The position numbers were made by a program, and so were the translations under genes. Of a stretch of DNA of 64,000 bases, positions 1-64,000 are shown piece after piece (position 1 is the stretch's first letter; each line of letters opens with the position of its first letter). The stretch lies in assembly GCF_027359675.1 (NCBI RefSeq), contig NZ_CP114786.1, positions 620,001 to 684,000 of the forward strand, in the 5' to 3' direction. The notes beneath the pieces are model-generated. The model saw only the letters and a program-made list of their open reading frames with translations, was not told where the DNA came from and ran no database searches. The stretch comes from Roseibium sp. Sym1. GTDB lineage: Bacteria > Pseudomonadota > Alphaproteobacteria > Rhizobiales > Stappiaceae.

Positions 1-1164
1 GAGGACGGTGTGCTCGCGCCCGGCGGGGCAGACGCCCTCGCCCAGGCCGAGATTGTCTATGGCGGCGCGCGTCACCTGGAGCTTGCCGGCGATATCCCGG
101 GCGAAAAGCGCCCCTGGCCGAGCCCGTTTTCGTCGGTGTTCGAAGAACTTGCGGCACTCAGGCACAGGAGCGTCGCCGTGCTGGCAACCGGCGACCCGAT
201 GTGGTTCGGCATCGGGTCTTCGCTGCTCGGGCATTTCGAGCCGCAGGACATGACCGTGCTGCCGTCGCTTTCTGCCTTCCAGCTGGCCGCAAGCCGCATG
301 GGCTGGGCGTTGCAGGAGACGGATTGCCTGTCGGTTCACGGCCGCTCCGTCGACATGCTGCGTGCCGCGCTTTATCCAGGCGCGCGGCTCCTGGTCCTGA
401 CCAGCAACGGCGCCACCCCGCGCGAGGTGGCAGATCTGCTGGCCGATGAAGGCTATGGCCGCACCCGAATGACGGTGCTGGAGCACATTGGCGGGACACG
501 GGAACGCCGGGTTGCGGGGACAGCAGAGACCTGGTCGGAGACCGTCGCCGACTTTCACACACTCGCGCTGGACGTGGTTGCCGATGCGGGGTTCCGTTTC
601 CGTGGCCGCACGCCGGGCCTCGCCGACGATGCCTTCCGTCATGACGGCAAGATGACCAAGCAGGACATTCGCGCCGTTACCCTGGCGGAGCTGAAACCCT
701 ATCCCGGCGCCTTGCTGTGGGACATCGGCGCCGGCTGCGGCTCGGTTGCCATCGAGTGGCTGCGCGCCGCCCCGCGCACCCGCGCAATCGGCCTGGAGCC
801 GCAAGACGAGCGCCGCAGGCTGGCTGCCGAAAACGCGGTCGCCCTCGGTGTGCCGCACCTGGACCTGAAAGACGCCACGGCGCCGGAGGGACTGAAAGGC
901 CTGCCGGCACCGGACGCGGTCTTCATCGGCGGCGGGCTGACGGTTCCCGGCGTCGTCGAAGCCGCTCTGAACGCGCTCAAGCCTGGTGGCAGGCTCGTCG
1001 CCAATGCCGTGACGCTTGAAAGCGAAGTCGTTCTGCTGGGCGCCTACCAGGGCCTTGGCGGCACCTTGAAGAAACTCTCCGTGCACCGCGCCAGCGCCGT
1101 CGGCGGCTTGACCGGCTGGCGTCCGCTGATGCCCGTGACCCAATGGAGCTTCACCAAGCCATGA
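1..1164 (+). CDS. cobL: Precorrin-6Y C5,15-methyltransferase (decarboxylating), 5' end outside window
   Basis: This enzyme methylates C5 and C15 of the corrin ring and removes the C12 acetate side chain. The frame is open from base 1, so the N-terminus lies upstream; the GTG at 10 is internal because E-D-G precedes it in frame. Two domains are visible. A CbiE-like methyltransferase half runs to about residue 190. A CbiT-like half begins near the motif TKQDIR and has a Rossmann SAM loop, DIGAGCGSVAIEW. This is the usual CbiE-CbiT fusion of alphaproteobacteria. Its TGA overlaps the cobI ATG by four bases (ATGA), so the two genes are translationally coupled. Confidence 0.93.
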   Translation, partial: EDGVLAPGGADALAQAEIVYGGARHLELAGDIPGEKRPWPSPFSSVFEELAALRHRSVAVLATGDPMWFGIGSSLLGHFEPQDMTVLPSLSAFQLAASRMGWALQETDCLSVHGRSVDMLRAALYPGARLLVLTSNGATPREVADLLADEGYGRTRMTVLEHIGGTRERRVAGTAETWSETVADFHTLALDVVADAGFRFRGRTPGLADDAFRHDGKMTKQDIRAVTLAELKPYPGALLWDIGAGCGSVAIEWLRAAPRTRAIGLEPQDERRRLAAENAVALGVPHLDLKDATAPEGLKGLPAPDAVFIGGGLTVPGVVEAALNALKPGGRLVANAVTLESEVVLLGAYQGLGGTLKKLSVHRASAVGGLTGWRPLMPVTQWSFTKP

Positions 1165-1886
1165 GCGGAACCCTTTACGGCATCGGTCTCGGCCCCGGCG
1201 ATCCGGAGCTGATGACACTGAAGGCGCACCGGCTGATTGCCGGTGCCAAGGTGATCGCCTATCCGGCCCCCGACAGCGGCGAAAGCTTTGCCCGCTCGAT
1301 CGCCGCCGGCGCCTTGCCTGACGGCGTGCGCGAGATCCCGATCGTCGTGCCGATGCGGGTCGACCGGTTCCCGGCGCAGGAGATCTACGACAAGGCCGCC
1401 GGCGAGATCGCGGCGGTTCTGGAGACCGGCGAGGATGTCGTCACCCTGTGCGAGGGCGACCCGTTCTTCTTCGGCTCCTTCATGTACCTGTTCGAGCGGC
1501 TGTCGGACCGGTTTGCCATCGAGGTCGTGCCGGGCGTCACGTCGCTGACCGCCTGCGCCGCCCAGCTGCAACGGCCACTGACCGCCCGCAACGACGTCCT
1601 GACCGTCATTCCCGGTCCACTGCCGGACATGGACATCCGGACGAAGATCGAAGAGGCCCAGGCTGTCGCCATCATGAAGGTCGGCCGCCACCTGCCGCGC
1701 CTCAAGGCGCTGCTCGACGGCATGGGCCTGCTTGAAAGGGCCGGTTACGTCGAACGGGCCAGCCTGCCGGAACAGAAAGTTCACCGCCTCGTCGATCTTC
1801 AGGTGGACACCGCCCCCTATTTTTCCATGATCCTCATCTACAAGGGAGACGAAGCGTGGACGCTTCCCCCATCCTACTCGTCCTGA
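1161..1886 (+). CDS. cobI: Precorrin-2 C20-methyltransferase
   Basis: A tetrapyrrole (SUMT-fold) methyltransferase that adds the C20 methyl group to precorrin-2 (or cobalt-precorrin-2). The N-terminal signature GIGLGPGDPELMTLKA and the later CEGDPFFFGS loop are those of CobI/CbiL. I chose the ATG at 1161, which overlaps the cobL stop as ATGA, rather than the longer in-frame ATG at 1143; the family normally starts just before this signature. The 3' end overlaps the next gene by 31 bases, which points to a tightly coupled operon with cobL upstream and cbiG-cobJ and cobM downstream. Confidence 0.93.
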   Translation: MSGTLYGIGLGPGDPELMTLKAHRLIAGAKVIAYPAPDSGESFARSIAAGALPDGVREIPIVVPMRVDRFPAQEIYDKAAGEIAAVLETGEDVVTLCEGDPFFFGSFMYLFERLSDRFAIEVVPGVTSLTACAAQLQRPLTARNDVLTVIPGPLPDMDIRTKIEEAQAVAIMKVGRHLPRLKALLDGMGLLERAGYVERASLPEQKVHRLVDLQVDTAPYFSMILIYKGDEAWTLPPSYSS

Positions 1887-3781
1887 ACGAGGCCGGCCTC
1901 GGCGCAGCCGAAGAAATCGCCAAACGCTTTTCGACCGCCCGCATCCACGGGCTGGCCGGACGCGTGCCGAGCGCGGACACCCAGTTCAACGAGACCATCG
2001 ACCATATCCGGCTGCTGTTCCAGGCCGGGCACCCGATCGTCGGTTTCTGTGCCAGCGGCATCCTGATCCGCGCACTGGCGCCGATCCTGTCGGACAAGAC
2101 CACGGAGCCGCCGGTGATCGCGATTTCCGAGGACGGTTCCAGCGTTGTGCCGCTGCTCGGCGGCCATCGCGGCGCCAACGAACTTGCGCGCCTGCTGGCC
2201 AAGGCGCTCGGCGGCCATGCGGCGATCACGACCGCCGGGGACACCAAGCTCGGCATTGCCCTGGACGCTCCGCCCAAGGGCTGGCGGCTCGCCAACCCGG
2301 ACGACGCCAAGCCGGTGATGGCCGAGCTTCTGTCCGGCGCGAGCGTCCGCATCGAAGGCCGCGCCGACTGGCTGCGCGACGCCAGGCTCAGCGAAGCCGA
2401 GGACGCCGCGATCACCCTGGTCGCCACGGAACAGCCCGACGAGGGCGGACCGACAAGGCTGGTCTACCATCCGCAGCGCTACGCGGTCGGAGTCGGTTGC
2501 GCCAGGGGCTGCGAGGCGCAGGAACTGATCGACCTGGTCGAAGCGCAATTGGCCGAAGCCGATATCGCGCCCGGTGCCGTCGCCTGTGTCGCGACCATCG
2601 ACCTGAAGGCGGATGAAGCCGCCGTCAACGCCCTGGCGGACCATCTCGGCGTGGCCCTGCGGGTGTTTTCCGCCGAAGAGCTGCAGCGCGAGACGCCCCG
2701 GCTGAAAAACCCGTCCAACGTCGTCTTCAAGGAAGTCGGCTGTTACGGCGTTTGTGAAGGCGCGGCGCTTGCCGCCGGCGGGCCCTTTGCCACGCTCAAG
2801 GTGGAAAAGCAGAAGACCGAGAACGCCACCTGCGCCATCACGCGCTCGCCGAAGACGATCGACCTTTCGATGGCCGGCCGTCCCCGGGGACATCTGTCCG
2901 TCATCGGCATTGGTCCGGGCAAGGACGACTGGCGCACGCCCGAGGCAACCAAGCTTCTGGCAGCGGCGACCGACGTGGTCGGTTATTCGCTCTATCTCGA
3001 CCTGGTGGAGAACCACATCACCGGCAAGACGCACCACAATTTCCCGCTCGGCGCGGAAGAAGAACGGGTCCGTTTCGCGCTGGAAGAGGCCGGCAAGGGC
3101 AAGAATGTTGCGCTGATTTCTTCCGGAGATGCCGGCATCTACGCCATGGGGTCGCTGGTCTATGAGCTGCTCCACCGGAACGAGGAATATGGCGGTGTCT
3201 CGGATGCGGCCAAGCGCGTCAGCGTCACCAACGCGCCGGGCATTTCCGCCCTGCAGGCCTGTTCGGCCCGCATCGGCGCGCCGCTTGGCCATGATTTCTG
3301 CGCCATTTCGCTCTCCGACCTGCTGACCCCCTGGGAGGTCATCGAACGGCGCCTGAAGGCCGCTGCCGAGGGGGACTTCGTCATCGCCTTCTACAATCCG
3401 GTTTCCAAGCGCCGGCGCACCCAGCTGGCCGCTGCCAGGGAGATCCTCCTGGAACACCGGTCCGCGGCAACGCCGGTCATTCTGGGCGTCAATCTCGGCC
3501 GGCCGGAAGAAAGCATCCGCGTCACCAGCCTGCACGCACTCAGCGTCGACGATGTCGACATGCTGACCACCGTGCTGGTCGGCTCGACCAACACCCGCAC
3601 CGTCATGCGCGGCGACGGCAAGCCCTTCGTCTACACGCCGCGCGGTTACGCCAAGCGGATCGACGCCCCGCGCGCGGAGGATCTTGCCGCGAATCCTGAA
3701 CCGGCCGCCGACCCCGCTCCGGCGGAAGTCGAGACCGAGGCCGAAAAGCAAGACGCTGCAGACACGAAAGACAACACATGA
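1856..3781 (+). CDS. cbiG-cobJ: CbiG-CobJ fusion: cobalt-precorrin-5A hydrolase plus precorrin-3B C17-methyltransferase
   Basis: A 641-residue fusion. Residues 1 to about 130 match CbiG N-terminal sequence (FCASGILIRALAP, LLGGHRGANELARLL). Residues about 208-330 match the CobE/CbiG C-terminal domain (VGVGCARGC, VGCYGVCEGAAL). From about residue 345 a CobJ methyltransferase begins (GIGPGKDDW, ISSGDAGIYAMGS, AFYNPVSKRR). CbiG opens the lactone to release C2 as acetaldehyde in the cobalt route; CobJ methylates C17 and contracts the ring. The last 35 residues are an acidic, Ala/Glu-rich tail with no recognised role. The start is a GTG at 1856 preceded by AAGGGAG. The stop overlaps cobM as ATGA. 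Confidence 0.92.
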   Translation: MDASPILLVLNEAGLGAAEEIAKRFSTARIHGLAGRVPSADTQFNETIDHIRLLFQAGHPIVGFCASGILIRALAPILSDKTTEPPVIAISEDGSSVVPLLGGHRGANELARLLAKALGGHAAITTAGDTKLGIALDAPPKGWRLANPDDAKPVMAELLSGASVRIEGRADWLRDARLSEAEDAAITLVATEQPDEGGPTRLVYHPQRYAVGVGCARGCEAQELIDLVEAQLAEADIAPGAVACVATIDLKADEAAVNALADHLGVALRVFSAEELQRETPRLKNPSNVVFKEVGCYGVCEGAALAAGGPFATLKVEKQKTENATCAITRSPKTIDLSMAGRPRGHLSVIGIGPGKDDWRTPEATKLLAAATDVVGYSLYLDLVENHITGKTHHNFPLGAEEERVRFALEEAGKGKNVALISSGDAGIYAMGSLVYELLHRNEEYGGVSDAAKRVSVTNAPGISALQACSARIGAPLGHDFCAISLSDLLTPWEVIERRLKAAAEGDFVIAFYNPVSKRRRTQLAAAREILLEHRSAATPVILGVNLGRPEESIRVTSLHALSVDDVDMLTTVLVGSTNTRTVMRGDGKPFVYTPRGYAKRIDAPRAEDLAANPEPAADPAPAEVETEAEKQDAADTKDNT

Positions 3782-4551
3782 CCGTTCATTTCATCGGCGC
3801 CGGACCGGGCGATCCAGACCTCATCACCGTGCGTGGACTGAAACTGATCCAGTCCTGCCCGGTCTGCCTTTATGCCGGTTCGCTGGTGCCGGAACAGGTG
3901 GTCGCGGCCGCGCCGGACGGCGCACGTGTCATCGACACCGCGCCGATGACGCTCGACGAGATCATCGAGGAGATCAAGGCCGCCCATGACCGGGGCCAAG
4001 ACGTTGCCCGGGTCCATTCCGGCGATCCGTCCATCTATGGCGCGACGGCGGAACAGATGCGCCGGCTGAACGCGCTCGGCATCGACTATGACGTCACTCC
4101 GGGCGTGCCGGCCTTTGCCGCCGCCGCGGCAGCGCTGAAGAAGGAACTGACCATTCCGGAAGTGGCGCAGACGATCATCGTCACGCGCACGGCGATGCAG
4201 TCCTCAGCCATGCCGAACAACGAGGATCTCGATACACTCGGCAAGAGCGGCGCGACGCTGGCCATCCACCTGTCGATCCGCAACCTGCGCGAGGTCGAGC
4301 GCCAGTTGACGCCGCATTACGGGGCCGACTGCCCGGTGATCGTCGCCTACCGGGTCGGCTGGCCGGACGAGGCCTTCATCCACGGTACCCTGTCGACCAT
4401 CGCCGGCAAGGTGCGCGCCGCCAAGATCACCCGCACCGCGCTGGTGTTTGTCGGCCATGCACTGGAACCGGACGCCGATTTCCGCGACAGCGCCCTTTAC
4501 GACGCCGACCACGTGCATGTGCTGCGGCCGAAGAAGAAGGCGAAGGCCTGA
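3778..4551 (+). CDS. cobM: Precorrin-4 C11-methyltransferase
   Basis: A SUMT-fold methyltransferase of the CobM/CbiF family that adds the C11 methyl group. The glycine-rich start FIGAGPGDPDLITVRG, the VHSGDPSIYGA loop and the YDVTPGVPAFAAAAAAL segment are diagnostic, and 257 residues is the normal length. The ATG overlaps the stop of cbiG-cobJ (ATGA). It is the last gene of the cobL-cobI-cbiG/cobJ-cobM run. The gene downstream is convergent, with only 57 bases between the two stops, and no clear hairpin terminator is visible there. Confidence 0.94.
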   Translation: MTVHFIGAGPGDPDLITVRGLKLIQSCPVCLYAGSLVPEQVVAAAPDGARVIDTAPMTLDEIIEEIKAAHDRGQDVARVHSGDPSIYGATAEQMRRLNALGIDYDVTPGVPAFAAAAAALKKELTIPEVAQTIIVTRTAMQSSAMPNNEDLDTLGKSGATLAIHLSIRNLREVERQLTPHYGADCPVIVAYRVGWPDEAFIHGTLSTIAGKVRAAKITRTALVFVGHALEPDADFRDSALYDADHVHVLRPKKKAKA

Positions 4552-4608
4552 AAATCTGTCAGTGAGAGCCGCCTGCCCCGGACACGCCGAGGCAGGCAGG
4601 TTTTGGCA

Positions 4609-6189
4609 TTATTGTCTCGGCTTGTTGATGAACTGTTCTACGACGTTCGACATGTCGAAGGACGCCCCGCCCTGCACTGGCGGATAGTCGGCCAGTGACT
4701 GCAGATGCTGTTGCATGAGCATGCCCATGGGCTGAATCAGCCAGGACACTTTCTGCATCAGGTGCCCGTAGGCATCCGTCGTGTCGTAGCTCTCATAGGG
4801 GTCCATGCGAATGTTGAACACCAGTGGCACGGTCCTCGGCAGCACGTCGGCGTAATAGTCTTCCTTGGTCGAGAAATGGAACTTCCACGGGCCCATGCGA
4901 ACCGCCGTCAGTTTGCTCTCGTAGTAGTGAAAGATGTGGGTGCGGCGGGACGCGTCCTCCTCGCCCTTCCAGTAGGGCAGGTTGTTGACGCCGTCGATAT
5001 ACTGTTCCTTGCTTGCAAGCACCTCCTGATTGACATCCTCGATCCCGGCTGCTGCCGCAAGAGACGTGAACATATCCTGGTGGCCCTGGATGCCATTGAG
5101 CACCTTGCCGGCTTCCAGCTCGCCGGGCCAGCGGACCATGGAAGGCACACGAATGCCGCCTTCGTAGGTGGTCATTTTCTCGCCGCGGAACGGCGTGGTG
5201 CCGCCATGCGGCCAGGAGGCATGTTCCGGTCCGTTGTCGGTTGAATACCAGACAATGGTGTTGTCGCTCAGGCCGTTTTCATCCAGCCAGTCCAGCACCA
5301 GACCGATATCGTGGTCATGCTGCAGGAGACCGGAGCCGTAGAGATCGGCTTCGGACGTGAATTCCTCGGCCGCGTAACGCCATTCGTCATTCAGGCGGGT
5401 ATAGAGATGCATCCGGCTCGGATTGAGCCAGACGAAAAACGGTTCCCCGGCTTCCTGTGCGCTGCCCATGAAATCCAGCGCCTTGGGAATGACCTCTCCG
5501 GCGTCGAAAGTCTTCATGCGTTCCTGGGTCAGCGGACCGGTGTCCTCGATGGTCTGCTTGCCGACCCGGCCGAAGCGCGGATCCTCGGTCGGATCGTCGT
5601 CTTCGGTGGCGAAGCTGTGCAGAACACCCCGTGTACCGAACTGCTCCTCATAGGCTTCCAGACTGCCGGAGAAGGCTTCGCCAAAGCGCTGGTAGTCCCG
5701 CTGTTCGGCCTCTTCCTGTGTGTTCAGGTGATAGAGATTGCCGAAAAACTCGTCGAAGCCATGGGCTGTCGGCAAGTGCTCGTTGCGGTCGCCAAGATGG
5801 TTCTTCCCGAACTGGCCCGTCCGGTAGCCCACTTTTTTCAGCTCCTCGGCGAGCGACGGCGAGGCCGCCTGCAAGCCAAGCGCCGACCCCGGCTGTCCGA
5901 CCGTGGTCATGCCGGAGCGGATCGGGTACTGCCCGGTGATGAAGGCTGCCCGGCCCGCGGTACAGCTCGGCTGGGCATAGTGATCAACGAACCTGATGCC
6001 TTCGTCGGCAATCCGGTCGATATTCGGAGTCCTGTACCCCATAACCCCGTCGCCATAGGAGGACAGATTGGACCAGCCGACATCGTCTCCCCAGATGACA
6101 AGGATGTTTGGACGGTTTTCTTCCTGGGCAAACGCGGTTTGACCTAGAACCGCGAACGCCATCGCGGTCAGAGAAGCTAGAATACGCAC
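4609..6189 (-). CDS. Secreted arylsulfatase (type I sulfatase family)
   Basis: A formylglycine-dependent sulfatase that hydrolyses sulfate esters, probably in the periplasm. [14 protein letters not shown] supplies the paired metal-binding aspartates, and [14 protein letters not shown] holds the C-x-A-x-R motif whose Cys (residue 76 from this start) becomes formylglycine. STDNGPE is the usual later metal-ligand segment. I set the start at the GTG at 6189: an AGGAGA Shine-Dalgarno at 6197-6202 lies seven bases before it, and the resulting N-terminus is a clean signal peptide ending TAFA before QEEN. A longer frame from ATG 6216 lacks such a site. No formylglycine-generating enzyme gene is in the window, and the natural substrate cannot be told. 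Confidence 0.9.
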
Positions 6190-6270
6190 AACGCTGTCTC
6201 CTGCTCTGATTGGCATGCTGCATCAACAGAACTAGGGCGGCCCATCAAGGCCGGCAACCTGGTTGCTGCT

Positions 6271-6516
6271 TTGGGATTTTGTACAATTTTAAGTATATAT
6301 ACCCTCGGATTCCACGCGGTCTCCTGCGATGAAACGAAGGCGGCGCGGCTTCGAGCCCATCAGGCGGTTGTCTTCACGCGCCCTCCTGTTGCGAGAATGA
6401 ATGGTGGACGGATCCTGGGTCTGCCCCATGAAGCAGTCCACCGGGCCCTGGCGCCCCTGGTGCGCGACAACCGTATCGAGCGTGAGGCCGGCCGGATCCG
6501 GCTGACCCCGGCTTGA
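6271..6516 (+). other. Gap 6190-6580 with a small ORF, possible winged-helix remnant
   Basis: The space between the divergent sulfatase and methyltransferase genes starts with an AT-rich stretch around 6283-6302 that would suit a promoter. It then carries an 81-codon open frame. The C-terminal part (LPHEAVHRALAPLVRDNRIE) reads like the recognition helix and wing of a helix-turn-helix domain. There is no good ribosome site, the N-terminal half looks like non-coding translation, and no family is recognised. It may be a degraded regulator or chance. Confidence 0.25.
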
Positions 6517-6580
6517 GCAATTGCGTCCGGCACCCACCCTCGCCTAATCTGCTGTTCCCCTCACCAGACAGGAGCTCCTC

Positions 6581-7210
6581 ATGCCGGACGAAAACCCGCT
6601 CTTGAAAGAGGCGATTTCCCTTGGGGGCGATCCCGATGCCATTCGCGCGTTCTATCAGGGCTGGTCGGATCACTACGACGACGACATGCTGCTGGCCATC
6701 GGCTATGTCGGCGCGAAAATCGCGGCCGAAGCGCTGGTGAAACATGTCTCCGACACGGCGCTCGTGCTGGATGCCGGCTGCGGTACGGGCCTTGTCGGGA
6801 TCGAACTGATCAAGCGCAAATGGAACCTGACCATCGACGGCATCGACCTGACCCAGGCGATGCTCGACGCGGCCCGCAGCAAGGGTGCCTACCGCAAGCT
6901 CAACATCGCCGACATGTCCGGCCCGCTCTACGAGATCGATGACGACGTCTATGACGGCATCGTCAGCGCCGGCGTGTTCACCAACGGCCATGTCGGGCCG
7001 GCGGGGCTTGACGAGCTGATCCGTGTCGCCAAGCCGGGCGCGCCCATTGTCCTGACCGTGCGCGACAGCGCCTGGGAAGCAGACGGCTTCAAGGACAAGA
7101 TCGGGCAACTGGAAAAGGACGGCAGGACGAAGACGCTGGAGATCACCCACAGCCCCTATCACACCAAGGAAGATATCTTCTGCCAACTGGTGGTGCTGGA
7201 AGTGGTTTAG
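6581..7210 (+). CDS. Class I SAM-dependent methyltransferase
   Basis: A 209-residue stand-alone methyltransferase. The SAM-binding motif I is LVLDAGCGTGLVGIEL; an acidic motif II follows at IDGIDLTQAMLDAA, and a late LIRVAKPGAPIVLTVRD completes the Rossmann core. The layout resembles the small proteins related to the Williams-Beuren region methyltransferase, whose substrates are generally unknown. ACAGGAG lies upstream of the ATG. The gene sits between two groups of cobalamin genes but is not a known corrin enzyme. It converges on cobB, with 26 bases between the stops. Confidence 0.8.
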   Translation: MPDENPLLKEAISLGGDPDAIRAFYQGWSDHYDDDMLLAIGYVGAKIAAEALVKHVSDTALVLDAGCGTGLVGIELIKRKWNLTIDGIDLTQAMLDAARSKGAYRKLNIADMSGPLYEIDDDVYDGIVSAGVFTNGHVGPAGLDELIRVAKPGAPIVLTVRDSAWEADGFKDKIGQLEKDGRTKTLEITHSPYHTKEDIFCQLVVLEVV

Positions 7211-7236
7211 GGTACGGATCCCAAGGTCCACTCGGC

Positions 7237-8556
7237 CTAGGCAGTCGCGATCACATGCGCATAGGAGCCCATGACGGCACCGCTGCGCAGGCCCATGTCA
7301 TCAAGCCTGGTGCCTTCCGCATCTTGTGCGGCGAACAGCCGGTCCGCCGCGCCTTCCGAGACAATCGAGGCATAGTGGAACTCGTGGGCCGTCAGCGGCT
7401 CCGTCCAGGGCAGGCCGCCAAGCGGCTGTAGCCGTCTGTAACCGAGGTGGCGCCTGCGGGTCTGGAACGAGGTTTCCAGAGGCAGGAGACCCAGCATCTC
7501 GTGGCACGTTCCGTCCGCATCGATGAGGCCGGTGCCGAGGGTCATGTAGCCGCCGCACTCGCCATAGATCAGCTTTCCCGACCGGCTTGCCGCCCTCATG
7601 CCGGACTTGAACGTCGACGCCTGTGCCAGTGTTCCTGCGTGCAGTTCCGGATAGCCGCCGGGCAGATAGACCGCATCCGTATCCGGTGCCGGGGCCTCAT
7701 CCACGAGCGGCGAGAACAGCGAGATCTCCGCGCCTTCCTGCCGCCAGAAGTCCAGCAGATGCGGGTAGGCAAAGGCGAAGGCGGTGTCGCGGGCGACCGC
7801 CATTCGCTGACCGAGCGGTCCGGGCAGGTGCCGTGCCGCCGTTGCCGAGGGCGCCACCGGGGCAGCCTTCCTTTCCAGGCCGGCCAGATCGACATGAGCG
7901 CGGCAGAGCGTTGCGGCGCTGTCCAGAAAGGCGTCCAGGTCCGGATGCTCGCCCGCCTGGACCAGTCCGAGATGGCGCTCGGGCAGGACCAGCGCGTCCG
8001 AACGCGGCAATGCCCCCAGCACCCTGACATTCCGGGCCTCGAGTGCGGCGCGCAACATGGCTTCGTGGCGCGGGCTGCCGACCCGGTTGAGAATGACGCC
8101 GGCGATCGTCACATCCTGCCGGAAGGTCCGGAAACCGTGGACCAGCGCGGCGACGGACTGAGCCTGCCTGGCGCAGTCGACCACCAGGACCACCGGCAAG
8201 CCGAGCAGTGCGGCGAGATCTGCGGCGGAGCCGCTGCCATTGGCGGCACCGTCAAAAAGGCCCATCGCCCCTTCGACGACCAGGAGATCATGTCCGCTTG
8301 CGTGATCGCCGGCCAGCGCCTTGAGCGTTTCGGGCGTCATCGCCCAGGCATCGAGATTGAGGCAGGACGCGCCGCTGGCGGCTTCATGGAATTTCGGGTC
8401 GATGTAATCGGGGCCGGACTTGGCTGAAACGACCGACCGGCCAGCTGTCTTCAGAGCGCGCAGCAAGGCCAGGGTCAGCGTGGTCTTGCCGGCGCCTGAG
8501 GACGGCGCGGCGATCAGCAGGCCGCGTGGTTGCGAGGGGCCAAGCTCAGCCGGCAT
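7237..8556 (-). CDS. cobB: Cobyrinic acid a,c-diamide synthase
   Basis: ATP- and glutamine-dependent amidation of the a and c acetate side chains of the corrin ring (CobB/CbiA family). The N-terminal P-loop is APSSGAGKTTLT. The C-terminal class I glutamine amidotransferase domain has the nucleophile segment LIYGECGGYMTLG and a late HEFHYA histidine. I start at the ATG at 8556, giving 439 residues. The frame is open upstream to 8667, but that extension is only cobA read in another frame. cobB overlaps the end of cobA by 11 bases, so the two are co-transcribed and coupled. Confidence 0.92.
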   Translation of the reverse strand: MPAELGPSQPRGLLIAAPSSGAGKTTLTLALLRALKTAGRSVVSAKSGPDYIDPKFHEAASGASCLNLDAWAMTPETLKALAGDHASGHDLLVVEGAMGLFDGAANGSGSAADLAALLGLPVVLVVDCARQAQSVAALVHGFRTFRQDVTIAGVILNRVGSPRHEAMLRAALEARNVRVLGALPRSDALVLPERHLGLVQAGEHPDLDAFLDSAATLCRAHVDLAGLERKAAPVAPSATAARHLPGPLGQRMAVARDTAFAFAYPHLLDFWRQEGAEISLFSPLVDEAPAPDTDAVYLPGGYPELHAGTLAQASTFKSGMRAASRSGKLIYGECGGYMTLGTGLIDADGTCHEMLGLLPLETSFQTRRRHLGYRRLQPLGGLPWTEPLTAHEFHYASIVSEGAADRLFAAQDAEGTRLDDMGLRSGAVMGSYAHVIATA

Positions 8557-9412
8557 CGGCCGAATGGCGGTTGGCACGCAGCCCCAGCGGATCGCTTTCC
8601 AGAACCTTGCCGGACAGCGCCCCCAGCCAGTCGAGCCCCTTGCGCAGGCGCACCACCTCACCGACACAGACGATGGCCGGCGGCTCTATGCCGGCGGCCT
8701 TGGCATCGGCGAAGCAGCTGCCGAGCGTCGTCTCCAGAACCTCCTGACTGGACAGGGACGCATTGCACACGATGCCCACAGGTTCATCCACAGACCGTCC
8801 ACCGGCAATCAGTTTGCCGGCTATGGTTTCCAGGTGCTTCATCGCCATGTACATGACGATCACCGGCGAGCCCTTGGCAATGCCGTCCCAATTGACCGCG
8901 TCCGGTGTCAGGCCGGTCTGGTCATGGCCGGTCAGGAAAGTGACCGCCTGGTTGCAGTCGCGGTGCGTCGCCGGAATGCCGGCATAGGCGAGACCGCCGA
9001 TGCCCGCGGTGATGCCGGGAATGATCCGGAACGGCACGCCTGCCTCGACCAGGCCGAGAGCCTCCTCACCGCCCCGGCCGAAGACGAACGGATCGCCGCC
9101 CTTGAGGCGCAACACGCGTTTGCCTTCCCTTGCATGGTCGATCAGCTTGAGCGTGATGTCGCGCTGTTTCGGGCTCGGCTTGCCGCCGCGCTTGCCGGCA
9201 TAATCGGTGACGGCGCCGGGTTTCACCCAGTCCAGGATGCTCTGGTCAACCAGTGCATCGAAAACGACAACATCGGCCTGGCGCAGACCGTTCAGCGCAT
9301 GCAGGGTCAACAGGCCGGGATCTCCCGGCCCCGCTCCGGCAAGCCAGACCCAGCCCGGTTCGAACTCCGGCAGGCCGGCCGGCAGCACAGTGTGGTTCTC
9401 GTTGATGTTCAT
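8546..9412 (-). CDS. cobA: Uroporphyrinogen-III C-methyltransferase
   Basis: SUMT: two SAM-dependent methylations of uroporphyrinogen III give precorrin-2, the branch point to cobalamin and siroheme. Diagnostic segments are VWLAGAGPGDPGLLTLHA near residue 22, RLKGGDPFVFGRGGEE near 102 and the PGITAGIGGLAYAGIP loop. It is a 288-residue single-domain enzyme, without the CysG oxidase/chelatase domain, so the partner steps must lie elsewhere. It is the first gene of a cobA-cobB minus-strand pair and is divergent from cbiD. Confidence 0.93.
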   Translation of the reverse strand: MNINENHTVLPAGLPEFEPGWVWLAGAGPGDPGLLTLHALNGLRQADVVVFDALVDQSILDWVKPGAVTDYAGKRGGKPSPKQRDITLKLIDHAREGKRVLRLKGGDPFVFGRGGEEALGLVEAGVPFRIIPGITAGIGGLAYAGIPATHRDCNQAVTFLTGHDQTGLTPDAVNWDGIAKGSPVIVMYMAMKHLETIAGKLIAGGRSVDEPVGIVCNASLSSQEVLETTLGSCFADAKAAGIEPPAIVCVGEVVRLRKGLDWLGALSGKVLESDPLGLRANRHSADAG

Positions 9413-9542
9413 ATCCCCTGTTTACCCGGCGATCGATGGACCGCCAAGCGATTCCGCGAAACAAAACAGACCGATTACGACATTTCACCGCGCAGCGACC
9501 GCAGGGGAGGCAAAGCCGCCCGACTTCCGCTATAGAGAGCTG
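9413..9542. promoter_or_regulatory. Divergent cobA/cbiD intergenic region
   Basis: These 130 bases separate the cobA start (minus) from the cbiD start (plus) and must carry both promoters if both are transcribed from here. I looked for a cobalamin riboswitch (B12 box and surrounding helices) and saw none. No strong sigma-70 boxes stand out. Confidence 0.4.
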
Positions 9543-10640
9543 ATGTCGATGGAAGAGCCAAAGGAATTGCGACGCGGCTGGACGACGGGGGCCTGTGCGA
9601 CCGCCGCCGCCAAGGCGGCCTATTGTGCCCTTCTGACCGGCACCTTCCCCGACCCCGTGGAAATTTCCCTGCCCCGGGGCGGAACGGCGGATTTCGTGCT
9701 GACCCGGCACGACCTCCCGGACGGCTCCGCCAGCGCGACGATCACCAAGGATGCCGGCGACGACCCGGACGTGACCCACGGCGCCCTGGTCACCTCGACC
9801 GTCCGGCTGCTGCCTGCGGGCGCGGGCGTCCGGTTCAGGGCGGGTCCCGGCGTCGGCACCGTGACCCGGCCCGGCCTGCCGATCCCGCCGGGGGAACCGG
9901 CAATCAACCCCGTGCCGCGCCAGATGATGCAGACCGCGATTGCAGAGATCGCCGCAGCGCATGGCGCATCGGGTGATGTCGAGATCGAGGTCTCGATCCA
10001 GGGTGGTGAAAACCTGGCTCTGAAGACCATGAACCCGCGGCTCGGCATTGTCGGCGGCCTGTCCGTGCTCGGCACGACGGGGATCGTGCGTCCGTTTTCC
10101 TGCGCGGCCTGGATCGCCTCCATCCATCGCGGCATCGATGTTGCCCGCGCGGTCGGGCTCACCCACGTGGTCGGGGCAACCGGTTCTGCATCCGAAGACG
10201 CCGTGCGGGCACGCTACGATCTCGACGAGACCGCCTTTCTCGATATGGGCGACTTTGCCGGCGGTCTGTTGAAGTACCTGCGCAATCATCCGGTCGAGAG
10301 ACTGACACTCGCCGGCGGATTCGCCAAGTTCACCAAGCTGGCCCAGGGCGCGCTCGATCTTCATTCGGCCCGCAGCTCCGTCGATTTCGCGTTTCTCCAG
10401 GGACTCCTGGCCGATGCCGGCGCGCCGGACGACCAGATCCGTGACGCCACCCGCGCCAACACGGCCAAGGAAGTTCTCGACCGGGCGCTTGATGCCGGGA
10501 TTGACCTGACCGGGCCGCTGGCGCGGCGGACCAAGGCGGCCGTGAGGCAGATCCTGAAAGAGGCGCCGATTGCAGTCGAGGTGCTGATCACCGACCGGTC
10601 CGGCACGGTGCTGGGAGAATGCGGTTTTGACGAAAGCTGA
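9543..10640 (+). CDS. cbiD: Cobalt-precorrin-5B C1-methyltransferase
   Basis: CbiD adds the C1 methyl group in the cobalt (early-insertion) route, where the aerobic route uses CobF. The N-terminus RRGWTTGACATAAAKAA is the family signature, and later PGEPAINPVPRQMM and LAGGFAKFTKLAQG fit the same family. I take the ATG at 9543 (AGAGAG just upstream), giving 365 residues. The frame stays open back to 9207, but only through the antisense of cobA. The 3' end overlaps cobK by 14 bases. Together with CbiG at 1856 it marks the pathway as the CbiD/CbiG type. Confidence 0.93.
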   Translation: MSMEEPKELRRGWTTGACATAAAKAAYCALLTGTFPDPVEISLPRGGTADFVLTRHDLPDGSASATITKDAGDDPDVTHGALVTSTVRLLPAGAGVRFRAGPGVGTVTRPGLPIPPGEPAINPVPRQMMQTAIAEIAAAHGASGDVEIEVSIQGGENLALKTMNPRLGIVGGLSVLGTTGIVRPFSCAAWIASIHRGIDVARAVGLTHVVGATGSASEDAVRARYDLDETAFLDMGDFAGGLLKYLRNHPVERLTLAGGFAKFTKLAQGALDLHSARSSVDFAFLQGLLADAGAPDDQIRDATRANTAKEVLDRALDAGIDLTGPLARRTKAAVRQILKEAPIAVEVLITDRSGTVLGECGFDES

Positions 10641-11385
10641 CCACATCCTCCTGCTGGCCGGCACGCATGAGGCGCGCCTGCTGGCGCGCTCACTTGCCGA
10701 GACCTTTCCGGCGGCACGACTGACCGCCTCCTTCGCCGGGGCCGTATCCGACCTGCCCGATCTCGGCGTGCCGACCCGGGTCGGCGGTTTCGGCGGTGCG
10801 GACGGGCTTGCCGCCTTTCTCGGGGAGGAGGCGGTGACGGTTGTTGTCGATGCCACCCATCCCTTCGCCGAGCAGATGAGCGGCAACGCGGCCGCGGCCG
10901 CGGCCGACCGCGGCATCCCGCTGATCCGGCTTGAACGGCCCGCCTGGACCGCTGTCGACGGAGATACCTGGCAGCGCATGGCCTCGCTCGACGACGCGGC
11001 CCGCGCCCTGCCGGCGGAGGCAAGGGCTTTCCTGTCGGTCGGGCGCAAGGAAATCGGGCTCTTCACCCACCGCACCGACCTCTTCGGCCTTGCCCGCATG
11101 ATCGAGCCGCCCGCAAGTCCCCTGCCGGACCACTGGCGGTTGCTCCTGGCGCGGCCACCGCAAACGGCGGAAGAGGAGATTGCGCTTTTCGAGACCCACC
11201 GGATCACGCACCTGGTCACCAAGAACAGCGGCGGCAAACGGTCCTACGCCAAGCTCGAAGCCGCGCGCCGGCTCGGATTGCCGGTGCTGATGATTGACCG
11301 GCCGGTCCTGCCTTCGGTGGAAACTGCAGACAGCGTCTCAGGGGTGCTGGAAAAGCTCAGGAACCGGCTTCCGGGCGCCGGCTAG
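10627..11385 (+). CDS. cobK: Precorrin-6A reductase
   Basis: NAD(P)H-dependent reduction of the precorrin-6 macrocycle. Family features are the start HILLLAGTHEARLLAR, VVVDATHPFAEQMSGNA in the middle and LVTKNSGG near the end. The length of 252 residues is normal. The start is a TTG at 10627 preceded by GGGAGA and lying inside the end of cbiD. The TAG stop shares the palindrome CTAG with the stop of the convergent wecG-like gene, so the two genes overlap tail to tail by four bases. Confidence 0.91.
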   Translation: MTKADHILLLAGTHEARLLARSLAETFPAARLTASFAGAVSDLPDLGVPTRVGGFGGADGLAAFLGEEAVTVVVDATHPFAEQMSGNAAAAAADRGIPLIRLERPAWTAVDGDTWQRMASLDDAARALPAEARAFLSVGRKEIGLFTHRTDLFGLARMIEPPASPLPDHWRLLLARPPQTAEEEIALFETHRITHLVTKNSGGKRSYAKLEAARRLGLPVLMIDRPVLPSVETADSVSGVLEKLRNRLPGAG

Positions 11386-12170
11386 GTTTCCTTTTCGGAC
11401 CGGCCGTATTTGAGTTTCACGAGTGCAAACATAAAACGCGGAATGCCGATCACATAGCGGCGGAACAGGCGGCGGGGTTCCTGCAACAGGCGGAACAGCC
11501 ATTCCAGGCCGGATTTCTGCACGACAACGGGCGCGCGAACCACGGCACCCGACATGAAATCGAACAGGGCGCCGACACCGATTGCCACAGGCACGTTCAA
11601 CTGAGCCCGATTGCGGGTAATGAAGAACTCCTGGCGTGGATTGCCCATGGCCACCAGCAGAAGATCCGGCCTGGCCGCGTTGATGCCTGCGCAGATGCCG
11701 TCGATCTCGTCCTCATCGAAATAACCGTCCCGGCAGCCAACCACTTCATGCATTGGATAGACCGCCTCGAGATGCTCCCTGGCGCCATTGGCCTGCTCTT
11801 GCCTGGAGCCGAGCAGGTAGATCCGCAGGGGCGTTCCGATTTCCGAGAGAATGTTCGGAATGAGATCCGTGCCGTTCAGGTTTTCCGGAAAGGATTGGCC
11901 ATGCAGAAACCGGTTGGCGAGACCTATGCCGATGCCGTCATTCAGCAAGGTCATTTTCCGCAAGGTCTCGGCATAGTCCGGATCGTCCAGAGCCGTCAGG
12001 ATGGTGTGGGCGTTGCAGATGGCAATGTCGAGCGGTTTGCGCTGCTGAACGCTGGAGCGGACCAGCCAGGCGACGTCAGCATGCAGCAGCCGTTGCACGG
12101 CAAACGGTCCAATCGCGACTGGACCGGCCGTTTCGGCTGACGTCTCGCGTTCCGTGTCTCTGGCTAACAT
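11382..12170 (-). CDS. WecG/TagA/CpsF family glycosyltransferase
   Basis: A GT26 enzyme that transfers a sugar (ManNAcA or a similar residue in known members) to a lipid-linked acceptor at the inner face of the membrane. The family's features are all visible: NAHTILTALDDPDY, the catalytic-region LLNDGIGI, IYLLGSRQEQ, and LLLVAMGNPRQEFFI followed by GVGALFDFMSG. It is 262 residues long. It opens the exopolysaccharide region, on the opposite strand from the GT4-GH5-wzy run. A 9-bp inverted repeat at 12222-12249 lies about 50 bases before its start. Confidence 0.88.
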   Translation of the reverse strand: MLARDTERETSAETAGPVAIGPFAVQRLLHADVAWLVRSSVQQRKPLDIAICNAHTILTALDDPDYAETLRKMTLLNDGIGIGLANRFLHGQSFPENLNGTDLIPNILSEIGTPLRIYLLGSRQEQANGAREHLEAVYPMHEVVGCRDGYFDEDEIDGICAGINAARPDLLLVAMGNPRQEFFITRNRAQLNVPVAIGVGALFDFMSGAVVRAPVVVQKSGLEWLFRLLQEPRRLFRRYVIGIPRFMFALVKLKYGRSEKET

Positions 12171-12221
12171 TCTCGCTCCGGCGACCCGGTCAATCTGGAT
12201 GGTAAGGGGTTAGATAGGCCC

Positions 12222-12249
12222 TGTCATGCCTATCCTGTAGGGCATGACA
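12222..12249. repeat. Inverted repeat in a 252-base gene-free stretch (possible operator or hairpin)
   Basis: TGTCATGCC at 12222-12230 is perfectly repeated in inverse as GGCATGACA at 12241-12249, with a ten-base spacer. The two minus-strand genes on either side are the GT4 at 12423 and the WecG-like gene starting at 12170. It could be an operator for the WecG-like gene or a weak terminator of the GT4; no T-run follows on either strand. The rest of 12171-12422 shows nothing. Confidence 0.4.
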
Positions 12250-12422
12250 AATCTTTAATTTTCGTGATTGTTTTGCCGTGAAGGTAAACAAATCTTCGTG
12301 CTCTCGGCGGCTCCACCAGCCCGGCACGCCGTGGCGCCAGGCTCTTTGCAAGGGTTCAATGTGTCTGCCGAATTCTCACAGTGTCCGTTTTGCAGGGCAA
12401 CACCCTGACAGGAAGTACCGTC

Positions 12423-13574
12423 TCACCCGGCAACGTCCGGTGCGAGGCAGCTCCTGTAGATTTCCTGATAGGCCTTGGCAGTCCTGCTCCAGGAATATTG
12501 CTGAACCGTCTCCATGACAGCGTTGCGCAGGGTCGCGTGATCTTGCGCCATCCGTGCATGGAGTGCCTGGAGATCGTGTGCGGCGCTGGCCGTATCTGCG
12601 AAATCAGTCAGCGTGACGGTGTTGTGTTGGGCGGCAAAAGCCCTGTAGGCCTCGTTGGGCTGGGCCAGGGGGACCAGCCCGGCGCTCATGGCTTCGATCA
12701 GGGCCAGCCCGAAGCCTTCATAGTCGGAGGCGCTCAGGAAATAGGACGCATTGCCGATCTCCTTGCGAATGTCTTCCGTCGAAAGACCCACGCCGATCCT
12801 GACATGATCCGCCAGACCCCGGTCAGTGACCATTTTCTCGAGATCGGCCGGGGAGATGTCAAAGGCAACGCCAAAAACATCCAGTTTCCAGTCGGGATCA
12901 TCGGCCGCCAGCCGGGCGAACAGGTCAAGCAGAAGATCCAGCCGCTTGTTTGCGGAAAAGCGCCCCAGGGTCACGGCACGCTTTACCGGCGTTGGAGATG
13001 CGGCACCTGCAAACTTCTCGATGTCGACGCCGTTCAGCACCAGCCGGACCCTGTCACCTGCAATTTGAGCGAAGGTGGCCCGGTCGCTCTCGCTGCAGCA
13101 AACCACGGCGCGATAGGCCCTGGCGGACAGGTTGGTAAGGGTCCTGAACCAGATTTTCTTCAGCGTCGCGTAGGACTGAGTATGAAAAAAGCCGCCATGG
13201 GTGGTCACGACAAGCGGCTTGCGATGCAGCATCCTGGTCGCGGCCAGTGCATCGAAGGCGAAATCAATGCCATGCACATGGACAAGGTCGGCGGTTTCAA
13301 TGGCGCGCAGGAGACCCGGCATCACCGGATAGCGGCGCGATCCATGATAGGCAAGGCGGTCAACCTGGATCCCGTCGATGACTTCGTGCGAGGGAAGTGT
13401 TTCATCGGGCCGCGAGAAAATACGGTTGCAGGTCACCACGCGCACGCTGCCGAAACTGTTGCGTTGCCGGGCGGCGAGCTTTGCAACAAACTCTTCCAAG
13501 CCGCCAATCCCGGGAGCATATTGGCGCACGACATGGACAATCTCCTGCCGCGCGAAGGTTGGGGAGTTGGACAT
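12423..13574 (-). CDS. Glycosyltransferase family 4
   Basis: A 383-residue GT-B retaining glycosyltransferase. The N-terminal acceptor domain has VVRQYAPGIGGLEEFV and DLVHVHGIDF. The C-terminal donor domain has AVTLGRFSANKRLDLLLD and the E-x7-E motif within SDYEGFGLALIEAMSAG. Such proteins build exopolysaccharide repeat units on lipid carriers at the cytoplasmic membrane. The gene lies divergent from the GT4 at 13801, suggesting a shared promoter region at 13575-13800, where I see no clear boxes. Donor and acceptor sugars cannot be assigned. Confidence 0.88.
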   Translation of the reverse strand: MSNSPTFARQEIVHVVRQYAPGIGGLEEFVAKLAARQRNSFGSVRVVTCNRIFSRPDETLPSHEVIDGIQVDRLAYHGSRRYPVMPGLLRAIETADLVHVHGIDFAFDALAATRMLHRKPLVVTTHGGFFHTQSYATLKKIWFRTLTNLSARAYRAVVCCSESDRATFAQIAGDRVRLVLNGVDIEKFAGAASPTPVKRAVTLGRFSANKRLDLLLDLFARLAADDPDWKLDVFGVAFDISPADLEKMVTDRGLADHVRIGVGLSTEDIRKEIGNASYFLSASDYEGFGLALIEAMSAGLVPLAQPNEAYRAFAAQHNTVTLTDFADTASAAHDLQALHARMAQDHATLRNAVMETVQQYSWSRTAKAYQEIYRSCLAPDVAG

Positions 13575-13800
13575 CTGGCCTCGTAGCAGCTTGTTCAGGC
13601 GAGGGATCGCCGGTGCGGAACAGGCGAGCAGATCACCACAAGTTCGGTAACAAACCCTTCACGCCAAACCGATATGAAATCAAGCCTCTGCTTCCATGCG
13701 GCGCGCGGGGACACCCGTGTCCGTTGCGCGATCCACGAAGATCCGGGACAGTGCTCCGGATCGGACACCAGCGTTCAAGGCCGGCACAACTTTGAAAACC

Positions 13801-15024
13801 ATGACCCCTCCTCAGCCAGAGCATGAGACGACCAGTGGCCCGCGCCCCCTGATCCTGCATTTGAGCGCCGACTATCCCGACCCCCATCGGGGCCGAACGA
13901 CAACGGCCGTGCAACGCCTGCTGCAAAGGGTACCGGAAGCGGACCACGTCGTAATCTCTCTCCTGAGAACCAGCAATCCGGGCAAGACCGCATTCATCGA
14001 TTGCGGCACTTCCGGGGGCATCAGGCTGGTCGCCTACCGCTACTTTTCGCCGCCGATGGGCTTTCTGCTTGCCCCGTTCATGCGTGTTGTCGCCCGAAAG
14101 GTGCTGCGCTTCCTCCAAGCGGAAGGGCTTCAACCAAATGTCATTCATGCCCACAAATTCGCTTTTGAGGGCATTGCGGCCCTGTGGCTGGCGGAAAAAT
14201 TCGGCCCGGATATTCCACTCCTGGTGTCCGTGCGCGGCGAGGCCGAGCGCAAGGTGCTGCTCTACAAGCGCAACTACCGAGGCCTGATGCGCCGCATCGC
14301 CGCCAGAGCCGACCGCATCTACCATGTCTCCGCCTGGTTCCGACGCACCTTTCACACCCATATTCCCAACCAGCCCGACAAAGAGCGCCTGTTGCCCAAT
14401 ATTGTCGACAACAGCTCCGCGACGGTGCGCACCACGGCTCCGATCAACCGGTTCGTCAGCGTGCTCAACCTGGACATTCGCCGCCGGAAGGGCCTGTCGG
14501 CGCTGCTGAAGGGTTTTTCGGAATTCCGCAAGACCCATCCAGGGATCGGGCTGGACCTGATCGGCCCGGGCAGCGAGGACGCCGTGACCGCGGTCAATCA
14601 GGAAATCTCCGATCTCGGTCTTCATGACAGCGTGACCTATCTGGGACCGATGCAGGCCGAAGAACTGTTCGAGGCCCTGCGCCAATATCTCGGCATGGCC
14701 CTGGTCAGCCACAACGAGACCTTCGGCATGGTCTATCTGGAAGCGCTGTTTGCCGGCATTCCGATCATGTATGGCAAGGAGACCGGGATTGACGGCTACC
14801 TGTCCGATATCCGCGCCGGTGTCGGCGTCAAGCCGGGCGATATCGATGGAATAGCCCTGGCCTTTCGGGACCTGTGCGACGGCAACGCGGTCTACCGGAC
14901 CGAAATTGCGGCGGCTGCCAAAACCTTGCATGACCGGTTCGACCCTGAAATGATCGCCGGAAGTTATCGCAAGGATCTGCAGACGCTCCTGAGCGCAGAC
15001 CGGCAGCGGAGCCAAGTGACATGA
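13801..15024 (+). CDS. Glycosyltransferase (GT4-like, GT-B fold)
   Basis: A glycosyltransferase with a GT-B layout. The N-terminal domain opens LILHLSADYPDPHRGRTTTA, NVIHAHKFAFEG follows, and the donor domain ends with SHNETFGMVYLEALFAGIPI carrying the E-x7-E pair. I use the ATG at 13801 (407 residues). An in-frame ATG at 13696 would add 35 basic, low-complexity residues that fit no domain. Its TGA overlaps the next gene's ATG (ATGA at 15021), so it is translationally coupled to the GH5 enzyme. Confidence 0.85.
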   Translation: MTPPQPEHETTSGPRPLILHLSADYPDPHRGRTTTAVQRLLQRVPEADHVVISLLRTSNPGKTAFIDCGTSGGIRLVAYRYFSPPMGFLLAPFMRVVARKVLRFLQAEGLQPNVIHAHKFAFEGIAALWLAEKFGPDIPLLVSVRGEAERKVLLYKRNYRGLMRRIAARADRIYHVSAWFRRTFHTHIPNQPDKERLLPNIVDNSSATVRTTAPINRFVSVLNLDIRRRKGLSALLKGFSEFRKTHPGIGLDLIGPGSEDAVTAVNQEISDLGLHDSVTYLGPMQAEELFEALRQYLGMALVSHNETFGMVYLEALFAGIPIMYGKETGIDGYLSDIRAGVGVKPGDIDGIALAFRDLCDGNAVYRTEIAAAAKTLHDRFDPEMIAGSYRKDLQTLLSADRQRSQVT

Positions 15025-16364
15025 TTTTCCCGACCGGCAGAGGCCGCCTTTGGTCTATCCCGGGGCGTCTCCTGGCGAGCGTGCTGGCGCTTTGTCTGAC
15101 CGCAGGCCTTGCCCATGTACCGACCGGGAGCCCGGCCTCCGGAATTGGATCTGCCCTTGCCGCGAGCGACGGGGACGCCGTCGTTCCCCATTTTCGCCGC
15201 GGCGTCAACCTGTCCAGGCTGCAGAACTACGCCTATCGCGACCCCGAACGTCCGGGCAAATACCTGTGGCCGCCGTTTCAGGGCGATCTCGCGAGAATAA
15301 CAGATCCCGAACTCGAGCGTCTGACGGCGCTTGGTCTGGACTTCGTGCGGCTGCCGGTCGACGCCGGTGTCTTTCTGGCCGCGGACGGTGTGGAACGCCG
15401 CCTGCTGCTGGATGATCTCAAGACACTGGTCGTTCGTCTGCTGGACGCCGGTCTCGGGGTCATGGTCGATATCCATCCATCCACCTACCAGTCGGACTGG
15501 ACCCCCAGGGACATTCTCGCCGAAGCAGACGGTCCGCGTCTCAAGGCCTATGAAGGCTTTCTTGTCGATGTCGCCAAGCGCCTGCGCGACCTGCCGCCGG
15601 ACAGGGTTGCGCTTGAACTGATGAACGAACCCCAGTCCGTCTGCTACCGGGAGGACGGCGAAGACTGGTCGGTGACCCAGAAGAAGCTGTACGACAGTGT
15701 TCGCGGCGCCGCTCCCGACCTGCCGGTGGTGTTGACGCCCGGTTGCTGGAGATCGCTGGAAGAGCTCGAGTACATGAGCCTGGAAGGCTATGACGACAAA
15801 ATCATTTTCGACTTCCATTTCTACGACCCCTATTACCTGACGCATCAGTCCCTGCCCTGGTCGATGGTGCCGCTGCGCTATATCGCCGGGCTGACCTATC
15901 CCTGGACCAGCGGCAGCATCGAAAGCGCCGAGGTCCTGACGAAACAGCGTCTCGCCGCCCTGGAAAAGTCCGGCGTGGACCTCCCCGACGACGCCTTCGC
16001 AAGAGCCATGGAAGGCGTGCGCGACTACTACAACCGGAAACGGCCGGACCTCGCCTTTATCGAAGAGCGGTTCGACACGCTGGCGCAATGGTCGGACAAA
16101 TACGACATCGCGCCCGAGAGGATCGTGCTTGGCGAGTTCAGCGCGATCCGCCCCCCAGAGGGCCTGCCCGATGACGGCAGCCGGCTGGCCTGGATCAGGG
16201 ACGTCAGGTCCGTCACGGAGATCCTGGGTTTCGGGTGGGCGTTCTGGGACTATGACGAGGGCTTCGGCATGATCACGGACAATGCGACCAGAACCCTCGA
16301 TCCGGGCATTGTCGAAGCGCTCGGGCTGGATCCGGACGCCCTGTCCATTCCGGTCAGACCGTAA
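15021..16364 (+). CDS. Glycoside hydrolase family 5 (endoglucanase-like), exported
   Basis: A 447-residue GH5 TIM-barrel hydrolase. An N-terminal hydrophobic segment (residues about 16-32) is a signal peptide or anchor. FRRGVNLSRLQNY and GLDFVRLPVD are the early barrel strands. ELMNEP places the acid/base Glu at residue 203, and VLGEFS places the nucleophile Glu at 372. Within polysaccharide loci such enzymes trim or release the polymer in the periplasm. It overlaps the preceding GT4 by ATGA and is followed 134 bases later by the wzy-like gene. Substrate linkage is not determined by sequence alone. Confidence 0.88.
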   Translation: MIFPTGRGRLWSIPGRLLASVLALCLTAGLAHVPTGSPASGIGSALAASDGDAVVPHFRRGVNLSRLQNYAYRDPERPGKYLWPPFQGDLARITDPELERLTALGLDFVRLPVDAGVFLAADGVERRLLLDDLKTLVVRLLDAGLGVMVDIHPSTYQSDWTPRDILAEADGPRLKAYEGFLVDVAKRLRDLPPDRVALELMNEPQSVCYREDGEDWSVTQKKLYDSVRGAAPDLPVVLTPGCWRSLEELEYMSLEGYDDKIIFDFHFYDPYYLTHQSLPWSMVPLRYIAGLTYPWTSGSIESAEVLTKQRLAALEKSGVDLPDDAFARAMEGVRDYYNRKRPDLAFIEERFDTLAQWSDKYDIAPERIVLGEFSAIRPPEGLPDDGSRLAWIRDVRSVTEILGFGWAFWDYDEGFGMITDNATRTLDPGIVEALGLDPDALSIPVRP

Positions 16365-16498
16365 ATTCCTCCCGATAAGCAACAGCAAAGATACGGCGAC
16401 ACCTTAAAAACAGCGGGCGAGTCTGGTTTACTTGCGATCATCGGGTCCCGGCCGCGCGCATTCACCGGCGCCCGGGCAGGTCATTTCTGGAGAGCGTC

Positions 16499-17812
16499 TT
16501 GACGGTTCACTCCGTTGAACAGTCCCGGCAGCAAGCCGGAACAGCCCAAGCCGGCTTTCTGGACAGGGTCTTCAACTGGATCCCTGTGATCCTGCTTGCC
16601 TATCCGATCCTGCTGACGCCGTTCCTGATGAATTACTCCGGCGAGGAGGACACGGCCGCCAACATCAACGCGTCGAAATCCAACGCCCTGAACCAGCTGT
16701 TCTGGATCGGCCTGTTCGCGGTCACGCTGGTTTCCGCAGGCCGGCGCCTCCTGAAGACCTTTACCGTGCTGCGCAGCCCGGTCGTCTGGTTCCTTCTCGC
16801 CTATATCACGCTCGCCTTGTTGAGCGTGTTGTGGTCGCCCGTTCCCGGCATCGCCTTCCGGCGTGTGGTGTTGCAGATCATCATCGTGCTCAGCCTGGTG
16901 ATCTCGATCTCGTTCACCGACGACGCACGCGGACTGCTCGGCCGGTTGCTGCTCCTGATGAACACGGTCGTTCTCCTGAATACCGTCGCCGTTGCGGTGT
17001 TGCCGCCGACACCCATCGGACATGCCGGGATCTATTCGCAGAAAAACAGCCTCGGCGCGGTCATGGCGCTGGCCTTCCTGTTCAACCTGTACGGATTCCT
17101 GAACGCCCGCGGCTTGCTGAAACGGTTCGCCACACTGGTCATATCCGCGCTGGCCTTCGCTCTTCTGATCCTGAGCCAGTCGAAAACCTCGATCGGTCTG
17201 GCCCTGTTGTTGCCGGTCATCGCCTATCTGCTGGTCGGCATGGCCTATCTCTTCCGCATCAACGCGGCGATCCTGATCCTGTTCGGGGCTCTGACCGGGG
17301 TGGTTCTGTGGTTCTTTCAGGCATCCCTGACACGGTTCGGTTTCGGCGATCTGTCGCTGTTTCTCTTCAACGACGAGACCTATACCGGGCGCACGGTGAT
17401 CTGGAACTTCATACTCGGGGTCATCTCGAGAGAGCCGGTGCTCGGCCAGGGCTACGCGTCCTTCTGGGCAACCGGCGCCGATTCCATCGCCTTCCGGGAA
17501 GCCCCCGGGTTCGTGATCTTGCTGACACAGGCCCATAACGGCTATCTCGACGTTCTCGTCGAGCTTGGCATCGTCGGACTGACCCTGCTGCTCCTTCTGA
17601 TCGTCGCGGCGCTTTTCTCGGCGGCCCGAATGGTGAGATTGGACTACAGGATATCCTTCCTGTGCTATTCGCTGATGCTGTTCGTGATCAGCCACAACAT
17701 GCTGGAAAGCAGCTGGTTCCGCGCCTATTCCCTGAACTGGCTCATTTTTCTGCTCGCGGCCCTGCTGCCGAATGCGGTCATGCGCACCTGGAACCACGGA
17801 ACGCCTCGCTGA
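16499..17812 (+). CDS. O-antigen ligase / Wzy-type polysaccharide polymerase, membrane protein
   Basis: A 437-residue polytopic inner-membrane protein with about ten to eleven hydrophobic helices. The large periplasmic loop near residues 285-350 holds DETYTGRTVIWNF and GQGYASFW, typical of the Wzy_C/WaaL/ExoQ family. In a Wzx/Wzy locus it most likely polymerises repeat units. The start is a TTG at 16499 with GGAGAG seven bases upstream; no ATG gives a better N-terminus. It belongs to the plus-strand run after GH5 and before the Wzz-like gene. Confidence 0.87.
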   Translation: MTVHSVEQSRQQAGTAQAGFLDRVFNWIPVILLAYPILLTPFLMNYSGEEDTAANINASKSNALNQLFWIGLFAVTLVSAGRRLLKTFTVLRSPVVWFLLAYITLALLSVLWSPVPGIAFRRVVLQIIIVLSLVISISFTDDARGLLGRLLLLMNTVVLLNTVAVAVLPPTPIGHAGIYSQKNSLGAVMALAFLFNLYGFLNARGLLKRFATLVISALAFALLILSQSKTSIGLALLLPVIAYLLVGMAYLFRINAAILILFGALTGVVLWFFQASLTRFGFGDLSLFLFNDETYTGRTVIWNFILGVISREPVLGQGYASFWATGADSIAFREAPGFVILLTQAHNGYLDVLVELGIVGLTLLLLLIVAALFSAARMVRLDYRISFLCYSLMLFVISHNMLESSWFRAYSLNWLIFLLAALLPNAVMRTWNHGTPR

Positions 17813-17910
17813 CCCGGCTGATCGCAGTATCGCCTCAAATTAGCAGTTCACTAACCATAAGTGCTTACAAGCAGAAGAACACGTGCCGGCTGGTCAGAAG
17901 GTGAATATCG

Positions 17911-20247
17911 GTGGTCTCCCAACGCGGATCGAATGCGATGATTGAGGACGCGCGCTCTCAGAGCCGCGACGACATCACGCTTGATATCCTTTCCATCCTG
18001 CAGGTCCTGCGCCGGCGCATTCTCCTGATCGGGCTCGTGGCCGCCGTGTTTGTCATTGCAACGGCCCTTTATTCCCTGCGGCTCACCCCCATCTACAGCG
18101 CCACCTCCCAGGTCCTGTTCGACCCCCTGGTCCGCCAGCCCTTTGACGACCCGAACCGGCCGAGCCGCACCAGTGCCGGAACGGAATCCATCGACAGCCA
18201 GATTTCGGTGATCCATGCCGACACCGTCCTGCGGCCTGTTGCCCGAGACAACAACCTTTCGGAAGACCCCTTTTTCGGCGAAGGGGCGCCCGGCCTCATG
18301 AGCCAGTTCAAGAGCCTGTTCGGCGGGTCGCAAGCGAAGGATCCGGGGACGCTCGAAGCCCAGGAAACCGACGCAGTCAAGGCGCTTTCCGGTGCGACGT
18401 CCGTCAAACGGGTCGGCCAGACCTTCGTCATCAACATATCCGTTGAGTCGCCCTCGCCGGTGCAGGCCGCGGTGCTCGCGAACGCGATTGCGGAAAGCTA
18501 TCTTGCCGATCAGAGACGGCAGGTCAGCACCGCGTCCGACCAGGCAGCCACCCAGATCGATGACCGGCTGGTCGACCTTCGCGAACGCCTGCGGAAAGCC
18601 GAAACCGACATCCAGAAGTTCCGCGCCGCGAACAATCTGCAAAGCGCAAACGAGGGATTGCTTCTCACCGATCAGGAGCTCTCCGGGCTGAATACGCGCC
18701 TGATCGACGCGCGCGCCGCCCTTGCGGACGCCACCGCGAAATACGACGAGATCCAGCGTGTGCTGAAAAACGGCGTCGATGACGAGGCCATTGGCGACGT
18801 GGTCAGTTCAGGAACGATATCCTCGCTCCGCCAGCAATATGCACAGGCTGCCCGCAACGAAGCCCAATTGCTGGCCGACCTGCTGCCGTCGCATCCCTCC
18901 GTGGTTCGCGCCCGATCTCAACTGGACAGGCTGCGTGGCCTGATCCGGGACGAGGTCAAGCGGATCGCGGATTCCACGCGCATCGACGTGCAGGTCAACC
19001 AGGAACGTGTCGCAAACCTGGAGCAGCAGCTCAAGTCCACCAGGGACCTGTCGAGCGCGGACGAAGCCGCGTCGATCAAGTTGCGCGAACTGGAAACCGA
19101 AGCCCAGGCCACCCGGCAGCTTTACGAGATCGCCCTCAGCCGCGCCAAGGAGATCTCGCAGCTCGAACAGGTCGTCCTGCCGAATGCCCGGATCATCTCA
19201 CCGGCCGTTCCGCCGGACAGCCCGATCTTTCCGAAAAAGAAGATCATGGTGATCCTGGCCGGCATTCTGGGCTTGATGGTGGGAACGATCCTCGCGGTCG
19301 GCGGAGAGGCCATCCGGATTGCGAAAAAACACCTGCTGCCGGATTTTTCCGCGTCCGCGGCAGCCATGTCCGCCATGCCGGCTCCGGCGACGCCTGCGCC
19401 ATCGCAACTGGAGCGCCCGGACGCCGCTCCGCCGGCGCCCGCGACACATAGGTCCGGAAGACAGTCCCTGCTCCGGGCGGCGCAAATGGTCAGGCCGGGT
19501 CTCAAGCTTGTGAGCCAGCTGCCCTGGCTTCCCCTGGACGGGGACATCGACAATCCGCGCGCTCTGAACACGGATGCCATCTCGTTGGTTCAGGATGCGA
19601 TTGACCAGTATTATCTCGGCGGCAGGGGACCAAACCGGCGGTTTGGCGAAAGCGTCGATCAGATCCTCGATGACCTCGACCCCCACGCATCGCACCAATC
19701 GGCGAGAATTGTGTTCTTCACTTCGCCGTCGCTCGGACAGGGGCAGACCATCACCGCGCTTGCCCTTGCCCTTGGCGGCGCCCACCGTGACTTGCGTGTG
19801 CTCCTGGCAGACGGCGAACCGAAACAGCGCATGCTCAGCCACGATCTGAGCCTGGACGAAAGCGCCTTTGGTGGTCCGCTGCGCGACAGGGTGGTCTCGT
19901 TTGACGAGCTGGGCATCGACTTCGTGTCTCTCGTTTCAGGATTGCCCAAATACAAGCATCACCGCATGAGTGTCCGGCAGGCCTTTGAGTTTGCCGAGGT
20001 CGCGCGCAACTTCGATCTCGTGATCGTCGACGGCGTGGCTCTGCCGCAGCTCACCGACGACGACCCGCTTGCCGCGCTCGCCACGGATTTCCTCGTCACG
20101 GTGTCCGAACGCGAGGAAGGCCAGATCTCCATGCCGATCCTGTCCCGGGATCTTCTGACAATCGCCGACGGCCGCCCCACCGGCCTCGTGCGCACGATGA
20201 CCGGCCTCACCGGGCCGACCGGGCCGACCGGCCGGAAATACGGCTAA
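17911..20247 (+). CDS. Wzz/GumC/ExoP-type polysaccharide co-polymerase with degenerate tyrosine-kinase domain
   Basis: Controls chain length and export of exopolysaccharide. Membrane helices lie at about residues 38-60 and 445-465 and enclose a long periplasmic region with coiled coils (about 200-420). The cytoplasmic C-terminal part (about 585-778) has the fold of a BY-kinase, but the Walker A segment near residue 607 reads SPSLGQGQTIT, with Gln where the essential Lys should be, and the second acidic motif is reduced to LLADGEPK. Catalysis is therefore doubtful. The C-terminus has only one Tyr, two residues from the end, after a short G-P-T repeat encoded by a 9-bp tandem repeat at 20209-20235. 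The GTG start at 17911 follows AGAAGG at 17896-17901. A CTAACCAT box lies at 17851. Confidence 0.88.
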   Translation: MVSQRGSNAMIEDARSQSRDDITLDILSILQVLRRRILLIGLVAAVFVIATALYSLRLTPIYSATSQVLFDPLVRQPFDDPNRPSRTSAGTESIDSQISVIHADTVLRPVARDNNLSEDPFFGEGAPGLMSQFKSLFGGSQAKDPGTLEAQETDAVKALSGATSVKRVGQTFVINISVESPSPVQAAVLANAIAESYLADQRRQVSTASDQAATQIDDRLVDLRERLRKAETDIQKFRAANNLQSANEGLLLTDQELSGLNTRLIDARAALADATAKYDEIQRVLKNGVDDEAIGDVVSSGTISSLRQQYAQAARNEAQLLADLLPSHPSVVRARSQLDRLRGLIRDEVKRIADSTRIDVQVNQERVANLEQQLKSTRDLSSADEAASIKLRELETEAQATRQLYEIALSRAKEISQLEQVVLPNARIISPAVPPDSPIFPKKKIMVILAGILGLMVGTILAVGGEAIRIAKKHLLPDFSASAAAMSAMPAPATPAPSQLERPDAAPPAPATHRSGRQSLLRAAQMVRPGLKLVSQLPWLPLDGDIDNPRALNTDAISLVQDAIDQYYLGGRGPNRRFGESVDQILDDLDPHASHQSARIVFFTSPSLGQGQTITALALALGGAHRDLRVLLADGEPKQRMLSHDLSLDESAFGGPLRDRVVSFDELGIDFVSLVSGLPKYKHHRMSVRQAFEFAEVARNFDLVIVDGVALPQLTDDDPLAALATDFLVTVSEREEGQISMPILSRDLLTIADGRPTGLVRTMTGLTGPTGPTGRKYG

Positions 20248-20258
20248 GGCGCTTCGTT

Positions 20259-22049
20259 TCAGGCGGTGTCTCCGGCTCCGACGCCGGCAAACTCAAGCAA
20301 CAGTTCCTGCGCTTCGGCCCGGGCTTTCAACGGTGTCAGATTGTGGTCCGCGTCGGCAATGAACCCGACGGTCACATTCGAATATTTGGAGAGCCCTTTC
20401 CTGTCCTGGCCAAACCAGAGACCCAGCTCACCCAGGCCGCGGTCGCCTTCGCTGTAGACCAGCTGCACGGGAACGCCGCGCTCGTTCAGGGCGGCGAGCC
20501 GCTTGCCGAGAACCGACGACAGCCGATGATGTTTGGACAGCGGCCGCAGCACCGGCGCGAACAACATGTCGGCCTTCCGCGACAGGGCCGTGGCAACCTT
20601 TCTTGCCGCCGACACGGGATTGATCTCACCGGACAGGACCCGTCTTGCCGTTTCCCGGTCGAACATCTTGCGGCTGTAGGTCTCCAGTGTCTGGATCGGC
20701 TCGCGGATTGCCTGATCGACATCCTCGTCTGGGTCCCAGACCAGGCGGCGGGGATTGATCAGGAAGGCCCCGTTCACACGTTCGTCCCGCGCCGCGGCGA
20801 GCAGTGCGAGGTAAGCCCCGCTGCAGCGCCCGGACAGTATCACCCGCGTCACGCCGAGCCGCTCCGTCAGCCAGTCGATGGCAGCGCTGACGTCGTCGAC
20901 CTGCCGGTCCGAATACAGCACCTGCCCTGGTTGCCCCGGCCAGTACCGGCTTTCCCCGATACCGGCCAGATCAACCCGAAGAACCGCGGACCCGTTTGCA
21001 GCAAGCTGCCGTGCAAAACCGACTGCCATGCGCGCCCAGCCGATGGAATGGTCGTAGCCGGAATTCAGGATCAGGACGGCGGATCGCGGTGAACCGCTTT
21101 CCGGCTGCGCAAAAACGCCGAAAAACATGTCGTCAGGCCCGAACCGCACCAGCTCCTCTTTCACCCCGGCAACCGGCGTGAAGTCCGGCGACAGACCTTC
21201 CGGGACCGCCGGTGCGCTCTCCACCTCCTGCGGAAATTTGCCTTTCACCCAGTCGACAATGCGATCCAGTGTCGCTTCCGGCGCCACGGAAAGGGTCGGG
21301 TCGGCTACGTAGTCGAGATATCCCTCGAACGCCATGCGTTCCGGCGCAACGCCTTCGGCCGCATAATGCTCCGCGAGCTTCTGATCGCCCGGATGGTCCG
21401 GTCGGTCGACCAGGAGGAGGTGTTCGGTCCTGGGCGCCGACGCCTTGAGGAGGTTGAGCGACTTGAATTCCTCGGCGGTCGCGCGCGACAGCACAAAGCC
21501 GCCCGCCATCAGTCCGCCATCGGGTCCGTCGGAGGCTTTGACGAGAAAGGTCGGCTGTGTCATTGCGGTCCAGGCCGCCAGTTCGCGCAGATAGGCCCGG
21601 CCCTGCAGCACAGGTGCCAGCACCACCAGACCGGCCAGTTCCTCGCTCTGCGCAAGATCGGCCGCAAGGGCCGCGCCGATGCCCTGCCCGGCCACGATGA
21701 CATGCTCCAGGCCGGACAGTCTCTTCAGCTCGGCAAAGGCGGCCTTTACGGCGGTGCGCCAGGCGCCGTTGTCGTCGAGATCCGGGGCACTGCCCGCGGA
21801 ATGTCCCGTCGCGGGGTAATCAAAGCGCAGACACGGAAATCCTGCCGCGGACAGCTTTTCTCCCAGCATCCGGTAGCTCTTGCGCGAACACAATTCCTCG
21901 TAGCCCCATGGGCTCAGCAGCAAGACGGCCGTTCGCCCGCCGGCGGGATGGTAGAAACCAGCGAGCCCACCGAAGACGAGCGGCTGCGCGGGCACCGGTG
22001 AGGCGGCCGGGTCCAGGCGGGGCGGATTTTCAAAAACGTGCTGATCCAT
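20259..22049 (-). CDS. Tandem alpha/beta-hydrolase protein of an exopolysaccharide locus
   Basis: A 596-residue protein made of two alpha/beta-hydrolase folds. The first (about 35-275) has LLLSPWGYEELCSRKSYR and CLRFDYPATGHS, but its nucleophile elbow is GQGIG, with Gly123 in place of Ser, so it should be inactive. The second (about 300-590) has LNSGYDHSIGWAR, VLRVDLAGIGES and an elbow GRCSG, with Cys409 at the nucleophile position. Asp536 (SEGD) and His569 (ADADH) could complete a Cys-Asp-His triad. Similar proteins occur beside exosortase or exopolysaccharide genes and may act on acylated or lipid-linked sugars. It is monocistronic and convergent with the Wzz-like gene. Confidence 0.78.
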   Translation of the reverse strand: MDQHVFENPPRLDPAASPVPAQPLVFGGLAGFYHPAGGRTAVLLLSPWGYEELCSRKSYRMLGEKLSAAGFPCLRFDYPATGHSAGSAPDLDDNGAWRTAVKAAFAELKRLSGLEHVIVAGQGIGAALAADLAQSEELAGLVVLAPVLQGRAYLRELAAWTAMTQPTFLVKASDGPDGGLMAGGFVLSRATAEEFKSLNLLKASAPRTEHLLLVDRPDHPGDQKLAEHYAAEGVAPERMAFEGYLDYVADPTLSVAPEATLDRIVDWVKGKFPQEVESAPAVPEGLSPDFTPVAGVKEELVRFGPDDMFFGVFAQPESGSPRSAVLILNSGYDHSIGWARMAVGFARQLAANGSAVLRVDLAGIGESRYWPGQPGQVLYSDRQVDDVSAAIDWLTERLGVTRVILSGRCSGAYLALLAAARDERVNGAFLINPRRLVWDPDEDVDQAIREPIQTLETYSRKMFDRETARRVLSGEINPVSAARKVATALSRKADMLFAPVLRPLSKHHRLSSVLGKRLAALNERGVPVQLVYSEGDRGLGELGLWFGQDRKGLSKYSNVTVGFIADADHNLTPLKARAEAQELLLEFAGVGAGDTA

Positions 22050-22222
22050 TCCTGGGTGAACGCTCCAGATACGCGCGCATTTTGAGGCAATTTACCTCCC
22101 AATCCGCATTTTGCCTCGTTTTCCCGAGCCATTCCTTAATAATGCTGCAGGGGTCTTCGGTGCATTACAGAGCACAACACTCCTCAAGACACACTTAACC
22201 CGGGTTGGGAGCGCGTCAAATA

Positions 22223-23134
22223 ATGGAAAGAGTCTCCGTGGCCATCGCAAGCATCGGCAGAGAGACGCTGATCGAGACGCTCCGGTCGATCGCGGCCGTC
22301 AGGAGACCTCGGAACACCAGCCTGGACGTCCTGATTGCGGACGATTCAAGCGACGGCGCCGCCACGAAACTGGTCACGGCGCACCCGGTCAAGAACCTTG
22401 AGGTCACCTGCCTGAAGGTTGCCAGCGGCAACATTTCGAGCGCGCGCAACGCGCTACTTGAAGGGGCGGAAGGCGACTGGCTGATCTTTGTCGACGATGA
22501 CGAGTGGGTCGAGCCCGACTGGCTTGAAAGACTGTTCGCGTGCCAGGAAGACTTTCAGGCGGACGTGGTCATCGGTCCCGTCCGGCCCGATTATCCCCCG
22601 GAGACACCGGAATGGCTCGCGAAGGCAAACCCGCTCTACAATGACTGGGGGCACAGGGGCAAACGGCTCTACACGGGCCGCGGCGGCAACACCCTGGTAC
22701 GGCTCAGCCTCATCCGTTCGCTCGGCCTCAGGTTCGACGAGGCTTACGGGCGCACAGGTGGAGAGGACACCATGTTCTTCGGGCAGGCCGCCGAGAAGGG
22801 CGCCCGGATCTTTGCAACCGACGACGCTGTCGCCCACGAGCATGTGCCCGCGGAACGGCTGTCGGCGGAATTCATCCTGAACCGGGCCGTGCGCTCCGGC
22901 CAGTCCTACGGACATATGCGGCTCGCCCGGCATCCTGATCCGGTCTGGCATGTCCTCTTCGCGCTCTCCGCATTGGCGAAATGCGCGGCCGCCGGATTGC
23001 TGTCTGTCGCCACCCGGTTGTTCGACCGGGCACGTTCATTCCGCATGCGCCAGAAGCTCGCGCTGAACACGGGCAAATTGCGCGCGGTCCTGGGCCTGCC
23101 GCTGGCCGAGCTCTACAGCAAGCCGGACCGGTAG
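22223..23134 (+). CDS. Glycosyltransferase family 2
   Basis: An inverting GT-A enzyme like the succinoglycan ExoM/ExoO proteins. It opens VSVAIASIGRETLIETLRS, has LIADDSSDGA, and carries the metal-binding acidic cluster IFVDDDEWVEPDWL, followed by GEDTMFFGQA near the presumed catalytic base. A C-terminal hydrophobic stretch (about residues 245-270) suggests membrane attachment. I use the ATG at 22223; an in-frame TTG at 22205 is possible. The gene ends ten bases from the convergent deacetylase and is divergent from the double hydrolase. Confidence 0.87.
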   Translation: MERVSVAIASIGRETLIETLRSIAAVRRPRNTSLDVLIADDSSDGAATKLVTAHPVKNLEVTCLKVASGNISSARNALLEGAEGDWLIFVDDDEWVEPDWLERLFACQEDFQADVVIGPVRPDYPPETPEWLAKANPLYNDWGHRGKRLYTGRGGNTLVRLSLIRSLGLRFDEAYGRTGGEDTMFFGQAAEKGARIFATDDAVAHEHVPAERLSAEFILNRAVRSGQSYGHMRLARHPDPVWHVLFALSALAKCAAAGLLSVATRLFDRARSFRMRQKLALNTGKLRAVLGLPLAELYSKPDR

Positions 23135-23144
23135 TTCCGGACAT

Positions 23145-23825
23145 TCAGATCCGGTAGCGAAACCGCCGTGCCAGGGCGTAGACCGAACTTCTGACTTTCT
23201 GCCCGGTCCCGAGGCGCGGACCGACGTCGCGATCAGGATCGAATGTATCGGTCACGGACCAGCGCGGGCAGAACCAGGCCTTGTCATATGCAAAACCGGA
23301 CGTGCTCGAATACACCCGGGCGTAGCCCGCTTCCCTGAGCCGGTGCAGCACGTGCCGGTCGAAGGCGCCGAACGGGATGGCGGCTTCCCTTACCGGCGCC
23401 CCGACCGCATCCTCGATCTTTTTCCGGGCATCGTGCAGTTCCCTTCGAAGACCCGCCGCGTCGAGCTTGCGCCAGTCGACATGATCATGGCCATGACAAC
23501 CGATCGTCGATCCGGCGGAAATGATCTGGCGCATCTGTTCCCCGGTCAGGTAGCCCTCGGCGCCGATGCGTCCGGCAAGCACAAAAAAACGGGCCGAGCG
23601 GCCGGCTTCCACGAGGGCGGGTAAGCCGACAGTGAAGTCGGAAAGATTGCCGTCGTCGAACGTGACCTCCAGCCGGACATCATGACGGCGTTCCAGCGCC
23701 GCAAGACTGCCGATCGTGTTTCGGTAGGTGTCTTGTGAGACGAAGTAGCGTTTTTCGTCCGCTGAAACCGGAACCGCCGGTGCGCCGATGCCATGGAATG
23801 TGAGAACTTGGGTTCTGGCCAACAT
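23145..23825 (-). CDS. Polysaccharide deacetylase (NodB homology domain)
   Basis: A 226-residue CE4-type deacetylase. VTFDDGN gives the catalytic-base and metal aspartates (Asp57, Asp58); GCHGHDHVDW gives the metal histidines (His111 and His115); AAIPFGAFD is the next family motif. No signal peptide is visible, so it may act in the cytoplasm on lipid-linked or nucleotide sugars. It could remove N- or O-acetyl groups from the exopolysaccharide unit. It is transcribed alone on the minus strand; the 240-base space before the flippase gene (23826-24065) holds its promoter but no motif I can name. Confidence 0.87.
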   Translation of the reverse strand: MLARTQVLTFHGIGAPAVPVSADEKRYFVSQDTYRNTIGSLAALERRHDVRLEVTFDDGNLSDFTVGLPALVEAGRSARFFVLAGRIGAEGYLTGEQMRQIISAGSTIGCHGHDHVDWRKLDAAGLRRELHDARKKIEDAVGAPVREAAIPFGAFDRHVLHRLREAGYARVYSSTSGFAYDKAWFCPRWSVTDTFDPDRDVGPRLGTGQKVRSSVYALARRFRYRI

Positions 23826-24065
23826 GGGAAGCGCTACCTTTTGCCTTGCGGTTCGGATATCAAGTCTGACGGATCAATAAAGCCAATTTCTTGAAGAAAG
23901 CGTCACCGGGTCAGAATGTTAACCGATGCGGTGATAAGGGTCGCCTGCCCATGTCCTGTCCCCAATACCGGAGAGCGTTGATCTTCAATCTCTTACGGAA
24001 CTGCTGAAACCGATTATGCCGAGCCATGCCAAGGTCCATCCCGAAATCAGCCGTGAGGTCGAACG

Positions 24066-25385
24066 GTGAGTGAAGAGGTCCAGCCGGAACCGCAGAAACC
24101 TGTCGGCCTGATTGCCAGGATTCGTGAAGTCGGTGCGCGGCCGGTCGTGCGCAACACGATCTATTACGGCATCAATTTCGGCCTCCAGGTGCTCACGCAG
24201 TTCGGCTTCTTCGCGCTGATCAGCCGGGTCCTCGGCCCGAGCGGCTACGGCATCTTTGCCAGTGTCTCCGCCATCGCCCTCATGGTGAGCGTGTTTGTCG
24301 GGCTTGGAAGCGATCATCTGCTGATCCAGAGAATCGCGGTCAACAGGGACGCCTTCGCCAGTTATTTCGGCCGCGCCCTCGCCATGATGCTGATGACGTT
24401 CGCCCCGGCCATGATGCTCGCGTTCGCCGTTCTCTATTTTCTCGACACCGGAACGTTCAGTTTCTGGGGCCTGTTCTGCATCCTGGCGGCGGAATGCGTC
24501 TTTCGGAAAATCTCGTTCCTGTGCTCGGCGACCTACATGGCGCATGACCGTGCCGGCAAACAATTTGCCGTCGACAATGCCATCATGATCCTGCGCTTTC
24601 TGGCGGTCGCGGTGCTGACGCTGACGACCGACACCGTGGACCTGGACACCTGGGCATTGTGGTATGCCTGCGCCAGCCTGCTGGCTTCCGGTGTGTCCCT
24701 GACGATGGTGCTCAAGGATTACGGCCTGCCCGGCCCGATCTTCTCGGGCTTTGAATTCAGGCAGGGATTTCTGCTCAGCCTCGAGTTCACATCCGTGTCG
24801 GGAATGCGCGACCTCGACAAGCCGGTTGTCGTGGAACTGCTCGGACCGGCACAGGCCGGTATCTACACAGCCGCCTTCAGGATCATCGATGCGGCCACCA
24901 CACCAGTCAAGGCCGCACTCTATGCCACCTATACCCGGTACTTTCGTCATGCCGACAAAGGCGCCGAACACGGCATCGCCTTCGGACTGCGTGTCCTGCC
25001 GGTCATCTCAGGACTGGGTCTTGCAGTTGCCGTCTTCATTGTCCTCATCGCGGGCTACGTTCCGTTGCTGCTTGGCGAGGACTACGAGGAAACGGTCGGA
25101 CTGATCCGGCTTCTCGCCATTTATCCGCTGTTGCTCGGCGCGGCGGGCATCGGCGCGGACATCATGCGCTCCATCGGGATGCAGGGCACCCGCGTCATCC
25201 TGGTCTTCGTGTCCAATTTCGTGATCGTGGGCGTCGTCTGGGCCGGCTGCAACCTCGGCGCCCTGGAAGGCGCCGTGCTGTCGCGCATGGCACTTCAAGC
25301 CGGTATCGTCGCCCTGACCTGGGGCCTGATCGGCCGCAAGAAGTCGCAGGTCGGCGCAAAGGCCGGCTCTTCCGAGACGAAATAG
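24066..25385 (+). CDS. Wzx-type polysaccharide flippase (MOP superfamily)
   Basis: An inner-membrane translocase predicted to flip lipid-linked repeat units. About twelve hydrophobic helices are spread over 439 residues. The first-helix region NTIYYGINFGLQVLTQFGFF and the loop SRVLGPSGYGIFASVSAIAL are typical of RfbX-like proteins. The start is a GTG at 24066 with GAGGT upstream. With the Wzy-like and Wzz-like proteins it completes a Wzx/Wzy export set. The initiating phosphoglycosyltransferase and the outer-membrane Wza channel are not in this window. Confidence 0.86.
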   Translation: MSEEVQPEPQKPVGLIARIREVGARPVVRNTIYYGINFGLQVLTQFGFFALISRVLGPSGYGIFASVSAIALMVSVFVGLGSDHLLIQRIAVNRDAFASYFGRALAMMLMTFAPAMMLAFAVLYFLDTGTFSFWGLFCILAAECVFRKISFLCSATYMAHDRAGKQFAVDNAIMILRFLAVAVLTLTTDTVDLDTWALWYACASLLASGVSLTMVLKDYGLPGPIFSGFEFRQGFLLSLEFTSVSGMRDLDKPVVVELLGPAQAGIYTAAFRIIDAATTPVKAALYATYTRYFRHADKGAEHGIAFGLRVLPVISGLGLAVAVFIVLIAGYVPLLLGEDYEETVGLIRLLAIYPLLLGAAGIGADIMRSIGMQGTRVILVFVSNFVIVGVVWAGCNLGALEGAVLSRMALQAGIVALTWGLIGRKKSQVGAKAGSSETK

Positions 25386-25403
25386 ACGTCACGCGGATTT
25401 CGC

Positions 25404-26468
25404 TCAGGAAACCTTCAGGCGGTCACCCCAATAGGTGACAATATCCTTGAACCTGCGCTGGATACGACGGTGACGCGCATGTTGCTGGCGCGCTTCGGAG
25501 AGGTCGAACAGGCTGTCGTTGATATCGTAGTCGCCGCGCTGGCCGTCCGGAATATCCCCCCTTTCGACCTGGTCGATCAACTCCGGCAGCGCCGCGTGAA
25601 ACGCCGGAAAATGAAACGGCGGATGCAACGAATACATGCCGTCTCCCGCTCCGAGGAAACACATGTTTCCCAGTCCGTGTTTCTGCAGCGTCAGACTGAG
25701 CACCTGTTCCGCGCTGAGCGCCTTGATCGGATTGCCCAGGAGTGTCCCTCGCAGACGAAAGGTCAGCGGCGGCGTGTCGAGATCAAGCGTGCCGACGCTC
25801 GCCTTGAACCGGTTCATGTCCATCAGGAACACCCGCGTGCTGACGAAATGAAAGCGATAGGCCAGGCGGCCGTCGACCACATCCTCGTCAAACGCGTGGT
25901 GCGCGCCGTCATGCCGTCCCTTCAAGCCGTCGGGATGAGGCGGCCCCGGCAGTGGGCTGGTGAACAGGAGATCTTCGCGTTGCTGCAGCAGGGCGATGGA
26001 TTCCTCTACCCAGGTCTGGCTCTGACCGCCGAACAGCATGTCCGCGTCCATGTGCAGAACATAGTCGCTGTCGGCAGCCAGGATGCCCTGGAAATAACAA
26101 TAGAACGGCCCACCATCCCAGGCCTTGTCCGGCATCTCCTGCGCGCCGAGGAAATATTTCGACACCCTGTCCCTTTCCGCGGCGCTGTAATCCACCTCGT
26201 GAAAGGACAGGTTCTCGTAGCGGTCTTCCAGAATGGGATAGAGCGCCCGGAAGGTCTCCAGGCTCTGCATGTAGCGATCGGCCTTCGGATCCCCCTTGTA
26301 GCGTCCCGATTGCGGCGGGCGCACGTCCACCGTCACGATCGTCCGGTCCACCTGCCCCCCGAAAGTCCGCATCTTGTGGGCCAGGGTGTCCTCGAAATGC
26401 GGCAAGTCGAGCGGATAGGTGTTGATCTGCATCGTCACGCGATGCCGCGTTGTGGACGGAAAGGTCAT
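25404..26468 (-). CDS. GT-A-like protein of unknown specificity in the exopolysaccharide locus
   Basis: A 354-residue cytoplasmic protein that I cannot place in a named family. VLHMDADMLF at residues 138-146 has the D-x-D signature of nucleotide-sugar-binding GT-A enzymes, and the preceding YCYFQGILAADSDY fits the strand and helix before it. The N-terminal segment MQINTYPLDLPHFEDTLAHK resembles the first strand and helix of such a fold. There are no membrane helices. It lies 27 bases after the GH2 gene on the same strand, so the two form an operon. A glycosyltransferase role is an inference. Confidence 0.6.
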   Translation of the reverse strand: MTFPSTTRHRVTMQINTYPLDLPHFEDTLAHKMRTFGGQVDRTIVTVDVRPPQSGRYKGDPKADRYMQSLETFRALYPILEDRYENLSFHEVDYSAAERDRVSKYFLGAQEMPDKAWDGGPFYCYFQGILAADSDYVLHMDADMLFGGQSQTWVEESIALLQQREDLLFTSPLPGPPHPDGLKGRHDGAHHAFDEDVVDGRLAYRFHFVSTRVFLMDMNRFKASVGTLDLDTPPLTFRLRGTLLGNPIKALSAEQVLSLTLQKHGLGNMCFLGAGDGMYSLHPPFHFPAFHAALPELIDQVERGDIPDGQRGDYDINDSLFDLSEARQQHARHRRIQRRFKDIVTYWGDRLKVS

Positions 26469-26495
26469 CGTCTCGTGTATCCCGGTCGCTCGCAG

Positions 26496-28949
26496 TCAGT
26501 CATGTTTGAACCCGATTTGCCTTCCCAGGTTGATCGCCTTCAGCACTCCAGCCGGTTTCGGTGCTTCCGGACCCGTCCTGCCCTTTGTCAGCAGCACACG
26601 CCTGGCAACTCCGGGCGCCAGGTGAAACCAGTTGTCCTCCGGCACGTATCCCGGAACCCGAAGCGACACCGACTGCAGGAAACGCGCTGCTTCAATGGTC
26701 AGCCACCAGCTGTCCTCCCCGCCGGGCAGGAGTTCGATCTCGGGCGCGTCGAAATGCCTGTTTTGCCCATGCCCTTCCGGAAAATGGCAGGCATCGGCCA
26801 GCACCGCTCCGGTCTCCGGATCCAGAAGGCGTACAATCGTCACATCATGGGAAAGCGGTCCGAAGCGGTAGGCATAGGTGACGTCGAAAAAGGCGCCGAT
26901 CAGCTCGACCGCATTGAAGGTCTGCCCGCTATGCGGTGCCAGGACCAGGTCCTTGGCGCCGGAGACGACCGGCACCTGGCCGTCCTTCAGGCAGGCGAGC
27001 GTGAGCGTCACCGCCTTTTCCTCCGGCCGGTCGTTGACCGCGTGAATGGCAAGCCCGTTGGTGCCCTCGTCGGTCAGGGCCACCTGCAACGGCCGGAACG
27101 CGCGCTTGAGCGCGTACCAGGCCGGTTTCGGCCGGCCCGCCGCGTCGATCAGCCCCCATCCGGCGCCCAATGCCAGGTCGGAGAAGGTCCACACGAGGGC
27201 GCCCCGGCATGGCGAGCCCGGTCTGCGCCACTCGGCAAAGGTCCGTTCCATGACCTCACCGGTCACCGCCCGGCCGAGTTCCAGATAGCGGTCCGGATCG
27301 CCATAGCGCAGGGTGGCGGGGTCAATTCCGTAAAGCGCGTTCAGATAGTGGTCGCGCACATCCTCGAAGTCCCAGCCGGCGCCCCGGTCGCGCGGCACGC
27401 GCGCCTTCCAGTGCGGATCATGCGCCGGCTTGACCGGCAGGCCCTCGTCGAGGCTTTGCTGATCGGGAATGTTGGAAAAGGCCAGGCACTCGCCGGCAAA
27501 GCGGACCTCCGCCCGGCGGGCGTCCTCCAGCGGCCTGAGATAGGCCCCGACGCCGTAATAGTGGGCAATGCCCTCATTGGGCGAGAATGGCAGCACGCCG
27601 CCGCAGGGCGAATTGGGCGCATAGGGCACATCCACCCGCAGGATCGAAGCAAGGTCGGGAAGGATCTCCTCGCAAAGCGGCCCTTTCCAGCGCGCTTCGG
27701 GAAGCCCCATCATGGCGCCCTGCTGGTAGATCTCGCTGCCGCCGCAAAGGACCGCCAGCGAGGGGCAGCCCATGGAGACCGACAACTGGTCGCGGACCTC
27801 GGCACGGACCTCCGCGACAAAGGCTTCGTCCTTGACCGGGTAGTCGTAATTGGCGAACTGGAAGTCCTGCCAGACCAGAATGCCGAGTTCATCGCACAGT
27901 TCGAAGAAGGCGCGGGTTTCGTAGAGCATGGTGCCGCCGATGCGCAGCATGTTCATGCCGGCGTCGCGGGCGGCTTCGAGCAGGGGCCGATAGGTGTCGG
28001 CGTCTCCCGACAGGGTCAGCAGATCGGCATTCGTCCAGACCGCGCCCCGGCAGAAGACCGCGACGCCGTTGACCTCCAGGCCGAAGCCCTTGCCGTCGTC
28101 GCCGTGATCCGCCTCCAGACGCCGGAAGCCCGTCCTGCCGAGCGAAAACGTTTCTTCGCCGGCGCGCACGGATATCTCGTAAAGCGCGGGCGTGCCGTGG
28201 GTATGCGGCATCCAGGGCGTGACATTGTCCGGCCGCAGCGTTGCGGCAAAGGAGCCGTCCTCCTGAGGGGACATCTCCACTGAAGCCCCGGCGCAGGAAA
28301 GCACGGGAACGGCATCGGTGTTTTCAAGCCGGAGCGAGACGGTCAAAGACGCACTGCCATCCGGCGCCAGATCGGCGAGAACATGCCGACCGGCAATCCG
28401 TACCGCTCCCGCAGGCTCGATCCGTACCGCCCGGTAGGGACCGACAGCATGGATCTCCGGGCACCAGCCGGGCATGTGGCCCAGCAGCGTCGTGCGCACC
28501 AGCCGCAGTCCCTGGGAAGTGGCCAGCTGCGGTTTCCAGCGGGCGCGGGGGCCCTTGGCAGCCAGATGAGGCTCCAGCGCGCGGAAACAGATCTTCAGGA
28601 CATTGCTGCCCTGAAGTTCGACCGCAACGTCATGGCTGCGGAACATGTTCCCGCTCTCCAGGACCAGGGCGTCATTCAGATAGACTTCCGCGATGGTCGC
28701 AAGGCCGTCGAAGCACAGGTGATAGGGTCCCGGTTCCGCGTCGAACCGGCCTTCGTACCAGACATCCCTGTCATGAAGCGGGGCAGGTGCGTCCGGGTCG
28801 TAGCGGCCGGCCGCCGCCAGGGCGCCGGCAACGGTGCCCGGCACGCTGGCGGGCACGATGTCCCATTGATGACCCGTGACCAGGGGCGAGCCGAAAGCGC
28901 CTGCTTCGGTTACTGACAGTGTCCAGTTTATTCCGGACAAATCGATCAT
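26496..28949 (-). CDS. Glycoside hydrolase family 2, beta-mannosidase-like
   Basis: A large exo-glycosidase of the GH2 beta-mannosidase branch. It has an N-terminal jelly-roll sugar-binding domain (VPASVPGTVAGAL, FDGLATIAEVYLND), an immunoglobulin-like domain and a TIM barrel (GMNMLRIGGTMLYET, VWQDFQFANYDYP). The acid/base is Glu406 in CGGSEIYQ and the nucleophile probably Glu487 in FAGECLAF, counted from this start. There is no signal peptide, so it is cytoplasmic. I use the ATG at 28949, with AAGGG five bases upstream; an in-frame TTG at 28976 would add nine residues. It may recycle mannose-containing oligosaccharides linked to the neighbouring pathway. Confidence 0.85.
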   Translation of the reverse strand: MIDLSGINWTLSVTEAGAFGSPLVTGHQWDIVPASVPGTVAGALAAAGRYDPDAPAPLHDRDVWYEGRFDAEPGPYHLCFDGLATIAEVYLNDALVLESGNMFRSHDVAVELQGSNVLKICFRALEPHLAAKGPRARWKPQLATSQGLRLVRTTLLGHMPGWCPEIHAVGPYRAVRIEPAGAVRIAGRHVLADLAPDGSASLTVSLRLENTDAVPVLSCAGASVEMSPQEDGSFAATLRPDNVTPWMPHTHGTPALYEISVRAGEETFSLGRTGFRRLEADHGDDGKGFGLEVNGVAVFCRGAVWTNADLLTLSGDADTYRPLLEAARDAGMNMLRIGGTMLYETRAFFELCDELGILVWQDFQFANYDYPVKDEAFVAEVRAEVRDQLSVSMGCPSLAVLCGGSEIYQQGAMMGLPEARWKGPLCEEILPDLASILRVDVPYAPNSPCGGVLPFSPNEGIAHYYGVGAYLRPLEDARRAEVRFAGECLAFSNIPDQQSLDEGLPVKPAHDPHWKARVPRDRGAGWDFEDVRDHYLNALYGIDPATLRYGDPDRYLELGRAVTGEVMERTFAEWRRPGSPCRGALVWTFSDLALGAGWGLIDAAGRPKPAWYALKRAFRPLQVALTDEGTNGLAIHAVNDRPEEKAVTLTLACLKDGQVPVVSGAKDLVLAPHSGQTFNAVELIGAFFDVTYAYRFGPLSHDVTIVRLLDPETGAVLADACHFPEGHGQNRHFDAPEIELLPGGEDSWWLTIEAARFLQSVSLRVPGYVPEDNWFHLAPGVARRVLLTKGRTGPEAPKPAGVLKAINLGRQIGFKHD

Positions 28950-29041
28950 CCGAACCCTTTCAATCTGGTCAGGCAAGGAAACCCCTTGTCCTTTGCCTGG
29001 CGTTCAATCCAATTTCCCGACAGACCAGGCCCACCCCATGC

Positions 29042-29148
29042 CGTCATCCTGAGGAGGGCTGAAAGCCCGTCTCGAAGGATCCGCAGCAAGCCCCCTGGCG
29101 AGTGGCCCATCCTTCGAGACGGACCTGAAGGTCCTCCTCAGGATGACG
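29042..29148. repeat. Long imperfect inverted repeat, dispersed palindromic element
   Basis: The outer arms GTCATCCTGAGGA (29043-29055) and TCCTCAGGATGAC (29135-29147) are exact inverse copies, as are the inner arms CGTCTCGAAGGAT (29068-29080) and ATCCTTCGAGACG (29109-29121). The whole would fold into one long stem. Sequences of this type are common between genes in alphaproteobacteria. It fills the 239-base gap between the GH2 start and the DUF1839 stop. Confidence 0.85.
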
Positions 29149-29188
29149 CCTTGGGTGAAGCGTCCGTTTTTACCTTTGCAAATTCAGA

Positions 29189-30214
29189 TCAGGCCCCGGC
29201 GGCGCTGACGACGGGCGTAAAACGGGCGTCCTGCGTTTCTGTGTAGTGCCGGTCAAGCTGTTCCATCAGCCTGTCCCAGGCATCGGCGGCCGGCACCAGG
29301 GCTTCGTCCAGCCCCTGGAATTTCTTGCGCATCACCGCGCGGGCCAGCTTGAACTGAACCATCTTGCAGGTGGACGAGATGGTCTTGGCAAAATCGACAC
29401 AGTCGGCCAGTTCCGGGCGACCCTGGTTCACCAGCCAGGCCAGGTAGGCCGAGAAAAGTTCGAAATTTGCACCGAGCTGGCGCAACGTGTTGAAAGCATA
29501 GAGATGGAAGAAATCGAACTCGCGTTCGGACACCTTTTCCACCTGGGCCGGAAACACGCGTGCAAAGGCAGCCACCGGATTGTCGGCGGGCCGGCGTTTC
29601 AGGTGGTGGCGCAGCAAGTCTTCCGAGACCGACAGGACATGCTCCGGCGACGGCAGGACCTCCGGAAACTTCACGAATTCGGTATAGGGCAGGAACGGGA
29701 CCGCCTTGGCATGGTCTCCGCGCTGGAACACTCCGTCGAAATCGTCGCCCTCCAGGCGATGCAGACCGAGACCGTGGAAATACTCCAGGGTCCGCGCCTC
29801 GAGATCCATCCGGTTGACCGCGATCGTGGTCTTGCCGTGGGCCTCGTGATAGCCGACGCCGTGCGTGTCCGGCAGGAAGTAGCTGTCGACCTCCACCAGC
29901 GAGATGCGGCCACGCTCGATCTGCTGCCGGACATGGGTCTCGACCTTGTCATAGATCGCGAGTTCCGTGACCTTGAGCCCGTAGAGCGCTTCCAGGTCCT
30001 CGAGCGGCACCTTGAAGAAGGTGAACTGGTCACCCTCGAAATCCTGGGTCACCGAATAGGCGAGACAGGCTTCCGGCGGCAGGCCGAGTGAAGGCAGCAG
30101 CTCAATCCAGACATCGAGATAGCAGTTGGTTTCCGGCCAGTCCCGCTCCTGGGCATGGAGCGGGCTGCGCTGATAGGTCGCCGCGCTGAGGCGATCGAAG
30201 ACGGCTTCGCTCAT
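29189..30214 (-). CDS. DUF1839 family protein, partner of the amino acid:carrier-protein ligase
   Basis: A 341-residue soluble protein of a family without assigned function. Recognisable parts are YLDVWIELLPSLGLPPEACLAY, FEGDQFTFFKVP, EVDSYFLPDTHGVGY and a helical C-terminal half. From memory, the family is found beside carrier-protein ligases of the seryl-tRNA-synthetase type, which is the case here. The start is the ATG at 30214, with GAGGGA about ten bases upstream and 13 bases after the ligase stop. The frame extends to 30283 inside the ligase gene. It is the last gene of the operon. By context it could take the amino acid from the carrier or act as an acceptor or transferase, but that is a guess. 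Confidence 0.8.
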   Translation of the reverse strand: MSEAVFDRLSAATYQRSPLHAQERDWPETNCYLDVWIELLPSLGLPPEACLAYSVTQDFEGDQFTFFKVPLEDLEALYGLKVTELAIYDKVETHVRQQIERGRISLVEVDSYFLPDTHGVGYHEAHGKTTIAVNRMDLEARTLEYFHGLGLHRLEGDDFDGVFQRGDHAKAVPFLPYTEFVKFPEVLPSPEHVLSVSEDLLRHHLKRRPADNPVAAFARVFPAQVEKVSEREFDFFHLYAFNTLRQLGANFELFSAYLAWLVNQGRPELADCVDFAKTISSTCKMVQFKLARAVMRKKFQGLDEALVPAADAWDRLMEQLDRHYTETQDARFTPVVSAAGA

Positions 30215-30227
30215 CAAGCGTGTTCCC

Positions 30228-31139
30228 TCAAGGCCAGAGCGCCGAGCGCACGCCCGCAGGCCACTTGGCGGTATCAAAGCCATGGTGCCGGAACAGGGCC
30301 AGCGCCAGACGCTCCAGGCCGAAGCCGACGCAGGCGGTGTGGGCCGGCTCGCCGTCGGCCTGGCGGATGTCCCAGGCCTTGCCGAAATTGTCCATGTGAT
30401 AGTTGAAGCTCATGCAGGCGGTCGGGTTTTCTTCCGAGGTGATCGGCACCAGCATCTCGAATTTCAGTTCCTGCTCGCGCTGGCCGGACGCCATGATCTT
30501 GCCGGCGCGGCCGAAGAACGGATCATTGGCGACATCGACGTGATGCGGCAGCTCGAGGCGCTTCATCATGTCCTGGCCGCGTTCCTTCCAGGTTTCCCGG
30601 AATGCCATGGTCTGCTCGGCCGAACCGACACGGACATATTCGCGTTGGCGGAACATCTGCATCCGGGCCGGGTCCTTGGAGGGCTCGTGCCGGAAGCAGT
30701 AGGACTGCAGGGCGACATAGGCGCCGTCCTCGGCAAGCGGTCCGCGCCGGGACAGGATCGGATAGAGCGGGTAGCAGGCCGCGGGCGTCAGGGCCACCTG
30801 TGTCGGCTTCTGGTGTTCGGACCAGTCGTCGCCTGCCGCCATGCATTGCAGCAGGCCCATGTGGTCGTGGTCATTGCCGCAAAAGGCATGAACGGTGCCG
30901 GCGAGCTGCGGAAAGCTCTTCATGTAGCCGCTGGTCTCGAAATCCTGCATGGTCATGCCCGGCGGGAACACCATGGCTTCGGAAATCTCGTCCTGGCCGT
31001 AGGTCAGGGCGAATGTCTCGAAACGGGCAATGACGTCCTCAAATTCACCGCTGCGGGCATAAAGCCCGTCGACGCCGCTGTCATGCAAAACGCCTTCATT
31101 GAACAACTGATCGAGAAAAGAGACTTGCGCGTCCATCAT
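30228..31139 (-). CDS. Amino acid:[carrier protein] ligase (class II seryl-tRNA-synthetase-like)
   Basis: This protein has the catalytic core of an atypical seryl-tRNA synthetase but lacks a tRNA-binding arm. Class II motif 2 is at [11 protein letters not shown] and motif 3 at [12 protein letters not shown]. Cys (AACYPLYP), Glu (REYVRVG) and Cys ([10 protein letters not shown]) are placed like the zinc ligands that bind the amino acid in this family. Characterised relatives in rhizobia activate glycine or alanine with ATP and load it onto the phosphopantetheine arm of a small carrier protein instead of tRNA. That fits the ACP gene 1.2 kb upstream. The start overlaps the dehydrogenase stop as TGATG; a GTG at 31142 and an ATG at 31136 are alternatives. 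Confidence 0.88.
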
Positions 31140-32320
31140 CACCCCAAAAGACTGGTGTCTTGTTTGTTGACCAACAGCATGGTCGACGTGTTGCCAAGGA
31201 TCCGGTCATTGGAGATCATCAGCTGCGCCGAATGGGCATCGCGCAGATGGCGGCCGAGACTGAACGGCGTGCCGTTCTTGTATCCGGCGATCCCGCAGAT
31301 CAGCATGCAGTGGTTGATGATTTCCAGGATGGTCTGGGAGGTGCCGATCTTGACGTTGTTCATGGCAACGGAAAAGCTCATGGCATTGAGTGCGTCGCTG
31401 TCGCCCTTGCAGCCCTCGAACTGCTTCAGGCCGGCGACAACATTGGCCTTGACCAGCTGCAGCAGGCTGGATGCCTCTGCAAGGCGCAGCGCACCGGGAG
31501 GCACCTGGCCGGGCGACTTGCGCGCGGCGGCCTTGACGAAACTCTGCGCCCGGGCCGCGGCGTCCGCGGCAATGCCGTACCACAGCGATCCCCACAGCAG
31601 ATGCGAGACGGCCAGCATGGATTGGGCAGCGATTTCGGCGAAGGGCCGCGGCAGGATCTGCTCGGACGGAGCTTCCGCCTTGAAGATGTAACCGTCGGAA
31701 CAGGTGCCGCGCATGCCGAGCGTGTCCCACTTGCTGGTCTGCTCGAGCGTGTACTGGTCCTTGAGGAAGATCGTCGCGACCTGGTCCGAATGCGCCGCGT
31801 CCGGATGGCGGCGGGAGGTGACCATGATGGCGTCCGCGTCCGCGCCGTAGGAGATGACGGTGGCGTCCTTGGTGAGCCGGGCCGTGTCGCCGTCAACCTC
31901 GATCGCGCAGAGCGAATTGCGCAGGTTGCCGCCGATACCGGCCTCGCTGGTCGCGGAGGCGATCAACAGCTGCTCGTCGCAGATCCGCTTCTGGAGTGCC
32001 TCGTGCCAGGCGCTGCCCACGGCATAGTCGGCCAGGCTGGCGATCTGGATCTGGTGCATGGCATAGGTCATCGCCGTGGCTGCACAGGCCTGTCCCAGGA
32101 TCGCGCAGACATCCGCGACCTCCGTAAGGCTGGCGCCCTCGCCGCCCAGTTCCGGACGGATCATGATGCCCATCAGCCGTTCGGATTTCAGGGCGTCCAT
32201 GCCCTCGGAAGGAAAGCGTCCTTCAATATCGACCTGATCGGCAAATTCGGCGGCGACCTTGGCAGCCCGTTTCGCACGGTCTGCCAGCGCCAGCGCAGTA
32301 ATCTTGGCTGCAGCGGTCAT
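31139..32320 (-). CDS. Acyl-CoA-dehydrogenase-like flavoprotein acting in a carrier-protein operon
   Basis: A 393-residue acyl-CoA dehydrogenase fold: an all-helical N-terminal domain with [16 protein letters not shown], a beta domain with [16 protein letters not shown] and [16 protein letters not shown] (substrate and FAD contacts), and a helical C-terminal domain ending [20 protein letters not shown]. The usual C-terminal EGT segment with the catalytic Glu is not seen at the expected distance after RDA. Placed between the ACP and ligase genes, it probably oxidises an aminoacyl or acyl group on the carrier, as flavoenzymes do with prolyl-carrier proteins. That role is inferred from context. 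It starts three bases after the ACP stop. Confidence 0.82.
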
Positions 32321-32323
32321 GGA

Positions 32324-32572
32324 TCAGGCGGCCTGTTCTTCGAGGATTTCGGTCAGGGCAGCCGCGATCTCGTCGACGGAAGAAAACGACTTGCGGTTCA
32401 GGAGGTGCTCCGGGAACTCGATATCGAATTCTTCTTCGAGCGCCAGCATGACCTGCACGGAGGCGAAGGAAGACAGGCCCGCGTCATACAGATCCGCGCC
32501 GTCGGCAACGTCTTCAATGGCGACAGGCAGATTGCCGTGCTTTGCCAGGAGGGTCCGAATGGTCTGTTTCAT
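32324..32572 (-). CDS. Acyl/aminoacyl carrier protein
   Basis: An 82-residue acidic carrier protein. The phosphopantetheine attachment site is the first Ser of DAGLSSFASVQ. The following helix, VMLALEEEFDIEFPEHLL, is typical of ACPs. I place the start at the ATG at 32572 because AAGGA lies about six bases upstream; the in-frame ATG at 32587 has no site. It is the first gene of the operon and the expected acceptor for the amino acid activated by the ligase. It is not the fatty-acid acpP, whose usual neighbours (fabD, fabG, fabF) are absent. Confidence 0.9.
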   Translation of the reverse strand: MKQTIRTLLAKHGNLPVAIEDVADGADLYDAGLSSFASVQVMLALEEEFDIEFPEHLLNRKSFSSVDEIAAALTEILEEQAA

Positions 32573-32636
32573 AATAGTCCTTGCCATTGTCTATCGGTTC
32601 ACCGGGAACCTGAGCCTGAGTTCCGAAGCGTCATTT

Positions 32637-32661
32637 AGTGCAAAAAAGAATAAACTGCACT
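32637..32661. promoter_or_regulatory. Possible operator upstream of the carrier-protein operon
   Basis: AGTGCA at 32637-32642 and its inverse TGCACT at 32656-32661, separated by 13 bases, sit 65-90 bases before the ACP start in a stretch far richer in A and T than its surroundings (32633-32730). The position suits a dimeric regulator, but the arms are only six bases long. Confidence 0.3.
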
Positions 32662-32712
32662 TAAAGGGCATGGTAAAAAATTACAAAAGGAAAAGGATTA
32701 AACTTTTTTAAG

Positions 32713-32727
32713 TTAATCTCTCGTTAA
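32713..32727. promoter_or_regulatory. CtrA-type box TTAA-N7-TTAA
   Basis: TTAA at 32713-32716 and TTAA at 32724-32727 are separated by exactly seven bases, the consensus of the alphaproteobacterial cell-cycle regulator CtrA. It lies about 140 bases upstream of the ACP start and about 60 bases past the cytochrome b561 stop. The local A+T richness makes a chance match possible. Confidence 0.35.
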
Positions 32728-32764
32728 TCACTTGCTATCGCCAGGACATGTATTTGACCATAAG

Positions 32765-32783
32765 TCGAAACAGCTTGTTTCGA
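32765..32783 (-). terminator. Hairpin just after the cytochrome b561 gene
   Basis: TCGAAACA and TGTTTCGA form a perfect 8-bp stem with a three-base loop, six bases beyond the stop of the minus-strand cytochrome gene. No T-run follows, so termination may be weak or factor-dependent. Confidence 0.35.
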
Positions 32784-32788
32784 ACAGA

Positions 32789-33319
32789 TCAGATCATGCG
32801 GCTCAGAACACCGTCGCGGCGAACAAGGCCATGATAGAGCGCGGCGGCAATGTGCAGCAGCACGGCCGCCGTAAACAGCAACCCCAGGGCCAGGTGAACC
32901 TGAAACAGCTGTTCCGACAATGCCCTGTCCTTGGCGATCAGAGCCGGCATCGTGTAGAGGCCGAACACCGAGATCTTTGCGCCATAGGCGGACGTGGCCA
33001 CCCATCCCAGGAACGGATTGACCAGCAGGAAGCCATAGAGAAAGACATGCGTCGCCTTGGCGGCAAGTTTCTGCCAATGCGGCATGCTGTCGGGCAGCGG
33101 TGCCGGCGGGTGCGTCAGCCGGTAGGCCAGCCGCAGCACCGTCAGGAGCATCAGCACGATGCCGACGGAGCGGTGGAAGTCGAACAGCTGGTTTTGCAGC
33201 GCGCCGCCCTCGATGCGGATCATGACCAGGCCGGCCGGCACCATGGTCAGCACCATCAGGGCAGTCAGCCAGTGGATCGACCGCGCGATCAGGCTGTAAC
33301 GTTCGACGGCATTCGCCAT
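32789..33319 (-). CDS. Cytochrome b561 family protein
   Basis: A four-helix membrane protein of 176 residues that binds two b-type hemes and passes electrons between quinol and partners in the inner membrane. The ligand histidines are visible: RSIHWLTA in helix 1, FDFHRSVGI in helix 2, ATHVFLYG in helix 3 and QVHLALG / VLLHIAAALYHG in helix 4. AGGAGAGG precedes the ATG. It lies between the carrier-protein operon and the methyltransferase operon, 43 bases from the latter, and could be their last gene or independent. Confidence 0.9.
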   Translation of the reverse strand: MANAVERYSLIARSIHWLTALMVLTMVPAGLVMIRIEGGALQNQLFDFHRSVGIVLMLLTVLRLAYRLTHPPAPLPDSMPHWQKLAAKATHVFLYGFLLVNPFLGWVATSAYGAKISVFGLYTMPALIAKDRALSEQLFQVHLALGLLFTAAVLLHIAAALYHGLVRRDGVLSRMI

Positions 33320-33362
33320 TCACGCCTCTCCTCTAACGCTCCTGCCATCCTACGGGCAGGAG

Positions 33363-34145
33363 CTAGGGAAGCGCAACAAAATCGATATGGCCGACCATCA
33401 TGGAGAGTTCGCCGGCCCGGATCCTGGCCTGCCGGTCCTGCCACCAGGATGCCAATGCGTCCTCGGGCAGGCTCAACTCCCGTCCGACGCGCAGCCAGCC
33501 GGAGAGAAATTCCATCAGGAAATCGGCGGAAGCGGGCGTTATCTCCCAATCGGACGGACCGGACAGGACCTTGAAACCCTTCTCCTCGAACAGGGTCAGC
33601 GCCCGAGCGGCGGCGTCCGGGCCGAGCGCCGGGCCGAACCCCTTGTCCGTGCGCTGGTGCCGGTTCAAGCCCTCCAGAAGCCGCTCGTCCATCGGGTGCG
33701 CGGGCGCAAAGCTCGAGCGTCCGTCATAGGTCAGGCTGGCAAGAAACGGTTTCCTTGCCGCCGCCACACGCTCCGCCAGACGTCGCAGGAACGGCTCCGA
33801 CGCGAGATCCAGAAAGGCGGAGGTCGTCACGGCATCCACGTCTTCGAAGCGAAGCCGCTCGAGATCTGCTTGCAGATCGACCTGCCGGGTCGCGACCCGG
33901 TCGCCCCGGCGATCCTGCGCGATCGCCAGGAGGGCGGGATCGTAGTCGGTCAGCAGCCAGTCGACCTGTCGGTCCAGGCGCGGCGCGAGGGCGGCAACGG
34001 TCGATCCCGCGCCGCTGGCGAGATCGAGCAGCCGTACCGGGCCGGGCGGAAGGCCCCCGACGAAGGCGTCCTCCACGTCCCGATTGCGCGCGTCCAGGTC
34101 GAGAGGTTCGCGCAGGGCGAGCCACTCGGATGAAAAACCGCTCAT
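33363..34145 (-). CDS. SAM-dependent methyltransferase of the pterin-like operon
   Basis: A 260-residue class I methyltransferase. LLDLASGAGSTVAALAP is the SAM loop, WLLTDYDPALLAIA carries the acidic ribose contact, and VDAVTTSAFLDLAS is the motif after it. The rest fits no specific substrate family that I recognise. Its ATG overlaps the stop of the upstream glycosyltransferase (ATGA at 34142-34145), so the two proteins are made together; a methyl group on the glycosylated product is the obvious idea. Last gene of the MDR-PTPS-GT-MT operon. Confidence 0.75.
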   Translation of the reverse strand: MSGFSSEWLALREPLDLDARNRDVEDAFVGGLPPGPVRLLDLASGAGSTVAALAPRLDRQVDWLLTDYDPALLAIAQDRRGDRVATRQVDLQADLERLRFEDVDAVTTSAFLDLASEPFLRRLAERVAAARKPFLASLTYDGRSSFAPAHPMDERLLEGLNRHQRTDKGFGPALGPDAAARALTLFEEKGFKVLSGPSDWEITPASADFLMEFLSGWLRVGRELSLPEDALASWWQDRQARIRAGELSMMVGHIDFVALP

Positions 34146-35215
34146 TGTGCGACCTCCCGCAAGGTTTCAGCAAAGCGAACCGACGAAGCCGTCCAGTCCG
34201 GCAGTGCCCCGGCCGCCTGTCTCGCGGCGGTTTCATAGCGCGCCCGTTCTTCAGGGTGACCGATCAGGCGGTCCAGCCCGGCGCGCAGGGCCGCCACATC
34301 CTCGGTACCGCAATAGATCGCGGCCCCCTCCGGCAGGGTGTCCCGCACAGCACCACCGCCGCTGCCGATCACCGGCAGACCATGGGCGAGCGCTTCGGTA
34401 TAGGCCATGCCGTAGCCCTCGTAGCGGCTGGCCAGGACGAAGACATGGGCCGCGCGGTAAAAACCGGGCAGGCGCTGCTGAGCGACCGCACCATGGAACG
34501 TGATCCGCCCATCCAGACCGAGCGCGCCGATCTGCTTTTTCAGGGCCGTGTAGCAGGCCGGGTCCGCGTCCTTCCCGCCGACGATGTCCAGATGCCAGTT
34601 TGCGCTGTTCGGCCCGGCAAGACCGGCCAGGGCGTCAAACAGGAGATCATAGCCCTTGCGCGGTACGATCGTGCCGACCGAGAGCAGCCTGACCACATCG
34701 CTTGCCAGGTCGCTTGACGGGCGCGCATAGGGCTCCGGCTTGTCGGTGCCCGGCAGGATCGTCGTGATCCGTTCTTCCGGGACCGCGAACAGGTCGTGGA
34801 CCTGCGCCGCCGTGGCCGGACTGGTGACGATCACACGCCGGACATGGCGCAGGGCCGCCCGTTCGCTTTTCAGAAGCGCTTGAGCTCCCTCTTCATCAAG
34901 TCCGTTTTCCAGGCAAAGCGGATGATGGACCAGGGCGACCAGGCGAAGACGGCCGGCCTCGGTGGCTGCGGCCTTGTCCAGAACGCCGAACGCCAGACCG
35001 TCCACGACAACAAGCGTAGCGTCCGGCAGCGCGGCCAGCTTGTCGGCCGCTCCGCGAAGCGTTTCGGCCGCCGGATAGGGAAATCCGTCGCCCAACGGAA
35101 CAAGCCGCACCTGCCAGCCAAGTTCGCGCAGGCCGGAGACAATGCGCCTGTCATAGCCGTAGCCGCCGGTCGGTGTTTCCAGGTCGCCGGGATAGGCAAA
35201 AAAGACGGTGGGCAT
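34142..35215 (-). CDS. Glycosyltransferase family 4 of the pterin-like operon
   Basis: A 357-residue GT-B enzyme. It opens VFFAYPGDLETPTGGYGYDRR, has LVALVHHPLCLENGL in the acceptor domain, LLSVGTIVPRKGYDLLFDAL at the start of the donor domain, and ASRYEGYGMAYTEALAHGLP with the E-x7-E pair. It is not close to the exopolysaccharide GT4s in this window by eye. It starts seven bases after the PTPS-like stop (GTG at 35218 is an alternative) and ends overlapping the methyltransferase. That tight linkage suggests its acceptor is the PTPS product or a derivative, as in cyanobacterial pteridine glycosides; this is inference. Confidence 0.8.
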   Translation of the reverse strand: MPTVFFAYPGDLETPTGGYGYDRRIVSGLRELGWQVRLVPLGDGFPYPAAETLRGAADKLAALPDATLVVVDGLAFGVLDKAAATEAGRLRLVALVHHPLCLENGLDEEGAQALLKSERAALRHVRRVIVTSPATAAQVHDLFAVPEERITTILPGTDKPEPYARPSSDLASDVVRLLSVGTIVPRKGYDLLFDALAGLAGPNSANWHLDIVGGKDADPACYTALKKQIGALGLDGRITFHGAVAQQRLPGFYRAAHVFVLASRYEGYGMAYTEALAHGLPVIGSGGGAVRDTLPEGAAIYCGTEDVAALRAGLDRLIGHPEERARYETAARQAAGALPDWTASSVRFAETLREVAQ

Positions 35216-35222
35216 CACCGGA

Positions 35223-35621
35223 TCAGATCGCTGCTTCGTACCAGGCCCGTGCCACGTGGGATTCCGAAATCGTCACCCGGATGGAGGCGAGCTCTGTCCC
35301 CGGCCGGCCGAGCCGGTTGTCGCGCGCGGCACCTGCCAGGTGGTCGTGGACATGCCTGGTCAGGAATTCGGTCGTGGTGTTGATGCCGGCAAACTCCGGC
35401 ACCTCGTCGAGGTTCTTGTAGTTGAGCGGCTCCAGCACTTCCTTCAGGGCTTCATGCGCACGGCCGATGTCGATCACCACGCCATTGGCATCGAGGCTCT
35501 CGGCCAGGAAGGCCGCGTCGATGACAAACGTCGCCCCGTGCAGCGCCTGGGCCGGGCCGAAGAGCTCGCCCTTGAAGGAATGGGCAATCATCACGTGGTC
35601 GCGTACTTCTACTGCAAACAT
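35223..35621 (-). CDS. 6-pyruvoyl-tetrahydropterin synthase / QueD-like protein, atypical metal site
   Basis: A 132-residue T-fold protein of the PTPS/QueD family, which converts dihydroneopterin triphosphate to a tetrahydropterin. The ATG at 35621 has AGGACGAGAG upstream and gives the family start MFAVEVRDHVMIAHSFKG. Two of the three zinc histidines are visible: His14 (AHSF) and His28 (LHGATF). The third, in the usual H-G-H, is Ala30 here. The middle VVIDIGRAHEALKEVLEPLN and the end TISESHVARAWYE match the rest of the family. The altered site means the classical reaction should not be assumed. A longer frame to 35711 overlaps the dehydrogenase gene. Confidence 0.78.
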   Translation of the reverse strand: MFAVEVRDHVMIAHSFKGELFGPAQALHGATFVIDAAFLAESLDANGVVIDIGRAHEALKEVLEPLNYKNLDEVPEFAGINTTTEFLTRHVHDHLAGAARDNRLGRPGTELASIRVTISESHVARAWYEAAI

Positions 35622-35658
35622 ATCTCTCGTCCTGAAATATCTGTTTTCTTGGGTGGTC

Positions 35659-36681
35659 TCAGGCTGCTTGGCCGGCGTCGCGGTCATACACAACCAATGC
35701 CGCCAGAACATCTGACGTCTTGTTCAACACTTCGGGAAGACGCTCCGGCAGGTCTTCAAAATCGATCCGGTGGCTGATCAGCCTGTCGAGCGCGGGATCC
35801 TCCAGCAGCGACAGCGCCGTTTGCAGGCGCCGCCGGTAGGTCCAACGCGCCTGCCGGTCCGCGGGAATGGTGCCGACCTGGCTGGAGACCAGCTTCAAAC
35901 GGCGGCAATGGAAATCCGCCCCCAGCGGCACCTGAACATCTGCCTCGCCATACCAGCTCATCTCGACGATGGACGTGCCGTCCCCCGCACATTTCAAGGC
36001 TGTTGCAAGACCGGCCGAGGTCGCGCTGGCATGAAAGACCAGATCCTGGTCGACCGGTGCCGCCTCCGGAAGCGCAAAGCCGATCCCCAGAGCCTCCGCG
36101 ACGGCGGCCCGGCCCGGATTGGTATCGACCAGCGTCACTTTTGATCCAGGCAGCCGCCCGGCAACGTATGCGGTCAGGAGGCCGACGGCACCACCGCCAA
36201 CCACGCAGATGTGATCCCCAGGTGATGGTTTTCCGTCCCATAAAGCGTTAAGTGCCGTTTCCATATTCGCCGCCAGAACAGCACGTTCGGCAGGGACGCC
36301 GTCCGGAACCGGCACACAGGCGTCTGACGGGAGAGCAAAGACGGTTTGATGCGGATAGAGCGAAAATACAACGCGGCCGGCAAGTGCGGGGTTCCCGTCA
36401 AGAACCCTTCCGACATTGGCGTAACCGTATTTCACCGGAAAGGGGAAGTCGCCGGCCTGAAAGGGCGCTCGCATGCGCTGCCATTCGCTCATCGGAACCT
36501 CTCCACGCAACACGAGTCCTTCGGTGCCCCGGCTGATACCGCTGAAAAGCGTCTGCACCAGAACGTCACCGGGCTGCAATTGACTGCGGGCCGCGGGTTC
36601 AAGCCCGCATTGCCCAGGTCCGGTGTACCACAGCGCCCGTGCATCGCCTGTGCCGCGCGTCACCGGTGCTTCTGCGGTCAT
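35659..36681 (-). CDS. MDR-family dehydrogenase (zinc-type alcohol dehydrogenase fold), catalytic zinc ligands lost
   Basis: A 340-residue medium-chain dehydrogenase/reductase. The NAD(P)-binding domain has ICVVGGGAVGLLTAYVAG and VTLVDTNPGR. The catalytic domain has LFSGISRGTEG where zinc enzymes have a ligand Cys, and KYGYANVGRV where they have G-H-E, so no catalytic zinc is expected. The end, HRIDFEDLPERLPEVL, is the usual MDR tail. It is the first gene of the minus-strand operon and is divergent from opgH. A reductase acting on a pterin or sugar intermediate would fit, but the substrate is unknown. Confidence 0.78.
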   Translation of the reverse strand: MTAEAPVTRGTGDARALWYTGPGQCGLEPAARSQLQPGDVLVQTLFSGISRGTEGLVLRGEVPMSEWQRMRAPFQAGDFPFPVKYGYANVGRVLDGNPALAGRVVFSLYPHQTVFALPSDACVPVPDGVPAERAVLAANMETALNALWDGKPSPGDHICVVGGGAVGLLTAYVAGRLPGSKVTLVDTNPGRAAVAEALGIGFALPEAAPVDQDLVFHASATSAGLATALKCAGDGTSIVEMSWYGEADVQVPLGADFHCRRLKLVSSQVGTIPADRQARWTYRRRLQTALSLLEDPALDRLISHRIDFEDLPERLPEVLNKTSDVLAALVVYDRDAGQAA

Positions 36682-36779
36682 GCTCTATCCTCTCCGGTCA
36701 TCAACCCTGGGTCTGTCAATTTTAGGACATTTTGACATGCGCACTATTGCGATGATCGCCGCGATTGAAAGTCAAAAAA

Positions 36780-38603
36780 ATGTTTCGAGTGTTTGACATG
36801 CCTGTATTCAAAGGATCAACCGCTGCCATGACCACCAGGCGCATTTTCTTCGCCACCCTCCTCGCCACCAGCTTTGCCGGGCTTGCCGCCCTGATGGCCC
36901 TGACCCTGTCGCCCGGCGGTTACACGCCTCTCGACCTGTTCATTCTCGCCTGCTTCCTGGTGACGCTGCCCTGGACCATCATCGGTTTCTGGAACGCGGT
37001 GATCGGCCTTTTCGTGATGCGGTTTTCCCGGAACCCGGTGACGGCGGTCTGCCCGATCGATCACGGCGATGCGGCACGGCCGCTGACCAGCTCGACGGCA
37101 TTGCTCTCCTGTGTCCGCAACGAGGATGCCGAAAGCCTCGAGACCAATCTGAGCTCCATGGTCACGCGCCTTGTGCGCGCCGGGCAGGCCGGACATTTCA
37201 CGCTTTACGTCCTCAGCGATACCGACATGGACGACATTGCCCTCCAGGAACAGCAGATGGCGGCGCGGCTCCAGGAGCGATTCGCGGGCAAGATGGAGGT
37301 GATCTACCGTCGCCGCAGCAACAACAAGGGCTTCAAGGCCGGTAATGTCGAGGACTTCTGCGACCGCTGGGGCGACCAGCATGACTTCGCGCTTGTGCTC
37401 GATGCAGACAGCTACATGTCCGCCGATGCGATCACCGGCCTGGTGCGGCGCATGGAAATCAACCCGAAAATCGGCATCCTGCAGAGCCTGGTGGTCGGCC
37501 TGCCGACCGACAGCGCCTTTGCACGGGTTTTCCAGTTCGGCATGCGCCTGGGCATGCGCTCCTACACGATCGGCAGCGCCTGGTGGCAGGGAGACTGCGG
37601 TCCCTACTGGGGACACAATGCCATCCTGAGGATCCAGCCTTTCAAGGACCATTGCCGCCTGCCGGAACTGCCGGGCAAGGGCCCCCTTTCGGGAACAATC
37701 CTGTCCCACGACCAGGTGGAAGCGGTGCTGATGCGCCGGGCGGGTTATGAGGTCCGCGTGCTGCCGCTGGAAACCGGCAGCTACGAGGCCAATCCGCCGC
37801 ATCTCCTGGAGTTCATCCGCCGTGACCTGCGCTGGTGCCAGGGCAACCTGCAGTACCGCCGCCTCGTCGGCATGCCCGGCCTGAAGCCCGTCAGCCGCGC
37901 GCAGCTGGTGCTGGCCATCCTGATGTTCCTCGGCTCTCCCGCCTGGATCGGTTTCATGACCGGGGCAGCAGTGCTCGGCATGGTCACCGATTACATGCCC
38001 TACAGGGCGGACACGGGAGCCGCCGTGTTCTTCACCGTGCTGACAATGGTGTTCGCGCCGAAACTGGCAACCGTGGCGGATGTGCTGGCGCGCAAGGATC
38101 TGAGGAAGGCCTTTGGCGGCCCCCTGCGTGTGCTCGTGAGCGTCGGCGCCGAGATCCTCTACGCCGCCATGCTGGCACCGATCATGGCCGTTGCTCACAC
38201 ACTGTTCATGGGCGGACTGATCTTCGGCAAGACAATCGGTTGGGGCGCACAGGCCAGGGGCGTGCAGCGCCTGCCGGTGCCGTTGGCCCTGCAAAAACTG
38301 TGGCCGCAGACCCTGTTCGGCCTCGCTGGGCTGGCCTGGCTGTCCGGTCAGGACATCGCCCTTGTGTGGCCGGTCGTCCCGGTCGCCATCGGACCGCTGC
38401 TGGCGGGCCTGATCGCGGTTGCCACCTCCACGCGCACACTCGGCAACATCGCCATCCGCTCGACCCTGTGGCGCATTCCCGAGGAAACCGCGCCGCCTGA
38501 AGAATTGCTGGACCTGCACCTGCCCGCTCTCGCCAAGGGCCCCGCGGCCGTCTCGGGCGAACCGGACCTGGTTCAGGGCGACGCCAAGCCAGCCGAGGCG
38601 TAG
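36780..38603 (+). CDS. opgH: Glucans biosynthesis glucosyltransferase H
   Basis: An inner-membrane GT2 enzyme that polymerises the glucose backbone of osmoregulated periplasmic glucans. Family features: SCVRNEDAESLETNL, YVLSDTDMDD, RRRSNNKGFKAGNVEDFC, the D-x-D region LVLDADSYMSADA, the base region ILSHDQVEAVLMRRAGYE and the R-x-x-R-W motif in RRDLRWCQGN. About eight membrane helices flank the cytoplasmic domain. The start is uncertain: ATG 36780, ATG 36798 or TTG 36765, none with a strong ribosome site. No opgG lies beside it, so that partner must be elsewhere. A strong terminator follows. Confidence 0.9.
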   Translation: MFRVFDMPVFKGSTAAMTTRRIFFATLLATSFAGLAALMALTLSPGGYTPLDLFILACFLVTLPWTIIGFWNAVIGLFVMRFSRNPVTAVCPIDHGDAARPLTSSTALLSCVRNEDAESLETNLSSMVTRLVRAGQAGHFTLYVLSDTDMDDIALQEQQMAARLQERFAGKMEVIYRRRSNNKGFKAGNVEDFCDRWGDQHDFALVLDADSYMSADAITGLVRRMEINPKIGILQSLVVGLPTDSAFARVFQFGMRLGMRSYTIGSAWWQGDCGPYWGHNAILRIQPFKDHCRLPELPGKGPLSGTILSHDQVEAVLMRRAGYEVRVLPLETGSYEANPPHLLEFIRRDLRWCQGNLQYRRLVGMPGLKPVSRAQLVLAILMFLGSPAWIGFMTGAAVLGMVTDYMPYRADTGAAVFFTVLTMVFAPKLATVADVLARKDLRKAFGGPLRVLVSVGAEILYAAMLAPIMAVAHTLFMGGLIFGKTIGWGAQARGVQRLPVPLALQKLWPQTLFGLAGLAWLSGQDIALVWPVVPVAIGPLLAGLIAVATSTRTLGNIAIRSTLWRIPEETAPPEELLDLHLPALAKGPAAVSGEPDLVQGDAKPAEA

Positions 38604-38625
38604 CGACAGGGCGCAACACACAAAA

Positions 38626-38658
38626 GCAAAAAGACCGGCCCCTGGCCGGTCTTTTTGC
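38626..38658. terminator. Strong bidirectional rho-independent terminator
   Basis: A perfect 15-bp stem (38626-38640 with 38644-38658) and a three-base loop, with A-run and T-run on the two sides. It serves opgH on the plus strand and ptsN on the minus strand, whose stop is 20 bases away. Confidence 0.95.
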
Positions 38659-38678
38659 ATTTAGGAAATTGAACCCGA

Positions 38679-39146
38679 TCAAGCCGCGTTGGACGATGCC
38701 AGCGGCTGAGTCAGGAGGTCGTAGATTTCCTGGGTGTCCGACGAGGCACGCACTTCCTGGGTGACCGACGCATCGCGCAGCTGGCGCGCGATCCTGGCAA
38801 GCGCCTTCAGGTGATCGGCGCCGGCCCCTTCGGGCGCGAGCAGCAGAAAGACCAGGTCCACAGGCTCATCATCGAGCGCATCAAAGTCCACCGGCTTGTC
38901 CAGTTTCGCAAACAGGCCGACGAGACGGTCCAGTCGTGTCAGCTTGCCATGGGGGATTGCGATGCCGTGGCCCACACCCGTGGAGCCCAGTCGCTCACGC
39001 TGAAGAAGCGTGTCGAAGATTTCCCGCTCGGAAAGGCCGGTCAGCTCTGCCGCCTTGGCGGAAAGTTCCTGGATTGCCTGTTTCTTGCTCTTGGCCTTCA
39101 GGCCGGCAATCACTGCATCTTTACCCAGAAGATCACTAAGATCCAT
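38679..39146 (-). CDS. ptsN: PTS IIA-like nitrogen regulatory protein
   Basis: EIIA-Ntr, the phosphate acceptor of the nitrogen phosphotransferase system, which adjusts potassium and nitrogen metabolism through protein contacts. The phosphorylated His is residue 66 in GHGIAIPHGK; RERLGSTGVG precedes it and VDLVFLLLAPEGAGADHLK follows as in all family members. The length of 155 residues is normal. It is the last gene of the lpt-rpoN-hpf-ptsN block; a hairpin in the 60-base space after hpf may set its level. Confidence 0.95.
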   Translation of the reverse strand: MDLSDLLGKDAVIAGLKAKSKKQAIQELSAKAAELTGLSEREIFDTLLQRERLGSTGVGHGIAIPHGKLTRLDRLVGLFAKLDKPVDFDALDDEPVDLVFLLLAPEGAGADHLKALARIARQLRDASVTQEVRASSDTQEIYDLLTQPLASSNAA

Positions 39147-39170
39147 TAGTTCGCCTACTCGTTTCGGAAG

Positions 39171-39192
39171 CCGGCTTCCCGAAGGAAGCCGG
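39171..39192 (-). repeat. Stem-loop between hpf and ptsN
   Basis: CCGGCTTCC at 39171-39179 and GGAAGCCGG at 39184-39192 make a perfect 9-bp stem with a four-base loop. It lies between the hpf stop and the ptsN start, and no T-run follows, so it may stabilise or partly terminate the hpf message. Confidence 0.6.
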
Positions 39193-39206
39193 TCCCGTCC
39201 GCATCA

Positions 39207-39794
39207 CTATTCGGCGGCCTCGCTGGCCACCAGGGCTGGGTCTATCCAGCCAATATTGCCATCAGCCCGGCGATAAACAACATTGACACCGCCATTTGCC
39301 GCATTTTTGAACATCACGACAGGCGCTTCAGTCAGATCCAGCTCCATGACCGCCATGCCGACGGTCATCGTTTTGACTTTCGCGGAAGTCTCGGCAATCA
39401 CCAGCGGGTTGAAATCCGCAGGCACTTCCTCGTCTTCCTCGGGCGAGGCAAGCACGTAAGATGCCGCCTCCATGGCCTCCCGTTCGTGGCCGTTGTGACC
39501 GTGATGGTCCTTCAGCTTGCGCTTGTAGCGCCGTAACCGTTTCTCGATCTTGTCAGCAGCCTGATCGAAGCTGTTGCGCGGGTCCTGATCCTGCGCGGAC
39601 ACTTGAAGTACAATTCCGGTGTCCAGGTGCAGGCTGCATTCCGACTTGAAGCCGGTGCCCTCCCTGCTGAGCGTGACGTGGCCTGTGAAGCCGCCTGTAA
39701 AATATTTTTCCAGCGCGTCTTCGATTCGGTCTGTGATGTGTTCGCGCATTGCATCGCCCACATCCACGTTCTTACCCGAAATCCGCAAAGCCAT
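39207..39794 (-). CDS. hpf: Long-form ribosome hibernation promoting factor
   Basis: A ribosome-associated protein that pairs 70S ribosomes into inactive 100S dimers in stationary phase. The N-terminal S30AE domain begins MALRISGKNVDVGDAMREHI. The C-terminal dimerisation domain contains VMFKNAANGGVNVVYRRADGNIGWIDP. A charged, His-rich linker joins them. With 195 residues it is the long form. The ATG at 39794 follows AGAGG; a longer frame to 39866 reaches into the structured leader and has no site. It lies between rpoN and ptsN, as is usual in proteobacteria. Confidence 0.94.
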   Translation of the reverse strand: MALRISGKNVDVGDAMREHITDRIEDALEKYFTGGFTGHVTLSREGTGFKSECSLHLDTGIVLQVSAQDQDPRNSFDQAADKIEKRLRRYKRKLKDHHGHNGHEREAMEAASYVLASPEEDEEVPADFNPLVIAETSAKVKTMTVGMAVMELDLTEAPVVMFKNAANGGVNVVYRRADGNIGWIDPALVASEAAE

Positions 39795-39827
39795 GGGGAC
39801 CTCTTCTTTTTCTATTGACCGACGGGT

Positions 39828-39864
39828 CACCGGCGTTCGCCGGTGCTGAAACGCGATACGTTTC
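39828..39864 (-). promoter_or_regulatory. Two tandem hairpins in the hpf leader
   Basis: CACCGGCG/CGCCGGTG (39828-39845) and GAAACG/CGTTTC (39848-39864) are perfect small stem-loops 34-70 bases before the hpf ATG. They could form in the leader RNA or be protein sites; the sequence alone does not say which. Confidence 0.45.
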
Positions 39865-39971
39865 AAGCCTACAGAATGGACCAGTCAGCGCCGAAGCGCC
39901 ATCCCCTGTTTACGCCACGAGGGCGGTCCTATAATTGCGCCGGATCAAAGAGTCAATTGAATATGAATTCT

Positions 39972-40050
39972 CGCAACAATGTTCAGAAGAAAGCATGTAG
40001 TTTCATGGTATTGTTTCCGTGGAAATCTCGGAAACGTTACGATTGTTGCG
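39972..40050. repeat. Nested inverted repeats between rpoN and hpf
   Basis: CGCAACAAT (39972-39980) and ATTGTTGCG (40042-40050) are exact inverse copies that enclose a second pair, GTTTCCG (40013-40019) and CGGAAAC (40029-40035). The region is markedly richer in A and T than the flanking genes. It begins 33 bases past the rpoN stop. It could be a terminator-like fold for rpoN, a small RNA or part of the hpf control region. No small ORF with a ribosome site is seen. Confidence 0.5.
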
Positions 40051-40082
40051 CCTGCCCGCCCCGGGAAGCAGTCGCCAGGTAA

Positions 40083-41636
40083 CTACAGTTTGCTGTTTTT
40101 CTCGCGGCGTCTCTGAACGGAAGAGCCGATTTTCATGGCTTCGCGATATTTGGCGACCGTCCTGCGGGCAATGTCGATCCCCTCATCCTTCATAATTTTG
40201 ACAATCGTGTCGTCGGACAGAATGGCCTTCGGGTCCTCGGCATCGATCAGCTGCCTGATCTTGTGCCGCACCGACTCGGCGGAATGGGCATCCCCGCCGA
40301 CCGTCGCCGAAATGGCGGAGGAAAAGAAATATTTCAGCTCGTAGATGCCCCGCGGTGTCGCCATGAACTTGTTCGACGTCACCCGGCTGACCGTTGATTC
40401 GTGCATGCCGATGGCTTCGGCGACGGTCTTCAGGTTGAGGGGCCTGAGATGCGCGATGCCGTAGGTCAGAAAGCCGTCCTGCTGCCGGACGATCTCGGTC
40501 GAGACCTTGAGGATCGTCCTGGCCCGCTGATCCAGGCTCTTGGCCAGCCAGTTGGCCGTCTGCAGGGAGTCGGTCAGGTATTCCTTCTCGGTTTCATTGC
40601 GCGCCGTCTTGATGACCTTGGCAAAATACGTCTGGTTCACGAGCACCTTGGGCAGCGTGTCCGAATTCAGTTCCAGGGCCCAGGTGCCGTCATTGGCGGG
40701 CCGGACGAACACATCCGGGACAACCGGCTGGACCAGGGAAGACCCGAAGACACTGCCCGGCTTTGGATCCAGCGCGCGGATCTCGGCGATCATCTCGACA
40801 AGATCCTCCTCGTCGACGGCACAGACCTTCCTGAGACCGGCGAGATCCCGCTTGGCCAGCAATTCGATGTTGTCGATCAACGCTTCCATGGCCGGGTCGT
40901 ACCGGTTCTTGTCGATCAGCTGCAGCTTCAGGCATTCGGCAAGATTGCGGGCGAAGACACCCGCGGGCTCGAAGGTCTGAAGCACGGCGAGCACACGTTC
41001 CAAACGGTCGAGACCGACACCGAGCAGCTCGGCCGTCTCTTCGAGGTCGAGATAGAGATAGCCATTCTCGTCCAGGGAGTTGATGAGATGACCGGCTATC
41101 AGCTTGTCGGCTTCGTCGTTCAGCGCCAGGTGCATCTGCTCTTCCAGCGAGGTCACCAGGGACGCTTCGTCCGCGACAAAGGCTTCCAGGTTATAGTCCT
41201 CGGAGCCGCCTCCGCTGGAAACATTCTTGTAGCTGTCGCCAGCCTTCAATATGGCGGGATCAGGCGAGGCGGGGACGCCGGGCTCGTCCGGGAATACATT
41301 TCCGAGATCCGTGTCCATGCGCGAGGCGATGGCTTCCGACCCGGTCTCCAGATCGTTCTGCATCCAGTCGCCGGAGCCAGGCTCGTCCGTGCTGCCGCCC
41401 TGCGGTTCGGACGCCTCGGCATAGGTGTCGGCCTGACCTTCCGCGCCGCTACCGCTCTCCGGCGCGGCCTCGCCGGCCTCGCCCTTTTCCAGGAGCGGAT
41501 TGCGTTCCAGTTCGGCTTCGACATAGGAGACCAGGTCAAGGTTGGACATCTGCAGAAGCTTGATCGCCTGCATCAACTGCGGCGTCATCACCAGTGACTG
41601 GCTCTGCCGCATCTCCAGCTTTGTTGAAATGGCCAT
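40083..41636 (-). CDS. rpoN: RNA polymerase sigma-54 factor
   Basis: Sigma-54 directs RNA polymerase to promoters of nitrogen, flagellar and other genes with an enhancer-binding activator. The N-terminal Gln-rich activator domain reads RQSQSLVMTPQLMQAIKLLQ. The core-binding domain follows, then the HTH (HESTVSRVTSNKFMATPRG). The RpoN box sits near the end as ARRTVAKYREAMKIGSS. An acidic linker (about residues 55-140) separates the first two parts. The length of 517 residues is normal. It follows lptB, as in most proteobacteria. Confidence 0.96.
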   Translation of the reverse strand: MAISTKLEMRQSQSLVMTPQLMQAIKLLQMSNLDLVSYVEAELERNPLLEKGEAGEAAPESGSGAEGQADTYAEASEPQGGSTDEPGSGDWMQNDLETGSEAIASRMDTDLGNVFPDEPGVPASPDPAILKAGDSYKNVSSGGGSEDYNLEAFVADEASLVTSLEEQMHLALNDEADKLIAGHLINSLDENGYLYLDLEETAELLGVGLDRLERVLAVLQTFEPAGVFARNLAECLKLQLIDKNRYDPAMEALIDNIELLAKRDLAGLRKVCAVDEEDLVEMIAEIRALDPKPGSVFGSSLVQPVVPDVFVRPANDGTWALELNSDTLPKVLVNQTYFAKVIKTARNETEKEYLTDSLQTANWLAKSLDQRARTILKVSTEIVRQQDGFLTYGIAHLRPLNLKTVAEAIGMHESTVSRVTSNKFMATPRGIYELKYFFSSAISATVGGDAHSAESVRHKIRQLIDAEDPKAILSDDTIVKIMKDEGIDIARRTVAKYREAMKIGSSVQRRREKNSKL

Positions 41637-41725
41637 CTGACTCTTGGTTGCCCGCTGTACCGACTTGGTCTGCTTCTTGCTTCTTTATTGCAAACCGAGT
41701 GTATAGCCTAGCGGACAAACTGTCA

Positions 41726-42538
41726 TCAGAGCGTAAACTGTTCACCCAGATAAAGCCGGCGCACGTCCGGATTGGTGACGATTTCCTGGGGCAGCCCCTC
41801 GGTGAGCACCTCGCCGGCGGCGATAATGTAGGCCCGGTCGATCAGGCCGAGGGTTTCGCGCACATTGTGATCGGTGATGAGCACGCCGATACCGCGCTGC
41901 GTCAGGTGACGCACCAGCTGCTGGATGTCGCCGACAGCGATCGGATCGATCCCGGCAAAGGGTTCGTCGAGCAGCATGAAGGAAGGACGGCTGGCCAGGG
42001 CCCGCGCGATTTCCACCCGGCGGCGTTCACCGCCGGACAGCGCGATGCTCGGCGACCTGCGCAAATGGGTCAGCCCGAATTCCGCCAGCAGCGAATCGAG
42101 TTCTTCGCGGCGCTTGTGCCGGTCCGGCTCGATCACCTCCAGCACGGCCCGGATGTTTTCCTCCACGGTAAGGCCGCGGAAAATCGACGCTTCCTGTGGC
42201 AGATAGCCGATCCCCAGGCGCGCCCTGCGATACATGGGCATCCGGGTGATGTTGAAGCCTTCGAGGGAAATCTGCCCCTGGTCCGGACGGATCAACCCGG
42301 TGATCATGTAGAACGTGGTGGTTTTCCCGGCACCGTTCGGACCGAGCAGGCCGACCGCCTCTCCGGGTTTCACGGACAGGCTGACATATTTGACCACCTG
42401 ACGGCGGCCGTAAGTCTTGCCGATCCCATCAACGACCAGCGCCTGGCTCAGGTCTTCCGCCTCCGGGGCGGAACCTGGGATGCCCCCTTGCAGGCCACTA
42501 TCGTCCGGTGGAATTCTATTCACTGATGCGCTGTCCAT
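41726..42538 (-). CDS. lptB: LPS export ABC transporter ATP-binding protein
   Basis: The ATPase that powers lipopolysaccharide extraction from the inner membrane by LptFG. Walker [11 protein letters not shown], signature [15 protein letters not shown], Walker [14 protein letters not shown] and the H-loop [11 protein letters not shown] are all intact. A roughly 35-residue polar extension precedes the ABC domain, making the protein longer (270) than the enterobacterial form (about 240). It is downstream of lptC and lptA on the same strand; lptF and lptG are not in the window. Confidence 0.95.
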
Positions 42539-42620
42539 GCATTGGTTGCCGCGGCTTCACATAAGGTCTGCAGGCCCGGCTGTCGAGTCGGCTCCGCAAT
42601 CAATAATAAACCAACCGAAC

Positions 42621-43196
42621 TTAATTGCCTTCCTGAACGCTGTTGGGCTGGATGCGCACTTTCACGCGGCCACCGCCATTGCCCTGGCCAGACACGTTGC
42701 CGCCCCCGGCTGTCAGGTTGGCCTGGCCGGTTTTCAGGTTCACGGTGAGCTTCTTGCCCACCACCACGTTGGGTCCCTGGCTCAAGACGACCTCCTTGCC
42801 GGTCATCACCATGACCTCACGGGTCATGTCGAAACTGGCCGCATCGCCACGCGCGGTCTGGTCCTTGGAGGTAATAAAGACCCCGCCGGCCGCTTCCAGA
42901 CGCGAAATCCGCTGCTGAACCGCGCTTTCCTGTGCCTGCTCCGACCCCGATCCGATATAGAACACCTTGAGGCGCTGGGTCTTCAGGCTGGTCTCGCCCT
43001 GGGTCACCACCACATCGCCGACAAATGTCGCGGTGTTGTTGTTGTCCTCGACGCGAAGCTCGCTGGCCTCGATGTCGATCGGATCACCATCATTCGCACC
43101 GAAGCCTGCAAAAGCGTCGGAAAAAGTCTGCGCCTGTGCGGTCCCGGCAATCAGGACCGCTGCGGACGCGATCATCAAGCGTTTGAAAAATGTCAT
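42621..43196 (-). CDS. lptA: LPS transport periplasmic protein
   Basis: The periplasmic bridge protein for lipopolysaccharide. A signal peptide (residues 1-22, ending GTAQA before QTFSD) is followed by the OstA/LptA jelly roll: PIDIEASELRVEDNN, ATFVGDVVVTQGE and MTREVMVMTGKEVVLSQG. The Gly-rich C-terminal end (TAGGGNVSGQGNGGG) is an unstructured tail. It lies three bases after lptC and 82 bases before lptB. Confidence 0.92.
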   Translation of the reverse strand: MTFFKRLMIASAAVLIAGTAQAQTFSDAFAGFGANDGDPIDIEASELRVEDNNNTATFVGDVVVTQGETSLKTQRLKVFYIGSGSEQAQESAVQQRISRLEAAGGVFITSKDQTARGDAASFDMTREVMVMTGKEVVLSQGPNVVVGKKLTVNLKTGQANLTAGGGNVSGQGNGGGRVKVRIQPNSVQEGN

Positions 43197-43199
43197 TGC

Positions 43200-43853
43200 C
43201 TATTGTCCTTGCGAAGCCGGGTTGAGCGTCATCTTTATGCCATCTGAAAAACGGACGATTCCCTTGGCCTGATCATAATCGAGTTTGCCGGACACAACAT
43301 GGCCCTGTTCCGACCGGATGGAGACGGGCTCCGATGTCGACAGCGCGCCGTTGTTGAGATCGATTTGCACCTCGGCCAGATCCACAGTGTAGCCTTCACT
43401 CCACTCCAGCTGGATACCTTCATAAAGCCTGAGGGTTTCGACAGCGTTGTTGTAGGTCCCCTTCAGCGCGATGATCTGGGCACTCTGGTCCTTGCTGAGC
43501 ACGATATTGGCCCGGATCGTCTCCAGATCGATAATGCGCGGATCGCTGAGCCTCTGAATGGCCCGGGTGGCCGTCACCTTGTAGGAGCGCTCTCCGTCAT
43601 GGCCCGACAGTTCCGGCTGGTCCATGACCAGACCCTCGCTGGTCAGCATCATGTTGGTCGCGCCGAACCCGCTCAGGATGTTGAACAGGACCACCAGCCC
43701 GATCATGCCCGCGAGTATCAGAAGGCCGGCACCGGGAAGCAGCCAGCGCAAAACATGCACGGCGATGCTGTGGCGGCGCGCCGTCCTTTGCGCCCGGCTG
43801 AGGGGCCGCTTGAGGGAAGCTCCTCCGGAAAGGTCTGTGACAGCGCTCAACAA
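43200..43853 (-). CDS. lptC: LPS export protein LptC
   Basis: A bitopic inner-membrane protein linking LptBFG to LptA. A basic N-terminus is followed by one membrane helix at about residues 38-60 (LLPGAGLLILAGMIGLVVLF) and a periplasmic LptC domain (DQPELSGHDGERSYKVTA, LKGTYNNAVETLRLY, GKLDYDQAKGIVRFSDG). The start is one of two consecutive TTG codons (43853 or 43850), with GGAG just upstream. It is 51 bases after the RNase D-like gene and leads into lptA. Confidence 0.9.
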   Translation of the reverse strand: MLSAVTDLSGGASLKRPLSRAQRTARRHSIAVHVLRWLLPGAGLLILAGMIGLVVLFNILSGFGATNMMLTSEGLVMDQPELSGHDGERSYKVTATRAIQRLSDPRIIDLETIRANIVLSKDQSAQIIALKGTYNNAVETLRLYEGIQLEWSEGYTVDLAEVQIDLNNGALSTSEPVSIRSEQGHVVSGKLDYDQAKGIVRFSDGIKMTLNPASQGQ

Positions 43854-43904
43854 GGTCTCCGAAACTGCGTGGCTCGAGCAGCGAAATATCCGGTCCGCAA
43901 CCGG

Positions 43905-44525
43905 TTACGAATGGGCGAAGATGTCCGTTTCTTCCCAGCCCTTGAGGTCGAGTTCGGCCCGAACGGGAAGAAACTCGAAACAGGCCCGGGCAATTTGGCC
44001 GCGGTCTTCCCGGTCCAGCATGAATTCCAGTTTTTCCTTCAAAGCATGCAAATGCAGCACATCCGAGGCCGCATACGCCAGCTGAGCATCACTCAGGGCC
44101 TCCGCCGCCCAGTCCGAACTCTGCTGCTGCTTGGACAGCTCGACGCCGAGCAGCTCCCTTGTGATATCCTTCAATCCGTGCCGGTCCGTATAGGTGCGCA
44201 CCAGCTTGGAAGCGATCTTGGTGCACCAGACCGGCGTGACCTGGATGTTCAGATAGTGCCGGAGCACGGCAACATCAAACCTGGCAAAGTGAAAAATCTT
44301 GGGTTTCGACGGGTCCGTGAACAAGGTCCGGAGGTTCGGGGCATCGGTCTGTCCTTTCGAGATCTGGATCACGTCCGCGGAACCATCCCCCGGCGACAGC
44401 TGCACAACGCACAAGCGGTCCCGGTGCGGATTGAGGCCCAATGTCTCGGAATCCACCGCCACCGCCTGCGCCGCCGTGTAATTTGAGAGATCGGGCAGGT
44501 CACCCTTGTGATAGCGGATGGTCAT
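43905..44525 (-). CDS. RNase D-like 3'-5' exonuclease
   Basis: A 206-residue DEDD exonuclease of the short RNase D type. VAVDSETLGLNPHRD holds the first acidic pair (Exo I), IFHFARFDVAVLRHY holds Exo II, and AAEALSDAQLAYAASDVLHLH holds Exo III with the conserved Tyr and Asp. The HRDC domains of full-length RNase D are missing, as in the version next to lptC in Hyphomicrobiales. The ATG at 44525 follows AGGAGA; a longer frame to 44558 has no site. Likely role: trimming of structured RNA 3' ends. Confidence 0.88.
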   Translation of the reverse strand: MTIRYHKGDLPDLSNYTAAQAVAVDSETLGLNPHRDRLCVVQLSPGDGSADVIQISKGQTDAPNLRTLFTDPSKPKIFHFARFDVAVLRHYLNIQVTPVWCTKIASKLVRTYTDRHGLKDITRELLGVELSKQQQSSDWAAEALSDAQLAYAASDVLHLHALKEKLEFMLDREDRGQIARACFEFLPVRAELDLKGWEETDIFAHS

Positions 44526-44619
44526 GTCGTTTGGTCTCCTCTGGCCGGACCGGCGCATTCAGCACAAAATCGTTCAGGTTGACCGTGAGGTAGAACATGC
44601 CGCCGCATGTGGCAAGCGC

Positions 44620-44660
44620 CTAGAGCGTGTCCGATTAAAGTTGGATCACGTGATGCTTAA
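44620..44660. repeat. Possible short interspersed repeat fragment
   Basis: TAGAGCGTGTCCGATTAAAG at 44621-44640, followed by a 10-bp palindrome ATCACGTGAT (44645-44654), resembles dispersed intergenic repeats of rhizobia-like genomes that begin with TAGAGC. This is recognition from memory; no second copy is in the window. The rest of 44526-44718 shows nothing else. Confidence 0.25.
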
Positions 44661-44718
44661 ATGCAGGTCAACGGCACCGACGGATCGTCTCCGCCAGCGC
44701 CATTGAACCGAGGGCGGC

Positions 44719-45174
44719 CTACTTCTTGACCCGGAAGGTCTCGTGGCAGCTCTTGCAGGTCCCGGCGAGCGTGCCGAAGGCCGCGGACGTCAGTTCCTTG
44801 CCCGCGCCGTCCTCGGCAAGGTCTTTCAGCGCCTGGGCCGATGCCTCGAGATCACCGGCAAGGGCCTGGAATTTCGGCCAGTCGGTCCAGATTTCCTGCT
44901 TGGCATCGCTTGTCTCCTGAATGCTGCCTTCCGGAAACAGCTTGAGCAGCGCCGGACCGGCGTGTCCGGCTATGTTGCCGCTCGCGGTGGCAAGGGTGGC
45001 GGTGTCATAGGGGCCGGATTTCATCATCTTGCCGATGATCTTCATCTGATCGCCAATGTCCGACATGGCGTCCATGCGTTCCTTGACGACACCGGTCGCA
45101 CCTTCTTGCGCCCACGCGGCGCCTGCAACAAAAATTCCAGTCAATACGACAAGTCCGGTCCGTCCGATCCGCAT
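44719..45174 (-). CDS. Cytochrome c-prime (class II c-type cytochrome)
   Basis: A 151-residue periplasmic four-helix cytochrome. A signal peptide ends AGAAWA before QEGAT. VVKERMDAMSDIGDQMKIIG is the first helix, and the heme motif CKSCHETFRVKK lies at the extreme C-terminus, as in all class II cytochromes. Members bind NO or pass electrons; the exact role is not fixed. The ATG at 45174 has GGAGAGG upstream. It lies 15 bases after the disrupted cytochrome c and is probably co-transcribed with it and the copper ATPase. Confidence 0.9.
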   Translation of the reverse strand: MRIGRTGLVVLTGIFVAGAAWAQEGATGVVKERMDAMSDIGDQMKIIGKMMKSGPYDTATLATASGNIAGHAGPALLKLFPEGSIQETSDAKQEIWTDWPKFQALAGDLEASAQALKDLAEDGAGKELTSAAFGTLAGTCKSCHETFRVKK

Positions 45175-45189
45175 GTCCAATCCTCTCCG

Positions 45190-45620
45190 TCAATTGATGC
45201 CGTTGGCCTGCTGCAATCTACGCACATAGACGATGATGTTTTCAACGTCATTGTGAGGCACACCAGCGACCGGCGGCATGTTGCCGAACGGCCAGTGATG
45301 CGCCCTGACGCCCTGCTGCACAGCCAGGAAGAAGGCGCCGTCGCCGTGATGGCCCGGCTCGTAAATCCTGTGCACCAACGGAGGGCCGAGCTTTTCACGC
45401 CCGGCGGCGTTCTCTCCGTGACAGGCAGAACAATTCTCGCGGAACAGCGTTTCGCCTCTGAGGGCGGGTCAGGTCAGGTCAGGTCCAGTACGGTCATGGC
45501 CACGAGTGCCACTCCCACCTGTGCCGAAGAGGGGCCGTCTTCTGTCAACCAGCCCCAGACAAGGGCTCCGAGCACGATCAGCGACAACACCGCGGAAACG
45601 ATCAGGAAAGTCCGCCTCAT
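45190..45620 (-). pseudogene. Frame-disrupted membrane-anchored cytochrome c
   Basis: The 5' part (ATG 45620 to TGA 45474-45476) encodes MRRTFLIVSAVLSLIVLGAL and further residues: a signal anchor and the start of a linker, 48 codons in all. The 3' part, in another frame, is open from 45468 down to the stop at 45190. It reads LRGETLFRENCSACHGENAAG, with a complete heme motif, then NMPPV with the likely axial Met and a normal C-terminus. There is no start codon for the 3' part before the heme motif. The break coincides with a five-base tandem repeat at 45467-45485. Losing one unit would align the two frames but leave an in-frame TGA. Either a real pseudogene or a sequencing error in the repeat. 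Confidence 0.75.
45467..45485. repeat. Pentanucleotide tandem repeat at the break of the cytochrome c gene
   Basis: GGTCA is repeated three times and followed by GGTC, 19 bases in all. Each unit shifts the reading frame, and the repeat lies exactly where the two halves of the cytochrome c gene lose register. Confidence 0.85.
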
Positions 45621-45660
45621 CAGACCGGTCCCCCGGCTTTTGCGAAGCCTGCGCCGATGT

Positions 45661-48060
45661 TCATTTCGGGCTCCGCTCCAGCTTGAGAGTGCGCAGGCGA
45701 AGGGCGTTGCCGATCACCGACACCGACGACAGGCTCATCGCCGCGGCGGCCAGCATCGGCGACAGCAGAATGCCGAACACGGGATAGAGAATGCCCGCCG
45801 CGACGGGCACGCCGACGGCGTTGTAGATGAAGGCGAAGAACAGGTTCTGCCGGATGTTGCGCACGGTCTCACGGGCCAGCGTGCGGGCGCGCAAAATGCC
45901 TTCCAGATCGCCCTTCAACAGGGTCAGGCCCGCGCTTTCCACGGCAACATCCGCCCCGGTGCCCATGGCAAGACCGACATCCGCGGCGGCCAGCGCCGGC
46001 GCATCGTTGACACCGTCGCCGGCCATGGCAACAATCCGGTCCTTGCTCTTGAGACCCTCGATGAGCTGCTTCTTGCCTTCCGGCAGGACACCTGCACGCA
46101 CCTCGTCAATGCCGAGCGCCTTGGCAACGGCTTCGGCCGTGCGCGGCGCATCGCCGGTGGCCATCACGATCCGGATGCCGTCCTCGTGCAGAGCCCCGAT
46201 GGCGGCCTTGGCATTCGGCTTCACCGGATCGGCGACAGCGATCAGTCCCATCGCCTTTGCGGTGCCACCGGACTTGCGCACCAGATACATCACCGTCTTG
46301 CCGAGTTCGGCCAGCTCCCCGGCCCGGTCCTCGAGCGCCGACAGATCGGTGCCGCTGTCAGCGGCGAAACCGGCATTGCCGAACAGGACCTCCGTGCCAT
46401 CGACGGTCGCCTTCACTCCCTTGCCGGTGACCGCCTCAAAGTCCGTTGCGTCCGGCAGGGCGAGAGCGTGATTTTGCACTTCCGCCAGGATGGATTCGGC
46501 AAGCGGGTGTTCCGACCCTTTTTCGAGGGCACCGGCAAACCTGAGCAGCTCATCCTCGGAGACATCCTTCGCCGCAACGATCTCGCTCACGGCCGGTTTG
46601 CCTTCGGTGAGCGTTCCGGTCTTGTCGACCACAATGGTGTCGACGGCGGCAAGGCGTTCCAGCGCCTCCGCCGTCTTGACCAGAACACCGGCCTGGGCGC
46701 CGCGGCCGGTTGCCGTCATGATCGACATGGGCGTTGCCAGGCCGAGCGCGCAGGGACAGGCGATGATCAGCACGGAAACGGCCGCGATGATGCCGTGGAC
46801 CAGCGCCGGGCTCGGCCCGACCAGCAGCCAGACGATGAAGGCCAGGATGGCGATGCCGACAACGGTCGGCACGAAATAGCTGGCGACCCTGTCGGCAAGG
46901 CCCTGGATCGGAGCCCGCGAACGTTGCGCCGAGGCGACCATGTCGACGATCTTCGACAGCATGGTGTCGGCGCCCACCAATTCCGCCTCCATCACGAAGG
47001 ACCCGGTCTTGTTGAGCGTGCCGCCGGTGACCTTGTCACCCGGATTTTTCTCAACCGGCACCGGCTCGCCGGTGACGAGGCTCTCGTCGACCGAGGATCC
47101 GCCTTCCGTGACGATACCGTCGACCGGCACCGCTTCACCCGGCCGCACGCGCAACAGGTCTCCGGCGAGAATGTTCTCCAGCGGCGCATCGTATTCGTCG
47201 CCGTCCGGCGTGATCCGTCTCGCGGTTTTCGGGGACAGGTCCAGAAGCGCGCGGATGGCATCGCCGGTGCGCTCACGTGCCCTCAGTTCGAGCACCTGGC
47301 CGACAAAGACCAGTGCGATGATCACCACCGCAGCCTCGAAATAGACCGGCATGTGCCCGGTTTCGCTCTTGAGGGTGTCCGGAAACAGGAACGGCAGGAA
47401 GGCGGCCACCATGGAATAGAGATAGGCGGTGCCGACACCGATCATGATCAGCGTCCACATGTTGAGCTTGCGCGTGACCAGTGAGGTCCAGCCGCGCTGG
47501 AAGAACGGCAGCGCGGCCCACAACACCACGGGTGTCGCAAGGATCGCCTCCAGATAGACCGCCACGCCTTCGCCGATCCAGCTGCGGATCGGCACGCCCA
47601 GCATCGGCCCCATGGTGAGGATCAGGAGCGGGATCGCGGCCAGCGCACTGACCCAGAGCCGGCGGGTAAAATCGATCAGCTCGTGATTGGGCTCGTCGGA
47701 CACTCCGCTCACCGGTTCTAGGGCCATGCCGCAGATCGGGCAGCTTCCCGGGCCTTCCTGGACGATTTCCGGATGCATCGGGCAGGTGTAGAGCGTACCT
47801 CCCGCCGCCTTTTCCGCTTCCAGTTCCTTCTGCTTCCTGTTGTTTCCGGACAGGAAGAAAAAGGGGTCGGCCTCGAACTTGTCGTGACATTTCGAGCTGC
47901 AGAAGTGGTAGTCCCGGCCCTTGTAGGTCAGCGACGGCTTGCCCTTGCCGAGGGTGACGGACATGCCGCAGACCGGATCCGTGACCTTGTCCTGCGAGGC
48001 GGCTTCTTCTGGATTGACTTCCGAGTCCTGCATGGCCCTGACCACTCTGTTGGGGTTCAC
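45661..48060 (-). CDS. copA: Copper-transporting P1B-type ATPase
   Basis: A 799-residue heavy-metal export ATPase. Instead of HMA domains it has an N-terminal YHS domain (DPVCGM to FCSSKC, residues 28-58) and a second metal-binding segment (TCPMHPE to [10 protein letters not shown], 92-116). The membrane metal site is CPC at 435-437. The phosphorylated Asp is 479 in DKTGT, with TGEP in the actuator domain, EHPLAES in the nucleotide domain and [10 protein letters not shown] near the end. CPC and this N-terminus indicate Cu(I). The GTG start (48060) could also be the ATG at 48033. The disrupted cytochrome c begins 40 bases after the stop, so copper handling and cytochromes are linked here. Confidence 0.92.
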
Positions 48061-48130
48061 CTGTTTCCGCGGATAGACCCTCCGGCCACCGGAAGGTCAA
48101 GGTGAAGTATAGCGTAACCGGCACACGAGC

Positions 48131-48841
48131 CTACCCTGCCCCCAGATAGGCCTTCTGGACCGCCGGGTCGTTCAGCAGCGTGTCCGCCGGTCCCTCGCCG
48201 GTGATCCGTCCGTTCTCTATCAGGTAGCCCCGGTCGGCCATGGCAAGGCTCTGTTTGGCGTTCTGTTCGACCAGGAGCACGCCGATGCCGGTCTGGCGGA
48301 TCCGCGACAGGTTGCCGAACAGTTCCCGGCAGAGCAGCGGCGACAGGCCAAGGGAGGGTTCGTCCAGCATCAGGATGTCGGGATTCGACATCATCGCCCT
48401 GCCGATCGCCACCATCTGCTGCTCGCCGCCCGACATCGTGCGCACCGTCTGGCTGCGCCGTTGCGCCAGCTTCGGGAACAGGGCGATCACCTGCTCCAGG
48501 TTTTCCTTCTGGCGCGCCCGTGCCCGCTCCGGATAGGCGCCCAGCAGCAGGTTTTCCCAGACACTGAGATCGGCAAAGATGCCGCGGCCTTCCGGAACGA
48601 AGGCGATCCCCCCTTCGACAATCCGGTCCGGCCCAAGGGAGAGCAGGGACGTGCCGGCCAGCGTCACGCCGCCGGTAACGGCCCCTTCGCTGATCCCCGC
48701 CACGGCCTTCAGGAGCGAGCTCTTGCCCGCGCCATTGGCACCCAGGATGACGACGACCTCCCCCTTGTCTGCCGTCAGGCTGACGCCCTGCAAGGCCTTG
48801 TGCAGGCCGTAGGACACCGTCAGGTCCCTGATCTCCAGCAT
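48131..48841 (-). CDS. livF: Branched-chain amino acid-type ABC transporter, ATPase LivF
   Basis: One of two ATPases of a LIV-type importer. Walker A GANGAGKSSLL, signature MSGGEQQMVAIGRAM, Walker B ILMLDEPSLGLSPLL, and the FVPEGRGIFADLSVWENL segment specific to LivF. The start at 48841 overlaps the livG stop by one base (TGATG); the frame extends far upstream only as a shadow of livG. It is the last gene of the livK-livH-livM-livG-livF order. Confidence 0.9.
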   Translation of the reverse strand: MLEIRDLTVSYGLHKALQGVSLTADKGEVVVILGANGAGKSSLLKAVAGISEGAVTGGVTLAGTSLLSLGPDRIVEGGIAFVPEGRGIFADLSVWENLLLGAYPERARARQKENLEQVIALFPKLAQRRSQTVRTMSGGEQQMVAIGRAMMSNPDILMLDEPSLGLSPLLCRELFGNLSRIRQTGIGVLLVEQNAKQSLAMADRGYLIENGRITGEGPADTLLNDPAVQKAYLGAG

Positions 48842-49572
48842 CAGTCCTCTCCCAGGTAGGCGCGGATGACTTCCGGATCCGACAGGACGTCCGCGGGCGT
48901 GCCTTCCGCAATCTTGGAGCCGGAATTGATCACCAGGCAGCGGTCGCAGAGCGAACGGATGGCGTCCATGACGTGTTCGACCAGAATGATGGTGCAGCCT
49001 TCCTGCCTGAGACTGGCAATCAGGTCGATGCCGACCTTCAGCTCGGACGGATTGAGCCCGGCAAGCCATTCATCCAGCAGCAGGACGCTCGGTTCGCCTG
49101 CCAGCGCCCGGGCCAGTTCGAGCCGTTTCTGGTCGATATAGGTCAGCGAACCGACGCTTACATCGATGCGTTCCGACAGGCCGACCCGCTCCAGCAGACC
49201 GGCGGCAAAGCTTTCAGCCTCCCCGCCCCAGCGGCGCTTGTGGCCGAAGACCGCACCGGCGATGACATTCTCCAGCACCGAAAGCTCCGGCAGAATACGA
49301 ACGAGCTGGAAGGTGCGGGAGACCCCGAAGCGTGCGTTTTCAAAGGTTCTGGCCCGGGTCAGGTCATGCCCCTTCAGCGTGATCGAACCGGAGGTCGCCT
49401 TCAACGCGCCGGAGATCATGTTCATGGTGGTCGACTTGCCCGAACCGTTCGGACCGATCAGGCCCATGACCTCATGTTCGCGCACCTCGAAACTGACCTT
49501 GTTGACGGCGACGAGGCCGCCGAAACGCTTGCTGACATTGTCGACATGAAGGATCGGATCGCCCGGGGTCAT
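48841..49572 (-). CDS. livG: Branched-chain amino acid-type ABC transporter, ATPase LivG
   Basis: The second LIV ATPase. Walker A GPNGSGKSTTMNM, the LivG-type TFENARFGVSRTFQ segment after the Q-loop, and Walker B VLLLDEWLAGLNP. LTYIDQKRLELARAL stands at the signature position instead of the usual LSGGQ-type sequence (usually LSYGxQR in LivG). The start at 49572 overlaps the livM stop as ATGA. The deviation in the signature loop may matter for activity but is in keeping with a relaxed LivG family. Confidence 0.88.
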   Translation of the reverse strand: MTPGDPILHVDNVSKRFGGLVAVNKVSFEVREHEVMGLIGPNGSGKSTTMNMISGALKATSGSITLKGHDLTRARTFENARFGVSRTFQLVRILPELSVLENVIAGAVFGHKRRWGGEAESFAAGLLERVGLSERIDVSVGSLTYIDQKRLELARALAGEPSVLLLDEWLAGLNPSELKVGIDLIASLRQEGCTIILVEHVMDAIRSLCDRCLVINSGSKIAEGTPADVLSDPEVIRAYLGED

Positions 49573-50495
49573 GCGCGCCTCCATGCGGCGAGGCCGGATA
49601 GAAGGCCGGTGATGCCGTTGGGAATGCCGTAGACGATCAGCAGGAAGGTCAGGCCGAGCACCATTGTGGTGGCATTCGGGAAGGAGACCGAGATCACTTC
49701 CCAAAGCAGCGTGAACGGGATGACACCGAGCAGCGGACCATAAAGCCGGCGGGTGCCGCCAAGCAGGGCCATGATGACGACGATGAAGCTGAGTTCGGGC
49801 GAGAACACCACGTTCGGCTCGATGTAGTAGTAGCGCGGCGCGACCACGGCACCGACCAGGGCAGCGACAAATCCGGTGGTCATGAACATCACGATCTTGG
49901 TGCGTGCCGTGTTGATGCCGACATGGCGGGCAACCTCCTCGTCATTGCCGAGAATGCGCAGGGCAAATCCCAGCCGGGAGCGCCCGAGCCACCAGCCGAA
50001 ACAAAAGACCGCGGCCGTGATCGCCAGGAGCATCCAGTAGATGTGGCGTTCGTCCAGGTCGGTCAGGACATAGAGCCCGCGGCTGCCGAGGAAGTTGTTC
50101 TGGACCCAGCTGATCAGGTTGCGGATCATTTCCGCCAGACCCAGGGTGAAGATGACGAAATAGACGCCGGACAGGCGCAGCGTCGCCCAGCCGATCAGGG
50201 CGGCCAGGGCGGTCGCGACAAACGGTGCGAGGGCCGCCATTGCCCAGAAGCTCTGGTCATAGTCGCTCATGCCGAGGCCGACCAGGTAGCCGCCGACGCC
50301 GAAAAAGGCGCCCGTCGACAAGGCGATATAGTGGGTCGGGCCGGAAAACAGCGCCCAGGACGTCGACAGCGCGGCATACATCAGGACGGTGACGGCAATG
50401 GACAGCCAGTAGCCGTCGGCAATCACCGGCACGAAGGCGGCCAGCACCAGGAGGCTCCCGGAGACAAGGAGCGGGCGAAGGGCTATTGCGGTCAT
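49569..50495 (-). CDS. livM: Branched-chain amino acid-type ABC transporter permease LivM
   Basis: A 308-residue permease with about nine helices. The family segments ALSTSWALFSGPTHYIALSTG and LGRSRLGFALRILGNDEEVARHVGIN (the ATPase-contact EAA-like loop) are present, and FSPELSFIVVIMALLGGTRRLYG follows. It overlaps livH upstream (ATGA at 50492) and livG downstream. It forms the translocation pore together with LivH. Confidence 0.9.
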   Translation of the reverse strand: MTAIALRPLLVSGSLLVLAAFVPVIADGYWLSIAVTVLMYAALSTSWALFSGPTHYIALSTGAFFGVGGYLVGLGMSDYDQSFWAMAALAPFVATALAALIGWATLRLSGVYFVIFTLGLAEMIRNLISWVQNNFLGSRGLYVLTDLDERHIYWMLLAITAAVFCFGWWLGRSRLGFALRILGNDEEVARHVGINTARTKIVMFMTTGFVAALVGAVVAPRYYYIEPNVVFSPELSFIVVIMALLGGTRRLYGPLLGVIPFTLLWEVISVSFPNATTMVLGLTFLLIVYGIPNGITGLLSGLAAWRRA

Positions 50496-51355
50496 GCGGG
50501 CCTCCGGCCAAACAAGCCCTCGGGCCGGAACAGAAGCACAAGCAGGAAAATGGTGTAGGCCGCGGCCAGCGTCAGGCCCGGGTCGATCAGCGTCGCGACG
50601 GCGGTCTCGACAATACCCAGGATGAGCGCAGCGACGATGGCGCCGCGAATGTCGCCGACACCGCCCATGATCACGATGATCAGCGCCTTCATGGTGAAGA
50701 TGACGCCGAAGGACGGGTCGAGCGTGATGAAGGTGGAGATCAGCACGCCGCCCATGGCGGTGATCATGCCGCCGATGGCGAAGGCAAGGGCGCTGATCCG
50801 TTCCACGTTGATCCCGACCAGTCCGGCCGCCAGCGGACTGACCGCAACGGCCCTGACCGCCATCCCCGCGCGGCTCCTGTTGAGCCAGACGTAAAGTGCC
50901 AGGCCGATCACGACCGCGCCGGCAAAGGCGACGAGCCGGTTGGCCGCCACGGTCGTTCCGGCAAGGTCAACCGGCACCGCCAGATAGGAATAGGCGAACA
51001 GTTCCGGGTAGATGAACACCATGACGCCGACGAGGAAAAAACCCATGCCGAAGGTCGCCAGGATCGAATCCACTTCCAGCTGCCCCTGGTTTTTGGCCCG
51101 CCGAACCAGGGGCAGCAGCAGCACCCGATAGACCAGCCAGCTGAGCGCAAAGGCCAGCGGCGCGATCACGAGCACCGTGACGAGCGGACTGACCGCGAGC
51201 GAGGTGTAGACGAGAAAGGATGCCAGAGCGCCCATGACCAGCACTTCGCCATTGGCCAGGTTCATGATGCGGGCAACGCCGTATTGAAGTGTCAGCCCCA
51301 TGGCGATCAGGGCATAGGTCCCGCCCAGAAGCAGACCGGAAATCAGGATATCCAT
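50492..51355 (-). CDS. livH: Branched-chain amino acid-type ABC transporter permease LivH
   Basis: A 287-residue permease. It begins MDILISGLLLGGTYALIAMG, a typical LivH start, followed by MNLANGEVLVMGAL and LNRSRAGMAVRAVAVSPLAAGLVGIN (ATPase-contact loop), then FTMKALIIVIMGGVGDIRGA. First of the four overlapping transporter genes; 329 bases with a terminator and a large palindrome separate it from the binding-protein gene. Confidence 0.9.
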   Translation of the reverse strand: MDILISGLLLGGTYALIAMGLTLQYGVARIMNLANGEVLVMGALASFLVYTSLAVSPLVTVLVIAPLAFALSWLVYRVLLLPLVRRAKNQGQLEVDSILATFGMGFFLVGVMVFIYPELFAYSYLAVPVDLAGTTVAANRLVAFAGAVVIGLALYVWLNRSRAGMAVRAVAVSPLAAGLVGINVERISALAFAIGGMITAMGGVLISTFITLDPSFGVIFTMKALIIVIMGGVGDIRGAIVAALILGIVETAVATLIDPGLTLAAAYTIFLLVLLFRPEGLFGRRPA

Positions 51356-51441
51356 TCAGGCTCCCACGTCACCCGCATAAGGGTCTTGCTGCCCATAGCT
51401 TTTGTTCTCCAAAATCGACAGTGTCCTGGCCACAGCCCTCG

Positions 51442-51591
51442 GTGTCACCCCGGGCGAGCAACGCGAGACCCGGGGCCCACTCGTTTCCAGAGTATTGGAA
51501 CAAGTGACATGCCCTGAAGAAATTGCGCCCGCTTTTCTGCACAGGTCGGAGAGCAGGCCCCGGCTCGCGCTGCGCTTGGCCGGGGTGACAC
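51442..51591. repeat. 150-base inverted repeat, dispersed palindromic element
   Basis: GTGTCACCCCGG...CCCGGGGCC (left arm, 51442-51477) is matched in inverse by GGCCCCGG...CCGGGGTGACAC (right arm, 51556-51591), around 78 bases of ordinary sequence. This arrangement is common between genes in alphaproteobacteria. It occupies most of the 329-base space between livH and the binding-protein gene and is not related in sequence to the repeat at 29042. Confidence 0.8.
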
Positions 51592-51646
51592 TGCAGTCGA
51601 CTGCGCATTTTCCGTTCTTTCTTCTTCAGCGTCACGACAGAAGAAA

Positions 51647-51668
51647 CGGGCCGGCGCCGACCGGCCCG
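51647..51668 (-). terminator. Hairpin after the binding-protein gene
   Basis: CGGGCCGG (51647-51654) and CCGGCCCG (51661-51668) form an 8-bp GC stem with a six-base loop, 16 bases after the stop; the minus-strand RNA continues as GUUUCUUCU. Partial termination here would let the binding protein exceed the permeases in amount, as is common for ABC importers. Confidence 0.65.
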
Positions 51669-51684
51669 CAAGTTGCTGGCCGGA

Positions 51685-52878
51685 TCAGTTCCAGCCGTCC
51701 TTGGCGACCGGCTCCATGCCGACCGGAACGCCAACGCCCGCGACCGCGTTGAAGGCTCCGTCGCGCCACTGGCCCACGGTCCAGTAGTTCTTGGACTCGT
51801 TGTGCTCGTCAAAGCTGATCGTGCCGATGGCGGTGTCGAATTCGTTCGCCTTGATGTAGTCGGTCACGGCCTGCTTGTCGGTGGTACCGGCTCCCTCGAT
51901 CGCCTGTTCCAGAACCTGCAGACCCGCGTAATAGGTGGCTGCCGCCCAGTATTCCGGCGGTCCGTCATGCAGCTCCGTGAAGGCCGCCCGATAGGCTTTC
52001 ATGGCCTCCTGATCGAGATTGACGCCACCTGCGCCGAGATTGCCCTCGATCTTGGAGCCGAACTTGCCGGCATAGGCCGGGAAAGCCGTGGCAACGGCGG
52101 TGTAGAAGGCGCCGACATCAAGGTCCTCGATGATCGCCTGCTCGGTCAGCGCGAACGTGTCGGGCGGATAGGAAAACGCGATGAAGGCATCGGGTTCCGC
52201 CGCCTTGGCGCCCTTGACCACCGGAGACAGGTCCGCGGTGCCGAGCGGATAGGATTTGTCGAAGACGATCTCGTAGCCGGCTGCGGGCAGCAGCTCCCGC
52301 GCAACGGCCGCCAGTTCGATGCCGAAGCTGTCGGCGACATTGACCATGGCGACCTTGTTGCCGATCGCGCCGCTGTCCCGCAGCGTGTTCAGCGTGTCGC
52401 GCAGCCCCTCGACGAAACCCGTGGTGCTGCCGAGCGTGAAGAACATGCCGGGAAAGCGCTCGGAGAGCTCCGGGATCTCGTCGGTGATGTTGGTCACCGA
52501 GATCTGCGGGAACCCGTATTTGGCGAAGATCGGTGCGGCCGCCGCATTGAATCCCGTCCCCCATGGCGACAGCATGAAGTCGACCTCGTCCTGTGTCGCC
52601 AGGCGCTGCACCGCCTTGATGGTCTCTGCCGGGTTGGTCTTGTCGTCATATTCGACCATCTCGATGAGACGCATTTCGTCGCCGACCTTGAGGCCGCCGC
52701 GCTCATTCACCTGCTTCACCCACAGCTCCACGTTGGGCGTGTGGCTTGTGGCATCGCCGCCGACGCCCGGGCCGGTCATGTGCACCACCCGTCCGATCTT
52801 GATCGGGTCGGCGGCAAAGGCGGTCGAGGCGAGCAGCACGGTCGCGAGCGCCGTTGCTCCAAACGTCAGTTTAAGCAT
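51685..52878 (-). CDS. Periplasmic substrate-binding protein of the LIV-type ABC importer
   Basis: A 397-residue type I binding protein (Peripla_BP_6 family). MLKLTFGATALATVLLASTAFA is a classic signal peptide cut before ADPIKIG. GRVVHMTGPGVGGDA begins the first lobe. VSVTNITDEI and AFIAFSYPPDTFALTEQAI lie in the later strands. The ATG at 52878 has GGGAGGA eight bases upstream; the frame to 52908 is discarded. Ligands of this family range from branched-chain amino acids to amides, urea and aromatic acids. The neighbouring aldehyde dehydrogenase argues for a carbon source rather than leucine. Confidence 0.88.
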   Translation of the reverse strand: MLKLTFGATALATVLLASTAFAADPIKIGRVVHMTGPGVGGDATSHTPNVELWVKQVNERGGLKVGDEMRLIEMVEYDDKTNPAETIKAVQRLATQDEVDFMLSPWGTGFNAAAAPIFAKYGFPQISVTNITDEIPELSERFPGMFFTLGSTTGFVEGLRDTLNTLRDSGAIGNKVAMVNVADSFGIELAAVARELLPAAGYEIVFDKSYPLGTADLSPVVKGAKAAEPDAFIAFSYPPDTFALTEQAIIEDLDVGAFYTAVATAFPAYAGKFGSKIEGNLGAGGVNLDQEAMKAYRAAFTELHDGPPEYWAAATYYAGLQVLEQAIEGAGTTDKQAVTDYIKANEFDTAIGTISFDEHNESKNYWTVGQWRDGAFNAVAGVGVPVGMEPVAKDGWN

Positions 52879-52930
52879 CAGAAATCCTCCCAGTCGCGCT
52901 TCGCACAATCTGTGACGAACGCCTCAACTT

Positions 52931-53075
52931 TGTATCCATAATTTTTAAGTTTGGCAACATATTGAATTCAGATCTCTGTTTTTGGAAATAAAATGATGAC
53001 TTTTCAGAATTTTTGGATACATAAATGAAAAAGCACGTGTGGTAGGTTCGATGCCCTTGACGATTTGTGGATCCA
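52931..53075. promoter_or_regulatory. Three TGGATACA-like boxes between the importer and the GntR gene
   Basis: TGTATCCA (52931-52938) and its inverse TGGATACA (53014-53021) lie in the AT-rich divergent space, and a palindromic variant TGGATCCA lies at 53068-53075 inside or just before the regulator gene. The arrangement suits binding by the adjacent GntR-type dimer, controlling both the importer and itself. Confidence 0.5.
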
Positions 53076-53794
53076 AAATGGCGACCGAAATGACAGCTAA
53101 GACAAACGAGGCGGCCCCGTCCGACAAGCGCGTGCTCGCGGTGCTGCATCGCATGATCATGGACGGCGAACTGGAGCCCGGCTCCAAGATCAGCGAGGTC
53201 AGCGTCGCCGACATGTTCGACGTGTCGCGCACTCCGGCGCGGCTTGCCCTGCGCGCCCTTGAAGTGGAAGGTCTGATCAAGAAGCGGGACGGCCGCGGCT
53301 TCACCGTCCAGGAATTCAATCTGGGCGACATCAAGCATGCCTACGAAGTGCGCGGGGTGCTGGAGGGTCTCGCGGCCGGCACGCTTGCCAAGGCCGGCAT
53401 GAGCCCCGCGGTCGAAGCCACCTTGCGCGAGGTCATAGACGCGATGGACGCGGCCCTCGAAGCCGACACGGACACCGGTGCCAAGGTTGCCGGCTACCAG
53501 GACGGCAATGTCGCCTTTCACGAAACGATCATGCGCCAATGCGGCAACGACTATATCGGCTTTGCCTTCGACCGCATGGAAACCCTGCCGATGGTCAAGC
53601 TGGGCACCGTCGTCTTCAGCGGCGACAAGCCCGACCGGGACCTGATGCGCCTGCGCCTCGGCAACATGCAGCACCGGCTGATCTTCGACGCCATTTCCAA
53701 GCGCGATCCGCAAAGGGCGGAATCGATCATGCGTGAACACGCCAACCAGACCCTCGTCTATTCCGCCCTGTTCACGGGCAAGGACGAGACATAA
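53051..53794 (+). CDS. GntR family transcriptional regulator with FCD domain
   Basis: A 247-residue repressor or activator. The winged HTH covers LAVLHRMIMDGELEPGSKIS and SVADMFDVSRTPARLALRAL. The all-helical FCD effector domain contains YEVRGVLEGLAAG and the metal-binding FHETIMRQCGN, HRLIFDAI. It is divergent from the importer and 21 bases before the aldehyde dehydrogenase, so it probably responds to the imported compound. The start is uncertain: ATG 53051 (AGG nearby), GTG 53039, ATG 53078 or ATG 53090. Confidence 0.88.
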   Translation: MPLTICGSKMATEMTAKTNEAAPSDKRVLAVLHRMIMDGELEPGSKISEVSVADMFDVSRTPARLALRALEVEGLIKKRDGRGFTVQEFNLGDIKHAYEVRGVLEGLAAGTLAKAGMSPAVEATLREVIDAMDAALEADTDTGAKVAGYQDGNVAFHETIMRQCGNDYIGFAFDRMETLPMVKLGTVVFSGDKPDRDLMRLRLGNMQHRLIFDAISKRDPQRAESIMREHANQTLVYSALFTGKDET

Positions 53795-53815
53795 AGCCTT
53801 TCAGGGAGACCCGGC

Positions 53816-55264
53816 ATGGATTACGGCCTTTTCATTGACAACGAGGACAGGGCGGCCGCCACCAGCGCGGTATTCGAGCGCAAGAACCCGGTGACCGGCG
53901 ACCGCGCGAGCCTTGCCGCCGCAGCCACGGCCACTGATGTCGACCGGGCCGTGAACGCCGCGCAGGCCGCCTTCGCAACCTGGTCGAAAACCGGCCCGAG
54001 CGAGAAACGCAAGATCCTCAACAAGGCCGCCGACCTGCTGGACGAACGCACGCCGCAATTCATCGAAGTCGGCATGAAGGAAACCGGCGCGACCGCGCCC
54101 TGGCTCGGTTTCAACAACATGTTCGCCGCCAAGATCCTGCGGGAAGCGGCCGCGTCGACCACGCAGATCAAGGGCGAGGTCATTCCGTCCGACAAGCCGG
54201 GCTCCTTCTCCATGGCCCTGCGCCAGCCCGTCGGCGTGCTGGTCGGGATGGCACCGTGGAACGCGCCGACGATCCTGGGGGTCCGCTGCTTCGCCCTGCC
54301 GATCGCCTGCGGCAACACGGTGGTGATGAAGGCGTCCGAAAAATGCCCCGGACTGCACCGGTTGCTCGGTGACGTCATGGCCGATGCCGGCCTGCCGGCA
54401 GGTGTGCTCAACATTCTCACCCACGAGACTGCGGACGCGCCGGAGGTGGTCAACGCCCTGATCGACCATCCCCTGACGCGGCGGATCAACTTCACCGGCT
54501 CCACGCGGGTCGGCAGGATCATCGCCGAACGCGCCGCCCGGCACCTGAAACCGTGCCTTCTGGAACTCGGCGGCAAGGCTTCCCTCGTGGTGCTCGACGA
54601 CGCGGATCTGGACGGTGCCGTCAATGCCGCCCGCTTCGGCGCCTTCATGAACCAGGGCCAGATCTGCATGTCGACGGAAAAGGTCGTTGTCGATGCAGGG
54701 ATCGCCGACGCCTTCGCGGAAAAATTCGCGGCAAGTGCCGGTGCGCTCACGGTCGGCACGCCCGACAGCCAGGTTCACATCGGCTCCGTGGTCGACCGGG
54801 ACACGGTCGACCATGTCCGCCTGCTGATCGACGATGCCCTGGCAAAGGGTGCGAAACTTCTGTGCGGCGGCGTGCCAGACGTCGGCACGGTGATGGCGCC
54901 GACCATCGTCGACCACGTCACCCCCGACATGCGCATCTATGGCGAGGAAAGCTTCGGCCCGGTGACCACCATGATCCGTGCCCGCGACACCGCCCATGCC
55001 ATCGAGATTGCCAACGACACGGAATATGGGTTGTCCGCGGCCATATTCGGCCAGGACACGCGCCGCGCCATGGAGGTGGCCACGCAGATCCAGTCCGGCA
55101 TCTGCCACATCAACGGCCCGACCGTGTTCGACGAGGCGCAGATGCCCTTCGGCGGCGTCAAGGCCAGCGGCTATGGCCGTTTCGGAGGTGCGGCGGGCAT
55201 CAGCGAGTTCACGGAATTGCGCTGGATCACGATCGAGGACCCGGCGCAGGGTTACCCGATCTGA
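53816..55264 (+). CDS. NAD(P)-dependent aldehyde dehydrogenase
   Basis: A 482-residue aldehyde dehydrogenase that oxidises an aldehyde to the acid. The catalytic Cys284 is in NQGQICMSTEKV and the general base Glu250 in LLELGGKAS. VGMAPWNAP and INFTGSTRVG are the cofactor-binding segments, and YGEESFGPV lies further on. By eye it is closest to the vanillin or salicylaldehyde dehydrogenase type. It forms an operon with the GntR gene. A strong terminator lies 36 bases after its stop. Confidence 0.9.
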   Translation: MDYGLFIDNEDRAAATSAVFERKNPVTGDRASLAAAATATDVDRAVNAAQAAFATWSKTGPSEKRKILNKAADLLDERTPQFIEVGMKETGATAPWLGFNNMFAAKILREAAASTTQIKGEVIPSDKPGSFSMALRQPVGVLVGMAPWNAPTILGVRCFALPIACGNTVVMKASEKCPGLHRLLGDVMADAGLPAGVLNILTHETADAPEVVNALIDHPLTRRINFTGSTRVGRIIAERAARHLKPCLLELGGKASLVVLDDADLDGAVNAARFGAFMNQGQICMSTEKVVVDAGIADAFAEKFAASAGALTVGTPDSQVHIGSVVDRDTVDHVRLLIDDALAKGAKLLCGGVPDVGTVMAPTIVDHVTPDMRIYGEESFGPVTTMIRARDTAHAIEIANDTEYGLSAAIFGQDTRRAMEVATQIQSGICHINGPTVFDEAQMPFGGVKASGYGRFGGAAGISEFTELRWITIEDPAQGYPI

Positions 55265-55299
55265 GGCACGCCCTGAATTCCGCCTTTTTGACAGTTTGC

Positions 55300-55329
55300 A
55301 AACCCGGTGCGGCTTCCGCGCCGGGTTTT
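55300..55329 (+). terminator. Rho-independent terminator of the gntR-aldehyde dehydrogenase operon
   Basis: AAACCCGG and CCGGGTTT form the outer stem, GCGG/CCGC extends it inward with one mismatch, and a T-run follows. Confidence 0.9.
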
Positions 55330-55368
55330 CTCCACTTCCAGTTTTTGCAGGTGTGCCTTCACGCCTCG

Positions 55369-55376
55369 TTAACCAT
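55369..55376. promoter_or_regulatory. CtrA half-site TTAACCAT upstream of the outer-membrane protein gene
   Basis: TTAACCAT matches the CtrA half-site and lies 70 bases before the ATG of the beta-barrel gene. A related CTAACCAT followed by the same AAGTG lies at 17851, before the Wzz-like gene. Confidence 0.35.
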
Positions 55377-55445
55377 AAGTGGCATTAGACTGACACACCA
55401 ATAACGCGAATCGGCGTCCTTTTTCGAACGAACGGTGTTTCAGTA

Positions 55446-56261
55446 ATGACACGATTTTTCCTGTCGCTGGCAGCGGTCACCTGCCTGGCGACACCCTCTC
55501 TTGCGGCTGATCTCTACAACGACCCGGCTCTCTACCAGACCTCGGGCCTGCGCGGCAGCATCGGCCTCAGATACTGGTACAGCAAGTCCCGCTCGGACTT
55601 GGACAATTCCAGCTTCCAGGGCTCCGGCTTCGACCTCTCCTCCACCGACGACGTCACCTCCCACACGGCCGAGCTGGTCGGAACGCTGGAAGATGTCACG
55701 GCCGGCACCTTCGTGCGCGGCTATGTCGGTCTCGGCCGCAATGTCAGCGGCAGCGCCAACTACCTGGGCTTCGAGATGGACCAGAAGGAGGAAACCACGC
55801 TCAGCTACGTCGTCGTCGACGGCGGCTGGCAGCTCGCGCAATTCGCCGGGAACAATGTCCGCCTGAAGGGCTTTCTCGGCTACCAGTACCTGTCCGACGA
55901 CGTGTCAATGACCTACGGCTCCGGCAGGTACGAGCAGTCCCGCGACTGGCACGCCCTGCGCATGGGGCTGACAGCGGAAGGTGATCTGGCCAGCCGGGTT
56001 GGCTGGTCGGTCGACCTCGCCGGAGTGCCCTGGAACTACAACAAGGTCGGTGACTGGGAAAGCAACTGGAGTTACGGCGTTGAAGCCGATGCCATGCTGA
56101 ATGTCGACTTGACGCAGAACTGGCAACTGGGCGTCGGCGGCCGTTACTGGTGGCTGAAATCGAATTTCGACCGGCGCTATGCCGTTACCGGCGAAAAGGT
56201 CGTCTTCGACCAGAACTACCACCGCTACGGCCTGCTGCTGGAGAGCCGGTATCAGTTCTGA
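55446..56261 (+). CDS. Outer-membrane beta-barrel protein
   Basis: A 271-residue exported protein. A signal peptide ends PSLAA before DLYND. Alternating polar and aromatic strands run through the rest (GSIGLRYWYSKSRSDLD, FVRGYVGLGRN, WQLGVGGRYWWLKSNFDRRY), and it ends in Phe (LLESRYQF), the assembly signal of barrel proteins. I count about ten strands. No specific family name is safe. It is probably transcribed alone. The 258 bases after it (56262-56519) show nothing. Confidence 0.8.
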   Translation: MTRFFLSLAAVTCLATPSLAADLYNDPALYQTSGLRGSIGLRYWYSKSRSDLDNSSFQGSGFDLSSTDDVTSHTAELVGTLEDVTAGTFVRGYVGLGRNVSGSANYLGFEMDQKEETTLSYVVVDGGWQLAQFAGNNVRLKGFLGYQYLSDDVSMTYGSGRYEQSRDWHALRMGLTAEGDLASRVGWSVDLAGVPWNYNKVGDWESNWSYGVEADAMLNVDLTQNWQLGVGGRYWWLKSNFDRRYAVTGEKVVFDQNYHRYGLLLESRYQF

Positions 56262-56519
56262 GGTCGGCGCGCGAACTCGAAAGCGGAATTTCGTTTGCGT
56301 TTCCCAGTCTGGCCGGCGGGCTGCACAGCCTGGCAAGGCACCATGACGACCGGTCTGCTACTCGGCATCAGGTCGGCCCGCCTTCAGCCGGAAAAGCAAT
56401 CAAGATCAAACGCCTGTTTCCAACCGCCCTTTGCCATCACGAAATGACGCTTGTGTTTTCGGCTCTCCCCGTTCAGAGCTCATCAGGCTTAGTGCCGAAC
56501 GACCTCCGGAAAGCCCTTC

Positions 56520-56867
56520 ATGCCTGTCACGCCCGCCGCCACCTACCTGCTTCTTGCGGCCGCCATCATCGCCGAGGTGATCGCCACCTCTGCGCTGGCG
56601 AAAACGGAGAATTTCACCAGACTGGTTCCCTCGCTGATCACGGTTGTCGGCTATGCCATTTCCTTCTGGCTGCTGTCCTTTCCGATCCGCGTGCTGCCAA
56701 CCGGTATCGTTTACGCGGTCTGGTCCGGCGCCGGCATCGTCCTGATCACGTTGGTCGCCTGGCTCGTTTTCAGGCAGACACTGGATCTGCCGGCGGTCAT
56801 CGGCCTCGGCCTGATCATCGCCGGCGTGGTGGTGATCAATGTCTTTTCGAAGGCGGTCGGGCATTAG
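56520..56867 (+). CDS. Small multidrug resistance (SMR) family transporter
   Basis: A 115-residue four-helix membrane protein like EmrE/SugE. The essential Glu is residue 19 in AAAIIAEVIATSALAKTENF. PTGIVYAVWSGAGIVLITLVAW is the dimer-forming third and fourth helix region. Members exchange protons for cationic drugs, guanidinium or betaines. It stands alone, followed by the lytic transglycosylase gene. An ATG preceded by GGAAAG supports this start. Confidence 0.9.
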   Translation: MPVTPAATYLLLAAAIIAEVIATSALAKTENFTRLVPSLITVVGYAISFWLLSFPIRVLPTGIVYAVWSGAGIVLITLVAWLVFRQTLDLPAVIGLGLIIAGVVVINVFSKAVGH

Positions 56868-57020
56868 CGATACAGGCGTCGCTTGGCGACCTCCAGGCCT
56901 GAACGCGAATTGCCCCGCGGCCAGCATCGGGCTGCGGTCTCGTCAGTTGAGATGGACTGCCGTTGCGGCTATTCTGACCGGGCACCCTTTCAGACGCCCA
57001 ACGCTCCCGACGGTCTGGCG

Positions 57021-58352
57021 ATGTTCAACGGTACATGGCGTGCTTGCGCCGCTGTTTTGGCGCTTGCCACTTTTCTTTTCCAGAGCCACGGAACCCGGGC
57101 AAGCGAGACCGGCTCCGCGGTCATCATGGCCCCGGCCCTGGCACAGCTGGCCGGCGGCGCGTCCCGCCTTCGGGAATCCAAGCCTTTTTACACCGTCGTC
57201 GATGAAGCCGCGTTTCTGCGGCAGATGTGCACGACCATCCGGTCGGCCGCCCTGCAACAGGACCTGCCTCCGGGTTTCCTTGCCAAGCTGATCTGGAAGG
57301 AAAGCCGGTTTGATCCGAATGCGATCAGTCCGGCCGGCGCGGAAGGCATCGCCCAGTTCATGCCCTACACCGCGGCCAACTGGGGACTGGAAAATGCGTT
57401 CCAGCCGGTCGAGGCCATTGAGGCCTCGGCGAGGCTTCTCGGATATCTGAACAGGGGCTATGGCAACCTCGGGCTGGCGGCCGCCGCCTACAATGCGGGC
57501 GAGGACCGGGTCGATGCCTGGCGTCGCGGACGAAGCGGGCTGCCGGGAGAAACCCGCAACTACGTTCATTCCATCACCGGCCACAAGGTTTCCGCATGGA
57601 AACGGGGCAAGGGTCCCGAAGTGGATTTCGTTCTCGACCAGACACGGGATTTCCAGAGCGCATGCGAGGAATTCCAGCTGATCAAGGCGCCGCTGCAGCG
57701 GCGGTTTGCCAACACCTATTTCAATCGAGGCCTCACCCTTGCAAAAGAGCGCGACTATGAAGGCGCCCTGCTCAGATACACGATCGCTATCCGGCTGAAA
57801 CCCGACTTTCCGGAGGCCTACAACAACCGGGGCCTGGTCTACCGGATGCTTGGCAATCATGCGGCGGCGATCGCCAACTACGATGTGGCCCTGCGCATGA
57901 AACCCGACTATGCCGCCGCCTATAACAACCGGGGTTATGCCAAGCGCAAGCTGGGCAAATATCGACAGGCAATCCGGGACTACGACAAGGCGCTGTCCCT
58001 GAAGGCGGGCTATGCATCGGCACTGTTCAACCGCGGTTTCGCAAAATCGAAACTCGGTGACCATGCGGCTGCGATCGAGGACTTCACTGCGGTTCTCGGC
58101 ATGATGTCGAACCACCCCCTGGCCCTTTATAACCGGGGCCTGGCCCACCAGAATGCCGGTGACCTGGTGAAGGCGGAGGCCGACTTCGACACCGCCATCG
58201 CCAACAGCGACAGGTTTGCCAAGGCCTATCACAGCCGCGCGGGCCTGCTGCTTCGCATGGGCCGGCGCGAACAGGCCAAAGCGGACTACCTGAAATCCGT
58301 TGCGCTCAATGCCGGGCTGGGCGTCGGCAAATACAAGATCAGGTTCGACTGA
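57021..58352 (+). CDS. Lytic transglycosylase (SLT domain) with C-terminal TPR repeats
   Basis: A 443-residue exported protein. From the ATG at 57021 a signal peptide (about 1-27) is followed by an SLT domain. Catalytic Glu94 lies in LIWKESRFDPNAISPAGAEG, then IAQFMPYTAANWGL and LAAAAYNAGEDRV. From about residue 215, six tetratricopeptide repeats are visible, with N-R-G near the start of each (YFNRGLTLAKERDY, YNNRGLVYRMLGN, YNNRGYAKRKLGK). SLT with this many TPRs is a less common architecture, suggesting a peptidoglycan-cutting enzyme tethered to a protein complex. An open frame upstream to 56883 lacks a ribosome site. Confidence 0.87.
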   Translation: MFNGTWRACAAVLALATFLFQSHGTRASETGSAVIMAPALAQLAGGASRLRESKPFYTVVDEAAFLRQMCTTIRSAALQQDLPPGFLAKLIWKESRFDPNAISPAGAEGIAQFMPYTAANWGLENAFQPVEAIEASARLLGYLNRGYGNLGLAAAAYNAGEDRVDAWRRGRSGLPGETRNYVHSITGHKVSAWKRGKGPEVDFVLDQTRDFQSACEEFQLIKAPLQRRFANTYFNRGLTLAKERDYEGALLRYTIAIRLKPDFPEAYNNRGLVYRMLGNHAAAIANYDVALRMKPDYAAAYNNRGYAKRKLGKYRQAIRDYDKALSLKAGYASALFNRGFAKSKLGDHAAAIEDFTAVLGMMSNHPLALYNRGLAHQNAGDLVKAEADFDTAIANSDRFAKAYHSRAGLLLRMGRREQAKADYLKSVALNAGLGVGKYKIRFD

Positions 58353-58385
58353 TTTCCGGACGCCGGGAACAGGCTTCCCGTTTTA

Positions 58386-60983
58386 TCACTTCGGCAACTC
58401 CGTTTGCACCAGCGGCAGGCTGATACCCTGGGTATGATACTGGTGGCAGAGCGTGCATTCCTCCCCGGCGGCCTTCTCCGTATGGCAGCCTGAACAGGTC
58501 GCCTTGTCCAGCGGCGAGAAGTTCGGTGAATGGATCTCCGGGTTACCCTGTTCATAGGATTTCAGGAAAGTGTCGGCGCCGGTGGAAAGCGCATGACAGC
58601 TCGCGCAGCCCTTTTCGCCCACCGCGCTGATATGCGGATCGTGGGAAAACCGGGTGAAGCGGCTGTCGACGCTTGCCGGGTCAAACGGCTGCCAACGAAC
58701 TGACCGGGCCTTACCGTCCGTATCGACACTGTGGCATTTCATGCAACGCCCGACTGCACCGGGATCACTCAGGGCCTCGAACACGGGAAGACGCAGGGTC
58801 TCTTCCTGCGGGGTCGAGGCCCGGCTTGAATAGTCGAGCCACGTCTTGAGGAAAGGGTCCTCGTGGCCGGTCGGGCGGTAGCGGATCGTGTAGTCCTGCC
58901 TGTACCAGCCGCCGAAAACGGCCCAGTCTTCCGGATCGAATCTTTGCTCTTCCTGCTGCTCGCCGAGGGTTGCGGAGGTCTCCTGCCCGCTTTCCCCGGA
59001 GGCGCCCTCGCCCAGCAGGTCTTCCAGGCCGGCGGGCTCGTCCTCCGCCAGGATCAAGCCGCCGCCGGTGTCATCGCCGGCAGGGCTGTCCTCTTCAACC
59101 AGCAGGCCACCGCCATCGTCCCCGTCCGAGACACCCGCCGGAGCGCTCAGCAGGGCATCCATGTCCGACGGCTCTCCCGAGTCGTCATCCCCAAGGATGT
59201 CGCCTTCCGCCAGACTGTCGTCACCCGCCAGGATGTCCGCCCCTTCCGACGGGTCCGTTTCTCCGGCCGGTGCGTTCAGAAGGGCATCGGCACCGGTCTC
59301 TTCCGCCGGCGAGCCTTCGTCCAGGATCAGCCCTCCGGTTTCCGAAGCCTCGCCGTCGAGGATCAACCCGTCACCGTCGACACCGTCCGCAGCGAGAGCG
59401 GCAGCGTCGTCCTGCGGCGGGTCCTCGGGCACCCTGGTTGAGTTGTCTTCCTGTTGCGCCTGCAATTCCTCGAAACTTCTTGTGGCCATGCCCGCATCAT
59501 GGCGGTCAAGGTCCTGTTCCAGGTCCGGCAGCCATTCCCGGTTGGCTGCGCTGATCACATCGTGCGACATGACACCGACCATCAGGGCCATCTGCCGATG
59601 TTCGGCCATGTTTTCCCGCGCCGGAGCGCCCGCGCCCATGGCCGCCGGCAACCCGTCCCGCTCGATATCCAGAAGCAGACGCTTGACCGCCCATGCCAGC
59701 GTTTCGACCTTTTCAAGGTCCGCAGCATCGGCATCGCGCAAGTCGAGCAGGTCAAGGCCGGACACCTCGGCAGCTATGTCGCGGCCATCGAGCACCGATG
59801 CCAGAAGCGAGCGCATGAAGGGCGTGATGTCCGCTTCCGAGAAGTCAGGCCAGGCACCGATGTCGATCCCCCTTTCCCGCAGCGTTTCCACGTCCAGGCC
59901 CGGGACCGACAGGAAGTTCGTGCCCTTCGGCCCGCTTGCAAGGGTCTGGCCGAGAATGTCGCCGCTGTGACAGCCGGCGCACATGTCGTCGAAACTGCGC
60001 TCGCTCATGTAACGCCCGTTTCCGTCCGGCACATGACAGGTCTCGCACATCTCCGGCACGTTCGCACTCTCACCGGGCCGCGCGCCGACGTCCGGGAAAT
60101 GTTTTCCGAAATGGGACTGGTGATCGAAGATGATGGGCGTTCGCCTGGCGAAGGGATAATTCACGAATGCGGGATGGCTTGCCTCGAAGCGGCCGAACTT
60201 GCCCGCATGACAGGTCTGGCACCTGTCGTTTGAAACTTCGGTCAGGTTGCCGAAGCTGCCCTTGTGCTCCTGATGGCAGGTCGCACAGAAGATTTCGGAA
60301 CTCCCGCCTGACTTGCTCGCATTCGGGAACGCGAATTTCAGGCGGTTGACCCACAGACGCCCCTCTCCATCTTCAACGTTCGCCATGCGCAGCCGGGTCA
60401 TTTCCGCCAATTGGGCAACCGGTGCGGTGTGCGGCGAAAACAGCTGCGGTCCGACATCATGGCACGCCGTGCAAAGCGCGGCCGACTCCTTCGCTCCGCC
60501 GGCATTTTCCGCCAGCCCGTGCAGCCAGCCGAGTTTCCGGGGTTTGACATTGGCATGACAGGACTGGCAGTCCGTCAGGTTGGCATGCTGGGAGGCCAGC
60601 CGTCCCGGCATCAGGTATTCGTTTGCGACACCGCCCGTCAGGATGATCGCCAGGAGACCGACGGTCAGCGCGCTGAGCCATGCGGTCGCCCGGCGGCGCT
60701 GTTTGCGCAGGCTTGCCTTCGGCACGCACGGTTCCTGGGCCAGGCAGCAGCTGCCGTCCGGCAAGGGTCCGTTCTCGCATGGGCCGCCTTCCTGATGAGA
60801 GCGGCGGCACTCCCACCGGTCTTGCTTCCGTTCCGGCTGGCAGACGGGACCGGCGCGGCAATTCCCCCTGGCATCCGGCCCCTGCCGGCAGGGGCAGCCA
60901 TCGGCGAGATGGCCGCAGACCCAGTCGTCCTGCGGCCTTTCGTAGTAACGCCCCCTTGGGCCGAACCGTCGGAGAATTCTCAT
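58386..60983 (-). CDS. Membrane-anchored decaheme cytochrome c with Cys-rich cytoplasmic head and acidic linker
   Basis: An 865-residue protein with ten CxxCH heme sites: six (CQSCH, CTACH, CATCH, CQTCH, CETCH, CAGCH) at residues 139-339 and four (CMKCH, CASCH, CSGCH, CTLCH) at 747-847. One membrane helix (about 100-119) puts the hemes in the periplasm. Before it, residues 23-86 carry ten cysteines in a pattern suited to metal or Fe-S binding. Residues 511-686 are a very acidic, repetitive, probably disordered linker. His-rich pieces (FDHQSHFGKH, FSHDPH) could be distal heme ligands. The ATG at 60983 starts two bases after the stop of the upstream membrane protein gene. I do not know a named family. 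Confidence 0.85.
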   Translation of the reverse strand: MRILRRFGPRGRYYERPQDDWVCGHLADGCPCRQGPDARGNCRAGPVCQPERKQDRWECRRSHQEGGPCENGPLPDGSCCLAQEPCVPKASLRKQRRRATAWLSALTVGLLAIILTGGVANEYLMPGRLASQHANLTDCQSCHANVKPRKLGWLHGLAENAGGAKESAALCTACHDVGPQLFSPHTAPVAQLAEMTRLRMANVEDGEGRLWVNRLKFAFPNASKSGGSSEIFCATCHQEHKGSFGNLTEVSNDRCQTCHAGKFGRFEASHPAFVNYPFARRTPIIFDHQSHFGKHFPDVGARPGESANVPEMCETCHVPDGNGRYMSERSFDDMCAGCHSGDILGQTLASGPKGTNFLSVPGLDVETLRERGIDIGAWPDFSEADITPFMRSLLASVLDGRDIAAEVSGLDLLDLRDADAADLEKVETLAWAVKRLLLDIERDGLPAAMGAGAPARENMAEHRQMALMVGVMSHDVISAANREWLPDLEQDLDRHDAGMATRSFEELQAQQEDNSTRVPEDPPQDDAAALAADGVDGDGLILDGEASETGGLILDEGSPAEETGADALLNAPAGETDPSEGADILAGDDSLAEGDILGDDDSGEPSDMDALLSAPAGVSDGDDGGGLLVEEDSPAGDDTGGGLILAEDEPAGLEDLLGEGASGESGQETSATLGEQQEEQRFDPEDWAVFGGWYRQDYTIRYRPTGHEDPFLKTWLDYSSRASTPQEETLRLPVFEALSDPGAVGRCMKCHSVDTDGKARSVRWQPFDPASVDSRFTRFSHDPHISAVGEKGCASCHALSTGADTFLKSYEQGNPEIHSPNFSPLDKATCSGCHTEKAAGEECTLCHQYHTQGISLPLVQTELPK

Positions 60984-60984
60984 G

Positions 60985-61812
60985 TCAGGCAATTCCACTC
61001 GAAAAGGCGTAGACGACCACGACATGGGTCAGGATTGCCAGGAGCAGCGCGTAGGTGGGCGGAACATGCAGGAACAGCCAGAGTTTCAACAGGCCGCCAT
61101 TGGCATATTGAAAGTCGAGGTCGTTCTTGGAGCGGACAAGCTGGCGCATGCGCGCGAGCCGCTCCCTGCCCTTGTCGTCCAGGTACCGCTCGATCGACTC
61201 CAGTTCCCCCATGATCCGGGAAATGGGCATGTTCGACTGGCGCAAATGCGCCAGGACATGCCGTGGCCGGGCGAAAAACCGGGCAAGTTCCTGCGAATAC
61301 ACGTTTGCCAGGCTGACCGAATGCCCCTCTTCCAGGGACTCCAGGGCCAGGGCCTCCGCTTCATCGGCAAGCCCGGCGCGCAAAATGGGGATGCGTTCGA
61401 ACAGCACCCTGTCTCCGCGCTCCACGAGGCGCCCCGGGATGATCCGCACCAGAAAGGCGCCGCAGCATCCGCTGACCGCCACCAGGGCGAACAGCGACCA
61501 GAGCAGCCACTCCAGCGGTGCGTCCGGCATCCTGAAATGCGTGTGGAACAGAAAGATGCCGATCGTCAGGAAGCCGAGGTAGAAATGGACCTGCAGCCAG
61601 TGAAGCACACGGCCGAGCGGCAGCGTGTTGAGCTGCTTGCGGGCCGGCAGGAGCAGCATCGCCGCGATGCAGCCCACCAGCACCCATCCGTTGAAGAACT
61701 GGCCGTCGCGCAGGGAGATCCGGTAGCCGGTGTTGGCCGCGGCAAACAGCGCGAACACGGCAGCCGCGATGCCGAGTTTCATCAGGATGTTGCGGTTCAG
61801 GAGCCAGCTCAT
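60985..61812 (-). CDS. Polytopic membrane protein, probable b-type cytochrome / ferric-reductase-like subunit
   Basis: A 275-residue inner-membrane protein with about five helices. Histidines lie at helix positions typical of heme-b ligands: VLHWLQVHFYLGF and IFLFHTHFRMP in the third helix region, FLHVPPTYALLLAILTHVVV in the last. Between the fourth and fifth helices is a roughly 120-residue soluble loop (DRVLFERIPILRAGLADEAE onward). The ATG at 61812 overlaps the stop of the upstream Fe-S gene as ATGA. It sits between the Fe-S and decaheme genes, so an electron path from the Fe-S protein through this subunit to the hemes (or the reverse) is the simplest reading. Confidence 0.7.
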   Translation of the reverse strand: MSWLLNRNILMKLGIAAAVFALFAAANTGYRISLRDGQFFNGWVLVGCIAAMLLLPARKQLNTLPLGRVLHWLQVHFYLGFLTIGIFLFHTHFRMPDAPLEWLLWSLFALVAVSGCCGAFLVRIIPGRLVERGDRVLFERIPILRAGLADEAEALALESLEEGHSVSLANVYSQELARFFARPRHVLAHLRQSNMPISRIMGELESIERYLDDKGRERLARMRQLVRSKNDLDFQYANGGLLKLWLFLHVPPTYALLLAILTHVVVVYAFSSGIA

Positions 61813-63515
61813 TTCAGCCACTCCAGCAAGGTCTCGGTGTCGCGCATGTTGACCCGTTCCAGCGCATCATGCGGACAGGCCTGCACACAGGCCGGTCCCG
61901 TGAGCTGATCGGCGCAAAGATCGCATTTCGTTGCCCGGCTGATGGGCTGGCCATCCTTGTCCTTGACGAAGAACCCGTGCTGGTCGCGGATTTCGACCAT
62001 CCGGATGTTGTTGTAGGGACAGGAATTGGCGCAGGTCGCGCAGCCGATGCAGGTGTTGTCGTCGATCACGACGGTGCCGCTGTCCTCCGCCCTGTGAATG
62101 GCCCCCGTCGGGCAGCCGATCAGGCAGACCGGATCGGTGCAATGCATGCATGCGCTGGCGATCATCGCGTTTTCGAAGCGGCTGCCCTGGCGGACGAATC
62201 TCGGATTGTTGCCATGGGCCGTTGCACAGGCCCGGACGCAATCGTCACAGCCCACGCACCGGTCGAGATTGATCAGCATGGCCTGCTCGCCGTTGATGTA
62301 ACGGTGGTCGACCAGGAAATCCATCATGCCCTGGCGCAGTTCGCCCTGCGGACCGTCCTTGCCTGCCGTGTGTCCCTGCTCGAGGAACGCCCTGTCGAGA
62401 CCCGGCAGCACATGTTTGCGCACCAGGTGGGTGGGGATACGGATCACATCCACGTAACCGATGGCCCTCAAACTCGTGTCCAGAACCTGGGAGACATTGC
62501 TGCTTGCGTAAGCCGCGATGGCCTGGAGGCCGAAGACGTCGTTTCTGGACAGGTGCCCGATGGTCCTGTCGCCGTGGTCGACCCGTTCGCTGATCCTGGC
62601 AAATCCGCTGTTGATCAGGAGCAAGCCGTCAACGTGGCTGCCCTGTTCGCAGATCACCGGTTCCTGCTGGATGATGTGCTGCGGACCGTCCTCCTTCGAG
62701 ATCTCGCGCTTGAACCTGTGGGTCCAGTTGAAATTGCCATAGGTTTCAAAAAGGGCCTCTTCGGCGATTTCCGCCAGGGCCGCGCTGTCGACATGCGCGA
62801 ACACGGGGCATTCCTGAAGACGGGTCAGAAGCCCCCGCTCGTGGTAGAGCTGGTCGATCTGGCTGCGGAAGCTGTCGGACCAGTCGCGGATTTCCCTCAG
62901 TCCCTGCCAGCGGAGTTCGAACAGCACCGTCTCGTTTTCCAGCGCATAGATGGTCGCGCGGCGCGGACTGCGGGTCAGCGCCGCCAGCTCCCCGAACATC
63001 TGGGGGGCCTCCAGCTGGAAGGTTTCGCAACGGGCCATCAGATCGTCGGCGTCGACGCGCATCGCCTTGTCCACCGCCACGGCCCGCTCCGCATCCGTTG
63101 CAGGCATTGTGGGGGCGGCTCCCCGGGTTCGATTGCGCGCCGGGCGATATTCCGGCGGCCGCTTGCGCGCGAACAGCTGTGCCAGGGAGCGGCTCCAGGA
63201 CTTGCGCCGGCGCCGCCCGCCCGCATGGACCGGAGCAGGTGCCGTCAGGCCGAAGACGGACCCGGACAGGATGATGAACAGCGAACTGCCGTAGTCGCCC
63301 TTGCGCAGGATCGTTTCGCCCTTCTGGAAGGTCCGGATCCGGCCATCATTGGCTATGACACGTTCCAGCGGCAGCCAGTCGGGGAAGTCCTCGGACTTCA
63401 CGTCCGCAAACGCCGGCAGCGCGAGGATCGCCGCTACGGTGTCCGGATCCAGGGGCTCCTTGCCGAACGGCTCGTCCCAGCGCCGGTTTCGTTCGTCGCG
63501 AAGTTCCTGGTCCAA
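61809..63515 (-). CDS. Fusion of two cyclic-nucleotide-binding-like domains with a four-cluster [4Fe-4S] ferredoxin
   Basis: A 568-residue cytoplasmic protein. The first cNMP-binding-like domain covers about residues 35-215 (FQKGETILRKGDYGSSLFIIL, then MFGELAALTRSPRRATIYAL) and contains a basic insertion at about 95-140. A second covers about 230-360. The C-terminal 180 residues are a DmsB/NrfC-type electron-transfer domain with four Cys groups: CVGCDDCVRAC, CMHCTDPVCLIGC, CIGCATCANSC, CDLC...CVQAC. The start is a TTG at 63515 with GGGAG upstream. The fusion suggests electron flow gated by a nucleotide or a related ligand. Confidence 0.88.
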   Translation of the reverse strand: MDQELRDERNRRWDEPFGKEPLDPDTVAAILALPAFADVKSEDFPDWLPLERVIANDGRIRTFQKGETILRKGDYGSSLFIILSGSVFGLTAPAPVHAGGRRRRKSWSRSLAQLFARKRPPEYRPARNRTRGAAPTMPATDAERAVAVDKAMRVDADDLMARCETFQLEAPQMFGELAALTRSPRRATIYALENETVLFELRWQGLREIRDWSDSFRSQIDQLYHERGLLTRLQECPVFAHVDSAALAEIAEEALFETYGNFNWTHRFKREISKEDGPQHIIQQEPVICEQGSHVDGLLLINSGFARISERVDHGDRTIGHLSRNDVFGLQAIAAYASSNVSQVLDTSLRAIGYVDVIRIPTHLVRKHVLPGLDRAFLEQGHTAGKDGPQGELRQGMMDFLVDHRYINGEQAMLINLDRCVGCDDCVRACATAHGNNPRFVRQGSRFENAMIASACMHCTDPVCLIGCPTGAIHRAEDSGTVVIDDNTCIGCATCANSCPYNNIRMVEIRDQHGFFVKDKDGQPISRATKCDLCADQLTGPACVQACPHDALERVNMRDTETLLEWLK

Positions 63516-63527
63516 CAGCCCGGCTCC

Positions 63528-64000
63528 CTATTGCGTCACCGTGCCCTTGAACTTGTCGGCCTTGGGAATGTACTTGTCGACCGCGCCGAATTGCGAGCCG
63601 TCATACTTGTCCGCGAACTGCAGGCCCAGAACCGAGATCTTGCCTGCCGCCTCGACAAGCTCGGCCTCGTTGTTGAGCTTCAGTTTCGCGCCGCCGGCAA
63701 TTTCCTGGATTTCCAGAAGCTCCGGTGCCTCCGGAAGCAGTTTGGCCAGGCTTGCAATCACCTTGCCGGCATTGTTCGCCCGCTTGGCCATCTTCAGGGC
63801 GTAGTCCTTCTTCTCGGTCGCCTTGCTGACACCGATCAGGGCCGTTTCGAGTTCCACGATGCGGCCGACGAGAAACAGCATGCGCTTGCGCTCAATCGAC
63901 GCTTCGGGATTGGCCTTGCCCTTGTTGTACCAGGTGTTGTGCCGGACCTCTCCCTGGCTCCAGCTGACAAGCTCGAACGCGCTTCCCGGTGTATGCCCGC
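63528..64000 (-). CDS. C-terminal part of a probable multiheme cytochrome c family protein (start beyond window)
   Basis: The frame is open to the right edge. The last 157 residues contain FELVSWSQGEVRHNTWYNKG, then a helical ERKRMLFLVGRIVELETAL region. No CxxCH motif falls in the visible part. The W-S-Q-G-E-V-R-H-N segment is one I associate with the C-terminal side of cytochrome c554-like multiheme proteins, which would fit the operon. It is the first visible gene of the run and ends 12 bases before the Fe-S gene. Identity rests on memory and context. Confidence 0.55.
   Translation of the reverse strand, partial: GHTPGSAFELVSWSQGEVRHNTWYNKGKANPEASIERKRMLFLVGRIVELETALIGVSKATEKKDYALKMAKRANNAGKVIASLAKLLPEAPELLEIQEIAGGAKLKLNNEAELVEAAGKISVLGLQFADKYDGSQFGAVDKYIPKADKFKGTVTQ

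Follow-up and report, generated by a model that had tools for sequence, protein, structure and literature searches.

A five-gene cassette around a seryl-tRNA-synthetase-like ligase in Roseibium and its possible role in carrier-protein-based aminoacyl transfer

The DNA analysed here (the window) is a stretch of 64,000 nucleotides from Roseibium sp. Sym1 (NZ_CP114786.1, positions 620,001-684,000), and all coordinates are those within it. Four adjacent genes on the minus strand encode an acyl carrier protein (ACP; 82 aa, 32324..32572), a flavoprotein of the acyl-CoA dehydrogenase (ACAD) fold (393 aa, 31139..32320), an amino acid:[carrier protein] ligase homologous to the catalytic core of seryl-tRNA synthetase (SerRS; 303 aa, 30228..31139), and a papain-like DUF1839 protein (341 aa, 29189..30214). 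The ACP and flavoprotein genes are 3 bases apart, the ligase and DUF1839 genes 13 bases apart, and the flavoprotein and ligase genes overlap in a TGATG junction; a longer DUF1839 reading frame starts at 30283, within the ligase gene. Open reading frames and family scans agree on these points with a first-pass annotation of the locus, which had the four genes right but stopped one gene short. In relatives, the operon runs on into a gene for a GH2 beta-mannosidase-like glycosidase, and in the window this gene (826 aa, 26496..28976; PDB beta-mannosidases at E 4.4e-48) lies on the same strand, 212 bases beyond DUF1839. In one relative (L003), GH2 begins at 11952, directly after the end of DUF1839 at 11951. 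GH2 is thus the fifth member of the cassette. The spacer between the two genes in the window holds a palindromic repeat element (29030..29170) with a strong hairpin (z -7.7), whose pattern occurs 84 times across the host genome and which lies outside the mechanism considered below. The ligase is single-copy in the 7.26 Mb host genome.

Linkage was followed in two even samples, 385 genomes from the class and 398 from the phylum, by profile searches with the ligase and DUF1839 families. Ligases over the cut-off occur in 10/385 and 28/398 genomes (34 in union), and DUF1839 in 5/385 and 16/398 (19 in union, each with a copy beside the ligase). Neither sample contains a DUF1839-positive genome without the ligase, and two genomes (G613 and G681) have second DUF1839 copies. 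The flavoprotein is found near 32 of the 34 over-cut-off ligases and DUF1839 near 19, a neighbourhood that sustains the conserved linkage expected by the first-pass annotation. Regions were fetched for 33 of the 34 ligase genomes, the remaining one being the window's own. The tblastn searches place the ACP and the flavoprotein in each of the 18 fetched DUF1839 genomes and GH2 in 17, the G186 locus (L069) lacking it; with the window counted in, all five genes are present in 18 of 19 DUF1839 genomes. Among the 15 loci without DUF1839, tblastn finds the flavoprotein in 13, GH2 in none, and the ACP in eight, where it is under-detected (the carrier protein of L049 was missed). All five genes were likewise found in 45 of 45 complete closer loci (L021 and L048, at contig ends, were excluded), a set biased to close relatives, unlike the class and phylum samples, which carry no such bias. 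Ligase matches below the cut-off number 7 places in the class sample and 17 in the phylum sample, and the five examined (L064-L068) have no other parts of the cassette.

Other families, other orders, and Betaproteobacteria carry the gene set at approximately 40-65% identity with its order mostly kept, and recurrence in such distant lineages makes it more than chance. The intergenic gaps that were measured are short (medians 3, 5.5, 2, and 16 bases), and gene-tree distances across the cassette correlate at 0.76-0.96, partly via species history. In the ligase tree, 64 DUF1839-type sequences and two others separate from 13 flavoprotein-only sequences (support 0.86, midpoint root). The loci without DUF1839 keep other company, namely AMP-ligases, Cys/Met PLP enzymes, and TPP enzymes, and dependence of the whole set on the ligase was rejected for this reason. 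Of the ten nearest ligase loci with a name, nine carry the label Roseibium, Labrenzia, or Stappia; in the alignments the window is L001, and L020 equals L073, and L030 equals L084, in sequence.

The ligase scores 493.6 bits against NF005479 (curated cut-off 357) in the family scan and matches the PDB entries 4h2w (E 8e-91) and 3mey (Bll0957 of B. japonicum; E 1.9e-88). It is a SerRS catalytic core without the tRNA-binding arm, and with SerRS profiles and chain 3w3s it aligns only to approximately positions 310-505. Residues C122, E167, and C270, presumably zinc ligands, are kept in 85/85 aligned rows. The ACP scores 118 bits against NF005480 (cut-off 72), is also matched by PF00550, and aligns with 4h2w_C, the carrier of entry 4h2w, and with 2jq4 (Atu2571) at E 1e-24. 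Its predicted phosphopantetheine site, Ser35, placed by alignment to the DSL motif, is kept in 73/73 rows. That the ligase would load this ACP, as the first-pass annotation held, is a supported prediction which follows from membership of the two proteins in solved ligase and carrier families. We take glycine or alanine to be the most likely substrate of the ligase family, and a PNAS paper of 2010 on the ligase reportedly shows that it loads a carrier protein.

The flavoprotein passes the cut-off for PF02771, while the C-terminal and middle ACAD domains fall under theirs; family scan and structural model both give an ACAD fold. The acidic base is missing at the canonical and the isovaleryl-type positions, which hold I/V/A and S/A/C/T in 79/79 rows. 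In contrast, E or D is present in all 12 aligned paralogues (12 of 28 matches were compared; two of these, L107 and L111, align poorly). Asp372, near the canonical position and kept in 77/79 rows, could conceivably stand in as a base. The first-pass annotation had the carrier-bound amino acid desaturated or oxidised, by analogy with pyrrole formation. Absence of the base at both known positions lowers alpha,beta-desaturation as a candidate, and the analogy fails on the L-prolyl-carrier dehydrogenase profile NF045652 (20.6 bits against a cut-off of 650). Given the missing base and the lack of a beta-carbon in glycine, the residue is more likely oxidised at N or C-alpha than desaturated.

The ACAD-fold nitrososynthase/monooxygenase branch is nearest to the flavoprotein by sequence and tied by structure. 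In the PDB it is matched best, by sequence, by KijD3, 3mxl, and DnmZ, a group that acts in sugar N-oxidation. These matches, together with the missing base, would suit a flavoprotein that oxidises the acceptor (for example the nitrogen of an amino sugar, in the manner of nitrososynthases) instead of a carrier-bound amino acid. However, the flavoprotein is kept beside the ligase in 13 of the 15 loci that have neither DUF1839 nor GH2, which connects it with the aminoacyl carrier, and its tree distances track those of the ligase best (r 0.96). Oxidation of the acceptor is regarded as improbable.

The DUF1839 protein (PF08893, E 3.7e-129) has a CcbD/CtaG-like structural model, with CcbD, CtaG, and AziU2-U3 as its structural matches and a resemblance to CcbD over almost its whole length. 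C31 and H147 are kept in 36/36 aligned rows. A passage of PMC10318531 gives the third catalytic residue as Thr/Ser, and the probable site of DUF1839 is Cys31-Thr130-His147. Membership in the BtrH family is not supported, the BtrH_N profile (PF14399) giving weak matches in 6/36 proteins (best E 0.03; window protein E 0.15). DUF1839 is taken as a protein that probably works like CcbD/LmbD rather than one that belongs to that family, and its model makes it a candidate carrier-dependent acyltransferase or amide synthetase. The earlier wording, by which DUF1839 either released or transferred the product, would accordingly narrow to acyl transfer if the model holds. Papain-like cysteine enzymes can hydrolyse thioesters, and this ability and the operon content both speak for the version of the first-pass proposal in which the amino acid is desaturated on the carrier and released by a DUF1839 thioesterase as a small product. 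A flavoprotein without an acidic base, a DUF1839 protein resembling CcbD almost end to end, and a GH2 enzyme left unexplained all count against it, and this proposal is quite unlikely.

The catalytic residues of GH2 (Glu415 and Glu496, by alignment) are both present in 63 of 66 rows with a length of at least 80%, and the remaining three have a gap there. These exceptions are second copies from Cupriavidus, which match at both ends and lack approximately residues 372-500. Because no signal peptide was seen by eye, GH2 is probably cytoplasmic.

Polysaccharide genes adjoin the cassette in the window and in part of the relatives. The exopolysaccharide flank of the window includes genes for Wzy (16499-17812), Wzz (17911-20247), GT2 (22205-23134), a deacetylase (23145-23825), GT4 (34142-35218), and, on the plus strand, a Wzx-like flippase (24066..25385; PF01943/PF13440 over the cut-off). 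The minus-strand protein directly 3' of GH2 (25404..26468) occupies the same place in L002 (88%) and L016 (63%); it has no Pfam match in the family scan and is glycosyltransferase-like only by eye. A two-domain alpha/beta hydrolase (20259..22049, minus strand; hydr2_PEP-like and hydr1_PEP-like) relates below cut-off to the exosortase-associated hydrolases 1 and 2 (TIGR03100/TIGR03101). It lies near 11/18 sampled DUF1839 loci, 0/13 flavoprotein-only loci, and 2/2 loci with ligase and ACP only, and is possibly a cassette accessory. On plasmid p3 of Rhizobium sp. NLR16a (L096), a gene of 1103 aa fuses a Wzx-like flippase to this hydrolase, with GT4 genes and the operon adjacent; L074 and L079 have open reading frames of comparable length.

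A GC3 rule gave 155 flank candidates in 18 DUF1839 loci and 113 in 11 loci without DUF1839, from which 77 proteins (11 loci) and 66 proteins (7 loci), respectively, were compared. Among the 25 most frequent families of each set, the DUF1839 flanks contain glycosyltransferases of group 1 (5), sugar transferases (3), Wzz (3), and ManC-like proteins (2), and the other flanks AMP-ligases (7), Cys/Met PLP enzymes (3), Wzz (3), and GH43 (2). The link of the cassette to glycan genes, a feature that the first-pass annotation had missed along with a printed prediction of 2010 (PMC2922099), points to a sugar acceptor. Wzz relatives are not enriched, being near 4/18 DUF1839 loci vs 3/15 others, and flippase relatives are near 1/18 vs 0/15. 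These counts weigh against an easy polysaccharide story, and the Wzz result slightly lowers our confidence in the best explanation.

DUF1839 also occurs in 59 of 72,556 plasmid records, and 11 of the 12 plasmid loci examined have matches to all five genes. The cassette is thus carried on plasmids, including those of legume symbionts; its operon directly follows nif genes and fdxB in Rhizobium gallicum and R. acidisoli. At least four of the 12 plasmid loci have no polysaccharide-synthesis gene annotated close by, and one incomplete copy (L089) is close to an NRPS gene. Both observations would fit a diffusible, lincosamide-like small glycoside or amide as the product, from which, or from whose precursor, GH2 would remove a sugar. 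The structural analogues CcbD, CtaG, and AziU2-U3 belong to small-molecule pathways and agree with such a product. Set against this are the glycan genes in the chromosomal flanks and the flippase fusion of L096, and we consider a diffusible product the less likely reading, though likelier than oxidation of the acceptor.

The explanation that we favour, by somewhat better than an even chance, is a carrier-protein-based aminoacyl transfer in which an oxidised residue is joined to an acceptor containing an amino sugar. Firstly, the ligase would activate a small amino acid with ATP and load it on the phosphopantetheine of the ACP. Secondly, the flavoprotein would oxidise the carrier-bound residue at N or C-alpha, by N-oxygenation or by imine or glyoxylyl formation. 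Thirdly, Cys31 of DUF1839 would accept the acyl group and pass it to an amine (or hydroxyl) of the acceptor, in Roseibium probably an exopolysaccharide or lipid-linked oligosaccharide. Finally, the apparently cytoplasmic GH2 would trim or recycle the glycan acceptor or product. The loading step is drawn from family knowledge, while we infer the chemistry of the other steps, that is, the type of oxidation, the transfer to sugar, and the role of GH2. More tentatively, and with the balance against it, the product may be a glycan modification chemically undescribed so far, in which glycine or alanine, oxidised on the carrier protein to an N-hydroxy, imino, or glyoxylyl type, is attached to an amino sugar through an amide bond. 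At the same tentative level, the oxidation might be due to a base-less ACAD-fold oxidase or oxygenase and the linkage to a Cys-Thr-His relative of the lincosamide amide synthetases. A guess at what SerRS-like carrier-protein ligases are for was published in 2010, and a constant set of partners and a candidate transferase, with structural precedent for coupling carrier-bound amino acids to sugar amines, make the question directly testable. If true, aminoacyl transfer by this cassette would be a route that mixes enzymes of translation, flavin, and antibiotic type.

Several known systems resemble the cassette in part. BtrH of butirosin biosynthesis, as described in a passage of PMC10318531, shares a papain-like acyl transfer from carrier to aminoglycoside; it differs in that its BtrH_N profile matches the DUF1839 protein of the window only at E 0.15. 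In AlmEFG of Vibrio cholerae, according to a section of PMC12930378, carrier-loaded glycine is moved to a cell-surface glycolipid, although the target of AlmG is an acyl chain of lipid A, and the likeness is drawn here by description only. The lincosamide enzymes are closer: passages of PMC12945683 and PMC4351081 describe a stand-alone activating enzyme (CcbC/LmbC) with a carrier protein and a cysteine enzyme of the same fold (CcbD/LmbD) that couples an amino sugar with the amino acid on the carrier. However, CcbC/LmbC is an NRPS-type adenylation domain and not a SerRS-like ligase, the CcbD/LmbD triad is Cys-His-Glu as against the probable Cys-Thr-His of DUF1839 (approximately 10% identity), and those passages mention no ACAD-like or GH2 partner. 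Bll0957 and Atu2571 (PDB 3mey, 4h2w, and 2jq4) belong to the same ligase and carrier families, and carrier loading was shown for them, as relayed by PMC2922099.

The open-licence literature yielded a single paper for DUF1839, no experimental test of the 2010 prediction, no helpful paper on CtaG and AziU3, and nothing on Atu2571, on the pairing of an aminoacyl carrier protein with seryl-tRNA synthetase, or on symbiotic-plasmid seryl-tRNA synthetase with acyl carrier protein; the text of PMC1569441 does not contain the words hydrolase, carrier protein, or acyl-CoA. The cassette is of a kind already predicted, since PMC2922099, in a note added in proof in 2010, outlined a system built around a seryl-tRNA-synthetase paralogue. 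Its example of a conserved uncharacterised protein, Atu2574, would by gene order and numbering be the DUF1839 gene. That outline calls the redox enzyme a Rossmann-fold monooxygenase/dehydrogenase, whereas an ACAD fold is found here, and it had no structural model, whereas the conserved protein here, DUF1839, has a CcbD-like one. Both have in common a SerRS-like ligase, an ACP, a redox enzyme, a conserved uncharacterised protein, a glycosidase, and liposaccharide genes, and the proposed outcome is alike, the attachment of an amino acid to the amine of a sugar.

Cupriavidus carries a second DUF1839-GH2 pair, found in three of the fetched loci (L023, 1494-4594; L024, 1573-4670; L046, 1465-4613; each locus in its own coordinates). 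Because the catalytic cysteine of its DUF1839 protein is replaced by serine, and the region holding both catalytic glutamates is absent from its GH2 protein, this pair is, as judged from sequence, a paired pseudoenzyme copy.

The ligase also occurs in a second context, with the flavoprotein and lacking DUF1839 and GH2 (L049-L060 and L062). In several of these loci, a carrier protein gene is divergently oriented; the neighbours in some include AMP-ligases and Cys/Met PLP enzymes as well as homoserine-succinyltransferase-like genes.

The cassette is encountered on plasmids pRGM101a of Rhizobium gallicum (L088, 12322-18494) and pRapFH23a of R. acidisoli (L095, 7329-13418); in the latter, GH2 is broken across several frames. 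On both plasmids, nif genes and fdxB are found directly upstream, and the cassette follows a gene annotated as an exopolysaccharide production repressor, a weak, SyrA-like match.

In the window, a palindromic repeat (GTCATCCTGAGG...CGTCTCGAAGGAT) occupies 29043-29147. It occurs at 84 places in the host genome, where inverted pairs are common and the inner stems vary in sequence while complementarity is kept in many copies.

In another relative's locus, L096, a Wzx-like flippase is fused to the two-domain hydrolase (14868-18179); L074 and L079 contain ORFs comparable to this fusion in length. Immediately upstream of the L096 cassette (4552-7378) is another aminoacyl-tRNA-synthetase-paralogue system, which encodes EpmA and a lysine-2,3-aminomutase-like protein along with elongation factor P. 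Elongation factor P families were also matched by two of the 77 flank proteins selected from 11 DUF1839 loci.
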